From Sympetrum striolatum (taxonomy: Eukaryota > Arthropoda > Insecta > Odonata > Libellulidae), in contig OX388346.1 in NCBI GenBank assembly GCA_947579665.1, positions 91,018,615-91,082,614 of the forward strand: DNA of 64,000 bases, written 5' to 3'. Below, piece by piece: positions 1 through 64,000 of the stretch. The translations under genes and the position numbers were made by a program. The notes beneath the pieces are model-generated. The model saw only the letters and a program-made list of their open reading frames with translations. It was not told the DNA's origin and made no database searches. Every line of letters starts with the position of its first letter. Position 1 is the stretch's first letter.

Positions 1-904
1 TAAAAATAATGTAATTTAAAGAATTATTGAGATTTATTGAAGATTTATAATGAAAAATTAGGTCTAATGAAAAGGATGAGAAAATATTGTCCTCTGTGTA
101 AAAGGGTGCTAGCAAATTGGATTTAAGTCAATTCGCCTGTTTAAAAATAAAAACAAGACCAAAGTATGGGTTTTCTTTGAGGTTAGTTTCGATAAATGAT
201 TTTCACAGCTCCATGAGAAAGAAAACTGTCCCATGTATATTTTCCACATGAGCTTCAGAGTGCCTCACCATCTACTGTTGATGAATTTCACATTGAAATA
301 ATCATAGCTTGACCTTTTCATTATCTTTAATGACCAACAGCACAACAGATTCTAAAGTTTCAATTCAATTCCTCAAAGCTAAACTTATAGATCCCAAACA
401 TCACTTTATCTGTTGAAACTCGAGAAAAGAAAAGTGAAATGCCATGTCTACTGGCAAAAAACTGATTGAGAAAGAATTCAGATACACCAGACATGCCCAC
501 CGAGGTGACAACATGAGTTAACGATTTTTGTGATTGCGTTCAATGTGCAATTCAAAATTATTCTAAACATGTGAACGTTATTTTTATATTCTCCAAAAAG
601 TTGATGTAACCCAAACATTATGTGCCTATCTAGTAAATCCCAATTCATTCATCGATCACCAACTTTAAAATGCTTTCCATTCATGTGATTGGATTTAAGG
701 ATGATGCAGCAGGAGAAAAAGGAAAGTGTAATATATATGTTTACCATGACTTGTTACACGCTTATTCAAGTGTTATGGTTGTATTAATCCTGGTTCCAGA
801 ATAAATTAAATAAATTAAAATCATTTTTCTTTCGTAATTATATTAAGTACTCTAAATGTCTGGTTGTTTTCTTTAATGTATTTGGGGGGAAAATACAATT
901 TTGG
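1..904. other. No gene recognised
   Basis: AT-rich sequence without a convincing ORF or repeat boundary. The next PfkB exons of the gene whose exon 8 ends at 3193 would lie on the minus strand in this direction, but I found no segment resembling the conserved kinase motifs here. Confidence 0.5.
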
Positions 905-973
905 GGGGAAGAGTTTTCTTTAATTCATATTCCACAAATTCTTAGTTCTTTTTTAGATGTTCTAGTTTCTAGA

Positions 974-1738
974 TTGAATAACAGGTTACATTTTGATATT
1001 CACAGAAAACCAACTTCGTCCAACAATTTTATTCCCAATACTTCATTTCATCCAGAACAACATAAGCATGCTGCCTTTCACCATTTAGTACACAGGTTAA
1101 TTAACCTACCTCTAGACAATACTGGTTTTTATAAAGAACTCCATTTTATTAAAAATACTGCATTAATGTTGGGCTACAATACATCGTTAATTGATACTTT
1201 AGTAAAAAGATACAAATATAAGTTACTGATTCATAATAACTCTACTTTATCAGCAATGTCTTGTTCTTCTAATCAAAAATATATTAAAATTTCGTATCTT
1301 CCACCACTAAATAAAGGGTTACATAAAATTTTTAAGGCTCACAATTTAAAAATTTGCCTCTATAACCAGTTTAATCTTAAAAACTTTTTAGGCACCACAA
1401 AAGATAAAACAGACACACTCAAAAAATCAGGCCTTTATATGATTTCGTGCCCTGATTGTAACAAAAAATATGTTGGACAAACTACCAGGAAGTTAATTAC
1501 AAGATTTAAGGAACATCTTGCTCATTTCAAATACAGGAGGTTTGAAAATTCAGCTGTGGCCATGCATATGGCGGATCATGCTCATAATATTTCAATTAAT
1601 ATTTTAACCCTTTTACATAATGCAAATTTTGGATTAGATGCTTGGGAAAATTTATACGTATATAAAAATTTAAATAATATCAGGAATAATTATACTGACT
1701 TTGATAAAACTTTATTCTCTTTAACTGACATTACTTGA
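974..1738 (+). pseudogene. PLE polyprotein C-terminus: RT end plus GIY-YIG endonuclease
   Basis: An open frame of 254 codons. Residues 1-60 match the part of PLE proteins after the reverse transcriptase (FDIHRKPTSS, then a His-rich segment with HPEQHKHAAF). Residues about 150-200 form a GIY-YIG nuclease: GLYMISCPDCNKKYVGQ with the paired Cys that PLE nucleases carry, then the catalytic-type Arg and Glu in TRFKEHL. In PLEs the two activities make and prime the cDNA. Here the RT fingers and palm are absent, so the copy cannot move by itself, although this part has no stop or frameshift and may be fairly young. The call rests on the GIY-YIG pattern and the known PLE order RT-GIY-YIG. Confidence 0.8.
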
Positions 1739-1808
1739 CATTTTGCCCTTCAACTGTTTTTACGCTCTAGTCATTACCTTATAAATTTGACCATTTTCCC
1801 TTGGTACC

Positions 1809-1838
1809 CTGAAGATGCTGTTTGTTTCAAAAGCGAAA
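1809..1838 (+). ncRNA. Hammerhead-ribozyme-like core in PLE 3' region
   Basis: CTGAAGA fits the CUGANGA core. It is followed by a weak 3-bp stem II (GCT at 1817-1819 with AGC at 1832-1834) and then GAAA at 1835-1838. Hammerhead motifs are known in the terminal repeats of PLEs. The short stem II makes activity doubtful. Confidence 0.4.
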
Positions 1839-1900
1839 TGTTCATTGGTGAAATTTTACTTTTGATGGTTTTTGGAATTCGGGTAATTATTTATCACTTA

Positions 1901-3192
1901 CAACCATCAGCGGATTTACTATTATTATTAGTTCTTTTAAGATTATATAGCTTCTGTCAGTAGAGAAGTCAAGCCAATGTATCATGCAATATACTGCAAT
2001 GGGAAAGGGTTCAATCTATTAAAGTAAGTACCTAAAAGGTTCCTGCACCCTTATCATGGCACTATTGCTATATATTTCTATTATCTCTTTCAACCCCCCC
2101 TCCCCCATGTAGCAGGCCGGACCCTTCTCCCCCCCACTCTGTTACCTAGCAAGTGCTTAGTGAAAAGCTTTGGGCTTATATTCAGGAAGAAAGATTTTTA
2201 GTTCCCAATAATGATTCACTTTTTATAAACAATTTGAATTTTAAAGACCATTCATACAATTCGCCTAGATTTGATGCCATAACCTGTTGATAATTAGCAT
2301 TGCACAAAACACAGACAGGGGAATACCCGTGCAGCCTACCACTACTCACACTCGAAATAATTACTTCTGTTCAACACTCGTGCTCGCTTTGATCAGAGCA
2401 GCCAATTTTCCCCATAGAATTGCACGCGAGTTTTAAATTCAAACTTTAAGTGCCAGGACCGTAACTCCTGCCCGGACCCCCCCCCAAAAAAAATGCGTTA
2501 CATAAATTGTTTACAGCCCCAAATGTAGTTAAAAACTCCAAAAGTGTTCATGGTTATTGAACCAATATTTTAGATTTACTATACATATGTATTCTGCTAT
2601 AAGATGCAATTTGTAGGCAAAAAAATAGGTAAGCAAACTGTGTTTATTAAAAAAATATAGATTCCACACGCAATTTATCGTTATTTGAATAAAAACGCAA
2701 AATATAGTCCCAAAAATCAATCAAGGTCGGGAACCTTTGAAGAAAGGGAGATTCAAAGTTAATTAGGCAGTCTTTGCTTGATTACTTCAGATAAAGTACT
2801 CTTGCAGAAGATATAATCGGTATCATGTGACTACTTTGGCTGATCCAATAATGACTGTGAATTAAGGGAATTAGATGCTAGGACAAGTCGTTTTAAAAAT
2901 TCATTCTTTCTATGAACTGTAGGCTATAATAAAAGAGTATTAAAGTAGTTCAAACTAATGGTTTTCACCCATTGCCATACACAGAAAGGCGGCTTGTAGG
3001 ATGTTTATGTAGATGCAAATGTATAATAACCTCTTTGCACTTAATAAGCAGGTGCGTGGGTGAGTATGGTATTAGGAATTATATACAACCAAGTAAACAA
3101 AGTGGTAGCATCATTGCTACTGTAAGGAGAGGAAACTGATAGCATAAAATAAAAGAAATTATGTTGTAAAAATTATATTAAGTCTGCATTAC
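1901..3192. other. No gene recognised; C-rich runs
   Basis: AT-rich sequence with C-rich runs at about 2094-2106, 2131-2140 and 2477-2485. Both C-rich zones contain CCGGACCC, so they may be ends of one degraded element, but no inverted pair or target duplication was found. Confidence 0.4.
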
Positions 3193-3252
3193 CTTTATGA
3201 AGTCTTCCTGAATGGTCATTGTTGAATCCAGAACCGAACCTCCAATAACCAC
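3193..3252 (-). CDS. PsuG-PfkB exon 8 (start of PfkB kinase domain)
   Basis: Exactly 20 codons, beginning [14 protein letters not shown], the first beta strand and Gly-Gly/Asp of PfkB sugar kinases. Acceptor GTTTAG, donor AAG|GTAATG. The rest of the kinase should lie to the left of the window. Confidence 0.85.
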
Positions 3253-6200
3253 CTAAACAAAAGGTATTTCAGTGTAATAGCATTGTTAATACAGCTAAAG
3301 ACTTAATTGTTTCCAATGTTGTGCTAGTATAAATGTCAGAACTGGCCGTTCCAACAAATAAAGCCAAATCAAAGAAAGACTCGACTATATTTCAAGCAGA
3401 CATGGACAGAATAAGAGACAGTTTAACTTTTTATAATCCAAATAAGTGATACATGAAAGAGGAAAAACATATTTTTCAAGACAATTTTCATTTGAACCAA
3501 TAAAATATTTACATTATTTTTTCATAAAGCTCTACAACTAAGAATTTGGCATAAAGTCAATTTTTATTACTCACACATGGCTTCCCTTTCCCATGGTTCT
3601 CCACTTCTTGGTGCTTGTTTTTCATAAATTGAGGATAAAGTTGTTGCCGACTAAAAATCAATTATAGCAATAAATTATTTATTCACAATGAAGTTAATTA
3701 ACAATATACCAAGATTCATTGAATACAAAATAATATAATCTTTTTTATTTTAAAATCATTCAAAATAATACAACAATATTTATTTCCCTTAGGAAAATGT
3801 TGTTCTGTAGATTATAATGCCTCATACAATAACTGAATGTAAAGAGGAGCACTAAAAGAAATTTCTTTAATAGAATTTAATTTGACATTACATACCACCA
3901 AAGACTTAACTTAAATATTAGTCATCTTTACTCAATAATGGCTAACTAATATACAAGTTAATTAATGATATAGGTATCTATGAGACAAAATATCATATAA
4001 CAAAATCATTAAGATGCATCCAATACATAATATTATTCAAACACATAAGAAAATATGGTGTGATAGTAAATACATGTATTAACAGCATTAACAAATAATT
4101 ATGATGCCTTACTTAAAGTTTTGCAGAGTAAAATTTACCACATAGCAAAATCTAAGACTAAAATCATTAACTTAAAAAACAAAATCGAATCAGTATAAAA
4201 GAGTACATATACAGATTTACTTTCAAACTTCCAATTTGAGTACCACATTAGACAGCGTACAAAAGACATTGAAGAAGAATTTCTTTAAAATTATGGTTCA
4301 AAACATAACCCTGCATCTTAAAAGAGAAGGTTCAAGCATGACAGATTAACCATCAATACTGAATGCTATTTATAACCCAGATGGCCTGTACTACCTATCT
4401 TAACTCCATTATATTTACTGATTTATCATATTTAACACTCAATTGAAGAACTTTGCCTTAGTAGTTGTAATTATAAAGCTCATTGCTATGATGGGACCTA
4501 AATATCATTTCACTTGCTTCTGCTATGTCAAAGTACATGCAACATGCGATCATATTTAATGGCTACTGATCATAACAAAAGAGTATGTGTTCTCCTTTAT
4601 GAGTGCAACTGTTTGTTCTAAAAAATATTTCTTGGGTGTGATCCACTGATATGAGAGAGCATCTTACATGACATCAAATAGAGAAATTGCTTGTATTTAT
4701 TGTGTAGCAAAGATAAACATAGGGCAGCATGGATTGAGGATTTAAACGAATTTCAGTGGATAAAGCATTAGCCAAAATCAATTTTAGGTTGAGAAAATGA
4801 TTAATATATTTAAGATTTTCGGTGGAAATTAACTTTAACTTTAAGCATGAGGAAAAATGTGCCCAAAAATCCAAAGTTATAAAAAAGTGAAAAATCATGA
4901 CGTGATTGACAGGGTATTTCTCCAATATTGTTTTCTGGGGTGGTTGCCTCAATGAGGACATCGGGTAGTGGTGCCAGTGCCACCATGTGGAGCTCCACTA
5001 CATTTGAAATAAAACATCCACTTAATAGAGATAAAAGACTGATGTGACATTTTGGTGTAGTGGTTAGAATACCTGCCTGAAAATTAAAAGACCTGAGTAC
5101 AAGTCACAATCACATCATTACTTTTTGACTCCTTTTAACTAATTTAACTTTTAACCTTTGACTAGATTTAACTTAATAGGAAAATGCTTGGGTATATATC
5201 ATTATAAATACACTAAATTATTGAGTCTTCAATTTATGGATCTGAGATAAAAATCTACAAAAATGGTAGATAAGTTATCGAGTTTACTGGAATGGAGTTT
5301 ATGGAATTACTGTACTGCCATACCAAAGCAAGAACTAAATTCTTATACTTAGTATTGAACAAGTCGCCTCACACAAGGAAAAGCTAGAGACTGAATAATA
5401 GATTGAGCAATTCTGAGCTAAGGATCTTACAAGAATTTAAGAAAATCATTCTTACTTAAGCAGTAATATAATAACCCAAGTGACACAACCTTTAAACCAT
5501 AAAGTTATAAGAATTTTACGGGGAAGCTAAACCACTTTTCAGCGTTTGCATTTTCCTGACACAGTTAAAGGCCAAGAAATCAAACAAGAGATAGCGATTC
5601 CATAATTATAAAACACAAATATATTTTCAGAGAAAAGTTATCAGATATAATATCATACACCTGATTAATATTTCTTTATGATTTGATATAAACAAAATGA
5701 AGCTTCACTTTAATATTTGAGACTCAATATGACCTTTAAGACTAAATGTTATATTTGCTCAATACATTTGGACTGTTTGAACGTGATCAGGATTGAGGTA
5801 AACGAATACATACTTAAATACTGATACTACAAATGAAAAGAATATTCTTTATGTTTTAAAAAGAAGTACAACATGACATTTTTATCTTTTCATGACATAG
5901 ACTTATTTTTAAGAAGAAGTTAGTACAAAAGAAGACATGACTTTTTAAGATGCATTGAAATAAGAAATCACATCATACTTGTCCTTCGACATAAATGATG
6001 TAATCTATCCAGTTTAATCAAAAATAAGTTTTAAGGCCATTGAATTTAAGTGTGCATTATGAAGTTGTTCAAATAGTTACCAAAAGAAACAAAACAAGAA
6101 AATTAAACAATCAAACATGAAGCTATTTTTCACAAAATATGAGAAAATTCTAATGTATTATCTTCAGTTGACACTAAAATTATTAACTAACAGGAATTCA

Positions 6201-9200
6201 CTTCAGAAGAGAAAATCAATCAACAACTTGTATTCCAAACTAAAATATTCTTGGATTATAAACTTTTGAAAATTCAAATCATCCTATCTTATAATTTTTC
6301 TGGTATTCCATAAGATATTAGTCTTAAAATGAAACAACCAGAAATTTCAGGAAGATATAACACTTCTTCTGAGTAACCAAATGCATTTGAATAAATCTCC
6401 ATTTGAACATCATCTTGGCAGATTGCCAATTAAAGAGATGGAGTGAGTGTTCTACAGATGAAAGTGTTCTACAATAATCAATCCATCGCTGGCACCAAAC
6501 AAATTTTATTGAGAATCAACACAAATCTTTGAATACAAAAATAATGAACACATGATATAGCAAAAATATCGCTAAATTAAGAAAATGCAGAAAAATATCT
6601 CTCCCTGATAAACATAACCAAACAAAGAAGTCCTTTCAGAAGAGAAGCTCATTATACCCACAGTAAGAATGCAATAGCAAAAAAACCATCCCTACATCAG
6701 GCAGTGATAAACATAAGTGATGACACATTTCTGTAAAGCATGAAACATGCCTTAAATTGAAGCACACTATACACTGATGTAACCACAAATTTTAGCAGTG
6801 GAACAAACTCATAGGTAAGAGCCAAGGTCTGATACAGTCAATTTATAGCGAATTATTCCGATGGCCTCCATTATTTACTAGTTATAGAAATAATGTGATA
6901 AATTATGCTAACAAATAAATGTTGTGCACAGGATTACACATGATAATGGTGTAACCTGTCATTGAAACCAATGCTGTTTCAAATAAATAACCATTATATA
7001 ATAATTTTTGTAATGTATTGCAGTATATAAGAAGAACCTCCAAATTCTGCTTGAAAGAGTAAAATATTCTCAGCCAACCTTTTCTTTGAGAAATAACAAA
7101 TTTAATAATAAAAGATGCACAATTCATCAATTTTATTATTCAATCACCACAGTTTAAATCTTTTTTTTATTAGTGCCATCAGTTAACATGACCAATTAAT
7201 GGAAGAAACTAAGATCGACAGAATCTACAATTATTTATAGGGTAATTTAAATATTTTTTCTGTAAAATAGATATTTAGAATATGATACCATATCAGTCCT
7301 ACAAGCTAAACCAATACTCTGTCACTTTAGTCACAAGTTTAATCTTGATTCAATACCATATCATAAGGTTATATTGAACAGCTAGTTTTGTATCCACCAC
7401 ACAAATTTTGCAAAAATATTTTTTGGGTTTCTTTCTCTTATAATCGCAATTACTACATCTTAAAGCCAATATAAAATTTATAAAATTCTTCTTTCTGACA
7501 ACAAACTACATACTTGTGAGAGTACGTTTATAATGGCGAGTGAGCCTAAGAGGGAGCAAATGCAGTGTTAGACCATTCTTTTATAACGCATGCATACAAA
7601 CTGTAGCCTTCACACTCTATTGCTCACTCACAGGGTGAATGCTACCAATCAAATGCATATGCTATAAAGATTTTGGTCTCCCTCCCCAGTGTGCATGCAC
7701 CCTTAGGTTTTAAATAAAACACCTAAACCTCACCTTTTAGATTTACTATTCATTATTTCTTGAAGTTCTCTAGCTATATTTGCTCCAACTGCTGCATTAT
7801 GTTGAATCAAGTTAACATCTTACAAACAGAATCAAGGAAATAATACATAGTGTCATAAAAATAAAATATTTATCTTTCAACTGAGATATTAAACAAGGAA
7901 TATGTAACACAGCCCGAGGATTGGAACGGTATATTTTCTTCCATCCTGTACCAAAAGAAGAATCAAAAACATTCCAAAGAATAAGAGATGGTTAATGAAA
8001 GAGAATGAATGAGACTTGGCTGTTAGTAAATAATCAAACAGAAAAAAAACTAGTCCAACAGGTCTACCGAAGATGGAACAATAGGTTCTGAAATACGTGT
8101 ATAGTGTTTAGATACAGGTGCTTCCCCTGCAACGCTGGACTAGGCAGCAGCGGACCCACCCCGAGGTTTTATTTCTCGGTGAATTACGGCTATGTGAGTT
8201 TTCTTTCTATTTGATTAATAAGAGGTGGTAGCAGGAATAACATATTTAACTATTGAATAAGAATATATAGGCTAAATATCATGAGAAGATTTCAATTAAT
8301 TGAAACATACTGATCATTGCTTACAACATAAGAATGATGATAATTGTATTAATAATTTTTCAGTTCAAAAATAATAGTGTAATAAATGAAAGGACAATAG
8401 ATATAAACCAGTGGTTCCCAACGGGGGCGCTACCGCCTGAGAAGTCTGAGGGGGGGGGTTCTGTGGCCAAGTCATATTGAGGGGGCATTGAGGTCCATCC
8501 GCCGCCCCCTTGAGCAGTTGGCGTATTTAATGGCCACTGACGGCATTAGTGACATTTTTGTTTTGATTCTGCAACTTTTGACGCTACAGCCTTTTGGTAC
8601 CAGGTGTCAGACATTGTTGTAAATGCTTTCTCAGCTCTCGCAAAAGCTTGTGGCAGAAGGATGCGTCACGAATGGGGTTGACCTTATCTGTGGAATGGGC
8701 ATACTGACGGGAGGGGTACAGAAGAGAAGCAAAAAGACGTTGTTTGAAGGGTGGCTAATAGTGCGCTTTCAATGGAAATACAGACATTGTAACTGCTGTT
8801 AAAATTCTGCATTAAGGTTATTTGGCGTAAGGAGAATGAGTCTCAACCCGATTAAAAAAATCTGATGTGGCCAGCACATGACTTTCTCCATATATAAGAT
8901 GTAAATATTTACCTACGACAGTAATTTCGAACTCTATATTCCATCTAAACTTGGAAGATGAGTGATTAATTTGTATATTATTATCTTTTCGTTACAAACA
9001 TTATAACTAATGTTTTTGGGACATGCTCGATGAAAAACGAATAAATTGGCCTTTCGCCCATAGAGCCCAGAGCGCCCACAAAGTAAATAATCAGCAACTT
9101 CCGGTTTATCAGTATTTCATGAATAACTCCTAAACAATCAGCGATACAAAAATATGTTTCATACAAAAGTTATAGTAAAATTCATTTTCTAAAACATATA

Positions 9201-12200
9201 AATAATAGTATATACCTAAATATCATATTTATGGAGATATTTTGAGAACCGGAAATGAGCTTTGAAGAATAAAGCTCAACTTCCGGTTAACCGATTTACT
9301 CCAAACACTAATCAACTCTAACGACATCAACCAAAGTACTATATATGAAATTCAGTGTTGATACAACGAATGGTTTCAATGTTAGAGCGCCCACAAAGTA
9401 CATAACAGCTACTTCCGGTTTATCGGTATTTCACGATTAACTCCTAATCAAACGGTGATACAAAAATATGTTGAATACAAAAGTTATAGTAAAAAACATT
9501 ATCTATAACTTTTATAAATAATAGTATATACCTAAATATCATATTTATGGAGATATATTGAAAACCGGAAATGAGCTTTGATGAATGAAGCTCGACTTCT
9601 GGTAAACCGATTTACTCCAAAAACTAATCAACTCTGACAGCACACACCACAGTACTATATATGAAGTTTGGTATTGATATGACTAATAGTTTTTATGTTA
9701 GAGCGCCCAAAAGCACACACACACACGTGCACACACATACACGCAGACATCATTCCGAAAATAGTCAAAACGTGTTGTAGGGACCCCAAAACATGTATTT
9801 CCGTTGATATCTCGAAGTCGAATTTTTTACATGAAAACAATACTTTCTCTATACTTCGTATATGGAGAAAGTAAAAACACGTATCTCCCCGAGAGATTGT
9901 TTTAAATCATCTCTCTACTTCGGAATGTACATAGTAGCTCCAAGGATTTTTTCTGTTGATGTCACGACCCTATCAAAAACTTTTTAAAACTTTTATTGCA
10001 TTTCTTCATCGGCCTCCTTCCACTTACACATAATGACATTGTAAATTAATTTTCATTCTTGGCTGTAAAGCGCTTTCAGAATTCCAATTTTGGATAGTTC
10101 GTAATTTTTAATTGAAAATTATAGGAAAAATGAAAGTACGAATATAACGGAAAGAAAGGAAAATGTGGAAATGATTAAATGGAATGAAAATAAGTACAGG
10201 GCAATGAATTGAAAGTGAAAATAAGAAGGTGGGGGAGTTCTAAAATGAACTGTTTAATAACCATGAGGATTAGAACCCGGCTTAAAGGCAACAAGGCGTA
10301 GGGAAAAAGCAGATATTACATTGTACATGCTCTCTGCATTTTTTCGGGTGTCCATCCGCGTAGGATGGCTTAGTGACAACAGTTTCGCTGATTATCCTGT
10401 CAGCATCTTCAGGTCGAAGGATTAACTTCGACCCTTAACACCTTCGACCTGAAGACGTTGACAGGATAGTCAGCAAAACTGTTGTTACCAAGCTAAACTA
10501 CACCGACAGACACCCAAAAAAATGCAGAGAGCATCTAACCAAAGCTGCGGAAACCTTTCCTCTAATAGATAGATTCTACTGCACCTATGAGAACAGTTCA
10601 CATGTAAAGTCTACGCGCGTAAGCCCTTAGCTCTGCCTGAAACGCGCCAATAGAAAACCTTCTGGGACCTAAGGAAGATGTATTTGTGCCAGTTCTCGGT
10701 TCCTTCGTTATAGTAAGTAAACAGCTCGGTGTTTAAAGTTGGTGTTAACCACGTGGATGGTACCGTAAGAGCATGAATAAGACTGTTTGGTCACATTGTC
10801 TGTACGGCAGTTCTTCATGATATGTAGTTAATTTTAAGCCCCAGAAAACCAGAGGAAAAAGGATGTCAAGGTAGCTAGCTTAATTGTTTAAAATACTTGG
10901 CACGATATCGGGGGGTCTGGGTTCGTATCCCGATCTGGATGAATGATATTTCTTTTGTGGTATTCTTTCAAAATAAGCAGTTATGGTTAAATTTCGGCTA
11001 TTTTGCGGTTCATTTAATGTTTCAAAATTGTTGGCAAATTAATTATTCACCTTGTTTTGATTTTTAAACAAGTAAATACAGAAATTTTTATCTCCGAAAC
11101 ATATTTTCTTATTAATACAATATTTTCGTACTTATCTATCTCGTAATAATCATATTATTGTGTTATTTCTACAGGTAGATCCATGTCGGAACCAAAGAAA
11201 AAATGAAGACAATACAATGTCGAATATTTTAAATATGGTTTCATTCAATCACCCACAAACAAGACATTACCTATGTGCCTAATTTGGCATAAGGTGTTTT
11301 CCAACGAAGCTATGAATTCTTCGCGATTAGAAGAGCACTTGAGCATCCAGAGAAAAATTAATATTTTACTTTCAAATGCTCAGAGATCAACATTCGAGAC
11401 GTCCTATTTTGGGTGATATATTTTCGACCACATCAAAAGAAGAAAATGATGGATTACGTGGGTCATGCAATATTTCCTTACTCATCGCTAAATCGGGAAA
11501 ACCACACACAATTGGCAAAGAATTGATAATTCCAGCTTTGAGTGAAGTTCTGCGTACTGTGCTGCATAAGCCACCGTCTGATATAGTTAAAAAATTCCGT
11601 TGAGTAATAATACAGTGCAGATGCGAGTAAACGAAATGTCTGAGGATGTGGAGAGTTCTCTAGCTGATTTTTTGAAGACTACCGAGTTTTCATTACAGCT
11701 TGATGAATCTACTTTGTCAAGAAACGAGTCTTTACTTCTGGTGTACGTTCGCTTCATAAAAGATGAAAGCATTTGTCAAGAATTATTATTCGCAAGAACG
11801 TTAGAAACGGACACTAAAGGAAAATCTGTTTTAGGCGTTTTGGAACACTGTTAATAATATCTTGTCTGTTGCTACCGATGGTGCTCCAGCAATGGTTGGA
11901 TGTAACCGTGGTTTAATTTCATATTTGAAAAGAGCGGTACCAAATGTAGTCGCCGTGCATTCTGTAATTCACCGACAACATTTGGTAGTGATCGCCTTCA
12001 CCGCTCCCTACAGTATGTAATTACTGCAGTTAACAGGATCAGAAGCAATGCTCTCGATGATAGATTATTTAGAAAGCTTTGTGATGAAAACGACAAAGAC
12101 TTTAATCGGTTACTATTGCACACAGAAGTTTTGGCTGTCAAAAGGTACTTGTCTAAATGATTTTTTGAACTCTTTGAAGCAGTTACTAAGTTTTTGAAAG

Positions 12201-15200
12201 CAAAGATGATTTATTACAAGTGAATTTATTGAAATGTAAGAGCGATATTGCTTATTTGACAGATTTATACCACAAATTTAATGAAACAAACCTACAACTG
12301 CAAGGGAATGATTTGAATTTGATCAAAGCCAAGGCAATTATATCTGCGTATCTGTCAAAACTTGCTTTGTACAAACAAAATTTGGGTGGAACACAATTTC
12401 ATCAGTTTCCAAATCTTTCTTCAATGGAAACTAATGATAACAACATTCTCGCTTACTGTCAGCATTTGGAAGCACTAAAAGAGGATTTTACAATTAGATT
12501 TGAGGATTTACTCAATATGGTCATTCCAGATTGGGTCATAGAACCATCCTCTAACTTAGAAATCAAAGGATTATCACTGCAGGAGGAGTTTATTGAATTG
12601 TCAACAAATGGAAAGTTGAAATTTAAATTTAAAAATAGGTATCAAGAATTTTGGCTTCAACGTCAATTTCCAATATTATATCCAGCCTTATGGGCTGCAG
12701 TAAAGAAATTTTTCGTTGCTTTTACGTCCTCGTTTTAGCAGAAAGAGGGTTTAGCATGGTGACCAATCTATTAACTAAGAAAAGGAACAGGTTGTCAATA
12801 GTAGAAACCAGTGACTGAAGGTTATTAATGATAAAAATGGCACCAAATATTGATAAATTAGCTTCATCACATCAAGCTCAGCTGTCTCATTAATAATATT
12901 ATATAAAGGTTTAATAGCATATTTTAATCGTACCGTAAAAAATACTTCAATATTTCATTATCTTAAGATTAAAGAAAATTAAAAATTTGTCCTTTGTTTT
13001 TCAATATATAGCATTTGCAATGTAGTTAACCTAAGGGGGGCGCTATCAAATAATTGACTGAAAAAGTGGGTGCTGAATCAAAAAAGGTTGGGAACCTATG
13101 ATATGAACAATACAAATCCATATTTGTGTGCCAAAGTTCATAACTTCCTGGGGCAGAGGAGCGTTAACCCTTAAACTGCGGGAAACGTATAAAAACGTTT
13201 TCCTGCCAGAATGCGAGAACTGCGGGAAAAACGTTCTTATACGTTTGACCTGCTCTTCCTTGCCCATGCTTGGCCTTCCTCAATTTTATGGCGGTGCCTG
13301 TAAATGAGACGCACCCTCACAAAATCTTTTGCATTGTCCTAAATGTGGAAAACCCTTCCCCAGGGTTTTCCAGCCTCTGCGTAATTCCAAGATTTGTGGT
13401 ACACTCGTAATTTCATATTTTCCTCACTCGTTAAAAATAAATGTATCTACTAACTGTTTGGTATCAAATTAATCAGCTAACAGCAAGGGAAAAAATAAGA
13501 CAATTTAATCATTGGCAATTGCTTCCACGTTAGAGGAGCAACCAAAAGTCTTGAACAATAACCGCTGACCGTGGGCATCGGAAGAAGGTCTACCCGGATT
13601 ATGGGGGTTTCCTGCCTGCTGCGAATAGTCTGACCCACCAAGAGAAGGGACCGTTTCTGTAACTTGCCTCCCACACACGACTGTCGCCAAAGAAAAATAC
13701 TCCCGCATCTTAAGGGTTAACGGAGGTTGGAGGCAACAAATATAAACATTTTAATTTATTTTGAACCATAGTTAGCATCACTTTGCAGATATTCACTAAC
13801 AATGTAATAGATTGTAGTTTATTTGTAGGATGGCATACACATTATTTTGTCAATTCAAGTACTGGTCAATATAATTTTAAATTAGTATTTACTATTAATT
13901 TGTTATCAATGTTTACAGTATAATTTACTAATTCATTGAAGCACTGGATGACTTCCAATATGATATAACTTCAAACTAAGCTGTTGCCTAACATAACATT
14001 AAACAAAAACTTATTGTAAATAGATATAATCTTACAAATGGCACTAATCAACTCAGATTTATTTTAAATGACATAAACGCACATTGTTGAAACCCATTGT
14101 ACATTAATATTATTTTTAAATAAAACTCTGTGAAAAAAGTACCATTTGTGAGGTTATTTCCATTCTGGATTTCCACCATACTTAGCCCACTTCTGGAAGC
14201 TTTACTACGCATTGCATAATTCATTAGTATCAGCAATTTCCCATTATAACCGATGATTTTCACATTGTAAATATGTGAATTAATACACCTTTCACTACTG
14301 TAGTAAGTAAAAGACTAACTGAGATTGTATTTTGGTTAAAGGATAAATATTATATATTTATATAACAGGAACGGATCTAGAGAAAAATTTTGGGGGGGAT
14401 CCGATCAAAAATTTTAAAATAAAAGACATTTCGGCTTTCACAAAACGTGACGTTAGAATTGTGTTAGACAAATTCGAGTATTTTCGCTAGTGATTGCTTA
14501 TTAAATTGTGTGTTTATTTGCGTTATTTGAGTTTCATTTTCCAAAAATAGGCACAAGTGATATTTCGGGGGGGGTCCGGACCCCCAGGACCACCCCCCTG
14601 GATCCGTCCCTGTTATATTATTATAAACACAACCCCATCTTATACATAAATGGGGATGATAAAACTTTTATCAATAATCAAAGACTCAAACAAGAAAGGA
14701 TACTTGCTGAAAGAGATCTTCCATTTGTTCTTGAAGCAACTTCTTCGAGGACAAAAGGTGTTACATCTTTACCATGGATACCAAGACCTCTTGCTTCTGA
14801 CAAAGCTTCTTGGATAATCTTTTCAATATCAGTATTCTCTTCATTTACTGTTCCATCTGGAGGTGGGGGTACAGCTATAAGGATCCCATTTCCCAAATCA
14901 ATGGATAGAGATTTATATATCAGCATAGCAGCTTCCTTTGCAGTAGAGACATTGTAAGGAGCCAAAAGAGGTCTTCCATCATCATCAAAAGCTTTGGGAG
15001 AAAAGAAAGAAGGAAATTCACGACTTTCTCCAAAGGTTGCCACACATACTCCCTGAGTTTCCTGAAAAATAATAACATTCATATTACTTTACGAGTAAAA
15101 TGTAGCTTGCATACTGCAAGCAGATCGACAACACTAATTTCATGTCGGCATCATATCGGAACATTCAAAAGAAAAAAAAGCATTGAAAATATTCCTAAAA

Positions 15201-18200
15201 TCCGCTGTAATTTAATCGTCTGGCATCAAACCCGAGTCTTCCTGGTGATACTTCCTATGCAGCACAACATAAGATAACCATCTCTAACTATATGTGAAAG
15301 TTCAAGCAGAAATATTGGCTGCAACTGCCTCAAACAACGTCTAACTTTTCACATATGTTCCTTATGTAAGAAATTGTAATGTGCTCTAGCATCGAACCCA
15401 GGAAGAGCATGGTCTTATCGAAATTTTTTTCTTAAACCAAGTCTTAATATACATCTTCTAGCAAAGCAAGAACTTCCTATTATTTCGATAAATACATCAA
15501 AATAAATAATGAAAGCTAACTCAATGCATGTTAAATGGGGGATATATTTACCGTCTGGCTTCGAACCCGGGTCATTTGTTGATACTTCCTATGTAACACA
15601 ATAGAAGATCACCATCTCTAACCATGTGTGAAAATTCAAGCAGAAATATTGGGTGCAACTGCCTCAAACGACGTCCTACTTTTCCCATGTATTCCTTGTG
15701 AGAGAAAATTTAATGTGCTCTGGCATCGAACCCAGGAACAGTACGGTCTTATGTAAATTTTTTTCAAAACCCTATGCTTAATATACATCTTCCATATAAG
15801 CAAGAATTTCCTATCATTTCGATAAGTGCATGAATAAAAATAATGAAAAACTACCTCAATGTATTTTAAACGGCCGATTTTTGCATCGTCATAGCATCAA
15901 ACCAAGGATATTTTCCCTAAAAGTCATTTATGTTTTCAATAGATCATGACCATATACATAGGCTTCTTGAGTTTTGATTCTCTACCTATCCAGGAAGTGT
16001 TTTTTAAAAGTTCCTGAAAATCAAAGCAAATGGGAAAAATCGGGACTTAGGGGCCCTCTGGCATCTAACCCATGACACTGAGGTTCAAAATCACAATTTT
16101 TCTGGCGCTTACATGTTATGGCCAATACATTGTAAAAATTTCAACTCAATCACGCTTGTGGTATAGGCTGTGAATTTGTATCCTATCTATCTATCCATAT
16201 ATATATAGATGTGTACATGAATGAATCCGGAGAAGCATCTATATATAATAGATAATCAATGAAGAACTATTACAAAATAAAATGAACTAATATACTATAT
16301 TTGCACTTCTTTTTCTTTTTGGAAGGTATAGTTATCATAAATATGTATTTATAAATGAAACCTTCAATAAAGAAGCATTGCTAAGAGTCAATCTTTTACA
16401 TGTATTATTAGATAAATTTACAAAATAATGCTAAAAATATCAACAACATTATAAAATTACTAAAGACTGACTGTGATAGCAAGTGTAGCTGAAAACCAAA
16501 GGATAAAAAGCAAAAATGGTCAACATGTATGGAACACATACTGGTCTTCCATTTGCCACATTGGTGCCCCAACCGCTTAACTACCATGTGAAACTTGTTT
16601 AACAGACAATTGAATCAGAATGTACCTTCACTAAAACAAAACAAAGTTCTTTGTGATTGTATGGACTTAATCAGTCCACCAGTATTTCTATGGAATATTG
16701 TAATTTTGTGCAATTAACTGTATGGATAGAGAAACAACATATTTAGAGGGACTTGCAAAAATAGGCATTTCATTAAGATATAAGACACATTCAGCCTCAA
16801 TTTTATAAAGCATATTTCTCAGCATAAAAAACTCAATAAATAACTTCTAAGGCTTTTTCTCTTACATTATTTCTTAATTCTCAGAGCACAAGGCTATGTC
16901 ACTTGTATGAAATCCATTTAAATTATATTTAATGTGATTATGGATGTATTATAGTTCAGACCAATATAATAACACCCTAAAGGATATTAATAAGATATTT
17001 TCCGATAAAAATCTAGAACTCTGAGAACTGAACAAAACTTTATCAAATAAAATTATGAATAACAGCATAAAGTAAGCTTACTCTGCGACAACAGTAAAAT
17101 ATAATATAATAAAATACAAAAAATGAATAATGGGGAAAAAAACTTTTGCTAAAATGACATTTGTATTTGCTAACAGGATTGCAAAGCATCAAACACATTA
17201 TGCAAACTTGAACGGCAGTTTACTCTTCCAAAGGAGATATAAATAATCTCTTATCGCTTTCTTGCAAAACCTACCAAATACTCAAGAGTTTTTGCAACAT
17301 CAAGAATAGATTTCACTCCACTTGATACAACTGCCAACGGCGTTCTTCCGAGTTCATTCAAATCGGCGCTGATGTCCATGGTGTCATTTACTCCTCGATG
17401 AACACCTCCAATTCCTCCTGTTCGTGCAATACAACATCCGATTGAAAATTTCCAGAAATGTGCAGATTAGAAATTAATAATAATACTAATATCCAAAATA
17501 CTTCCCCAAACTTTTAGCATTAAAAGATACACTCAGGCTTAACAATTTTATGATATGATTCTCTCCACTGTAGTGAAAGATGAAAAAAATAGAAATAATT
17601 TACATTGATAAAAAGACACGCCAAAGAATACATGATAGAGGAATGTGCAAATGATTTTAAAGTTAGTATACTATAATAAAGCGAAGCGGCTGCTGATGGT
17701 TATGTTATATGTAAAAAAAAACAACTCCAAAACCATCAAAAAACTTGCAAAGCGGCTAAACGTATTTCGACTTCCACAAAGTCATCCTCAGACTAAGGTC
17801 GGCAAAGAAATGCCTCAAAAAAATTTTTTTATGTATTAGTATGCTATGCTTAAGAATATAAATACCTGTAACAAATACATTTATTCCAGCCATCTTTGCA
17901 GCAATCATTGTAGCAGAGACCGTCGTTCCACCACTTAATCCCTAAAATATGATATATTGAGGAGGGCATGAGAGAAAGTCATACTGAGAAAAATTATTAA
18001 ATACATACAAATTTCCTTTAACTTTAAAATTCAATAGATGGAATAACTGGATTTGGCAAAGGGGCTGATGAAGGTCATTTGGTGGTAAATAATGAGAAAT
18101 GAAAGGTAGATAATGAATTAAATTAAATGAAAATGAATAAAAAATTAAAATTGATCCTAAAATAATCAGCTCCTATCTATAGTTAAGACAGAAGCAGAAA

Positions 18201-19215
18201 GGGAAATTTCTAATACTTCCAGATTTGGGTGTACATTTTATAAACAATAATTATTTGCGTTTGTATATTAGACTATTGAAGCAGAAACTCTTCTTCCATC
18301 GCAATTAAATGTTTTATTGACTAAAAATGCGTAATGGGGAAATATTTATGTATAATATTGAAATCTTTCTTCAAAACACACTTAAGAAGATACACAATAA
18401 ATGCAATGAGTGCCGACATAACTTACTTTACTTAATACAAACGGCAGATCTCTGCGTGAAGTTTTAGTTGCAGGATATTTTTTAGATGCCAAATTCTCCA
18501 TTACAGAGTTGCTGATACCAACACAAATGATTCCATCCACTATAGCCACTGTTGCAGGGGTGCAGTCCTACAAACAACATGAGGAGAATACAAAAACATT
18601 TTTAGTTCATGCTGATAATGTAGTTCAAAATGTAGTAGTAGACATGCGTGAAAACAGAATACAAACAAAGCTTATCGTCGTTTCAAAAATCATGTCTGAA
18701 TAGCTAGTAGTGCTATATACTAGTAAAACTCGTTTAAAGACAGAGCTCCAAATAAACTTTAGTTAAAATTCTTGATGAGGACTGCTTGGGAGATATTCTG
18801 TACCTCATTTACCACTATATAATCGAGAATTTCACCAAACTTTAGGTATTCATTTTATTTAACATAGAAAAATCTATCTACACCATCTTCGATTAATCCA
18901 AAAAAGAAGCTATCATGCAAACGACTCGTAAGACAAAACTTATGGTACCAAATAATAAATTCATTTCTTTATAAAAAAAATCACCTGATTTCTGATGATT
19001 TCCTCCACCTTACGTGCCGTTGATAAGTTATCTGGATAAGGCATTCCATGTGTTATAATAGTAGATTCTAACGCAACTACAGGTTTACCGCATTTCAACG
19101 CACTTGATACTTCTGGTGAGATTGATAAGTTTCCTGAGAAATCTGATAGTAACCTTTTAAATCCTGGACGTAAATTATAACCACTGCATCGTGAAATATT
19201 GAGTAGTAAATGCAT
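3193..19215 (-). CDS. Bifunctional pseudouridine-5'-phosphate glycosidase / PfkB kinase, partial at 3' end
   Basis: Pseudouridine catabolism: the PsuG domain splits pseudouridine 5'-phosphate into uracil and ribose 5-phosphate, and the fused PfkB-family domain is expected to phosphorylate pseudouridine. The eight exons are 19215-18985, 18567-18427, 17941-17866, 17417-17275, 15061-14704, 7818-7734, 3650-3575 and 3252-3193: 1170 nt, 390 codons, all phases consistent and all introns GT-AG. PsuG signatures are in order: [62 protein letters not shown]. The linker leads to VVIGGSVLD, the first strand of PfkB. The N-terminus (MHLLLNISR, Arg/Leu/Ser-rich, few acidic residues) looks like a mitochondrial presequence; an in-frame ATG at 19242 is an alternative start. 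The kinase remainder, including its ATP and catalytic motifs, lies outside the window. Introns rule out bacterial contamination. Confidence 0.9.
3575..3650 (-). CDS. PsuG-PfkB exon 7 (linker)
   Basis: 76 nt encoding the interdomain linker [20 protein letters not shown] then KGKPC, ending in phase 0. Acceptor TTTTTAG, donor TGT|GTGAGT. The frame was chosen because it alone joins both neighbours in phase. The linker itself is not conserved. Confidence 0.82.
3651..7733. other. Intron 6 of PsuG-PfkB gene
   Basis: About 4.1 kb of AT-rich intron. Apart from a tRNA-derived SINE-like head at 5045-5115 I see no gene or element in it. Confidence 0.6.
5045..5115 (+). repeat. tRNA-derived SINE-like head
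   Basis: TGGTGTAGTGGTTAGAATAC is a good A box with tRNA D-arm layout. About 45 bp later GAGTACAAGTCACAATCAC is a decayed B box/T-arm. The anticodon-arm region TGCCTGAAAATTAAAAGAC lies between. It is followed by an AT-rich tail with repeated TTTAACT. Too degraded to be a tRNA gene. Confidence 0.6.
7734..7818 (-). CDS. PsuG-PfkB exon 6
   Basis: 85 nt completing the PsuG domain: [16 protein letters not shown] then [12 protein letters not shown]. The Asn codon is split across intron 5 (a|at). Acceptor TTTGTAAG, donor AAAAG|GTGAGG. Intron 5 is about 6.9 kb, mostly transposon. Confidence 0.88.
8401..8408. repeat. Target duplication of hAT element, left copy
   Basis: ATATAAAC here and ATATGAAC at 13100-13107 (7 of 8 bases equal) flank the inverted repeats, the 8-bp duplication expected for hAT elements. 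Confidence 0.7.
8860..9877 (+). repeat. MITE-like element with internal 315-bp tandem units, copy 1
   Basis: It begins TCTGATGTGGCCAGCAC and ends TATATGGAGAAAGTAAAA; a subterminal pair (ACTTTCTCCATATA near the left, TATATGGAGAAAGT at the right) is inverted. Inside, a unit starting AGAGCGCCCACAAAGTA recurs at about 9069, 9384 and 9700, a 315-bp period, with ACTTCCGGTTTATCGGTA in each. An impure (CA)n tract follows at 9715-9745. A second copy lies at 32697-33742 with the same layout. Confidence 0.75.
10327..10534. repeat. Inverted repeat with 94-bp arms and 20-bp spacer
   Basis: Arms 10327-10420 and 10441-10534 are diverged reverse complements (for example ATGCTCTCTGCATTTTTT and AAAAAAATGCAGAGAGCAT). 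A hammerhead-like core sits in the left arm on the minus strand. It resembles head-to-head terminal pieces of a Penelope-like element, but no coding part accompanies it. Confidence 0.7.
10383..10412 (-). ncRNA. Hammerhead-ribozyme-like core
   Basis: Minus strand: CTGAAGA (CUGANGA core), a perfect 5-bp stem II (GCTGA with TCAGC) around an 8-nt loop, then GAAA. Core and stem match the hammerhead pattern; stems I and III were not resolved. The opposite arm of the same palindrome has AAAA where GAAA is expected, so only this arm keeps the core. Confidence 0.5.
10866..10950 (+). repeat. tRNA-derived SINE-like sequence
   Basis: AGGTAGCTAGCTTAATTGTT resembles a tRNA D-arm/A box. About 50 bp further GGGTTCGTATCCCGATCT is a T-arm/B box with a paired stem. 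It looks like a decayed tRNA-derived SINE head, or a tRNA pseudogene, inside the hAT element. Confidence 0.6.
11183..12892 (+). pseudogene. hAT transposase, ZBED-like, broken
   Basis: The homologous frame starts MSEPKKK at 11183 and reads on, with stops and shifts, to [18 protein letters not shown] and [10 protein letters not shown] before the stop near 12892, the typical C-terminus of vertebrate/arthropod ZBED5-like hAT transposases. An early segment [16 protein letters not shown] replaces the second zinc-finger Cys with Trp. FSLQLDEST (about 11690) carries the first catalytic Asp, and [13 protein letters not shown] (about 11875) the second, followed by the conserved [10 protein letters not shown]. 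Longest open pieces: 11600-11854 and 12220-12738. At least three frameshifts and several stops make it inactive. Confidence 0.8.
13168..13716. mobile_element. piggyBac-type MITE, 549 bp
   Basis: The ends are CCCTTAAACTGCGGG and, inverted, CCCTTAAGATGCGGG (13 of 15 equal), exactly flanked by TTAA at 13164-13167 and 13717-13720, the piggyBac target. Near the left end GCGGGAAACGT and AAAACGTT motifs repeat in a palindromic pattern. No transposase frame; it must have used enzyme from another copy. It lies in intron 5, 68 bp beyond the hAT element. Confidence 0.85.
13721..14357. other. Intron 5 remainder, nothing recognised
   Basis: AT-rich sequence without coding signal or repeat boundaries between two MITEs. 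Confidence 0.5.
14366..14612. mobile_element. hAT-type MITE, 247 bp
   Basis: The left end CAGGAACGGATCTAG and the inverted right end CAGGGACGGATCCAG match at 13 of 15. Flanks TTATATAA (14358-14365) and TTATATTA (14613-14620) form an 8-bp duplication. Inner G/C runs (GGGGGGGATCC, CCACCCCCCTGG) are also inverted. It lies about 90 bp past the exon 5 donor. Confidence 0.78.
14704..15061 (-). CDS. PsuG-PfkB exon 5
   Basis: 358 nt, starting [20 protein letters not shown] and running to TNGRSLSA plus one base of a split Asn codon. Acceptor TTTTTCAG, donor GCAA|GTATCC. Only 29 bp separate the acceptor side of this exon from the end of an inserted tandem-motif element (15091), so part of the branch-point region of intron 4 probably comes from that element. 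Confidence 0.92.
15091..16255 (+). mobile_element. Tandem-motif element E0 (solitary copy in intron 4)
   Basis: Same family as the nine copies at 53846-64000. It starts ACGAGTAAAATGTAGCTTGC with the hairpin GCTTGCA-TAC-TGCAAGC and runs to GAATTTGTATCCTATCTATC and the terminal GAATGAATCCGGAGAAGC piece. Six monomers are visible, but only three keep CGAACC (at 15393, 15562, 15726); three have decayed to ATCAAAC, ATCAAAC and ATCTAAC. The decay suggests an older insertion than the cluster copies. Confidence 0.85.
16256..17274. other. Intron 4 remainder, nothing recognised
   Basis: AT-rich intron sequence. No repeat pair or ORF of note. Confidence 0.5.
17275..17417 (-). CDS. PsuG-PfkB exon 4
   Basis: 143 nt encoding [20 protein letters not shown] through [15 protein letters not shown]. 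This is the most conserved PsuG block, with the Asp of MDISADL near the metal site and the Lys in GVKSILD at the active site. Acceptor CACGAACAG, donor TTG|GTAGGT, phase 0. Confidence 0.92.
17765..17791 (-). ncRNA. Hammerhead-ribozyme-like core in intron 3
   Basis: Minus strand: CTGAGGA (CUGANGA), then a perfect 5-bp stem II GACTT/AAGTC around TGTGG, then GAAA. All core positions agree with the hammerhead pattern. Stems I and III were not resolved. It lies on the sense strand of the host gene. Confidence 0.5.
17866..17941 (-). CDS. PsuG-PfkB exon 3
   Basis: 76 nt encoding [20 protein letters not shown] and NVFVT, plus one base of a split Gly codon. Acceptor ATTTTAG, donor [18 protein letters not shown] is the conserved PsuG loop. 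Confidence 0.9.
18427..18567 (-). CDS. PsuG-PfkB exon 2
   Basis: 47 codons from [12 protein letters not shown] to [10 protein letters not shown], phase 0 at both ends. Acceptor TTTGTAG, donor AAA|GTAAGT. Carries the family TPAT(V/I)A and Lys-x-SRRDLP segments; a Lys near SRRD is part of the PsuG active site. Confidence 0.9.
18985..19215 (-). CDS. PsuG-PfkB exon 1 (start to ...IIRNQ)
   Basis: 77 codons. A presumed mitochondrial presequence is followed by [20 protein letters not shown], the PsuG N-terminus; the Glu in ALEST corresponds to a conserved active-site Glu of the family. The donor is CAG|GTGATT after codon 77, phase 0. An in-frame ATG lies 27 bp upstream at 19242. The ATG at 19215 is directly preceded by TATTCCAG, so this could also be an acceptor after a 5'-UTR intron. 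Confidence 0.88.
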
Positions 19216-19455
19216 CTGGAATACAATAGCATAGCGAAACAAATTTTAGTAAAGTTTTTGAGGAAAAAAGTCCACATATAGCGAAAGATTAAAGCTGTAG
19301 CAATAGTAAATCGCTATTGCAAGAAATGCATTATGATCATTTAGTATCTAATAATGTACGGTAATAATAAGAAAGTTACGTGAAAGATAATAACCATGTT
19401 TTGAAGACAGGCATTCAAAGACCTCGCCAATGCAGTCAACAAAAATAAAGTGACG

Positions 19456-19495
19456 CACGATATTCAAATTGCGCTATAGCAATTTGAATATCGTG
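19456..19495. repeat. Perfect palindrome, 17-bp arms
   Basis: CACGATATTCAAATTGC, spacer GCTATA, GCAATTTGAATATCGTG. It lies about 240 bp upstream of the PsuG-PfkB start codon, so it falls in the promoter or 5' UTR region, but no function is shown. Confidence 0.85.
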
Positions 19496-21075
19496 AATCT
19501 AGAGTTATCTAGAAATTTACTCAAAACAGAGCATTGTTAGGATTGTTAGTACGCGACGACAAAGGCGATTGGCATTTACATCGTTGGTTTTCACGGTTGT
19601 TTATTCGATCAAAGGATTTTAAAATCCATCGTGACGAAGTTTATCTTCTGTGGCGTAAAAATATCGCTATTCGTTTGGATTCTCTCGTCACATGGCACAT
19701 CAAGATCGTTCGAATTACGTTGCATGTTAAGATTTTTAATACGGTAAAGTTCATTCGGGAGCCTTCGCTCGAGTGCTAATAGCAATTCGGAAACGAAGAG
19801 ATAAACGATTCGTAAAACGTATGTCGGCAGCCAGTGCTTCATTTCCAGAGAGAATTTTGTTATTTCTCACAATCCATACTCGCAGATATGCATTTATGCT
19901 TCGTTTGTAAATATCACAATTCATTTACCGACAGCGATGATGAAAGTCTAGTCTCATGAGTTTTGCATCGATATAAGGGAAATCTCAGTTTTTATTCAAC
20001 CGACGATGAAATTGGGTTAGATTTATAAAATGATCGGTGGGGTTTCATCTCGATTTCGAACGTTCGAATGACTGAGAAAGGCTAATTATGCTGGATTTGG
20101 GGTACGAATGAGAGTTTTTAAGAGATGATGATCGAAAAATAACACTAATGTATCGCAAATCTCAGTAAATTTGTTATGTAAAGAGATCAATTAAATAAGC
20201 TAGAAAATGGTTAGTTCGACCCAGCTAAAGTTTCTCTTTCTCGACGTGAATATACATCAAGATTACTTTGAGCTATTGGACATACATTCTGTTCAGTGTT
20301 GTAGGAAGCACTTCGTCATGGTTGTTTATATCGTGCCATCCAATAAATAAAGGGTCATGATAAAACGAAAAGAATGTGTTTCAAAGCAATGAACCTCAAA
20401 ATAGACTGACCTTTTCTCGTGAACAAATTATGATCGAATATTGAGGAAACATGATATAATCGAGTAAAATAATCTGATCTTCTTGAATTGTGTGTTACTT
20501 GTAATTCTCACATCATCGAACGTTTTATTTTATGCCTATCTACATCTTTGTAATTTTACAAAGGGAATTGCATGGAGTATTTTGGTTTCCTTCAATTTTT
20601 ATTGAGAAACATATATCTATGCTTTCATCGTTAGGTCAGGTAGCACCATTGATAACCATATTGTTTTGACAATTATTTAATATTTTATGAAAGAATCATC
20701 ACGAATCAATTCACAAAAGATGAAATTCCCCTAAGGCCTGGCTTTCTCAAACTGTTTTCTTGCAAATATCTGGGTTTCATCTGGGAAATATACTCAAGTT
20801 TATTTGTATCTCTTGCTGTGGCAATGTTCTCATACCGAATTTGGTAATGTCAAATGATGCGATCGATGATGGATGGTTCTTTTTCTCATGTCTAAATAAT
20901 GGGTTCGCATTTCTTCGATCCAGCCATCCCAAACATAACACTAGTAGTGACTAACTTTTCCTTAAGCTTTGTTCTTTTGTTTGGTTTGCCACTTTCATGG
21001 CATTACTGAAATAATTAGTAGCATGACATACTGAATTGAAGCACTGCCTACAACAGAAAAAATTGTAGCATGTAC
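19496..21075. other. No gene recognised
   Basis: Region upstream of the PsuG-PfkB gene. It is richer in CG dinucleotides up to about 20.3 kb than the introns and may contain the promoter. An 81-codon ORF at 19534-19779 has no recognisable motif. No element boundary found. Confidence 0.4.
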
Positions 21076-21925
21076 TCTATAAAACCACTGGTAATCCAGA
21101 TGATTACACAAATTTCTCCAGACTTCGAGTCATGCGTAAGAGTCTTACTAGGTTGTGCTATCATAATTACCTTAACTTGATTCAAAAAAATATTCTTGTT
21201 AACTCAAAGCAATTTTGGTCTTATGTCAATAATCTGCGTGGATCTAACAAAGTTCCCAATGTAATGCATCACAATGGTATTAATTATAATAATGGACAGG
21301 ATGCATGTAATCAGTTTGCTGATTTCTTTTCTAAAGTTTACACAAACTATACCCTAGATGATATACCTCAACATAACTTTAAATCTAGTATTGATATTAA
21401 CAATATGAGAATCACAACAAATGAGATTATGAATAAACTAAATTCTCTCGATGTTCACAAAAGTCCAGGTCCTGATAATATATCTCCTTTACTGTTATGG
21501 AAGTGTGGTGAAGCATTGTTGTATCCTATCCTGTCGTACCTATCTTTAAGAGTGGTGATAGACAATATATGTAATTATAGGCCAATTGTTATTCAGCCTG
21601 TTCAGGCTAAAGTTCTGGAGAGTATTCTTCCTGATAAACTTTCTCCTGCTCTTAACAGAATCCTAATCAGTGAGCAACATGGCTTTACTAATGGCAAAAA
21701 TCTACAAGCACTAATCTTTTATCATTTCATAATTTTATATCTCATGCTCTGGAACATCATAGGCAGGTTGATACAGTTTATACTGACTTTTCTAAAGCAT
21801 TTGGCAAAGTCAATCATCAGATACTATTGTCTAAATTGCAAGCATATGGTGTATTTGGGAATGCTTTAACAGTTACCTTGCTAACAGAAAATTGTTAGTT
21901 AAGCTGGACAACTATATTTCCTACC
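21076..21925 (+). pseudogene. Non-LTR reverse transcriptase fragment (CR1/Jockey-like)
   Basis: The homologous frame begins before the ATG at 21132 (KTTGNPDDYTNFSRLRV) and includes the pre-RT segment SKQFWSYVNNLRG and the RT motif LDVHKSPGPDNISPLLLW. It then skips from ILSYLSL to NYRPIV (an internal deletion), continues EQHGFTNGK, and shifts frame to VDTVYTDFSKAFGKVNHQIL at about 21766-21825 and NSYLANRKLLVKLDNYISYQ. The FSKAF motif has Gly instead of the usual Asp after it. It is cut off at 21925 by a tandem-motif element end. Both LINE ends and the catalytic YADD are absent. Confidence 0.8.
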
Positions 21926-22163
21926 AGTAAAATGTTGCTGGCATACTGCAAGCAGATCGACAACACTAATTTCATATTGGCATCATATAGGGACGGTCCT
22001 CAGAAGAAAAAAAAATGATTGAAAATATTCTTAAAATTCGCTGCAATTTCCTGATTATACTTACTATGCAGCACAACAGAAGTTCACCGTCTCTAACTGT
22101 GTGTGAGAATTCAAGCAGAAATATTGGCTGCAACTGCCTCAAACGATGTACTTTTCCACAATA
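21926..22163 (+). mobile_element. Tandem-motif element, one end only
   Basis: Begins CAGTAAAATGTTGCTGGCAT, the hairpin end of the family found at 53846-64000, and keeps the first 240 bp up to CTGCCTCAAACGATG; the remaining monomers are missing. Its junction is directly on the LINE fragment. Confidence 0.75.
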
Positions 22164-22391
22164 AATGCAGTATTAAAAATTTAGCTATTGTAATTAGTTG
22201 AAGTTATTTTCTGAGCTAAAGTGAGCCAAAAGATATAGAAAATGAAGATTTTTTGCAAATAAACTGAAATTACATGATGGCAGGAAAAAGTAAACTTAGG
22301 ATTAGTAAATTTGATGGCAAAAAGAGATACCCTGGTGCTATTTATCATTTGATGATCTGATAAAAATCTTCATTAGGTGTCACTGTACATA

Positions 22392-22985
22392 CAAGGCATG
22401 TTCAGAAAGTAAGTGTACTGTGACCTTCATGGGATGTGGGTTTTTGTTTCGGTTTGAGGGTTGGCAACACTGAGAGGAAGAGGGGGCTCTCCTGACAGGA
22501 GCAGGGTAGTATATTCACTCACGTTGTAGCGTCCAGTTGTATGATATATAAGAAATCTTGCCAAGTGTGATTTGCTTCCTACTCACAGAAGGGTTACACC
22601 CACTGAAATATTTTTCACTAATCAAAATGGTTTACGGCAATGCTGTTATGAACAGAAGGAATGTGTTTGAGTGGTGTATGAAGTTTAGTGGAGGCAGAAC
22701 AAATATTCATGATAAACAAAGACCTTCCATTTTGACTGATGAGTTGGTGCAAAAAATTGAGGAAACTGTGAAGACCGCTGATTGGCAATGGACAAAATTT
22801 CTGCGCTGTTTCCACAACTGAGATGAAATAATAACAGAAATGCTGGGATACTGGAAGCTGGGCACAAAATAAGTCCCAAAATGGCTGACACAGCAGCACA
22901 AGAAAAACTGAGTCAATAGCGCCTGCGACTTCCTTGAGCAACTTGAATTGGAAGGTGAGGATTTTTTGAGCTTTTTGTGACTTGA
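22392..22985 (+). mobile_element. mariner transposon, right end lost
   Basis: The left end ACAAGGCATGTTCAGAAAGT follows a TA and matches mariner inverted repeats of the irritans type. A transposase remnant follows at 22628-22985. No matching right inverted repeat was found, so the 3' half is missing. The GC-richer leader (22440-22530) is the 5' UTR of the element. Confidence 0.75.
22628..22985 (+). pseudogene. mariner transposase fragment
   Basis: MVYGNAVMNRRNVFEWCMKF matches the DNA-binding helix-turn-helix region of mariner transposases, followed by GRTNIHD and TDELVQKIEETVK. After an internal deletion and a frame change near 22821 it goes on as VPKWLTQQHK and the FLEQLELEGEDFL segment, which leads to the first catalytic Asp region. 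The rest of the catalytic domain is missing; in-frame stops are present. Confidence 0.8.
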
Positions 22986-22989
22986 AATG

Positions 22990-24970
22990 AATTGTAGGTG
23001 GCTCATTATGAGAAAAAAGACATCATAGTGGTGTTACACCAATTCCCCATCTGCAAAATAATTCAAAACTTAAATTTTGGGCAAAAATCGTAGCCTTAGT
23101 GTTTTGGGACCCTACCCTTAGTGTATTGTGAGCCCTTAAATAAACTCAAAATGGTTATTCATAGAGGTGTTTGTAAATGCTTTTTTTTCTAAAAATCTGT
23201 TGATTTGAAAACCAAATTGTGGTGTTTTGTGTTTTTATTATGTTTCCCAAATTTGGTGTTACTAATTTTCACAGAGTCTCATTTAAGCAAAGGAATGATA
23301 TTAGACACACTTTAGCATAAACATTGAAAATATTATTAAACATAAATCATACAAAATATTAAATTAATTTTATTTAAAACTGTGCTGTTTACACCTTTCA
23401 CAGCTGCAGATAAACAAAACATGATATTTTCATTAAAAACATATTGATGCAATAGATGTTAGGGAAAAACAAAACATATTTCTTTGTGGAATTAGGCAAA
23501 ATTTTGTGATAATGGAAAGAAAGTTTTGCGAATTTATGGGAAAAGATCAAAGATGAATTTGCATAAGCAAAGATGTCATGAGTGATAAAAGATATTACAA
23601 AAAATACGTAAATAATGCAATTATATATTGTACATTTATTTTAATCAAACCAAAATTACATTTCCCTCTCTTGCAAATGACGAATTAAGCGAATATCACC
23701 AAAATCTGTTCTGCTTATTAAAACTGCTGAAATTAGCATTATTTTGCTGATGAAAATGAGCTACGCTCCTCACACAGCTCATTTGGTTGGGATGTTTTGA
23801 ACCATCCCTGTATCCCTGGCACCTTCTTGAAGGCACACATGGATGGAATTTCCAACTGTCGCGACGGTTAGCTGCAGCAAGAGGTTCTGAAGTGTAAGAA
23901 GGGGATGGTGGGAGGGAGGGCATGAAGAAGCTTGTGCTCACAATATGCATTGAATGATTATGTGGAAAATTAGGCAACTAGTGTATCAACAATATCCTAG
24001 TAAATGCTCTTTGATCCTTTATAACAATAATTGTGTATATTATTGCTATCATTTCCTACTTTATATTATCAAATATTGTAAGATTTACTTGTACTGTTTT
24101 ATGCTATTTTGTGACATTTCACCTTCTTTAGCTTTATTCTTTCATGATTCAATCAACATGCCAATCAATTGTACCTAATGGATTATTTTTTATTTTCCAT
24201 TTATGCTAATATTTTTGTTCCATACAACACAATGTCTATATTAATTGTAAAATGTAAGAGAATTCCTGTAATAAAGTTAATTATTATCATTATTAGTATT
24301 ATGTATAAAGAGTATGTCATCATATTTAGTCATTAAAAGTTGTGAAATTTCATCGTCAGGTCTTGAATATATTTTTTTTAGCAATTAGATTACAAGTCAT
24401 ATTTGTTATGGCAAGATATTTCAGGTTCATGATATTAATATTTCTTATTAATAAATCTATATAAATTTGATCTCTCATTTTAGCTTCATTCAATGGGACA
24501 ATTTACCATAAATTAAACACTTCTGAAAAAATCCCAATATCTTACACTCTAATAATTTGTTGCCGAAATCTATTGATAAATATTAATTAACATCAAAGTG
24601 TGTCAGTGCAAAGAATGGGCAAAAATTTATAAATAGAACTTTGCAGATTGCACAAAACATAGCAAAATAAAAAACATAGCTAAATTAACCTTAATTAACT
24701 GAAAGATCAAGCTCACACAAAGTTTTTTTATTATGCTTTCTGTGTGTAAAACAACTTATGTTTCTACAATACGGCCATTACTACATTACACTTATTCTCA
24801 AGAAGATGTACTCTATGTCTAGTTAAGAGTTTGCACGACCAAACCAGATGCAAGGGGTAAATATCGATTTATAAAATAATTTACGTTAAAATGATGGCCA
24901 AAATTACTGCTAAAGATGTCTGCAAAAAATGAATAAATTGCTAGTAATTCACAAAGGATCGAGATTCTTA
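22990..24970. other. No gene recognised; possible LINE 3' end near 24.0-24.3 kb
   Basis: AT-rich. At 24255-24305 AATAAAGTTAATTATTATC with an ATT-type tail looks like a LINE 3' end on the plus strand, perhaps belonging with the RT fragment at 21.1 kb, but no coding sequence links them. Confidence 0.35.
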
Positions 24971-24975
24971 CTAGA

Positions 24976-25021
24976 TAGATATTAATACCCTGTGCCTTTC
25001 GGGGTGTGGCAGGGGGAGTAA
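24976..25021 (+). repeat. Short dispersed repeat, copy 1
   Basis: ATACCCTGTGCCTTTCGGGG followed by TGTGGCAGGGGGA. The same tail occurs at 27704-27724 (GCCTTTCGGCATGTGGCAGG) and 41525-41562 (CCGCCAGAGGCGTATGGCAG), all on the plus strand. Probably the conserved core of a SINE-like family. Confidence 0.5.
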
Positions 25022-25029
25022 ACACCAGT

Positions 25030-26340
25030 TGATCTTAACTACTTCTTTACTTGGTTATTGTGAAGTATTGTTCTTGAAGAAATTGGATTTAAAAAGACTC
25101 ATCCTAGCATCTATTTCTCTTATGTTCACTATCGGATGAGTAGCAGGGGTGTTGCATGATGCCAGTAGTATCTTCCGCAAATGTAGTCTCCCTGAATTTA
25201 TTAAGCTATCACAGCCTCTCAGCTTCACTCTCCAAACCAAGGATTTCACCAATCTTTTCCTGATTCGGAAATTTTCTCTGTTTTCCAACCAGGTTGTGTC
25301 TTTGAAAATATTTTCCTGTTGTTCTGTTCACTCTAATTCATCGTGTGCACGTCATCTCCAACCAAGAATAGAAGTACTGGCCTCCCGTTTACAGTGAATT
25401 CGGGGCCAAAGAGGAGTGTTGTGCCTGATAGTATAAGAAGTCCAGTTGGACTTGAAGTGCATCAGCAGCAATTCTGCTTGTGGTTGGCACTCAACCTCCA
25501 GGACACCCATCTCCTCCTTACGGGTCTCCACGCACGGCAAACACGTGGGTGAATCCTCAGTCAGCTGGCATGACCTCACACAGACAGTTGATTCACAAAA
25601 CTGCCCGGACTCAGACCTTGCTGTTCGAGGGGTTTGTTCTCGGGGTTTTCTCCCCGCCCAATAAGTAATAACATTTACTTTCCCTGAATAAGAAAACTGG
25701 GATAATTTCCTTAGAAAGATTTCTGTTACAGCTGAGTTGCATCGTGTCTTTAGGTCTTTATTAATGAAAGCAAATGTTTGTCAAATTAGATGTTACCAAG
25801 GGAAGACATAGAGCCAAGGCAAGAGGAGGGAGAACTATTGAATGACATAGTGGACAAAAAGCATGTAATTGAAACTTCTTCATATTAATACGAAATACAC
25901 AGAAACAGGGGAGGCCATGGCATCTTTTAGGCATCATTTGGCATCTACTAGGCAAATGATGCCTTAGAAGAGGTGGTATTTTTAATATGCAAGTATGACA
26001 GAATGCAATATTTTAAACGAATGCGTCTATGATAACAATTCCCCAATTCTCACAGCCGTTGCTTACTCCCTTTCCCATCCCTCGCCCCCCCCCCCCCCCC
26101 GGCAGCAATTTAACCTCCCCTCCCCTCATTGAGTAACATCCCCATTCCTCGTCCTTCACCTTATCTATTCGATGCACCACCTCCACTCCACCCTGTGTTC
26201 CACTCTTACGCCTGCTTACCTGGCCCGAATCAGATAGACTGCCTGCTTACCCGGCCCATGCAGACCTCTGCAGTGGACAGAAACTCGTATCCTATTTTTG
26301 AAAATAATATAATCCAAATAGTCCAAATCATATTAATTTG
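25030..26340. other. No gene recognised; 16-bp C run
   Basis: Mixed-composition sequence with several overlapping short ORFs, none with a known motif. A run of 16 C occupies 26085-26100. Confidence 0.4.
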
Positions 26341-26440
26341 AATACTACGGTACTGCCATCTGGTATCCGATATTTAAAGATGAATTGTATTGGCATACTA
26401 CGATACTGCCATCTGGTATCCGATACTTGAAGATTAATCA
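26341..26440. repeat. 53-bp tandem duplication
   Basis: TACTACGGTACTGCCATCTG at 26343 recurs with one change at 26396, followed in both by GTATCCGATA. Next to it, 26460-26590 is rich in GAATCG/AATCGAAT repeats. Confidence 0.7.
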
Positions 26441-26639
26441 ATTCACATTGAATTGCATCGGAATCGTCGGATTCAGTTGTAAGAAAATCGAATCTGAATC
26501 GGATTAAAAAAATCGATTCGAAAATATCGTAAATCGTATTGGTAATATCGATTTTCTGATAAATCGAATCGGAATCGCTCATCACTAGAATAAAGTACGT
26601 AGCATGCAAGGAGATAACCAAAACCTTAACACACAAGAA

Positions 26640-26838
26640 AGTTGATAGCAAAATTATCACAGAGCAGGGAGGAAATGGGCCAGAGATTGCCGATCTTGCC
26701 GGGGTCTTTTCCGTCCTTTGGAATAAGGACGGTCCTGTTTCGATTCCATGCCTTCGGAAAGTATGCTGTCACCAAGAGCAGATTGAAGAGTTTCCCTAAT
26801 TTCACTTCCATTCCAGGGTGGGAATCATGGAATCCCAC
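26640..26838 (-). pseudogene. LINE reverse transcriptase fragment
   Basis: The minus-strand frame contains KLFNLLLVTAYFPKAWNRNR and TVLIPKDGKDP then IGNLWPISSLL, the finger-region motif of LINE reverse transcriptases that precedes the palm. Only about 65 codons remain; both sides are truncated. Confidence 0.75.
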
Positions 26839-27022
26839 TAATTACGTTTTTTTCCTTTGGACGGCTACTCATCAGGTGAAGGTGCCGTGAGAGAGGGCCA
26901 AGGAGGTGCCCCCTCAAAAACCCCAAAGGAGACAGCCGACCAGAATTTTCCCCAAACCCAAAAGACCGACAGTAGTTCTGCATAAAAACTATGAGTTTGT
27001 ATGTATGTAATAGTAAGACAAG

Positions 27023-27625
27023 TATGTATGTGAGTGTGTGTTTATTGGCGTATCAGCCTCTCTGGCTATTATCGCCATGAATAGCAGGATGTCATACAAG
27101 TCAGTATACTGTATACATCCACAAGTCGAACAGTACATACAATATATAAGGTTAAAAAGTTAATTTTTGGCTCTGATTAAAATTTGTAAAAACAAGAAAG
27201 GGCTGTATTTTGGCATCTAAAGTTTTGATAAAATAAAGACGTAGAGCGTAAAAGGTCTAGAGTCTATTTTCACAATAAAGGATAGTGTCCCCAACTTATA
27301 TTAAAACCATAAATAAATAAAATTATTAATTAATAAATTAATTAGAATGAAGGTAAGTTGAGCGGAGCTTGACTAAATGTAAGTTAATAGTCTCGATGCC
27401 TTCACAAAATCAAATATCTTTTCCACAGAAGCTACATCGTCTCCAAGGGCGACCGAGAGATCCGTCGAAAGACCTAATCTCCTTCGATCATCGTTAAACT
27501 GGGGGCATTGCAGTAAGACATGTGACACAGAAAGTACTGTGTCACATATCTCACATACTGGGGCCTCCTCTGACCACAGTAGATGTTTATGAGTCCACCA
27601 GCAATGCCCAATTCGTAGTCCGTAT
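27023..27625 (-). mobile_element. 5'-truncated LINE with 24-bp target duplication
   Basis: Identical flanks at 26999-27022 and 27626-27649 (starting GTATGTATGTAATAGTAAGA) mark the insertion precisely. Read on the minus strand it holds the last codons of ORF2, a 3' UTR with ATGGCGATAATAGCCAGAGA and an AATAAA before the tail. Confidence 0.88.
27373..27621 (-). pseudogene. LINE ORF2 C-terminus with zinc-knuckle-like motif
   Basis: Reads GLRIGHCWWTHKHLLWSEE and then CEICDTVLSVSHVLLQCP, the C-x2-C...H-x4-C motif typical of the end of ORF2 in R1/I/Jockey-type non-LTR elements, after the RNase H or RT region. It is open to the stop codon, but nothing upstream remains. Confidence 0.8.
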
Positions 27626-27649
27626 GTATGTATGTAATAGTAAGACAAG

Positions 27650-28596
27650 GTAGGTTAGTGTAAACAATCAGATCATATCTATGTAAGAACTCTACAAGCT
27701 GCCTTTCGGCATGTGGCAGGGGGAAAGAGAGAGCAGATCATATGTGAATCCAGTACAATTACAAATGGACCAATTATGTTTCTTAAGTACTGCTGACAAG
27801 AGAAACAAATGTGGGATAGCAATGCTTGCAGGACCTTCATCCTCAAGGAATAGTAGGCCACATTTATATGAGCGACAGGGATTAGTGAAGAGTAGCAAAC
27901 CATACATTAGTGTAATTGAATAACTGTCGAAAGGTGTGAACGAGAACAACACAAATTGAACGGATTCCCCCTATACTTGGACAATCATAAGTGCTCTGCA
28001 CGCTAGAAAAGGCTTCATAATCAGAAATAGATATAGAACTGTTATGTTTTTTTCTTATTTTTTAAACCATTTTATTAGTGATTGTTATATAAGACTGTTG
28101 TGTTTCATATTAGTCTCCTTTTATTGTTGATGTGTTTTATTTTTAATACGTGTGTAGCTTTTGGAAATTCAATCTGGTTACAATTTTTTGGGCATTTAAA
28201 AGTAAGTTGCTCTGAGAGGCAACTCATTTTTCCACGGGAGTATTGTAATGGCCACCAAAACCTGTGTGTTGTTCGCCATTGCGATAATTCATAAATGTAC
28301 ATCACACTCATTCCCCATCCCTTCCTAATTTTGCCTAAAAGTGGATCTGCGGCTAGCGGAATATCCGCTTAGAAACAGAATTTGACCCTTACAGTTTCCC
28401 AAGTGCCTTCGTCCCCCAAATCTAAATGTATAAAACCGGTCTCGACTTGTCGGATAGTTAAAAATGCACATAAAGTACTTCCAATAATGCATATTGATTT
28501 ATGGAAACTAAGAGGAATCCGCTAAATCTTGGAGCAAGACAATAAGGCAGCAATTAAGCAATGCTTTAAGCTATAGTTAGTCACGTCTAATTAAAC
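27650..28596. other. No gene recognised
   Basis: Contains the second copy of the short dispersed repeat (27704-27724). Otherwise only short unmatched ORFs. Confidence 0.4.
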
Positions 28597-29838
28597 TACA
28601 GTAGAAGTCCGTTATAACGAGAGCTGACAAAAATCGGAAAAGTACTCGTTATAACGCGATACTCGTTCTAGCCGATTTCTAACAGTAAGTCTAATTAAGT
28701 CCGTCTTCTTGAAGCCAAGGTCAGTAAATGTGTCCGCATGGAACTGTAGGGTTTTTAATTCCTACGCAAATGCTTCAGAATGCGTAAAAGAGTACGTTCG
28801 CGTCAAAAATATTATATCATTGATTCATAAACCATAACCAAAGTGCGTCTTCTAACATAAAATGTGGATCATTATTGCTAAATTATCAACGAAAGTAATA
28901 ATATATCATTAGACAATCGTATTAGTTAGGATTTAGTGATTTAGCTTAATAATTAAACATGGCTTTCCAGTAGTGTAAGTAGTTGGAGTCATGCTCGTTA
29001 GACGCGAGTTTTTCTCCGGTGCCGGCAATTCGCAGCTGGTGAGAGCAGAATTCCTTCTCCTGTACTCTAATGGACACATTTCTCCAGCATCTGGGCACTA
29101 ACTCCGAATTCAGCTCAGCAGATCCATCGACAGAATCATTTTCTGTATTTTTTTTAAACCCGTATGTTTGAAACACTTATTCACACTTTCGGGTGATATT
29201 TTTCCCAGGCCAATGCAAACCCATGGATTGCCTCCAGGACATTCCATTTGATGCGGGTTTCTTTTGACATTAATTTCCTCATTAACGTATTAACGAGGTG
29301 TGATCTAAAATGGCGCTTTGTAGCTCGAATAATGCCCTGATCTAATGGCTGCAACACACTTGTGCAGTTAGGGTGAAAGAACACAAGCTCTATGTTCGTC
29401 AACTTAATGACGGGGTGGGCTGGACAGCGATCCATGAACAGCACAATTTTTCTATTTCTCCCTCCAATTTTGGCATCAAAAGCATTTAGCCACAGCGTAA
29501 AAATTTGTCCTGTCATCCATGCTTTGGCGTTGGACTCGTAAGTACAGGGAATATTTCGCTGGCCACAAAAAGCTCGGGGACGCACGGATTTTCCAACAAT
29601 TATTTATCACATCCAGTCATGTTCGTGTAGAGGAGAACTGTAAGCCTCTCCTTACTCCTTTTTCCACCTTAGCAGCGGTCGCCCTTGACAGCCAAGGTTT
29701 TTTCCGGCAGTAAATTGTAAAACAGTGCTGTCTCATCCGCTTTGTATATATCCTAATTACGTGGAGATTAATAACAGTTTGTCACACTAAATACATGGCC
29801 TATCTTACAATTTATAGTATTTAAACGATAATTTGCTT

Positions 29839-30014
29839 GGAACAATTAAACACAATGTAACACAATGTGTCAACTAGTTATAGCCATCATCGGGTATAGT
29901 AACTAATCGAAACCGGTCGTGTGTGTGGTGGAATTAAAAAGTTGTGGAATTGAATACATTGTGTTTAATTGTTCCAGTAATGGAATTCTACAAAGTGACG
30001 GCTGCTACCATGGA
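29839..30014. mobile_element. 176-bp insertion with 21-bp internal inverted repeat and 12-bp target duplication
   Basis: GATAATTTGCTT at 29827-29838 and 30015-30026 flanks the insertion inside the Tigger transposase. Within it GGAACAATTAAACACAATGT (29839) is inverted at 29955-29975. It also contains CGAAACCGGTCG, the downstream half of a hammerhead-like core, so it may be a PLE-derived fragment. Confidence 0.7.
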
Positions 30015-32696
30015 GATAATTTGCTTTGTGCATTACTTACCTTTTCTTCGTTTTTTTCGAGGATCGACTTGAGAATTGGAAGCCAATTATGTACCGCTTG
30101 CTCATTTACTTAACTGGATTCACCGCTAATTATGTGGAGTGATCTCTTCTTCCTTTAAATCGGTTCAGCCAATCATCCGTGCTACGGAAATTGTCCAGTT
30201 TCATGCGAAGGGCAAGCTCTTCAGCTTTCGCTTTTATCATTGTTCCGCTGATCAAGGGCGTCGCCAGGGGGGGCAGCTGCCCCCCCCCCCCCTGCCCCCC
30301 CCCTGGAGACCCATTCGTATTTTGGTTCGGGATGTGTTGTAGAAACAATTTTTAGGCACGAGCGTATTTGAAAAGAATTTAGACCCAAAACAAAGTCAAG
30401 TGTTGGCACGTGTAAACACCAGTGATGGGAAAAGTACTTCCTCGTAGGAAATTCATTATACCTCCAGCGCAGCAAAAATATTTCAACAATACTTTGTAGT
30501 AGAGTCCTTCGCCCCTTCCCTCCCAAGAGAAGAAAAGTTCGGTTTCAGGGTGAACAATGTAGTTAGAACTGCTTCTCGATGCGACCAGAGCGCGAGCTTA
30601 TGCGATTATGTCCTCTCTCTCAAACTTCCTTGAGTATCGTCCGACAATCGCCGGCAGAAGACAAAGGATTCAGTTTTTTTTTCGTTTTCCCTTCAAGATG
30701 GACATAAGAAAGTTTTGCGGTGAGTATTTTGCAAATAGGCCAAAGCAGTGGCCCAGCAAGGGGGGGAAGTTTAGGGGTTCAAACTCCCCCCCCCCCAAGA
30801 AGTCCTATGACTAGTTTTGCATACCAGTAAATATGGCTCCGATTACAGCTAAGTTGATGTTTTCGGTAGCAGAGCAGGCCTAGAGCCGACATCGATTTCA
30901 ATGGGACCTTACGAGTGTTTCGCACAAAATGTTCAACGCATGCACTTCTTAACCATATCCTTTTGTTAGATGAATTACACCATAAGATAAGATTCCCATG
31001 AGAAGAATTCGACAGTGCTGATTCGTTTACTCTTCGCAAAAACACAAGGGAACATTCGAGAAGTAATTCCAAACTTACACCTTGAAAACAGAGATTAAAA
31101 TTACGTTTGAGGGACAAACAGGTTGATAAAACGCTCAGTTAGATCTTCTGCATGTGACTGTTTTGAGGGTGTGAATGCAAAGCTAGGCTCGTGAATAGTG
31201 ATTTTGAGAAATTCACAGGGAACAGTTCGAAGGAGAGTTTAGTTTGGATTTCATAAGGTACAGATGGACATCCGAAAATTCTTTTCACAGTCCGCTAACA
31301 GCTCGAGGCCTCTATCGGGAGAACGTAAGTTAATGTCTATGTAGTTTTTTGTAAAATGACCGTTATTAGTTGCATTAATTAGGATTGTATTATTTTAGGG
31401 CTGTTATCGGAGGGCACATCTCAAGCTGAGTTAGCGACAATTGCAAAGTTACTTGTTCCTTTATTAAGCATTCTGGACGATTAAAAATCTGTACAGTAGG
31501 CTCTTCATTGCTCAGGATGTTATAAAATATACCGATCCAAATTTTATAATTACCCGTAAATTTGCTGTATAGTTGCGAAAATAATTCAATAACCGGGTTT
31601 CCGTAGAGATTAGTAAAAGTATTGGAGCAATACAAGATATCAGTAAAAATTAATTTTCGATGATATTATTAATAATATACCATTTTGGAAGCAAATCAGT
31701 CAGCTGAAAGGTATTGTGCGCGTAAGTTACGCACATATTTATCGTAACTGTGACTTGATGACTTGAAATAAATTTGAGAAACTTTTGAAACTGTGACTTA
31801 AATTCTTCAGCTTCCTTTTCGATGCAGCCAATTTTTTCTCTTGTGATAGAATCCCACGAATCTCATATCTGGTTATGCAATGCCCATTCAAAATTTCAAT
31901 TTGTGGAAAATTTTTGTTTCCTTTGAACACTCAGTGCGTAAGACTGGGTTTTGTATCATCTCTCCGCTAGTTAAACCACCTATCACTTAGTCTAAATAAT
32001 TGTAAGTTGACGTCTTCATTTTTTCCACTTTGGTATATAACTTCATTTCTGCAAATTCAATTATAATATCAACTATAATCAAGAGTCTACAGAATATTTT
32101 AATGCAGCCGAATTTGTACTCTCTGGTATGTGACGCATTCAATTGAATACTAGGCTAATACATAAACAACGAAATCAGGCTTAATTGTAAGCCTACCAGA
32201 AAATTTCATCTGATATAAATGATATTTTGTTTCTTGGAAGAGGAGGTAATTTTAAAAGCAACGGATGAAGTCATTCCTAAGATGTTCAAATAAAAATGGG
32301 TGCACCAATGTGGTAATATATGTCAAAAACAAAAGTTCTAATTTTCCTCAAGAGATGGCATTAGTGGCGAAATTTATAAACAAAAGTTTTAAGAGTTTTC
32401 AGTAACTTTGAGGCATTGTATCTCTGAGAATTGTTTTATGAAGTAAATAAACTTTGGCTATCTTGAATAACTTTTTGCGCTCTATTAAACAAAATCATAA
32501 AAATAACTGTAAGAGCGACCTCCTTGCAGAAAATTCTGTGCAAATCTGGCCCAAAAAATTTGTAAATTGAGTCAACATTTGACAGTTTTTGTAAAAAAGC
32601 CAATAATAGGCTATTTTTACCCCGCTTTTACAAAAAAAAGACCCTCTGGAAGTTCTTTTGAAACATTTTTATTAAATAAGGAATGATTTCAACCCT

Positions 32697-33559
32697 CTAA
32701 AAATCTGATGTGGCCAGCACTTGACTTTCTCCATACATATGATGTAAATATTTATCTACGACAGTAATTTCGAACTCTATATTCCATCTAAACTTGGATG
32801 ATGAGTGATTAATTTATATATTGTTATCTTTGACGTCACAAACGTCATAAATAATGTTTTTCGGGACATGATAGATGAAAAACGATGAATTTGGCCTTTC
32901 GCCCATAGAGCCCAGAGCGCCCACAAAGTACATAACCAGCAACTTCCGGTTTATAAGTACTTCCTGAATAACTCCTAAACAATCAGTAATACAAAAATAT
33001 GTTTCATACAAAAGTTATAGTTAATTACATTTTCTGAGACGTTTATAAGTAATAGTATATACGTAAATATCATATTTATGGAGATATTTTGAAAACCGGA
33101 AATGAGCTTTGAAGAATGAAGCTCGACTTTCGGTAAACCGATTTACTCCAAAAACTGATCAACTCTTACGACACCAACCAAAGTACTATATATGAAATTT
33201 GATGTTGATACAAGGAATGGTTCTTATGTTAGAACGCCCACAAATTACATAACAGCTACTTCCGGTTTATCGGTATTTCACGAATAACTCCTAATCAACC
33301 GGTGATACAAAAATATGTTTCATACAAAAGTTATAGTAATAGACATAATCTAAAACTTTTATAAGTAATTCAATATACGAATATATAATCTTTATGGAGA
33401 TATTTTGAAAACCGGAAATGAGCTTTGATGAATGTAGCTCGACTTCCGGTAAACCGATTTACTCCAAAAACTAATCAACTCTGACAGCACACACCACAGT
33501 ACTATATATGAAGTTTGGTATTGATACAAAAAATAGTTTTCATGTTAGAGCACCCACTA

Positions 33560-33609
<50 letters not shown>

Positions 33610-33742
33610 ACAGACATCATTCCGAAAATGGTTAAAACGTATTCTAGGGACCCCAAAACATGTATTTCCGTTGAAATCTCGAAGTCGAATTTTTTCATGA
33701 AAACAATACTTTCTCTACACTTCGTATATGGAGAAAGTAAAA
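32697..33742 (+). repeat. MITE-like element with internal 315-bp tandem units, copy 2
   Basis: Homologous to 8860-9877 over its full length, from AATCTGATGTGGCCAGCAC to ATATGGAGAAAGTAAAAA. Unit starts at about 32915, 33231 and 33546 keep the same 315-bp period. The (CA)n tract is longer and purer here (33562-33604), which fits microsatellite growth at a shared site. Confidence 0.78.
33562..33604 (+). repeat. (CA)n microsatellite
   Basis: About 20 CA units inside copy 2 of the 315-bp-unit element. The corresponding site in copy 1 is short and impure. Confidence 0.95.
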
Positions 33743-34396
33743 AGGTATATCTAGTTTTCCATCTCGAGCAAATGAGGCCCTAGAAATAGGGACAACTATG
33801 AGGATGACAGTTGTAATAACGACAAAAATAGGTTTATTTTCTGTCCGCTCTTAGAAGACCTTTTCGATACTCTTGTAAATTATTTTCATTTGAAAGAGCA
33901 TGTTTTAAACCTCTTAAAAAAGTACACTTGGTTTTTCATCGCGAGCACTTACAGCCCTAAAAAATTAACAAAGTAGAAAACGTTGCTATGGTGGCACTAT
34001 GTCTACATATTTTATGTAGATATTTTTAGTATATTGCGTTGGTCCATGACTGGTACTGGTAGTGACATCGTCACTACCAGTTCAGGCATTTGAACCAGTA
34101 ACCCCATCGCCGTAGGGGTCACGCCCGATAGCCATGCAATACCAGCCATGGGTGGGTTTCTTGGTTGAGGATCCCAAGCTTGCAATTTGTTTTCTTCGAT
34201 GAGGTTGTAAATCCTTGTGTAGGTATCTATCTGGTGGCATGAAGACAAAATATTGTGCCGGCGAGACATCATGGACAACAAAGTAACAAATTAAATCAAT
34301 ATGGTAAGCTTTAAATTAGTGGAACCCCATCCTAGTAAATGGGTGGGAATAACTTAGCAAACTTCCACTTTTAAAGTTTTTAATATCTGCGACCGG

Positions 34397-34420
34397 TTTC
34401 AGACTCTAGTCCATTATCAA
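34397..34420 (-). ncRNA. Decayed hammerhead-like core
   Basis: Minus strand: TTGATAA, stem GGAC/GTCT around TAGA, GAAACCGGTCGC. The consensus would be CTGATGA...CGAAAC, so the first core block has two changes. The CCGGTC after GAAA fits the short palindromic helix III seen in PLE hammerheads. Confidence 0.35.
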
Positions 34421-34852
34421 GCACAAGAGTTATTCAGGAGTGCATTTATACATATACAAAGAATAACGTACCAAGGAACAAATCAGATTAACTACTGTTG
34501 ATGGGGGGAGCGGTGTTAGGGGAGGAGGAAGGGGAAGCGATTAACAATGGACAGAATGGGAGAATTATTAGTAAAGTTAATTAACTTCAAAGTTAGTTAA
34601 TTTACTTAAGTAACAAATTATAACAAAGTTTCTGTTGAAACATGGGTAAAGAATCTTTAGTAGAGACTTGGGTTAAGTCGTGGCTATGTGGCCATTCTGT
34701 TGTGTGTTACTTCGAGTATTTTTTTAAAATTGTGAGTTTTGCCATATTTTTATTTCTAGGATCCTTCAAATTTCATCCATACTCCACTTGAGGTTCCTCT
34801 AGAAAATTGATAGCTGCTTAGTATTCTGTAAGTATTTTATTGACATAGCACT

Positions 34853-34884
34853 GACGGGAGGTGGTCAAATGACCACTTCCCGTC
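34853..34884. repeat. Hairpin, 15-bp arms
   Basis: GACGGGAGGTGGTCA and TGACCACTTCCCGTC around AA, one mismatch. It is followed at 34905-34921 by CCTCCTAGTGTTAA, which looks like the right end of a piggyBac-type MITE; no left end was found. Confidence 0.6.
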
Positions 34885-35973
34885 CTTCTAGGTAGGCCGA
34901 AACTGCCGTCCTCCTAGTGTTAATGAGTTTGCCATAGAAGCGTTCAACTCCTCTAGTTTTCAATACATTTAGTTTTTAAAAGATTTGACATATTTGTAGT
35001 AAGAAGCGGGCATGAATAAACTAGCCCCTGTAAGTTAGGCATTTCTCATTTTAACAGGCAGCTTGCCCCCCCTAGCCGAGTGGCTGGCGACGCCCTTGCC
35101 GCTGATTGGAATTCCTAGAGATCGCTGCTGAGTGAACCATTCTAATAGAATGCACTCCAACTCCGTATTATCCGCTGGCCGTAGTTTTTTGCACACTCCT
35201 GGAGTATTTTGCATCATGAATGCAAACTTAATTTTTTCTTTGTTCTTCAAAATCATAAATAAAGTCGACGATGACAGGCCATACCGTCTGCCGATTTCGG
35301 ATTTACTCGCGGTTTCTCTTTCGCACAATTTAAAATTTCTTTGCTAAATCTAAAGCCTTTCTTTTGCTCTCCATCACAGAACTGTCACACTAGAAACTCA
35401 GTTATTGGAAAGCTCTGAACGGACTCACGTCTAATGATCGACTGATGGAAGAGCGATGGCCATCATGTGGAAATTCATATCAAATTTCATTCTCAAGATA
35501 TTTTTCATTCACACGCTTCATAACTAATGAATAGGCGCGAGGGAGAGGTTACCCTGTAAATTCGAAACAGCGCTGCTTATATCTCTTATATTCCCTTCCA
35601 TTAGACGGTTTGGTGCCGAATGAAAACAAATCCCACAGGTGGATGCCAATAAAATGGAAACTCGATTCAACCTGCTGACTAGAGGGATTATCGACGAAAA
35701 TAAACAAGATACAAGGGGATAAGATATAGGAGACGTGAGGGACAAAGGGGATAGTGAAAATCGTGAGCCCTCTTCGATTACGAGATATGCCACCTGCAAG
35801 GCGAATATAGAACCGTGACACTCGTTATAACGATACCTCAGATTTTGATCACTCGTTATAATGGAAGTAACTCCCTATCTTTTTTGCTGTGAGACGGACA
35901 ACGTCCAATGAATCATTCGCTATAACGCAACTCTCGCTATATGCCGTACTCGTTATAACGGACTTCTACTGTA

Positions 35974-36648
35974 CATAATTAGTCACGCAGGGTCAATATG
36001 ACCCCAAAATTCTCTGAATTTTGGAAGCCCCTCGAAATGTCAAATCAATAAGTTATTATCCATTTCCCTCTAGAAAAACAAAAATACCTCTTCTACGTAT
36101 TATCTATTCTAACAATTACAAACTAAGTAAATGTTTATTGAGGCAAGACCATAGTACCACTTCTTAACAGTAATTAATCCATTCATCCAAACACTTAAAA
36201 CCAGAAAACCCTTTGCCCACAAGACTTTCCACTCATTAATCAATAGACTCCTTAGCATACCTTTATCATCAGATAGCTTCAAACATGAACTATTAACTCT
36301 GGATTATTATTAATAAATAAAGCACTATGTACTCTGGATGCTGGATTTAACTATAAATAAATGCATTGACTTGAGTTTTATGCGCTCAAAAAACATAATT
36401 CCTATTCCTTTAATTGAATTTTTGTGCCTTTTTTTCTATCTATAACTCGTGAGTTAATGTAGGATGAGAATATTTATTCCAAATTTTGCCTGAAATAATG
36501 CTGTTTTTATTTTTTCAGCTCGGATGAGAGGAAAGGGCAAGGGAAGACCTCCATACAAAATATAATTAAATCATTGGGAAACGTGAGCAAAGGTGGGTGC
36601 CAATGTGTGAAATTGCCTAAGCTGTCGAAGCAATTTTAGCAATACTAC
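35974..36648. other. Unannotated; possible LINE protein tail
   Basis: The plus-strand frame at about 36172-36311 reads INPFIQTLKTRKPFAHKTFH and then INRLLSIPLSSDSFKHELL to a stop. It may be a retroelement C-terminus but I could not place it in a family. Confidence 0.3.
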
Positions 36649-36650
36649 TA

Positions 36651-37220
36651 CAGTAGAACCCCGATCCATCGTTCCCGCATTTGTCGTTTTCCCGGATTTA
36701 TCTTTTATTTTCTGTAGTCCCGACTTAGGCCCTTAAGCAGACATGTTAGGTAATACCGCATTCATCGTTCATCGAAATATTATTATCCCTCATCCATCGT
36801 TCAGATTTTTGGCCCAATCGAGGAAGAAAGACAATGTATTAGGAATTGGGACAAAAACTTTCTTTGAGAGCTTGGCATGAACTTTTTTTAAGGCAGCCGT
36901 TGCTCAAAACGGCCGATTTTTTAAACACATCCGGGGCTGTTTTAATACATAGTATCCTATTGGAGAGCTTTCACATGGGTACGCGTACGAGCCCTGTTTG
37001 TCCATCTCAGTTTACTGGCATATTTAACTCTGTTTGGACCGTCTCTAGGAGTTCAGTACGTTTTTTTCGAAATCTTTAGAGGTTTTCTGTGGGTAAACTT
37101 TCGTTATGTACTCATTTTAATAGTGTGACCTGAGTCTAGATTTCCCGTTTTGATCGTTTTCCAGCATTAGTCGTCTTTTTCCCTCGGTCCCTTCAAATAC
37201 GATAGATCGAGGATTTACTG
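36651..37220. mobile_element. Tigger/pogo-type MITE, 570 bp
   Basis: The left end CAGTAGAACCCCGATCCATC and the inverted right end CAGTAAATCCTCGATCTATC match at 16 of 20, flanked by TA (36649-36650 and 37221-37222). Subterminal GTCGTTTTCCCGGATTTATC recurs inverted near 37150. No transposase signal inside. Confidence 0.82.
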
Positions 37221-37657
37221 TATTACTACTAATGTGAGCAAAGTCTGCGCTGGAGAGGTCAATCGCATGGCTCTTCAATAAATCATAAAAATATTTTATG
37301 AGAAGTGCGATTATGGAGTAATATGATCTTCATATGTACAACTATGGGCAAAATGGAAAAAACAAAACTCAAGAAAGAAGCCAATCAGTGAAGAAAACAA
37401 AACCTTCAAAACATATCTTCTGAAAGATGATAGTATTCGAAAATTATATCAGCACAGGTTAACACTACTGCGCATAAAGTCAGACCTCAACGTCAATATA
37501 GAATGGGAAAATATTAAGAACGATAATATACAAATATCCATGGAAGTTTTAGGATCCAGAATCAAAAATAAAAAAAACGAGGTTTTAAAGTCTGGAACGA
37601 AGAGATAGCCATTGCAGAGAAGAGCAAATCATACAGAGAATACCTACAGAAAAAAAA

Positions 37658-38267
37658 TAATAACAATAATAAATCGTCTTTATTTGGGCAAGATTGAGAC
37701 CTAAAAGTCTCTTCTTCTATCCAAATCTTTATCATTAATTATAAAATAAGTAGAAATAATTAGAAGAATAGTGGATGTAAAAAAACCTAAGAGATACTTA
37801 GGGAAAAAAAATCCACTACAGGAAAACACCCACAAGGAAGGGGAGTGAGAAAAACTGCGAAAACCTACCGACAATAATAAAAGATAAGAAAGAAAATCAT
37901 TAAAATATAAACAAATGAATACAATACCAATAAGTACTTACATGTGATACATATATAAGAATCAGTTCACATTAAAAACAATAAAGATAGCAATATACAA
38001 AATAGTATTAAACAAACAAAAAAATAAGGAGAAAGTACATGGATTTTCATCCATAAAGCACATTATGTGGAAAAATAAAAGAATATTATAAAAAACAGTA
38101 TCGAAATAATACATACAGTATGTACTAGTCAAAATTTATATAACATAGACATTTAGTTAACTCTAAGTAAGAAAAAAAGAGAAAAAAAGAAACAGATGAG
38201 AATTATAATGTGTAAAGACGGAGAATAATTATGTACATAGACAAAGAAAGCATCTTATACGTTGAGG
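37658..38267 (-). mobile_element. Retroelement 3' fragment inserted in LINE A
   Basis: On the minus strand it ends AAATAAAGACGATTTATTAT with a TTATT-type tail at the 37658 side, like a LINE 3' end with polyadenylation signal. The probable target duplication is AGAAAAAAA at both edges (37648-37656 and 38268-38276), low in complexity. No coding sequence recognised. Confidence 0.55.
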
Positions 38268-38578
38268 AGAAAAAAATCTGAGGAAGTGAAGAAAAAGTAC
38301 CACAGCATTAGGAATCGCACAAAAGCAATAGTAAGACAGGCACATATGATATCAAGGGACAGATTTATAAGCGGCGTAGAGGATGATTAAATGGAAGACA
38401 AGAAATAGCATATAAGCAAATGAAGCACCACAATAAATCAAAGAGAGATACAGCAAAATTAAATGCTATCCTGGAGGAAGATTGGATAACACACTCCAAG
38501 AGATTATGGTGTGACCCAACATCAAAAGAAACACTTGATTCAGATGAATTGATGCCAGAAGACTCACTTGGTGTAGAC

Positions 38579-39218
38579 CAGGGGTACTGAACCTGGTGCC
38601 CAAAGCGACCTTGTACAGTGCCTGCCAGGCTTCGGTAAAAAGATTTTTTTTTTATTTGCTACAACATTGTTTCTTGGGATCGGGGATAGAGTGGAGGTTT
38701 GGGGGCGGAGAAAGGTCAGAAACTTGGTTGTCCTGGTCTTGGGTTTCGTTTACATTTTACCCCTCTTATCGCCTATGTCCAGATGAACAAGATGTGTATC
38801 TACATCATATTTAGTTCACTATACGAATGCGAAGATTCAGCTCAGCTCAGCTTATCAATGTATCAAACTCCTCGTAATCAAGGAGTGCTGCTTTTCGGAA
38901 CGCAGCGGTGCACCTGCAGCGAAAACCTTCGTACCAGATGTATTCCCCGTTATCAAATCTTCTTCGGAGATTTCTCTTTCTCACATGAGAGGTTCTCACA
39001 TATGAGATGTGAGGTTGTGAAGAAATTATATACGTCGTAATATTTTGGATCTTATTTACCATGGAACGTTTTGTTTTTCAAACAGCCAACGGTTAACTGG
39101 TGAAGTGATAATATTGCCAAGGGATGGCCACCATGGACAGAAAGGTTATGTGGTGCCCGCTTTTGCTTTCGGAAGCACCCTTTGGTGCCCGGGCGCCAAA
39201 AAGGGTTGAGTACCCCTG
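38579..39218. mobile_element. hAT-type MITE, 640 bp
   Basis: The left end CAGGGGTACTGAACC and the inverted right end CAGGGGTACTCAACC match at 14 of 15. Flanks GTGTAGAC (38571-38578) and GTGTTGAC (39219-39226) form an 8-bp duplication with one change. Inner TGGTGCCCAAAG and GGCGCCAAAAAG are inverted too. Non-coding. Confidence 0.88.
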
Positions 39219-39226
39219 GTGTTGAC

Positions 39227-40347
39227 CCTATCAACTTAAAAAAAACTATTCTTTGAATAAAACAAAGAATTGAAAAGCCCCTGGTATAGATGGAATTAAT
39301 TCGGAAATGATAAAGTATGGAGGTGGAACTCTAAAAACGAGAATTCTACATCTGTACAGCATGTGCTGGATTAAACATGGAATCCCGAATGAATGGAGGC
39401 GTGCCAGTGTTGTCTCATTGTTTGAAAAGGGAGAAAGGAGTAACCCGGAAAACTATAGAGGTTCCTAAATACTGCATACAAGATGTACAGCAAAATAATC
39501 AATAATAGACTACAAGCTATCTCAGATTACGTTTTACAAGAAGAACAATCTGGCTTCAGGAAAGGAAGGTCTTGTATTGATGATGTTTTTGTATTAAAAC
39601 AAATTAGGCATACAAAAACGGAGAGAATTTAATCTCGAGACGCATCTGGCTTTCATAGACTTTGAAAAAGCATTTGATCGTGTCAACAGAGACATACTGT
39701 GGTTAGTTATGGAAAGAAGAGGATTTCCTAAGCATTTGATAAAAGCTACTCAGAGCAACAGTATAGAAACATCAGAATTGTGATTGATACAGGGAACCAG
39801 TTGACCCAATAAATTGTTATTAACCAAAAGATGTTAGGCAGGGTTGCAGTATGTCACCAACTTTATTTAACTTGTATATAGATGACCTTTTAAGGAACTG
39901 GAAGGAAGCTAACATTGTGCCAGGCATAGAATTGGGACCTTCTGAGTATTTAAACACATCATTATTTGCTAACGACCAGGTTATTATACAAGATAGTGAA
40001 GATAAACTGCAAATGCTGGTTCAAAAATTACATCAACTGAGTAAAATATATAACCTAAAAATTTCGACAGCTAAAACGAAAACGATGGCATTCTTGTCAT
40101 CGATTTCGTTTTAGGTTCGAGCTCGAACAGGTAACCCATTTCCAATATTTAGGATGTGATCTAACTTATGAAGATTATAAAGACATCAAAAATAAAATTT
40201 ACATCTTCCAGAAGATAAGCAGGACAATGAGAAAAACCTTAAGAGGTAAAACCAGAAAAGAAACCCAAATTAAATTTTGCAAAGTGATGGCAGACCCTAC
40301 TATGACGTATGTATCAGAATGTTGGACAGCGAAACAAAAAGAATTAA
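39227..40347 (+). pseudogene. LINE A reverse transcriptase
   Basis: Motifs in order: KAPGIDGINSEMIKYGG, GIPNEWRRASVVSLFEKGER, NPENYRG, EEQSGFRKGRSCIDDVF, THLAFIDFEKAFDRVNRD (palm motif A), GCSMSPTLFNLYIDDLL (motif B), and SLFANDQVIIQ at about 39959, where the catalytic FADD/YADD has become FAND. YNLKISTAKTKTMAF follows. Several frameshifts and the Asp-to-Asn change show it is dead. 39851-40114 is the longest clean stretch. Confidence 0.85.
40344..40347. repeat. TTAA target of piggyBac, left copy
   Basis: TTAA here and at 43315-43318, directly abutting the perfect inverted repeats. Confidence 0.95.
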
Positions 40348-43314
40348 CCCGGTAACGCCTGGAAAAAAATTTTTCTTCGAATTTAATTATAATCAAGTAA
40401 GTTAATAGGTATTACTATCTAAGTCAATTTATCCTATCCTTTTTCTTTTAACATCATTAGTTACGGAGATATAGCCTGGTACCATATGGTACCGCTAGGC
40501 GCTTGGGGGTATAAAATTGAAGGTTTAAGGAATTTCCGGAAATGTAGAGCTAGCTGAACAAATTATTAATTATTTTGTATTTTTCAGCTTATTTTTACAT
40601 TTTTAACATGAAATATCATAAAAATTATAAGAATATGTTTAAACAAATTATTGCCCTAAGATTTTAAAAATTATATAAATTTTACAGGAATCCTCAAAGT
40701 CAAAAATAGTGAAAGTAAATAAACAGTTTGCCATAGTGACTTCATCGTATTACTGCAGAATGTGGAATTTTGTGAAACAGTCAATGCATAGCCCTACATT
40801 ACATTTTCCGTATTCCGTTCGTGTTCTGCTCGTACAATTTTCATGGGCACACCTTCGCCTCTGGGTGTCGGATTGCACGAGGTGGTTGTACCCATCGTAC
40901 CTTATTTCATCAGAAACACTGGAAAGAAAACCCGCTTTTAGTAATCATATGCAGACTGTTGTATGTCAAAATATTATCTCATGATTAGTTTACATACATC
41001 ATTCCAATTTCACTGCTTATGGACGCAGGTAAACGTCCTACAGATTTTGGCGTATTCTTGAATCTCTCCAGGTAAGTCTGCGCAACTACCCATCGGAACT
41101 CTAACTGGGTTGTACTTTTCCCTGTTTTCCTCGTCAACAACCATGCATTGTGCATCACGGAATCAAGCATCCACGTAAAAATGGGCCACCACCATTTCTT
41201 TCCTCTGACACCCACACGATAAAGAGAAATATTCCAGTCCATTCGATCTGTGCCCCCCATAAATTTATTGTATTTCCCTAAAACATCGCGGGCCGTGGCG
41301 CAAGTAGTCTTTCTTTCTCACTTTAAGAGAATCTCCCAACCCTAGATATCGGATTAATTCGGTGACATGTGGACATTACCGAAACGACAGCATTGTCCAC
41401 CCATTTCTCCACGAGAATGTTGTTTTTCACGGATCTTTTGGCCTCAAAAGATACTCGCTTTAACTTTGCTAATTCCTTAAAGAGCTTCACAGAACATTCT
41501 TTAGGTATTTAGATTTAGATATATACCCCGCGAGCCGCCAGAGGCGTATGGCAGGGGGAAGAATTCTATTTTCCCTCACTGTTCCTGTTGCACCATAATT
41601 CCTTCCGCGAAGATATTTCACTAAGTCGTAGTTCGTGAAATAATTATCAAAATAGTATCGGGAAGGTAACTCTTTCTGTTTCAGTTCATCTGTCATTCCA
41701 ACTAAATGTTCTGCGGCCTTTCCAAATTCTTTCTCGTAGCTTTCCACTTTCCTGGGACTATTTCCCTAATAAGTTTCAAAATTTACAAGATATCCATCTG
41801 GGGTATTGAGACACCAAACCTTATAACCAAATCTTATGGGCTTGCCTCGAATGAATTGTTTGCATCCATGCCTCCCAAAATATGAAACCATGGACTCATC
41901 GAAACTTAAGCACTACTCTCTTTGAAATATTCACTAATTTTTTTCTTTAACATATTCATAAGAGGGCGCAATTTCCACCTTCTATCGGAGGTATCAACAG
42001 CAGTATTGTCACAGCAATGAATAAATCGGTTAATTTGCAAAAATCTATCTCGCCTCATTGACTTATAAACAAGTTAATTCCTTATGCCGTAAGCTGCATC
42101 CCAATAGTGCCTTTTACTAGGAACCGTATTGTACCCACTGAGGAAGAGAATTGCAACAAACAATTTCATTTCCTCAGCTGTTACATTCGGATTTCCACAA
42201 TTGCAGAACAGGGCATACTTATTCGATTCCATCACCAGATGTGAAACGACTTCTTCGTCAAAAAAACGCTCAAAAGCCTGGGTGGGGGACACTTCACGAA
42301 AGGAGGAGTAATCAGGATTGGGAAAAATTGCCTCATGGACGGTGATGTCTTTATCATCCCAAAGGATCACCTGTTCGCGTGTGTGAAGTCTCTTACGTAG
42401 TTCAGCTATCCAAACGCTCCTTGGAAGTGTAACTCAGGATTGGGAGTAAAAGGCGCAAATATTGCTCGATTGTTCGCGATGGAGAAACGGAAGGCCAAAA
42501 CAATACAAAATCTTTCCCGAGTTGTCTCAGGTCGCGTGTTCCTCGCTTTTTGCCAGCCATCTTCGAAGTTTACGGTGGTATTCCCTTCCGCCACTCCTCA
42601 TCTATTAGCTTATTTCGCTCCTTTAGAGAAATGGTTCATTTTTACAACCGGACCCAACATCTGTCTCTTCCTAATCCGGTCATGGGTGTACGTCAAGAGC
42701 CCGAAAAGGGTAAATCCATACCTCAGAATTCAGCCTAAATCATCAAAAACGACTGAACTAGATATATTTTTGGGGTGCACATAAATGAAATGCAACTATA
42801 TTCAAATATTTATTTGCAATAATATCGCAAGTGCAAAAGAAATCCGATAGAGATGTCGTAGCAGAAGAAATTTCCGCTTCCCGCATAAAAGTATAACGGG
42901 AACCGCCTAGCGGTACCATATGGTACCAGCAAAATGTAACTCATTGTAACTTCATTATAAATAAACTAGCAACCTAAAATTCTAATTACATCTATAGCTA
43001 GATGTATTGAAATTTGATACCACTTGAAGAAATCTCGTAGATAGCCACGAAACTGGAAATATTAAAAAAAATCGGAAGGTCTGCACGAAAAAAGCGTGTT
43101 TTTTGGGATTCATGAAAATTCACCTTTTTCAAACATCGGTATTGGCGAAAAATAAGGACAAAAAAAGCAAATTTTTTGTAATCGTGAGCCTCAAAGTATG
43201 CAAATAGATGTAAAACTGAAAAAAATCTAGAAAAATATTCGGAAGTATCAGAAAATTCAATCTTCTTAATACCCTACCGGGTGGTACCAAACGGTACCGC
43301 TAGGCGTTACCGGG
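40348..43314 (-). mobile_element. piggyBac transposon, full length (2967 bp), degenerate
   Basis: Perfect 13-bp ends CCCGGTAACGCCT and AGGCGTTACCGGG with TTAA on both sides. A subterminal GGTACCATATGGTACC palindrome recurs near both ends (40479 and 42914), and a relative, GGTACCAAACGGTACC, lies beside the right end (43284). The transposase is on the minus strand. The insertion site lies inside the LINE A RT gene. Confidence 0.93.
40985..42594 (-). pseudogene. piggyBac transposase (PGBD-like), broken
   Basis: Minus-strand pieces: 42594-42406 (poorly matched N-terminus), 42370-42074 (SPTQAFERFFDEEVVSHLVM...LFVAILFLSGY), then in shifted frames DRFLQINRFIHCCDN and [20 protein letters not shown] (first catalytic Asp). 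41747-41570 has YYFDNYFTNYDLVKYLRGRN (second), and 41260-40985 has GGTDRMDWNISLYRVGVRGK (third) with KWWWPIFTWMLDSVMHNAW. Stops, frameshifts and a small insertion at about 41490-41575 (carrying the short dispersed repeat) interrupt it. Such enzymes cut and paste at TTAA without leaving a scar. Confidence 0.88.
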
Positions 43315-43377
43315 TTAAAACATATAGAGTCATCTGAAATGAAATTTCTTCGAGCAGTTAAGGGATGTACAAGGAAA

Positions 43378-43393
43378 GATTAAATAAGGAGTA
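43378..43393. repeat. 16-bp target duplication of LINE B, left copy
   Basis: GATTAAATAAGGAGTA, repeated exactly at 48241-48256. Confidence 0.93.
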
Positions 43394-44373
43394 GCTAATT
43401 CGGTTTCGTCGTTTCTCTTGAATGGCATATTCCTGTGGTTTTTCCTCCATAAGGAGAAGAGGTCAACAAAGCAGTGAGTTAAGCTCTTTTCAGAGCACTC
43501 AAATTCAACCAGACCCGGATGTGCTGGGCAGTCGATATTTATTTAATACGATTCTAATTATTTATGTATTTATAACTAACCGTATTTTAGTCCATTTTTA
43601 GCTTATAACTAGCATTATTTATTTATTTATTAGCTTTTAACGCTTCGTCCAGACTAAGTTTTAAAATTTTAGTTATTATTTATTTTTCTATTTATTTAAT
43701 ATTTATTTATTTATTTCGGCTTTTAAATTTTTATTCCTTTTATTATTTATTACTATTTAAATTTTTATTTAAATTGCTGCACTTATTTATTAGGAGGTGA
43801 TCGAAGTCCGGTTTTTTTTCTGTCTTTAGATTTAAAACTCGTTTTTCCCGAAAACAGGCTTTAATTCTCACCAGTTAGGATTATTATTAATTTTGGGGGA
43901 TCTGATACCACAATCTCCGATTTGATTCATCAATTTTCATAAATTTTAAAATTTTTTCGAAAAACATCGCGGAAAAATTACGTAAATGGAAAGCGGGAAA
44001 TCTAGTTTCAGGGGTACCTTACGAAAAATTTTAAGAATTCCGTTTTCCGTTCCGATTTTTAATATTTTAACGTTGCGTCTTGGCCAAATTTTACTATATT
44101 TATTTATTTTCTCACTGAACTTCCCCCGGAGTCGGATAAGGTGGAAATTATTAACTGCATTAAATTATTACGATTTTAGCTATTTATATTAAATTATTCT
44201 TTTTAATTAATTCATTTTATCCCTTTTAGACCTTTTATATAGCTTGACAGTTATTCTTTTAACGTATTTATTCTATTTATTCTTTTTATTATTACTTTTT
44301 ACCGCTCGACATTTTATTTTAACTATTTTTTATATTTATTCCTGTTTTATTAAAGTAATTTAATGCTCCAACC

Positions 44374-46602
44374 ATGGAAATTGATGAGGCGGTGCAGGAT
44401 TTAGACAAAAATGCGCCAAACAGACCCACGGGAAGGGCAAGATCACTCAGTTGCCCCGATGAGGCATTTCTATTTAAAAAATAATTAAAAATGCCGATGC
44501 CGATGCAGCGGGACAACCATCGGCGAACATCTCCGAAAAACAATTTATTACAAATCCGAGCCAACCCAAAGATATTTTGAACTCCAATAAATTTAATATT
44601 GAGAAAGAGCCATTAATTACAACTGAAAAATCCAAGGTCGGTACCTCGCGATCAGCAGCGGTTTCGGAACGCGAGATATCTAATTTAACGAGCCAGGCGG
44701 TAGAAGGCCGGCGTCCCAAAAGAGGGGTGGGTCGGGGGCTAAGGTTGACAACGGGTCCGAAGACCTAGAAACAAGAGTTAAAAGCAAACCAAGAAAGAAT
44801 AAAGACTCTCCATCGACAGTTGTCGATGACACGAGAGCAAGTAAAAGAGAAAATCAAATCGGCCGATGTTCGCGGAGTCCTTCGATGAGGCGATCTCGCG
44901 GCCCAATTTAACATTTACAAAGGACAATTTTCCACAGAAAATGAGGATATCGGTGTTTTCCCCGCTACGCCTCCCCTACCGTTACCCACCGAGCCCAGGC
45001 CGGCGGGAGCGAGTCTACTTTCATCTAAAAATCATTCATTTAATTATTCCCCCCGAGATGAGGCGATTGCGCTCGGGTCAAAGCGGTCAGATCTAGACAT
45101 TAAGGGTTCAAATCGCGGGGGCATCGACCGGTCGTCGGGGTCAAAGCCGAGGCAGGCGACGGCTTCCCGCGATCCCCCCCTACCCCCAAAGCGCCCCCCC
45201 AAACTGATTGTAATTACTTAAAAAAAGGTAAGGAGGTCAGCGTAAGGGGTGGAATGAATCCCCCTCCTGGCATAATATTAGATGTAAGAGGGGGAAATCC
45301 CTCCCAAATCATTCAGCATAAGAATCAGGACTCGGTGGGCCAGGACGAGTGGCATCTGATCCCGGGGGAGGCAACGCGCGGAGGCATCGACACCTCCAGC
45401 CGAAATTAATTTGAGAAATCGATACTCCCCACTTGTTGGGAGCGAGGCCGCCTCTCGAGGGAACCCGGGCTCATCGGCTGAAAAGACTTCCAAAGGGGAC
45501 GGAAAAATTTCGCCAATCCTACTACAAAAACCCACAAATTGGGTCGAATTATATAAAAAGAAGGAAGAGGTTTGCATCTTTCCCCCGGTCGCCCAACTTG
45601 CGGAACGTCGTACGTCGGTAAAATGTTTTACCGTTAAAGACTTCCATGCTTTAAAAGAATTATTCAATAATTTAAATATAAACTACCCTACCTACCGCCT
45701 GGTGGCTGAAAAACGGAGAATTTACGTGATTAGAAATTTACCCGATAATGTATCAGTTGATGACATTAAAGAATCGCTCGCCAATCAAGGGGTGCCGACC
45801 GAAAACATTTATCAGCTAAAAACCACGAGACCCACAAAGGCTCAATTAAAGGAGGGGCAAAAAACAGTTTCGCCGAAATTGCTCCCGCTATATACGGTCG
45901 ACTTGGCAGGTACAGCCAATTTAGATGAATTTTTAAGTATAAGGTATGTTTGTGGCATTAAAATAGTAATCGAAAAACATAAGCCGCCAAACGGGCCGCC
46001 TCAATGTAGAAGATGTCAGGCCTTTGGTAAATATTGATAAATCTTGCAACATGCCGCCGCGCTTCGTTAAATATGGTAAAAATCACTTAACAATAGATTG
46101 CAAAAAACCGGCAACGGAAAAAGCAGTATGTGCGGTTTGTGGAGGCGAACATCCAGCTAGTTACAGGGGATGCGACGCTTATAAAAAAATAAAAGAGCGG
46201 CTAAATGCACTCAAAAACAAAGCTAGAACCACAAACAAGGAGTATCTTAGTCGTATTCCGCCGCCGACACCGGCCGGCATCTCGGCCAATCAAATCGGAC
46301 TGAGTTATGCGGCCGCTGTTTCGAGCGTCCCTTTAAGAGGAGGTGAAAAAGCTTCAGGAATTTTTCTCCCTCCGCCGCCGCATGACCCTCGAATCGAAAG
46401 TATTGTTATGCCAAAGGCCGCGCCGAATAATAAACAAATAAATTTTACTCCCGACCAATCATTTAAAGGAAATAATTCCTGCCGCGGCGTGGATCACGCT
46501 CTAATTAATGATGATGATATAATTAATGATAATGAATCTATAGACGATCCCGACGAAGGAAAGTATGCGAAAATGGATTTCTACGATGGCGTTATTAATT
46601 CT
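44374..46602 (+). pseudogene. LINE B ORF1 (gag-like, zinc knuckles)
   Basis: Starts MEIDEAVQDLDKNAP. After a low-complexity, charged region with several frameshifts, the conserved part lies at about 45520-46190: NWVELYKKKEE, a PRE_C2HC-type domain (RIYVIRNLPDNVSVDDIKES), then zinc knuckles CRRCQAFG (frameshift near 46030) CNMPPRF, CAVCGGEHPASYRGC. One knuckle Cys pair has changed (RFVKYGK instead of RCVKCGK). ORF1 proteins bind element RNA. The longest clean pieces are 45411-46037 and 46024-46605. Confidence 0.82.
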
Positions 46603-46667
46603 TAGACCTAACCTAACGAAAAGAGATTTTATTTCATACGCCATAAATTCTACAAATTTGATTTTAG

Positions 46668-48000
46668 ATGGCCAAGACGCTTAAAGTGATGGAATGGAAC
46701 GCAAATGGTTTCGTCCAAAGATTGGACGAGTTAATCAATTTCCTATTTAAACATAGAATCAGCATCGCCCTAATAAACGAGACTCATTTGTCTCCACAAA
46801 TTGTAATAGATATCCCTGGATATACAATTTTTAGAGACGATGAAATAAAAAATCGGAGACATAGGGGTACCGAAATTGTTGTGGAAAAAAGGCTGAATGC
46901 CAATAAAATTAAATTACCAAAATATCATAATTTACGATCCACAGGAGTATAAATAATGGGAGGAAGGGGAAATATAAATTTCATTTCAGCCTACAACCCG
47001 CCTGGTGAGAACCTTTATGTTAATGATCTAAGAAAAATTTTTAAACAATTCAAGAATACTTTCACGATAATTGGGGGGGATTTAAATGCGAAAAATGTCA
47101 ATTGGGGGAGTAGAAAGAATAATCCAGCAGGAACTAAGCTTCAAACATTTATTAATAATTGTAACTATATGGTTCATCCAGGATACGAATATACACATCT
47201 AGTCACCGGTCATCCCGAGAGCGACGATGTCCTAGATATATTTATTACGAGTTTTAAATGTTGCAACTTTAAAATCGACGTAAAAAACGAGTTAACTTCT
47301 GATCACCTTCCGCTTATTTTATACTAACCAAGGGACGCTGATCTGGACGAAGCTTTTAATTTTAAAATACCCAAATGGGTTAATTTTAAGCTAATTTTAG
47401 ATAATTTATTAAATAATTTTAATTACGAAACGACGAATGACGTCAAATCCATCGAAAAAAAGGTTATAAATTTCAGCGATTGCTGCTTTGATTGCTTTCA
47501 AAGATTGCCTCCCAACCATGTCAGATTACCAAAAGAAATTTTACTTTTAATCAATCAAAGAAATCGCGAACGGAAAAGAGCGCAAAAAACGGGCTGTGTG
47601 GCGGCGATGGCAAACTATAAAAAGTTAAAAGTACAAATTCAAAAATAAATCAAAAACTTTTTAAAACTAGAAAATGTTTTTAATAATGAAATCGAAAGTC
47701 GTGATACGGCGATGCCAAATAAAAATAGGAATAAAGAATTATGGAAAAAAGTCAGCGAAATAACAGGGAAAAAAAGGGCCTTAACAAATAATATTATACA
47801 TGAAGGAACAGAAATATCGGAGGATTTTAAGAAATGCGAAATTTTGAAAGACTATTTATTTGAACAGTATAAGCCTTTCGCCGCCACCTCAAGGCCGTCG
47901 GTCGACATGGTTGAGGAGGAAATCGAAAGTTTCTCCTTCGCTCCGAACTCGCGACCTTGCCGAGCCTCCCTCCCCGAACTAAAAAGTTTTTTCAAAAAAA
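46668..48000 (+). pseudogene. LINE B ORF2: APE-type endonuclease, RT deleted
   Basis: MAKTLKVMEWNANG, INETHL (catalytic Glu), SAYNPPG, IIGGDLNAKNVNWGS, and SDHLP (catalytic His) cover the complete endonuclease, broken by one in-frame TAA at 46950. The post-endonuclease part continues in shifted frames, including KVSEITGKKRALTNNIIHEG and LPELKSFFKK, which should lead into the RT. At about 47990 it passes into AT-rich non-coding sequence, so no RT motif is present. Confidence 0.82.
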
Positions 48001-48240
48001 AATTAATCTTAAAATATAACCTAATTTTACAGCCTTTTCTGGATTTAATTATTTATTATTTCAATTTATTGTTTTTACCCTTCAGATTTTAATATAATTA
48101 GAGGGCGAGTTTTGATAGAATGTGATTTTAATTTATTTTATATAGTCGAGATTCCCAGTGGATAAAGTTTTATTGAAAACTAGGCACCACCAATGTAGTA
48201 TCCCTTGTGTGGGGAGAGAAGACGTCATGTCATGTCATGC

Positions 48241-48565
48241 GATTAAATAAGGAGTACATCTATAAAAGAGGAACTAGGACTTCAGGCGATGTTAGAGCGA
48301 TAAACAGAACACAAAAACGGATGGAAAGAGCACATATGAGCGAATGTCTAGAGAGAGATTTCCAAAGCAAGCTTTGGAATATAAGCCATTAGGTAAAATG
48401 AGTGTAGGAAGACCACGTTTAAGATGGTGAAATGAAGCCGGAACAGGTTTAAAGCCCAAAGTCTGGGACACAATCAATGTGTACTTAAGACGTGTATTGT
48501 TAACGTGAAACCTGCAAAAGTTGGCCGTGTATAAATGAATGGCACCGGACACAGTCCCCGAGTAC
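48241..48565 (+). pseudogene. LINE A ORF2 3' tail after LINE B
   Basis: After the second copy of GATTAAATAAGGAGTA the LINE A frame resumes (IRSTSIKEELGLQAMLER, then INRTQKRMERAHMSE in a neighbouring frame), the usual post-RT tail of this LINE type, and ends at about 48565 in repeated ACGT. Confidence 0.75.
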
Positions 48566-48914
48566 GTACGTACGTGTACTTAAAGAGATGGGCAATTTCT
48601 ATCTTAACACGTTTCACGTATACGGACAACCAATCAGGATTCACCTTACAATTGCCGCGCCATCTGAAGATAAATACAAGTACTATTATCTGCCATTACA
48701 GACCGAAGATTTGAAAAATCATTAAGCCATATTCAACCGAACTACATAATAATTGCCTCATTTCCATCCATCTTTCTAAAAGATTATCCTTCTCTTCATC
48801 TCTTTGTAAATATTAGAACACTCAGCGTGCACAGCGCCTTTCCATTGTTCCCTAGGATTTTCTGATGTTAAACAAATCTCCCGATACATGAATGTGTTTT
48901 ATAATTCTTTATTA
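48566..48914. other. No gene recognised
   Basis: Ordinary-composition sequence between LINE A and the minisatellite. No motif found. Confidence 0.4.
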
Positions 48915-49560
48915 TCCCTCACTCTTACCCACCCTATACCCCACACTCTACCCTACCACCCTCTGCCCCACCATCTCCCCTACCACCCTCTGCCCCACCC
49001 TCTCCCCTACCACCCTCTGCCCCACCCTCTCCCCTACCACCCTCTGCCCCACCCTCTCCCGTCCCACCCTCTGCCCCACCCTCTACCGTCCCACCCTCTA
49101 CCCCACCCTCTCCCGTCCCACCCTCTGCCCCACCCTCTCCCGTCCCACCCTCTCCCCTACCACCCTCTGCCCCACCCTCTCCCGTCCCACCCTCTCCCCT
49201 ACCACCCTCTGCCCCACCCTCTCCCGTCCCACCCTCTCCCGTCCCACCCTCTGCCCCACCCTCTCCCCTACCACCCTCTCCCCTACCACCCTCTGCCCCA
49301 CCCTCTACCGTCCCACCCTCTCCCGTCCCACCCTCTGCCCCACCCACCCCTATCCCATCATACCCTCTACTCCACCCACTCCCGGCCCACTCTCTACCCC
49401 ACCCTCTACGCGAACGCCCTCTACCCCAACCCACTACCGTCCCACCCTCTACCCAACCTATATCCATCCCGCCCCCTACCCCACCCACTCCCATGCATGC
49501 CCCTTCCCCACCCATTCCCATGCAGGGCGCTACCCCACCCACTCACGTCCCAACCACACT
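48915..49560. repeat. C-rich minisatellite
   Basis: Irregular tandem array of 13-15-bp C-rich units (variants of CCCACCCTCTCCCGT and CTACCACCCTCTGCC), often grouped in 27-bp pairs; it becomes more degenerate after 49340. The strand is almost free of G for 600 bp. ORFs spanning it (Pro/Leu/His-rich on plus, Gly/Glu-rich on minus) are open in several frames only because the repeat lacks stop codons. Confidence 0.93.
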
Positions 49561-49785
49561 CACTCTTCCCACCCAAAGCTCCTTCTGTACAATTACCAAC
49601 CATTCCTAACCCTATTTTCTACCCAATCCCTACCATATGATCTACCATATACCTTCCCTTCCTCTATAACGCCCAGCTCTTACTCCATTCCGCCCCTCTC
49701 CCAATCAATCGCTTCCTCCTCAAATTCTCCCATTACCATCTCCTACCTTCACTCTTTATTAACAATTAGACAATAGCAAAAATAC

Positions 49786-50272
49786 GGGAGAAATTCAATG
49801 AATAGGTACAGAATATATAAATTATACATAGCCCCGCCTTACACATCATTGTAAATGTATACATTCTGCAATAGTTACTTTGGCTAAGGGCGCAAAATAT
49901 AACCACATTATGTTCATTTCATGATATTGTACATTATACTAGTTCCAGCCCCACAAAGGTTTATACTATACGTAATGGAAAATATATTAAATCAATCACT
50001 TCCTTCTCTTCCTCTCCCATAACCAACTCCCGATACCTTCAGACTGTCTTCCCAATTATACATTAGGGAAATTCTTTAAAGGTACAGAATATATAAATGA
50101 TCCATAGCCCTGCTTTACATATCATAACAAATCTATACATTCTGCAATATTTATTTCGGCTGAGGGCGCAGAGTTATTTTATATCCATATTATATACATT
50201 TCATGTCATGGTGCGCTAAACATGTTCCGGCCTTACAAATTTTTATCCTATACATAATTGAAAATATATTTT
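49786..50272 (+). repeat. Direct duplication of about 205 bp, 280 bp apart
   Basis: 49786-49989 and 50066-50272 are diverged copies: both start GGGA(G)AAATTC, share GGTACAGAATATATAAAT, TATACATTCTGCAATA and a final GAAAATATATT. The pyrimidine-rich stretch before each copy is also similar, so the true unit is about 280 bp. Confidence 0.8.
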
Positions 50273-51767
50273 GGCTCGGAAGAAAATTAATGCATTTCAC
50301 TTCTAATTCATCTTCCGGGGTAGGGTGATGCTTTAGGGGTTCGCCCTCGGGTGCTACACCCTCTTCGCAACCTGGGTCGTTGTCTGGTACTTCAGTACCA
50401 TGGTGATGCTCTCAATGTAAGTGCTGAATAATTCTACTTTGGAGCGCCCGGATTTTTCGGGCGGGATTGTGGAGCCGCTAGAGGAGGAGAGCTCTTTAGA
50501 CCGTGTCGCTGATGCCGAATGCAAGGAACTCAGCAGCTCCTTCCCGCACCCGGAGGCACTCTTCCCCCATCTTTCGTTTGGCCGTCGAAGGCGTTTTGCT
50601 GGTTAAATATCGAATTTTATGAGAAAAGAATTGTACGGAGTCTGTATAGTTTAATTTGAATAGATTATAAGCCAACAATTGTTCTTAATGCAACAGTCAT
50701 CTAAACGTTGTGGTAAGGTCACATTCAAATCGTCATTTACATAGAAACTCCATATTCATATAATAGGAAAATATATATAAATAAAGCAAATCAAAATATA
50801 ATATAATTATATAATGCAATAATTTAAAGAGTGCATGGACTCAGAAGGAATATATGAATGTGATTATTAAATTTGAATAGTTGGCAATATGCTAAGAAGG
50901 AAATTAGTTATTTTAATATTATCTCTATATAATAATATGTCTCTTTCTTGTTTGGAATTTTAGGAGCAAAAGCTATAAATTATAATTACTTTAATAAGCA
51001 AAAACAATGTATTAAAATGATGAAATCACAGTCAGAAATGTCTTCCTTAATTTGAACTATAATAATTTTTTATACTTCGAAATACCATAATATGATGAAA
51101 TCATAATAAAAATTGATCTGCAAATTATGAAAGTATAGTCTGTTTACTTAACTTGGAGATCCAGCCTACCGTTGTCCCACGAGCCTCTTCCGTTGACGGT
51201 TGTCACTCGCATTTCTGAGGTCATATGGTAAAGCCTCATCAAATTTGGGCAAGTTCACTTTTTAAAACTGGAAAGAATAGAAACACCAAAATAATAAATC
51301 AATTATTAGTGAATATAGTGATATCAAGAAGAGAATAATTTAAAAATTAAATTCCCGGTGACAAAGAAAAATATCGCATCTATGAAGTTATATAACGGCG
51401 ATCCAATTCGATGTTAAAACACCTTACTCATCAACACTTCTAAACAATAGATTTGAGTGGAAAAATTGTAAACGAGGGCACTAGGAATAGAAATAAGGAT
51501 GGTTCTGACATAAGAGGAAAAATAACCTAGTGAAGACCGTATGGAGACGAGAATATAAGACGCAACGATGGCAGTTTAAACAACCGAATAATTGATAGCA
51601 AATAATAATAGAAATACCGGAAAAGGTTTAGCTTTACTTGCATAGATCTTAGGAGATCAAGCTATTTTACTGGTGCCATTTAGCTACATATTTAAATTAA
51701 TTTGGAACGAGTTTTTTCAAAATAGCTACCCCCAGATATCCCTGATATTTTTCCTAGTAAAATTGAC
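50273..51767. other. No gene recognised; GC-richer patch at 50.3-50.6 kb
   Basis: 50315-50600 is clearly GC-richer than its surroundings and holds a 61-codon ORF (50421-50606) with no known motif. It may be an exon or a transposon fragment. The rest is AT-rich. Confidence 0.4.
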
Positions 51768-51850
51768 AAGATGGGCGGTCGAACTCTCAGATTAAACGGG
51801 TGCTCATGCCGGTCCTAACAACTAGGAGATACAGTTCGAGATGCTTTAAT
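51768..51850 (-). repeat. tRNA-like sequence (probable SINE head)
   Basis: Minus strand: TGTATCTCCTAGTTGTTAGG (D-arm/A-box-like), then GAGCACCCGTTTAATCTGAG and AGTTCGACCGCCC (T-arm/B-box-like) at roughly tRNA spacing. The stems are imperfect, so more likely a tRNA-derived SINE or a tRNA pseudogene than an active tRNA. Confidence 0.5.
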
Positions 51851-52052
51851 CCGTAGACCCCTCGGCTAGGGTTGAGAAGAATTGGGCATATTCCCTCTGC
51901 CACTACGGAGCAAGTGTTTAATACATATATATGCACTTCTTACTAAACTACCACAAACAAGCACTGCCTCCACTAAATAGAAATTCAAATAGGCAGCGAT
52001 TCATTACTACGAATTGTTCTGAGGAATTTAGAAAAGATTGAATAGAAGTATA

Positions 52053-52892
52053 CAGTAAACTCCCGTTTATCCGAAATCCGCTTTATCCGAACAAACTCTT
52101 CCGAATGCACCTACCCCACCCACCGAATAATATCGCGACCCATTACTTATTTGCTCGTGACACCTCATTAAAACTCTTATTATTTACCGCTGCCAAATAA
52201 GGTGGATTTTTTCTGTAAGAACCCAAAATAAACGAGCTTTGTTATTCAGCATTTAAAATATTTGAGTTTTCAATCATACCTTGGTGCCTTTTTAACAAGT
52301 CAACACAAATTTTTCAGTCAAAACCATGCAGGCTTATTCACAACCATATCAATAGCATTCTACGTACGCACGTTTTACGATCATATTTCGCGGTATTGAC
52401 GCAATTCGGGGTGTTTCACGCTGGACTTCGGTTTATCCGAAATTTTCGTTATCAGAACCGGCCGCCGCACAGTGGGCTAGAATCGAAAAAAGCTGGCCAA
52501 AAATAAAAAAGTGCTTTTTTTGAGTGCGGACTTCGAAACTTCGCATAGTCGTTTTTGAATAAATTCTGCATATAACTGTGAAATCATTTACGTTGGTTCC
52601 CACGCGTTACAATTCTACAGGGGGTCAAAGTTGACCAAATTTTACGAAAAATGCCGGTCCTCGATTTTTCGCAATATTCTTCCATTTCAAGCCAATCCTG
52701 AACCAAAATGAGATAAATCATCGGAAAAAAAACAATGCAGTATTATAAACCTAATATTTATGCTTCATAATACTGGTTTTGAATGATCACAGTTGAATAT
52801 TTGCATTATTTATACAACTAAATGGCGAACTTTTTTCGATTCTAGCCCACTGTGCGCCGTCCCGATCATTTCGGATAAACGGGAGTTTACTG
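52053..52892. mobile_element. Tigger/pogo-type MITE, 840 bp, with a second MITE inside
   Basis: CAGTAAACTCCCGTTTATCC at the left is inverted perfectly at the right end, with TA on both sides (52051-52052, 52893-52894). The GTTTATCCGAAAT motif repeats internally. The nested element at 52467-52856 accounts for about half the length. Confidence 0.9.
52467..52856. mobile_element. Nested MITE with 26-bp inverted repeats
   Basis: CGCACAGTGGGCTAGAATCG plus AAAAAA at the left is inverted at the right end (TTTTTTCGATTCTAGCCCAC, TGTGCG). The target duplication is not clear, so superfamily is unknown. Confidence 0.78.
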
Positions 52893-52894
52893 TA

Positions 52895-53845
52895 CTATCA
52901 TTTATTGCAAGGTTAATTACTCATTCTAAAGGAAAACTTAAGAACAGATTAAAATTAACTGATTCCAGATATATCAAGTATTTGTCACCAAGAATCCTGA
53001 GCTCTAAAAAACTACTTGAGTTTGTCAGATTGCCTCGCTGTCAATGGTGAAATAATGGCATTTGAAAATTAAGTTGCAAGAGAAGTAGGAAGATTAACTG
53101 GATTACTCACAAATAAAGTCACAGTCAGGAATTTTGGATACTACATACACCTGTAGAAAAAATACAAGAATCAAAATCAGGTATTCTTTAAAAGTGTAAA
53201 TTATATTCTCACTTTTCAACATAATTGGCTAAAAGTTTACGTTTATTCTTATCAAACTGAACTTCATCTCCTTTTAATATTTTCGAATTACATATCTGCA
53301 AATAGAAACGTCCTTAAAATCGTTCAGTGAAATGTAAAAAACGTTCAACCATTTCTATTTAATTGTGGTTATCTGAATAATAATCACTAGTCCAATAATT
53401 CATGAGAAGTAGAGAATAAAAACAAAACTAATTTTAGTTTTAATTCGCAATCGAAATTATTTTTCTTGTTTGGTGCTAAAGTGCAAAAACTTTGTATCAA
53501 GAACACAACCATCATCTGAATATTGTCTAATTGCAATTAAATTTTAAAGGCAGTATTTAATAAACTCTCAGAAATACCGCCAAAGCTACTTTTATATACA
53601 AGGATTTATAATGATTTTGATTGGTTAAATATGGATTATATAGCTTACTGATTGGGAACTTTGTATAAGAGAGTGGAATTCAAACGAAAGGAATTAGATC
53701 AGATATTTTGTAACTTGTCATTCTTGTATATCACACCACTCCAAGGTAACAGATGTTGGGAGTCCTATATACCGAAAGAAATATCACAGGGCATAACTAT
53801 TATATATAGACGCTTCTCCGGATATACTTATATATATATATATAT
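52895..53845. other. No gene recognised
   Basis: AT-rich sequence leading to the repeat cluster. At 53808-53833 TAGACGCTTCTCCGGATA is an isolated, inverted piece of the cluster's terminal motif. Confidence 0.5.
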
Positions 53846-54995
53846 ACGAGTAAAATGTTGCTTGCATACTGCAAGCAGATCGACAACACTAATTTCATAT
53901 CGGCATCATATCGGGACGGACATCAAAAGAAAAAAAAATTCAAAATATTCGTAGAATTCGCTGCAATTAAATCGCCTGGCAGCGAACCCCGGTCTTCCTG
54001 GTGTACTTACTATGCCGCAAAATAGAAGATTACCATATCAAACTATGTGTGAAAATTCAAGCAAAACTATTAGGTGCAACTACCTCAAACGACGTCCTAC
54101 TATTCACATACACTCCTTATTTGAGAAATTATAATGTGCTCTGGCATCGAACCCAGGAACAGCATGGTCTTTTCTATTTTTTTTCTTAAACAAAGTGTTA
54201 ATATACATCTTCCATCTAAGCAAGAGCTCCCTTACATATCGATAAATGCATAAAAAAATTATGAAAAGATACCCCATAGTATTATATATGGGGGATATTT
54301 TTACCGCCCGGCATCGAACCCGGGTCTTTCAGGCAATACTTTCTCTGCAGCACAACAGAAAAACACCATCTCTAACCACGTATGCAAATTCAAGCAGAAA
54401 TATTGGTTACAACTGCCTCAAATGACGTCCTACTTTTCCTTTATATTCCTTATGAGAGTAACGTTATTGTGCTCTGGCTTCGAACCCAGTAACAGTACGG
54501 TCTTATGAAAATTGTTTTCTAAAACTTATTCGTACCATACATCTTCCAGCAAAGCACGAACATCCTATCATTTCGATAAGTGCATCTAAAAAAATAATGA
54601 AAAACGGCTCCCATGTATTTTAAAGGGCAGATCTTTGCATCGTCCTAGCATCGAACCCAGGATAACTTTTGTAAAAGTCATTAATGTTTTCGAAAGTCCA
54701 AGACCATAAATATAGGCACCTTGAGTTTTACTTCTCTACCTATCCGGAAAGTATTTTTTTTTAATTCCCGAAAATCACGGCAATGCATTCAAACGGGAAA
54801 AATCGGGACTTTGGGGCCCTCTGGAATCGAACCTATGACACTGAGGATCAAAGTCTCTTTTTTCCTGGGGGTTTCACGTTATGGCCAATATGTCATAAAA
54901 ATTTCAGATCAATGACGCTTGTAGTTTAGGCTGTGAATTTGTATCCTATCTATCTATATAGGTATATATATGAATGAATCCGGAGAAGCATCTAT
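53846..54995 (+). mobile_element. Tandem-motif element E1
   Basis: First of nine neighbouring copies. It starts ACGAGTAAAATGTTGCTTGC with the hairpin end and finishes TATCCTATCTATC and GAATGAATCCGGAGAAGC. CGA of the conserved CGAACC motif at 53983, 54148, 54315, 54481, 54653, 54828 (steps 165, 167, 166, 172, 175). Nearly identical to E4, displaced by exactly 3392 bp at all six motifs. Confidence 0.9.
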
Positions 54996-55039
54996 ATATA
55001 ATAGATATATATACACTGGGGATCAAAAGTCTAAGCATG

Positions 55040-56094
55040 TTCCACAAGTGCCACCGACTTGAAATTTTTACGACATATTGGCCATAACGTGTAACCTCCA
55101 GGAAAAAGCCAACATTGAACCTCGGTGCCATGGGTTCGATTCCAGAAGGCCCCAAAGTCGCGATTTTCCCCATAAGATTACATGGCGGGGATTTTCGAAA
55201 ATTTTTTTGAGGCACTTCCCGGAAAGGTAGAGAGTTGAAACTCGAGGGACATCTAAATGCCGTGCATAGCCAACGAAAATCGGAAAGACATCTTCGAATA
55301 TTGTCCTTGGTTCGATGCTAGGCCGGGGCAAAAATCGGCCGTTTAAAATGCATTGCGGCGATTTTTAAGATTTTTTTTGGATCCTTTCCCGATAACATAG
55401 ATACTTGAAACTCGGAACGTCGATAGATATCATGAATTTATTTCATAATCGAACTTTACATATTAGCTTATGGTCCTTGGTTCGATCCCAGAGGACCATT
55501 TGCACTTCACAATGCTTTTCTTACGGAGATAACGGAAACAAATTTTAGGTACTTCCCGGCACGATATCGACTTCAAACTTTGCATGTAGAAAGATCAAGT
55601 CCATACAAATCAAACAGTGCATTCACAGCTATCAAAGTGTCCTGGGTTCGACACCAGGTGTCTCTGCAATCAGAAGTTGATCCGATTTTTAGGAATTATT
55701 TTAAAACCTTTGCCAATAATATAGAAACTTCAAATTCGGCATATAGATAGAGATCATAAATAACTTTCAGAAAAATTTTTTAGATTTCCAAGATCGTCCT
55801 TGGTTCGAATCCAGAGAGCCATTTAATTCGTGAAAATTAGAACGTCTTTTGAGGCAGTTGTAGCCCATATTTCTGCTTGAATTTTCATACATCGTTAGAG
55901 ATGGTGATGTTCTATTGTGCTGCATAGTGAGTTCACAGTAAAGACCCGGGTTCGATGCCAGACGATGGAATTTAGGCAAATTTTAAGAAAAATTTCAACC
56001 TTTTTTTTTTCTTTTGATGGCCGTCCGGATATGATGCCGACATGAAAATAGTGTTGTCGATCTGCTTGCAGTATGCAAGCAACATTTTACTCGT
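55040..56094 (-). mobile_element. Tandem-motif element E2 (inverted)
   Basis: Motif TTCGA/TTCGAT: TCG at 55136, 55312, 55482, 55648, 55805, 55952 (steps 176, 170, 166, 157, 147). This is the short-spacing subfamily. Ends with the hairpin GCTTGCAGTATGCAAGC and ATTTTACTCGT at 56094. Confidence 0.88.
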
Positions 56095-56132
56095 CTATTA
56101 TATATAGACGTTTCTCCGGATATCTATTATAT

Positions 56133-57215
56133 ACGAGTAAAATGTAGCTTGCATACTGCAAGCAGATCGGCAATACTAATTTCATATCGGCATCATATCG
56201 GGACGGTCCTCAAAAGAAAAACAAAGGATTTAATTATTTCTTAAAATTCGCTGAATTTTCATCGCCTGGCATCGAACTTGGGTCTTTCTGGTAAACCTAC
56301 TATGAAATACAATAGAAGATCACCATCTCTAACTATGTGTGAAAATTCAAGCAGAAATATTGGCTTCTACTGTCTCAAAAGACGTTCTAATGTTCACTAA
56401 TGTAAATGGCTCTCGGGACTCGAACCAAGGACGATCGTGGAAATCAAAACATGTTTCTGAAAGTTATTTATGATTTCTATCTATATGCCGAATTTCAAGT
56501 TTCAATATTAATGGGAAAGGTTTCAAAATAATTCCTAAAAATCGGATCAACTTCTGATTGCAGAGACACCTGGTGTCGAACCCAGGACATAATGTAAGCT
56601 GTGAATGCACTGATTGATTTGTAAAGACCTGATCTTGTATCTTACAAAGTCTGAAGTCGATAGCATGCCGGGAAGTACCTAAATTTTGTTTCCGTTATCT
56701 CCGTAAGAAATATATTGAGAAGTACAAATGGCCCTCTGGGATCGAACCAAGGACCATCAGCGAACATGTAAAATTCGATTATGTTCTATTTTTATGGTAT
56801 CCAACCTCATACTGAATTTCAAGTTTCTATGGCATCGGAAAAGGGTCCAAAAAAAATCTTCAAAATCGCCGCAATGCATTTTAAACGGCCGATTTTTGCC
56901 CCAACCTAGCATCGAACCATGGACAATATTCGAAGATGTCTTTTTGATTTTCGTTAGATATCCACGGCATCTAGCGATCCCTCGAATTTCAACTCTCTAC
57001 CTTTCCGGGAAGTGCCTAAAAAAATTTTTCGAAAATCTTCACCATGTATCCTTATGGAGAAAATCGGGACTTTGGGGCCTTCTGGAATCGAACCCATGAC
57101 ACTGAGGTTCAAAGTTGGCTTTTTCCTGGGGGTTTCACGTTATGGCCAATACGTCGTAAAAATTTCAAGGCATTGGCACTTGTAGTTTAGCCTGTGAATT
57201 TGTATCCTATCTATA
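56133..57215 (+). mobile_element. Tandem-motif element E3
   Basis: CGA of the motif at 56273, 56421, 56577, 56743, 56913, 57089 (steps 148, 156, 166, 170, 176), the mirror of E2. Followed by a repeated ATATAGCT microsatellite (57211-57236). Confidence 0.88.
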
Positions 57216-57236
57216 TAGCTATATAGCTATATAGCT

Positions 57237-58390
57237 ACGAGTAAAATGTAGCTTGCATACTGCAAGCAGATCGACAACACTAATTTCATATCGGCATCAT
57301 ATCGGGACGGACATCAAAAGAAAAAAAAAATTCAAAATATTCGTAGAATTCGCTGCAATTTAATCACCTGGCAGCGAACCCCGGTCTTCCTGGTGTACTT
57401 ACTATGCAGCAAAATAGAAAATTACCATATCAAACTATGTGTGAAAATTCAAGCAAAACTATTAGGTGCAACTACCTCAAACGACGTCCTACTATTCACA
57501 TACACTCCTTATTTGAGAAATTATAATGTGCTCTGGCATCGAACCCAGGAACAGCATGGTCTTATCTATTTTTTTTCTTAAACAAAGTGTTAATATACAT
57601 CTTCCATCTAAGCAAGAGCTCCCTTACAAATCGATAAATGCATAAAAAAATTATGATAAGATACCCCATAGTATTATATATGGGTGATATTTTTACCGCC
57701 CGGCATCGAACCCGGGTCTTTCAGGCAATACTTTCTATGCAGCACAAAAGAAAAACACCATCTCTAACCGCGTATGCAAATTCAAGCAGAAATATTGGTT
57801 ACAACTGCCTCAAATGACGTCCTACTTTTCCTTTATATTCCTTATGAGAGAAACGTTATTGTGCTCTGGCTTCGAACCCAGGAACAGTACGGTCTTATGA
57901 AAATTTTTTTCTAAAACTTATTCGTACCATACATCTTCCAGCCAATCACGAACATCCTATCATTTCGATAAGTGCATCTAAAAAAATAATGAAAAACGGC
58001 TCCCATGTATTTTAAAGGGCAGATCTTTGCATCGTCCTAGCATCGAACCCAGGATAACTTTTGTAAAAGTCATTGATGTTTTCGAAAGTCCAAGACCATA
58101 AATATAGGCACCTTGAGTTTTACTTCTCTACCTATCCGGAAAGTATTTTTTTTTAATTCCCGAAAATCACGGCAATGCATTCAAACGGGAAAAATCGGGA
58201 CTTTGGGGCCCTCTGGAATCGAACCTATGACACTGAGGATCAAAGTCTCTTTTTTCCTGGGGGTTTCACGTTATGGCCAATATGTCATAAAAATTTCAGA
58301 TCAATGACGCTTGTAGTTTAGGCTGTGAATTTGTATCCTATCTATCTATCTATATAGGTATATATATGAATGAATCCGGAGAAGCATCTA
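57237..58390 (+). mobile_element. Tandem-motif element E4
   Basis: CGA at 57375, 57540, 57707, 57873, 58044, 58220. Almost base-for-base E1, which indicates recent duplication or gene conversion. Confidence 0.9.
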
Positions 58391-58398
58391 TATCTATT

Positions 58399-59485
58399 AC
58401 GAGTAAAATGCAGCTTGCATACTGCAAGCAGATCGGCAATACTAATTTCATATCGGCATCACATCGGGACGGTCCTCATAAGAAAAAAAAGGATTTAATT
58501 TTTTCTTAAAATTCGCTGAAATTTCATCGTGTTGCATCGAACCCGGGTCTTACTGGAAAACCTACTATGAAACACAATAGAAGATCACCATCTCTAACTA
58601 TGTGTGAAAATTCAAGCAGAAATATTGGCTACAACTGCCTCAAAAAACGTTCTAATTTTTACGAATTTAAATAGCTCTCTGGACTCGAACCAAGGACGAT
58701 CTTGGAAATTTAAAAAATATTTCTGAAAGTTATTATTGATTTCAATCTATATGCCATATTTCAAGTTTCTATATTATTGGGAAAGGTTTCAAAATAATTT
58801 CTAAAAATCGGATCAACTTCTGATTCCAGAGACACCTGGTGTCGAACCCAGGAGACATTGATAGCTATGAATGCATAGTTTGATTTGTTAAGACTGGTTC
58901 TTCTATCATGCTAAGTTTTAAGTCGATTGCATGCCGGGAAGTACCTAAAATTTGTTTCCGTTATCTCCGTAAGAAATGCATTGAGGAATATTAATGTCCC
59001 TCTGGGATCGAACCAAGGACCATCAGCGAATACGCAAAATTCGATTATGATATATTCTTATAGTATCTAACCTCATACCGAATTTCAAGTTTCCATGCCA
59101 TTGGAAAGGGGTCCAAAAAAAATCTTAAAAATCGCCACAATGCATTTTAAACGGCAGATTTTTGCATCGACCTAGCATCGAACCCAGGTTATTTTACGTA
59201 AAACGCATTTATGTTTTCGATAGATAATGACCATATATATAGGCTCCTTGAGTTTTAATTCTCTACCTATCCGGGAAGTATTTTTTTTTTAATTCCCGAA
59301 AATCAAAGCAATGCATTTAAACGGGAAAAATCGGGACTTTGGGGCCCTCTGGAATCGAACCCATGACACTGAGGTTCAAAATCGCAATTTTTCTGGAGGT
59401 TATACGTTATGGCCAATATGTCGTAAAAATTTCAAGCCATTGACGCTAGTGGTTTAGCCTGTGACTTTGTATCCTCTCTATATAT
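58399..59485 (+). mobile_element. Tandem-motif element E5
   Basis: CGA at 58538, 58685, 58843, 59009, 59179, 59356 (steps 147, 158, 166, 170, 177), short-spacing subfamily. Followed by a (TA)n tract at 59480-59500. Confidence 0.88.
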
Positions 59486-59512
59486 ATATATATATATATA
59501 TGAATATATGAT

Positions 59513-60590
59513 ACGAGTAAAATGTTGCTTGCATACTGCAAGCAGATCGGCAACACTATTTTCATGTCGGCATCATATCCGGACGGCCATCAAAGGAAAA
59601 AAAAAGATTGAAATTTTTCTTAAAATTTGCCTAAATTCCATCGTCTGGCATCGAACCCGGGTCTTTACTGTGAACTTACTATGCAGCACAATAGAACATC
59701 ACCATCTCTAACGATGTGTGAAAATTCAAGCAGAAATATGGGCTACAACTGCCTCAAAAGACGTTCTAATTTTCATGAATTTAAATGGCTCTCTGGATTC
59801 GAACCAAGGACGATCATGGAAATCTAAAAAATGTTTCTGAAAGTTATTTATGATCTCTATCTATATGCCGAATTTCAAGTTTCTATATAATTGGGAAATG
59901 GTTCCAAAAAATTCTTAAAAATCGGATCATTTACTGATTGTAGAGACGCCTGGTGGTAAAACCAGGAAACATTGGTAGCTGTGAATTCACAGTTTGATTA
60001 GTAATGACTTGATCTTATCTTATGCAAAGTTTCAAGTAGATATAATATCGGGAAGCACCTAAAATGTGTTTCCGTAATCTCCATAAGAAATGCATTGAGG
60101 AATGTAAATGGCCCTCTGGGATCGAACCAAGGACCATAAGGGAATATGTAAAATTTGATTATGAAATATAATTATGATATCTAACGCCATGCCGAATTTC
60201 AAGTTTCTATGCCATCGGAAAAGGGTTCAAAAAAAAACTTAAAAATCGCCGCAATGCATTTTAAACGGCCGACATTTGCCCCGTCCTAGCATCGAACCTA
60301 GGATAATATTCGTAGATATCTTTATGGTTTTCTTTTGATATGGGAGGCATCTAGCGATCCCTTGAGTTTCAACTCTCTCCTTTTCCGGGAAGTGCCTCAA
60401 ATAAATTTTCGAAAATCCCCGCCATGTAATCTTATGGGGAAAATCGCGATTTTGGGGCCTTCTGGAATCGAACCCATGATACCGAGGATCAAAGTCGCTT
60501 TTTTCCTGGGGGTTTCACGTTATGGCCAATACGTGGTAAAAATTTCGAGTCAATGACGCAAGTAGTTTAGCCTGGGAATTAGTATCCTAT
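59513..60590 (+). mobile_element. Tandem-motif element E6
   Basis: CGA at 59652, 59800, 60123, 60293, 60469. The third monomer has lost the motif (GGTGGTAAAACCAGG near 59951). Short-spacing subfamily. Closest relative is E8 in inverted orientation, which shares the lost motif. Confidence 0.88.
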
Positions 60591-60622
60591 CTGGGTATCT
60601 GGGTATCTGGGTATCTGGGTAT
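60586..60622 (+). repeat. (GGTATCT)n microsatellite
   Basis: Four units of TATCTGG between E6 and the terminal motif. The reverse complement occurs at 61870-61898 between E7 and E8. Confidence 0.9.
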
Positions 60623-60664
60623 ATCATGAGTGAATCCGGAGAAGCATCTATATATAATAGATAT

Positions 60665-60725
60665 GAATGAATCCGGAGAAGCATCTATATATCTATTAAA
60701 TATAGATGCTTCTCCGGATTCATTC
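60665..60725. repeat. Inverted pair of the element terminal motif, 24-bp arms
   Basis: GAATGAATCCGGAGAAGCAT (60665-60688) is inverted perfectly at 60702-60725 around a 13-bp AT spacer. It marks the outward-facing junction between plus-oriented E6 and minus-oriented E7. Confidence 0.9.
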
Positions 60726-60753
60726 AAGGATATAGATAGATAGATAGATAGAT

Positions 60754-61861
60754 AGGATACTAATTCACAGCCTAAACTAGAAGCGTCATCGACTTGAAAT
60801 TTTTAAGACGTTATGGCCATGACGTGTAACCTCCAGGAAAAAGCCGACATTGAACCTCGGTGTCGTGGGTTCGATTTCAGAAGGCCCCAAAGTCCCGATT
60901 TTCTCCATAAGGATACATGGTGGCGATTTTCAAAAGTTTTTAAATAATACTTCCCGGACAGGTAGAGAATCGAAATTCAAGGAGCTTACAGATATGGTCA
61001 AGAACTATTATAAACTTTAATGATTACGAATGAGAACGTCCTGGGTTCGATGCTAGGACGATGCAAAAATCCCGCATTTAATATGCATGGGGATAGTTTT
61101 TCATTAATTTTTTTGATGCACTTACCGGAATGTAAGGAACTTTTCGCTAAGCTAGAAGATATATATTAAGAATCGGTTTAAGAAAAAAAATTTCTTAAGC
61201 CCGTACTATTCCTGGGTTCGATGCCAGAGCACATTAACATTTCTCTCATAAGGAATATAAGGGAAAAGTAGGACGTCGTTTGAGGCAGTTGCAGCAAATA
61301 TTTCTGCTCGAATTTTCACACATAGTTTGAGATAGTGATCTTCTATTATGTTGCATAGGAGGAATTACCAGAAAGATCCGGGTTCGATGCAGGGCGGCAA
61401 ATATGTCTCCCGTTTAGAATACATTGGTTTAGTATTTCACTATTTTTTTGAAGCACTTATCGAAATGGTAGGAAGTTCGTACTCGGCTGGAAGATGTACG
61501 AAAAGAATTGGTTTTAGAAAAAATTTAGATAACATCGTACTATTCCTGGGTTCGATGCCAGAGCACATTAGTATTTCTCTCATAAGGAATATAAGGGAAA
61601 CGTAGGACGTTGTTTGAGGCAGTTGCAGTTAATATTTCTACTTGAATTTTCACACATAGTTACAGATAGCTATCTTCTATGGTTCTGTATACTAAGTATG
61701 AACGGGAAGACCTGGGTTCGATGCCAAACGAATAAATTGCAGCGGAAATAAAGAATATTTTCCAACCCTTTTTTTTTCTTTTGAGGACTCACTCTATGTG
61801 ATGCCGACAAAAAACTTTTGTTGTCGAGGTGCTTGCAGTATGCAAGCAACATTTTACTCGT
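60754..61861 (-). mobile_element. Tandem-motif element E7 (inverted)
   Basis: TCG at 60871, 61047, 61218, 61384, 61549, 61718 (steps 176, 171, 166, 165, 169), long-spacing subfamily like E1. Hairpin end TTTTACTCG at 61861. Confidence 0.88.
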
Positions 61862-61896
61862 ATATAATAGATACCCAGATACCCAGATACCCAGAT

Positions 61897-62974
61897 AGGA
61901 TACTAATTCACAGGCTAAACTACTGACGTCATTAACTCGAAATTTTTACCACGTATTGGCCATAACGTGAAACCCCCAGGAAAAAAGCGACTTTGATCCT
62001 CGGGATCATGGGTTCGATTCCAGAAGGCCCCAAAGTCGCGATTTTCCCCATAAGATTACATGGCGGGGATTTTCGAAAATTTATTTGAGGCACTTCCCGG
62101 AAAAGGAGAGGGTTGAAACTCGAGGGATCGCTAGATGCCCCCCATATCAAAAGAAAACCATAAAGATATCTACGAATATTATCCTAGGTTCGATGCTAGG
62201 ACGGGGCAAAAGTCGGCCGTTTAAAATGCATTGCGGCGATTTTTAAGTTTTTTTTTGAACCCTCTTCCGATGACATAGAAACTTGAAATTCGGCATGGCG
62301 TTAGATATCATAATTATATTTCATAATCAAATTTTACATATTCCCTTATGGTCCTTGGTTCGATCCCAGAGGGCCATTTACATTCCTCAATGTATTTCTT
62401 ATGGAGATTACGGAAACACATTTTAGGTGCTTCCCGATATTATATCTACTTGAAACTTTGCATAAGATAAGATCAAGTCATTACTAATCAAACTGTGAAT
62501 TCACAGCTACCAATGTTTCCTGGTTTTACCACCAGGCGTCTCTACAATCAGTAAATGATCCGATTTTTAAGAATTTTTTGGAACCATTTCCCAATTATAT
62601 AGAAACTTGAAATTCGGCATATAGATAGAGATCATAAATAACTTTCAGAAACATTTTTTAGATTTCCAAGATCGTCCTTGGTTCGAATCCAGAGAGCCAT
62701 TTACATTCGTGATAATTAGAACGTCTTTTGAGGCAGTTGTAGCCAATATTTCTGCTTGAATTTTCACACATGGTTAGAGATGATGATCTTCTATTGTGCT
62801 GCATAGTTAGTTCACCAGTAAGACCCGGGTTCGATGCCAGACGATGAAATTTAAGCGAATTTTAAGAAAAATTTCAATCCTTTTTTTTTTCTTTTGAGGA
62901 GCGTTCCGATATGATGCCGATATGAAATAAGTATTGCCGATCTGCTTGCAGTATGCAAGCTACATTTTACTCGT
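61897..62974 (-). mobile_element. Tandem-motif element E8 (inverted)
   Basis: TCG at 62014, 62190, 62360, 62683, 62831. The position near 62526 reads TGGTTTTACCACCAGG, the same loss as in E6. Short-spacing subfamily. Confidence 0.88.
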
Positions 62975-63041
62975 ATATATATATATATATAGATGCTTCT
63001 CCGGATTCATTCATATATATATATAGATAGGTATATAGATA

Positions 63042-64000
63042 GGATACTAATTCACAGCCTTAACCACAAGCGTCATCGGCTTGAAATTTTTACGATATAT
63101 TGGCCATAGAGTATAACCGCCAGAAAAATTGTGATTTTGAACCTCAGTGTCATGGGTTCGATTCCAGAGGGCCCCAAATTCCCGATTTTTCCCATTTAAA
63201 TGCATTGCGTTGATTTTCGGGAATTTTTAAAAAATACTTCCCGGATAGGTAGGGAATTTAAACTCAAGGAGCCGATGGATGTAGTCAGGATCTATTGATA
63301 ACGTAAATGATCATCTCGGAAAAGGTCCTGAGTTCGATGCTAGGACGATGCAAAAATCGGCCGTTTAAAATACATTGAGGTAGTTTTTCACTATTTTTTT
63401 TGATATATTTATCGAAATCATAGGAAGTTTGTCCTTGGCTAGAAGATGTATGGTAACAAACGGTTTTAGAAAAAAATTTAGATAAGACCGTACTGTTCCT
63501 GGGTTCGATGCCAGAGCACATTAAAATTTCTCTCATAAGGAATATAAGGGAAAAGTAGGACGTCCTTTGAAGCAGTTGTACCCAATATTTTTGCTTGAAT
63601 TTTCACACATGTTTAAAGGTGGTGATCGTCTTTAATGTTGCATAGAAGGTATTACCAGAAAGACCCGGGTTCGAAGCCAGACGGTATATACATCCCCCAT
63701 TTATAATATATTGAGTTAGTTTTCATTATTTATTTTGTTGTACTTATCGAAATAATAGGAATTTCTTGCTTTGCTAGAAGATGGATATTAAGACTCGACT
63801 TAAGAAAAAAAATTAGATACGACAATGCTGTTCCTGGGTTCGATGCCAGAGCACATTAAAATTTCTCACATAAGGAATATATGTAAAAAGTAGGACGTCC
63901 TTTGAGGCAGTTGCAGCCAATATTTCTTCTTAAATGTTCGCACATATTAAGAGATTGTGATCTTCTGTTGTGCTGCGTAGTAAATTTACCAGAAAGACCG
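63042..64000 (-). mobile_element. Tandem-motif element E9 (inverted, cut by window edge)
   Basis: TCG at 63158, 63334, 63505, 63671, 63840 (steps 176, 171, 166, 169), long-spacing subfamily. The sixth motif and the hairpin end should lie just past 64000, since the window stops within AGAAAGACCG, the bases preceding the motif. Confidence 0.88.

What the first reader, a model, noticed from the sequence alone, without database searches (positions are those of the whole stretch)
53846..64000. Cluster of nine ~1.1-kb elements, each an ordered array of six ~147-177-bp monomers with a tRNA T-arm/B-box-like motif
About 50 copies of GGTTCGA(T/A)NCC lie in 10 kb. Spacing is element-specific and conserved: 176-171-166-165-169 in one subfamily and 176-170-166-157-148 in the other, in the same order in every copy. 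The sequence between motifs is homologous but far more diverged than the motif, so the motif seems selected or is the last shared core of an old tandem array. There is no coding potential. Two further copies lie at 15.1 and 21.9 kb, so the unit moves. I know no named transposon family with this architecture. Inference: B-box-like arrays could bind TFIIIC (insulator-like or Pol III-related), or be the internal repeats of a non-autonomous rolling-circle element.
Basis: partly seen in the sequence, partly recalled or inferred. Interest (0 to 1): 0.92.

Follow-up and report, generated by a model that had tools for sequence, protein, structure and literature searches.

The report
Helitron-like elements carrying B-box-like motif arrays
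The cluster is a nest of about 1.15-kb non-coding jumping elements with the ends of a rolling-circle transposon (Helitron), each carrying six evenly spaced copies of a short conserved motif that looks like part of a tRNA-gene promoter; the element type is known, while the conserved motif array is the unusual part.

Summary
Nine related elements lie in 53.8-64.0 kb (the ninth cut by the window end); a complete solo copy lies at 15092-16252 and a 233-bp 3' fragment at 21.9 kb. Ten elements give 59 motif slots in two fixed spacing patterns. The 17-bp core varies less than its surroundings between corresponding slots (8.5% against 15-27% mismatch) and far less between slots of one element (21% against 66-70%). 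The inter-motif DNA is not one monomer but two families with at best faint mutual similarity.
The ends identify the mobile unit: 5' TC, a 17-nt hairpin 9 nt before a 3' CTCG (CTGG in one copy), A before and T after. Removing three nested copies restores a 5' end that each had interrupted. This is the anatomy of a non-autonomous Helitron, except that CTCG breaks the CTRR rule in nine of ten ends; HINE/Helentron subterminal repeats were not found. The cluster arose by insertion into TA-rich 5' ends of earlier copies, plus duplication and recombination.
The motif has the B-box pattern of variable positions, but there is no A-box excess, tRNA match or stem covariation. TFIIIC binding is possible, not shown. 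Host and autonomous partner are unidentified.

The parts
15092..16252 (-). E0: complete solo copy, type A, TC...CTCG, flanked by A and T; ends 30 bp before the start of an Indigoidine_A exon
21924..22156 (-). 3' fragment with the hairpin and a CTGG end; no motif copy found in it
53797..53846 (+). 5' module and microsatellite of E2, cut off from its body by E1
   Evidence: flanks joined without E1
53847..55005 (-). E1: complete copy, type A, nested in the 5' microsatellite of E2
55006..56093 (+). E2: rest of microsatellite and body, type B, 3' end CTCG
56094..56133 (+). 5' module without an adjoining body, joined to the CTCG of E2 with no base between (CTCG then TC)
56134..57237 (-). E3: type B, no 5' module of its own at this place
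57238..58399 (-). E4: type A, body 1.6% from E1; 5' module at 58372-58388
58400..59513 (-). E5: type B body with type-A-like first part (recombinant); its 5' end is interrupted by E6 and E7 (pieces at 60662-60691 and about 61861-61871)
59514..60661 (-). E6: complete copy, type B, nested in the 5' microsatellite of E5; slot 4 motif core lost
60692..61860 (+). E7: complete copy, type A, nested in the 5' tip of E5 in the opposite orientation
61872..62973 (+). E8: type B body with (CCCAGATA)n microsatellite, body 3.7% from E6; slot 4 motif core lost
62974..64000 (+). E9: type A, head-to-tail behind E8, cut by the window end (five slots)
62944..62974 (+). example of the 3' terminal module: 17-nt hairpin GCTTGCAGTATGCAAGC, 9 nt, CTCG, then T; ten copies in the window
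62992..63008 (+). example of the 5' module core GATGCTTCTCCGGATTC; eight copies within 3 mismatches in the window (0.12 expected)
62007..62023 (+). example of the conserved 17-bp core (slot 1 of E8); 59 slots in all

Best explanation
The elements are non-autonomous Helitron-like rolling-circle transposons of about 1.15-1.17 kb, moved by a Rep/helicase from an autonomous partner not seen in the window. Each runs TC, TA-rich palindromic 5' module, microsatellite, six motif slots 147-177 bp apart, 17-nt hairpin, CTCG, and goes in between A and T in TA-rich DNA. Each copy carries such TA-rich DNA at its own 5' end, so later copies land inside earlier ones; this, with inverted duplication and recombination, built the cluster. 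Shown here: anatomy, ends, nesting and lower variation of the motif. Inferred: rolling-circle movement, the partner, and that the motif is a protein-binding DNA site that matters to the element (TFIIIC at a B-box is the leading candidate, about 20%).
For: 3' module with hairpin in ten copies, 0.00 expected; ten of ten 3' ends followed by T, nine CTCG and one CTGG; four of the five TC starts found by pattern are preceded by A, the fifth directly by a CTCG; removing E6, E1 and E7 joins flanks that align to intact 5' regions, and the last recovers one more TC tip preceded by A; no terminal inverted repeat in seven copies tested; the 17 columns of the hairpin are the only 17-column window without variation in the element alignment. 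Canonical Helitron ends as defined in PMC4067079: 5' TC, 3' CTRR, 16-20-nt palindrome about 11 bp from the 3' end, insertion between A and T, no duplication. Motif constraint.
Against: Nine of ten 3' ends are CTCG, which is not CTRR. The 5' tip of E2 reads AC, not TC. All four complete copies have TA on both sides, and the tip that E7 interrupts has a TA run 4 bp longer than intact tips, so a 2- or 4-bp duplication is not excluded. No Rep/helicase was seen among the 15 ORFs scanned with Pfam. No true empty site could be examined because no genome was available. For the motif: the pair E1/E4 shows no deficit and the singleton deficit in type A is not significant (p 0.16).
Confidence: 0.72

Rival explanations
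1. A HINE, the non-autonomous partner of a Helentron (endonuclease-bearing branch of the same rolling-circle superfamily).
For: [quoted passage not shown] 16, 27, 29 here).
Against: No subterminal inverted repeats between the two ends in seven copies tested (p 0.09 to 0.87; for E2 and E8 the 5' stretch tested was not the true 5' end). Flanks are A and T, not T runs.
Confidence: 0.15
2. A miniature DNA transposon with a TA target-site duplication and tandem repeats inside (MITE-like).
For: TA on both sides of four of four complete copies; inverted 5' modules follow the 3' ends of E1 and E3, looking like terminal inverted repeats; TA-microsatellite-targeting Mutator-like elements exist (PMC4486113, start of abstract).
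Against: E0 and the 21.9-kb fragment end at CTCG/CTGG with no inverted 5' module behind; the inverted module behind E1 is explained as the split 5' end of E2; no TIR.
Confidence: 0.08
3. About the motif, not the element: it has no present function and is only the last recognisable core of an old tandem array.
For: Copies still spread after losing one motif (slot 4 of E6 and E8), although E6 and E8 may be duplicates rather than separate insertions; E1/E4 shows no deficit; all copies in the window are dead-looking DNA with no tested function.
Against: Motif columns vary less between corresponding slots that diverged after the array formed: 21 of 102 against 359 of 994 (type A, p 0.0015) and 12 of 102 against 288 of 969 (type B, p 7e-5).
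Confidence: 0.3
4. A tRNA-derived (SINE-like) array or a set of Pol III transcription units.
For: Match to the B-box consensus (recalled), variable just at its two N positions; a run of four T follows within 90 nt in 52 of 59 slots, in AT-rich DNA.
Against: Best A-box score 20-75 bases upstream is no better than shuffled (mean 5.56 against 5.61 of 8; consensus recalled); no tRNA by ARAGORN and no tRNA among Rfam matches up to E 10 in the cluster; no covariation in the T-arm register.
Confidence: 0.04

Closest known systems
Canonical non-autonomous Helitrons (definition in PMC4067079, passages)
   Same: 5' TC, palindrome of 17 nt near the 3' end, A before and T after, no coding, head-to-tail neighbours (tandem arrays are reported there for bat and Bombyx Helitrons)
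   Different: 3' CTCG instead of CTRR in nine of ten ends; 5' microsatellite; central array of a conserved motif; partner not found
Cg_HINE elements of the Pacific oyster (PMC7492417, part of Results and Discussion)
   Same: Non-coding rolling-circle element with left flank, microsatellite, short array of units mostly 140-180 bp, right flank with palindrome
   Different: Those have 5' and 3' subTIRs and prefer TT; here no subTIR and A^T. Whether their units share the motif was not tested
Pearl elements of bivalves (as described in PMC7492417)
   Same: Up to six central repeats of about 160 bp
   Different: Sequences not available to compare
DINE-TR1 of Drosophila (title in the reference list of PMC12628747; rest recalled)
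   Same: Helitron-type element with internal tandem repeats
   Different: Sequences not compared
ETC sites, extra TFIIIC without Pol III (PMC11346459, passages)
   Same: The motif is B-box-like without an A-box
   Different: Here in arrays of six on a mobile element; no binding data

Membership tests
Canonical Helitron (non-autonomous) | 5' end TC preceded by A | tested here: met
   A|TC in E0, E1, E6, E7 and in E5's tip after joining flanks; one TC directly behind a CTCG; E2's tip reads AC; four tips not readable
Canonical Helitron (non-autonomous) | 3' end CTRR followed by T | tested here: inconclusive
   T follows in ten of ten; CTGG in one of ten, CTCG in nine of ten
Canonical Helitron (non-autonomous) | 16-20-nt palindrome about 11 bp from the 3' end | tested here: met
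   17 nt, 9 nt before CTCG, in ten of ten (one arm mismatch in the 21.9-kb fragment)
Canonical Helitron (non-autonomous) | No target-site duplication | tested here: inconclusive
   TA on both sides in four of four complete copies; TA-rich targets hide short duplications
Canonical Helitron (non-autonomous) | Autonomous Rep/helicase partner with the same ends | not tested
   The genome search unanswered; no such Pfam match among 15 window ORFs scanned
HINE / Helentron | 12-15-bp subterminal inverted repeats at both ends | tested here: not met
   Seven copies, p 0.09 to 0.87
HINE / Helentron | Insertion in T-rich (TT) DNA | tested here: not met
   A before, T after; TA-rich targets
HINE / Helentron | Palindrome near the 3' end, microsatellite | tested here: met
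Tandem-repeat-bearing rolling-circle element | Short array of satellite-sized units between conserved flanks | tested here: met
   units are of two families
Pol III type 2 promoter / tRNA-derived repeat | A-box upstream of the B-box | tested here: not met
   mean best score 5.56 against 5.61 in shuffles, 59 slots, 20-75 bases upstream
Pol III type 2 promoter / tRNA-derived repeat | B-box consensus | tested here: met
   (consensus recalled)
Pol III type 2 promoter / tRNA-derived repeat | T-arm stem kept by paired changes | tested here: not met
   67.9% cells paired against 67.0% in shuffles, 32 of 59 slots used
TFIIIC-bound (ETC) site | TFIIIC occupancy without Pol III | not testable with these tools
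   needs ChIP or gel shift

The most novel reading that the evidence does not exclude
A rolling-circle transposon that carries a fixed array of six TFIIIC-binding B-boxes at nucleosome-scale spacing, kept by selection although the DNA between them diverged or was replaced, so that every insertion plants a portable TFIIIC site (insulator-like or replication-related) in the host genome.
Probability: 0.12. Interest if true: 0.8.

Novelty: new variant of a known kind. Interest (0 to 1): 0.45.

Why it matters
Why many Helitrons and Helentrons carry short satellite-like arrays is an open question. Here the array keeps one short motif and its spacing while the DNA between has diverged or been replaced, which points to a protein-binding site as a reason for such arrays. 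If TFIIIC binds, rolling-circle transposons would spread B-box sites outside tRNA genes and SINEs. The nested copies also show how an element that carries its own preferred TA-rich target builds clusters.

Tried and rejected
HINE/Helentron membership was my first reading; I dropped it after the subTIR test failed and the A|TC...CTCG|T ends appeared. A reading with terminal inverted repeats, from the inverted 5' modules behind E1 and E3, was dropped because the two copies outside the cluster end at CTCG/CTGG and E1's module is the split 5' end of E2. A hairpin as the conserved thing: no covariation above shuffles in either register (70.8% against 70.8%; 67.9% against 67.0%; 32 of 59 slots, 28 distinct); both registers do pair more than most slid versions, as a structure drawn from the consensus would. 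A CENP-B-box-like pattern (recalled): no match printed by the script. Rfam: no match at gathering scores in the window; of 33 weaker matches in the cluster none is tRNA, all lie below their gathering scores, and most fall on the palindromic junctions near 56.1, 60.7 and 63.0 kb. Host identification: a GIY-YIG protein found two distant hits, the PRE_C2HC protein none. Scans of viral contigs and genome contigs for the 3' end or a motif stretch found nothing; by their descriptions these are viral and prokaryote collections, so this says little. Literature: nine searches; the one combining Helitron, tandem repeats, B box, tRNA and non-autonomous listed one review on another topic. Repbase and Dfam could not be searched, so the family may already be deposited there.
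Full report
What is there. The window is DNA of 30-47% GC in 2-kb steps with fragments of mobile elements (PRE_C2HC, endonuclease, DDE_Tnp_1_7, DDE_1 and GIY-YIG domains); that it is an animal, probably an arthropod, is my inference. In the last 10 kb nine related elements lie in both orientations: E1 -, E2 +, E3 to E6 -, E7 to E9 +. A tenth, E0, is complete and solitary at 15092-16252, and a 233-bp 3' fragment lies at 21924-22156.

Motif array. Ten elements give 59 slots; spacing is fixed by type, A (E0, E1, E4, E7, E9) or B (E2, E3, E5, E6, E8). The two types separate with full support in a tree of the element bodies. The conserved stretch is 17 bp, about CCTGGGTTCGATGCCAG. Between corresponding slots (eight of ten elements; the near-duplicates E4 and E8 left out) the mismatch is 100 of 1173 (8.5%) in the core, 27% upstream, 15% just downstream and 20% further down. 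Between slots of one element (all ten elements) it is 510 of 2465 (21%) against 66-70%, the latter close to unrelated DNA (ungapped comparison). As columns: type A, 21 of 102 motif columns vary against 359 of 994 others (p 0.0015); type B, 12 of 102 against 288 of 969 (p 7e-5). Changes seen in one copy only: type A 15 of 102 against 210 of 994 (p 0.16), type B 6 of 102 against 165 of 969 (p 0.0025). Recent pairs: E1/E4 1 of 102 against 17 of 999 (no deficit), E6/E8 0 of 102 against 40 of 971 (p 0.03). So constraint is supported, not beyond doubt.

Two kinds of spacer. Profiles of the inter-motif segments find each other within two groups: segments A1, A2, A4, B1 to B4, and segments A3, A5, B5. 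Between the groups only three profile comparisons scored above 5 bits (6.0, 6.7 and 7.8); these exceed the shuffled maxima of those profiles (3.1, 3.8, 6.3), so a very old common origin is not excluded, but there is no clear homology. Simple pairwise alignment agrees for most slot pairs (four elements). Type A also carries a duplication of segments 2-3 as 4-5 (101-135 bits). What the two groups plainly share is the motif and a spacing near 166 bp.

Ends and movement. All ten 3' ends in the window carry the hairpin GCTTGCAGTATGCAAGC (one arm mismatch in the 21.9-kb fragment), then 9 nt, then CTCG (nine) or CTGG (one), then T. Five TC starts were found by pattern: four preceded by A (E0, E1, E6, E7) and one directly by the CTCG of E2. 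E2's own tip reads AC. The copies with both ends measure 1161 (E0), 1159 (E1), 1148 (E6) and 1169 bp (E7), from the coordinates. With E6 removed, the flanks join into a 5' module, microsatellite and GGATAC start of E5, aligning to the intact one of E9 with 13 extra bases; with E1 removed they join into the 5' region of E2; with E7 removed they give a TC tip preceded by A, with a TA run 4 bp longer than intact tips. All eight 3' ends inside the cluster abut 5' modules or microsatellites of other copies, while both 3' ends outside it abut other DNA. So these are separate mobile units with precise ends that land in each other's TA-rich 5' ends. All four complete copies have TA on both sides, so a short duplication cannot be told from a TA-rich target.

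Cluster history. E1 and E4 differ by 1.6% and E6 and E8 by 3.7%, all other pairs by 12-39%. The inverted match of 59114-60616 to 63402-61869 at 92% shows duplication besides insertion. E5 is closest to type A copies over about the first 300 alignment columns and to type B behind that: a recombinant.

E0 in a gene. E0 ends 30 bases before the AG at which the Pfam Indigoidine_A match begins (residue 10 of the ORF at 14678-15088, minus strand), that is, probably in an intron just before the splice acceptor.

What the motif could be. Over 59 slots the two central T are invariant; G, G, C, G, A and the first C of the consensus stand at 54-58; the two positions that are N in the B-box (consensus recalled) are the most variable within GGTTCGANNC, at 45 and 35. 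This one-sided pattern suits a B-box better than a symmetric dimer site. But there is no A-box excess, no tRNA, and no covariation above shuffles in a T-arm or a CCTGG/CCAGG register. In slot 4 of E6 and E8 the inner letters are replaced while the CCTGG/CCAGG arms stay. A protein-binding DNA site is the best inference; TFIIIC is a candidate, not a result.

Known and new. PMC4067079 (outline and abstract, first part of Results, passages) gives the canonical Helitron ends and the HINE features. PMC7492417 (outline and abstract, first part of Results and of Discussion, insertion-site section) describes oyster HINEs with arrays of units mostly 140-180 bp and Pearl elements with up to six. PMC12628747 (passages) reviews arrays in Helitrons and tandem formation by rolling-circle replication. 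PMC11346459 (passages) gives the A/B-box spacing of 30-60 bp and ETC sites. Measured against these, this is a Helitron-like element of the tandem-repeat-bearing kind with CTCG ends and a conserved B-box-like motif as its own marks. The nine paper searches showed no such motif array in a Helitron in their listings; subscription papers, Repbase and Dfam were not searchable.

Noticed in passing
8834-9877 and 32681-33743: A second repeat family: two copies 88.7% identical over 1068 bp, each with two tandem units of about 316 bp and a CA microsatellite at one end.
   Followed up: partly
48929-49552: C-rich minisatellite (CCACCCTCTCCCCT-like units, periods 15-55) with strong GC skew.
   Followed up: no
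14678-15062 (-): Exon of an Indigoidine_A (pseudouridine-phosphate glycosidase type) gene with E0 30 bases before its start.
   Followed up: partly
788-1738 (+), 29181-29603 (-), 40985-42433 (-), 45360-47327 (+): Fragments of other mobile elements: GIY-YIG protein (Penelope-like by inference), DDE_1, DDE_Tnp_1_7 (piggyBac type by inference), PRE_C2HC and endonuclease of a non-LTR element.
   Followed up: no
59952-59962 and 62523-62533: Slot 4 of E6 and E8: motif core replaced by TTTTACCA-type letters while the CCTGG/CCAGG arms remain.
   Followed up: partly
58400-59513: E5 is an A/B recombinant with its switch at about alignment column 300.
   Followed up: partly
57211-57237, 60588-60622, 61869-61897: 8-bp microsatellites of different sequence, (CTATATAG)n and (TATCTGGG)n, occupy the same place in different copies.
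   Followed up: no
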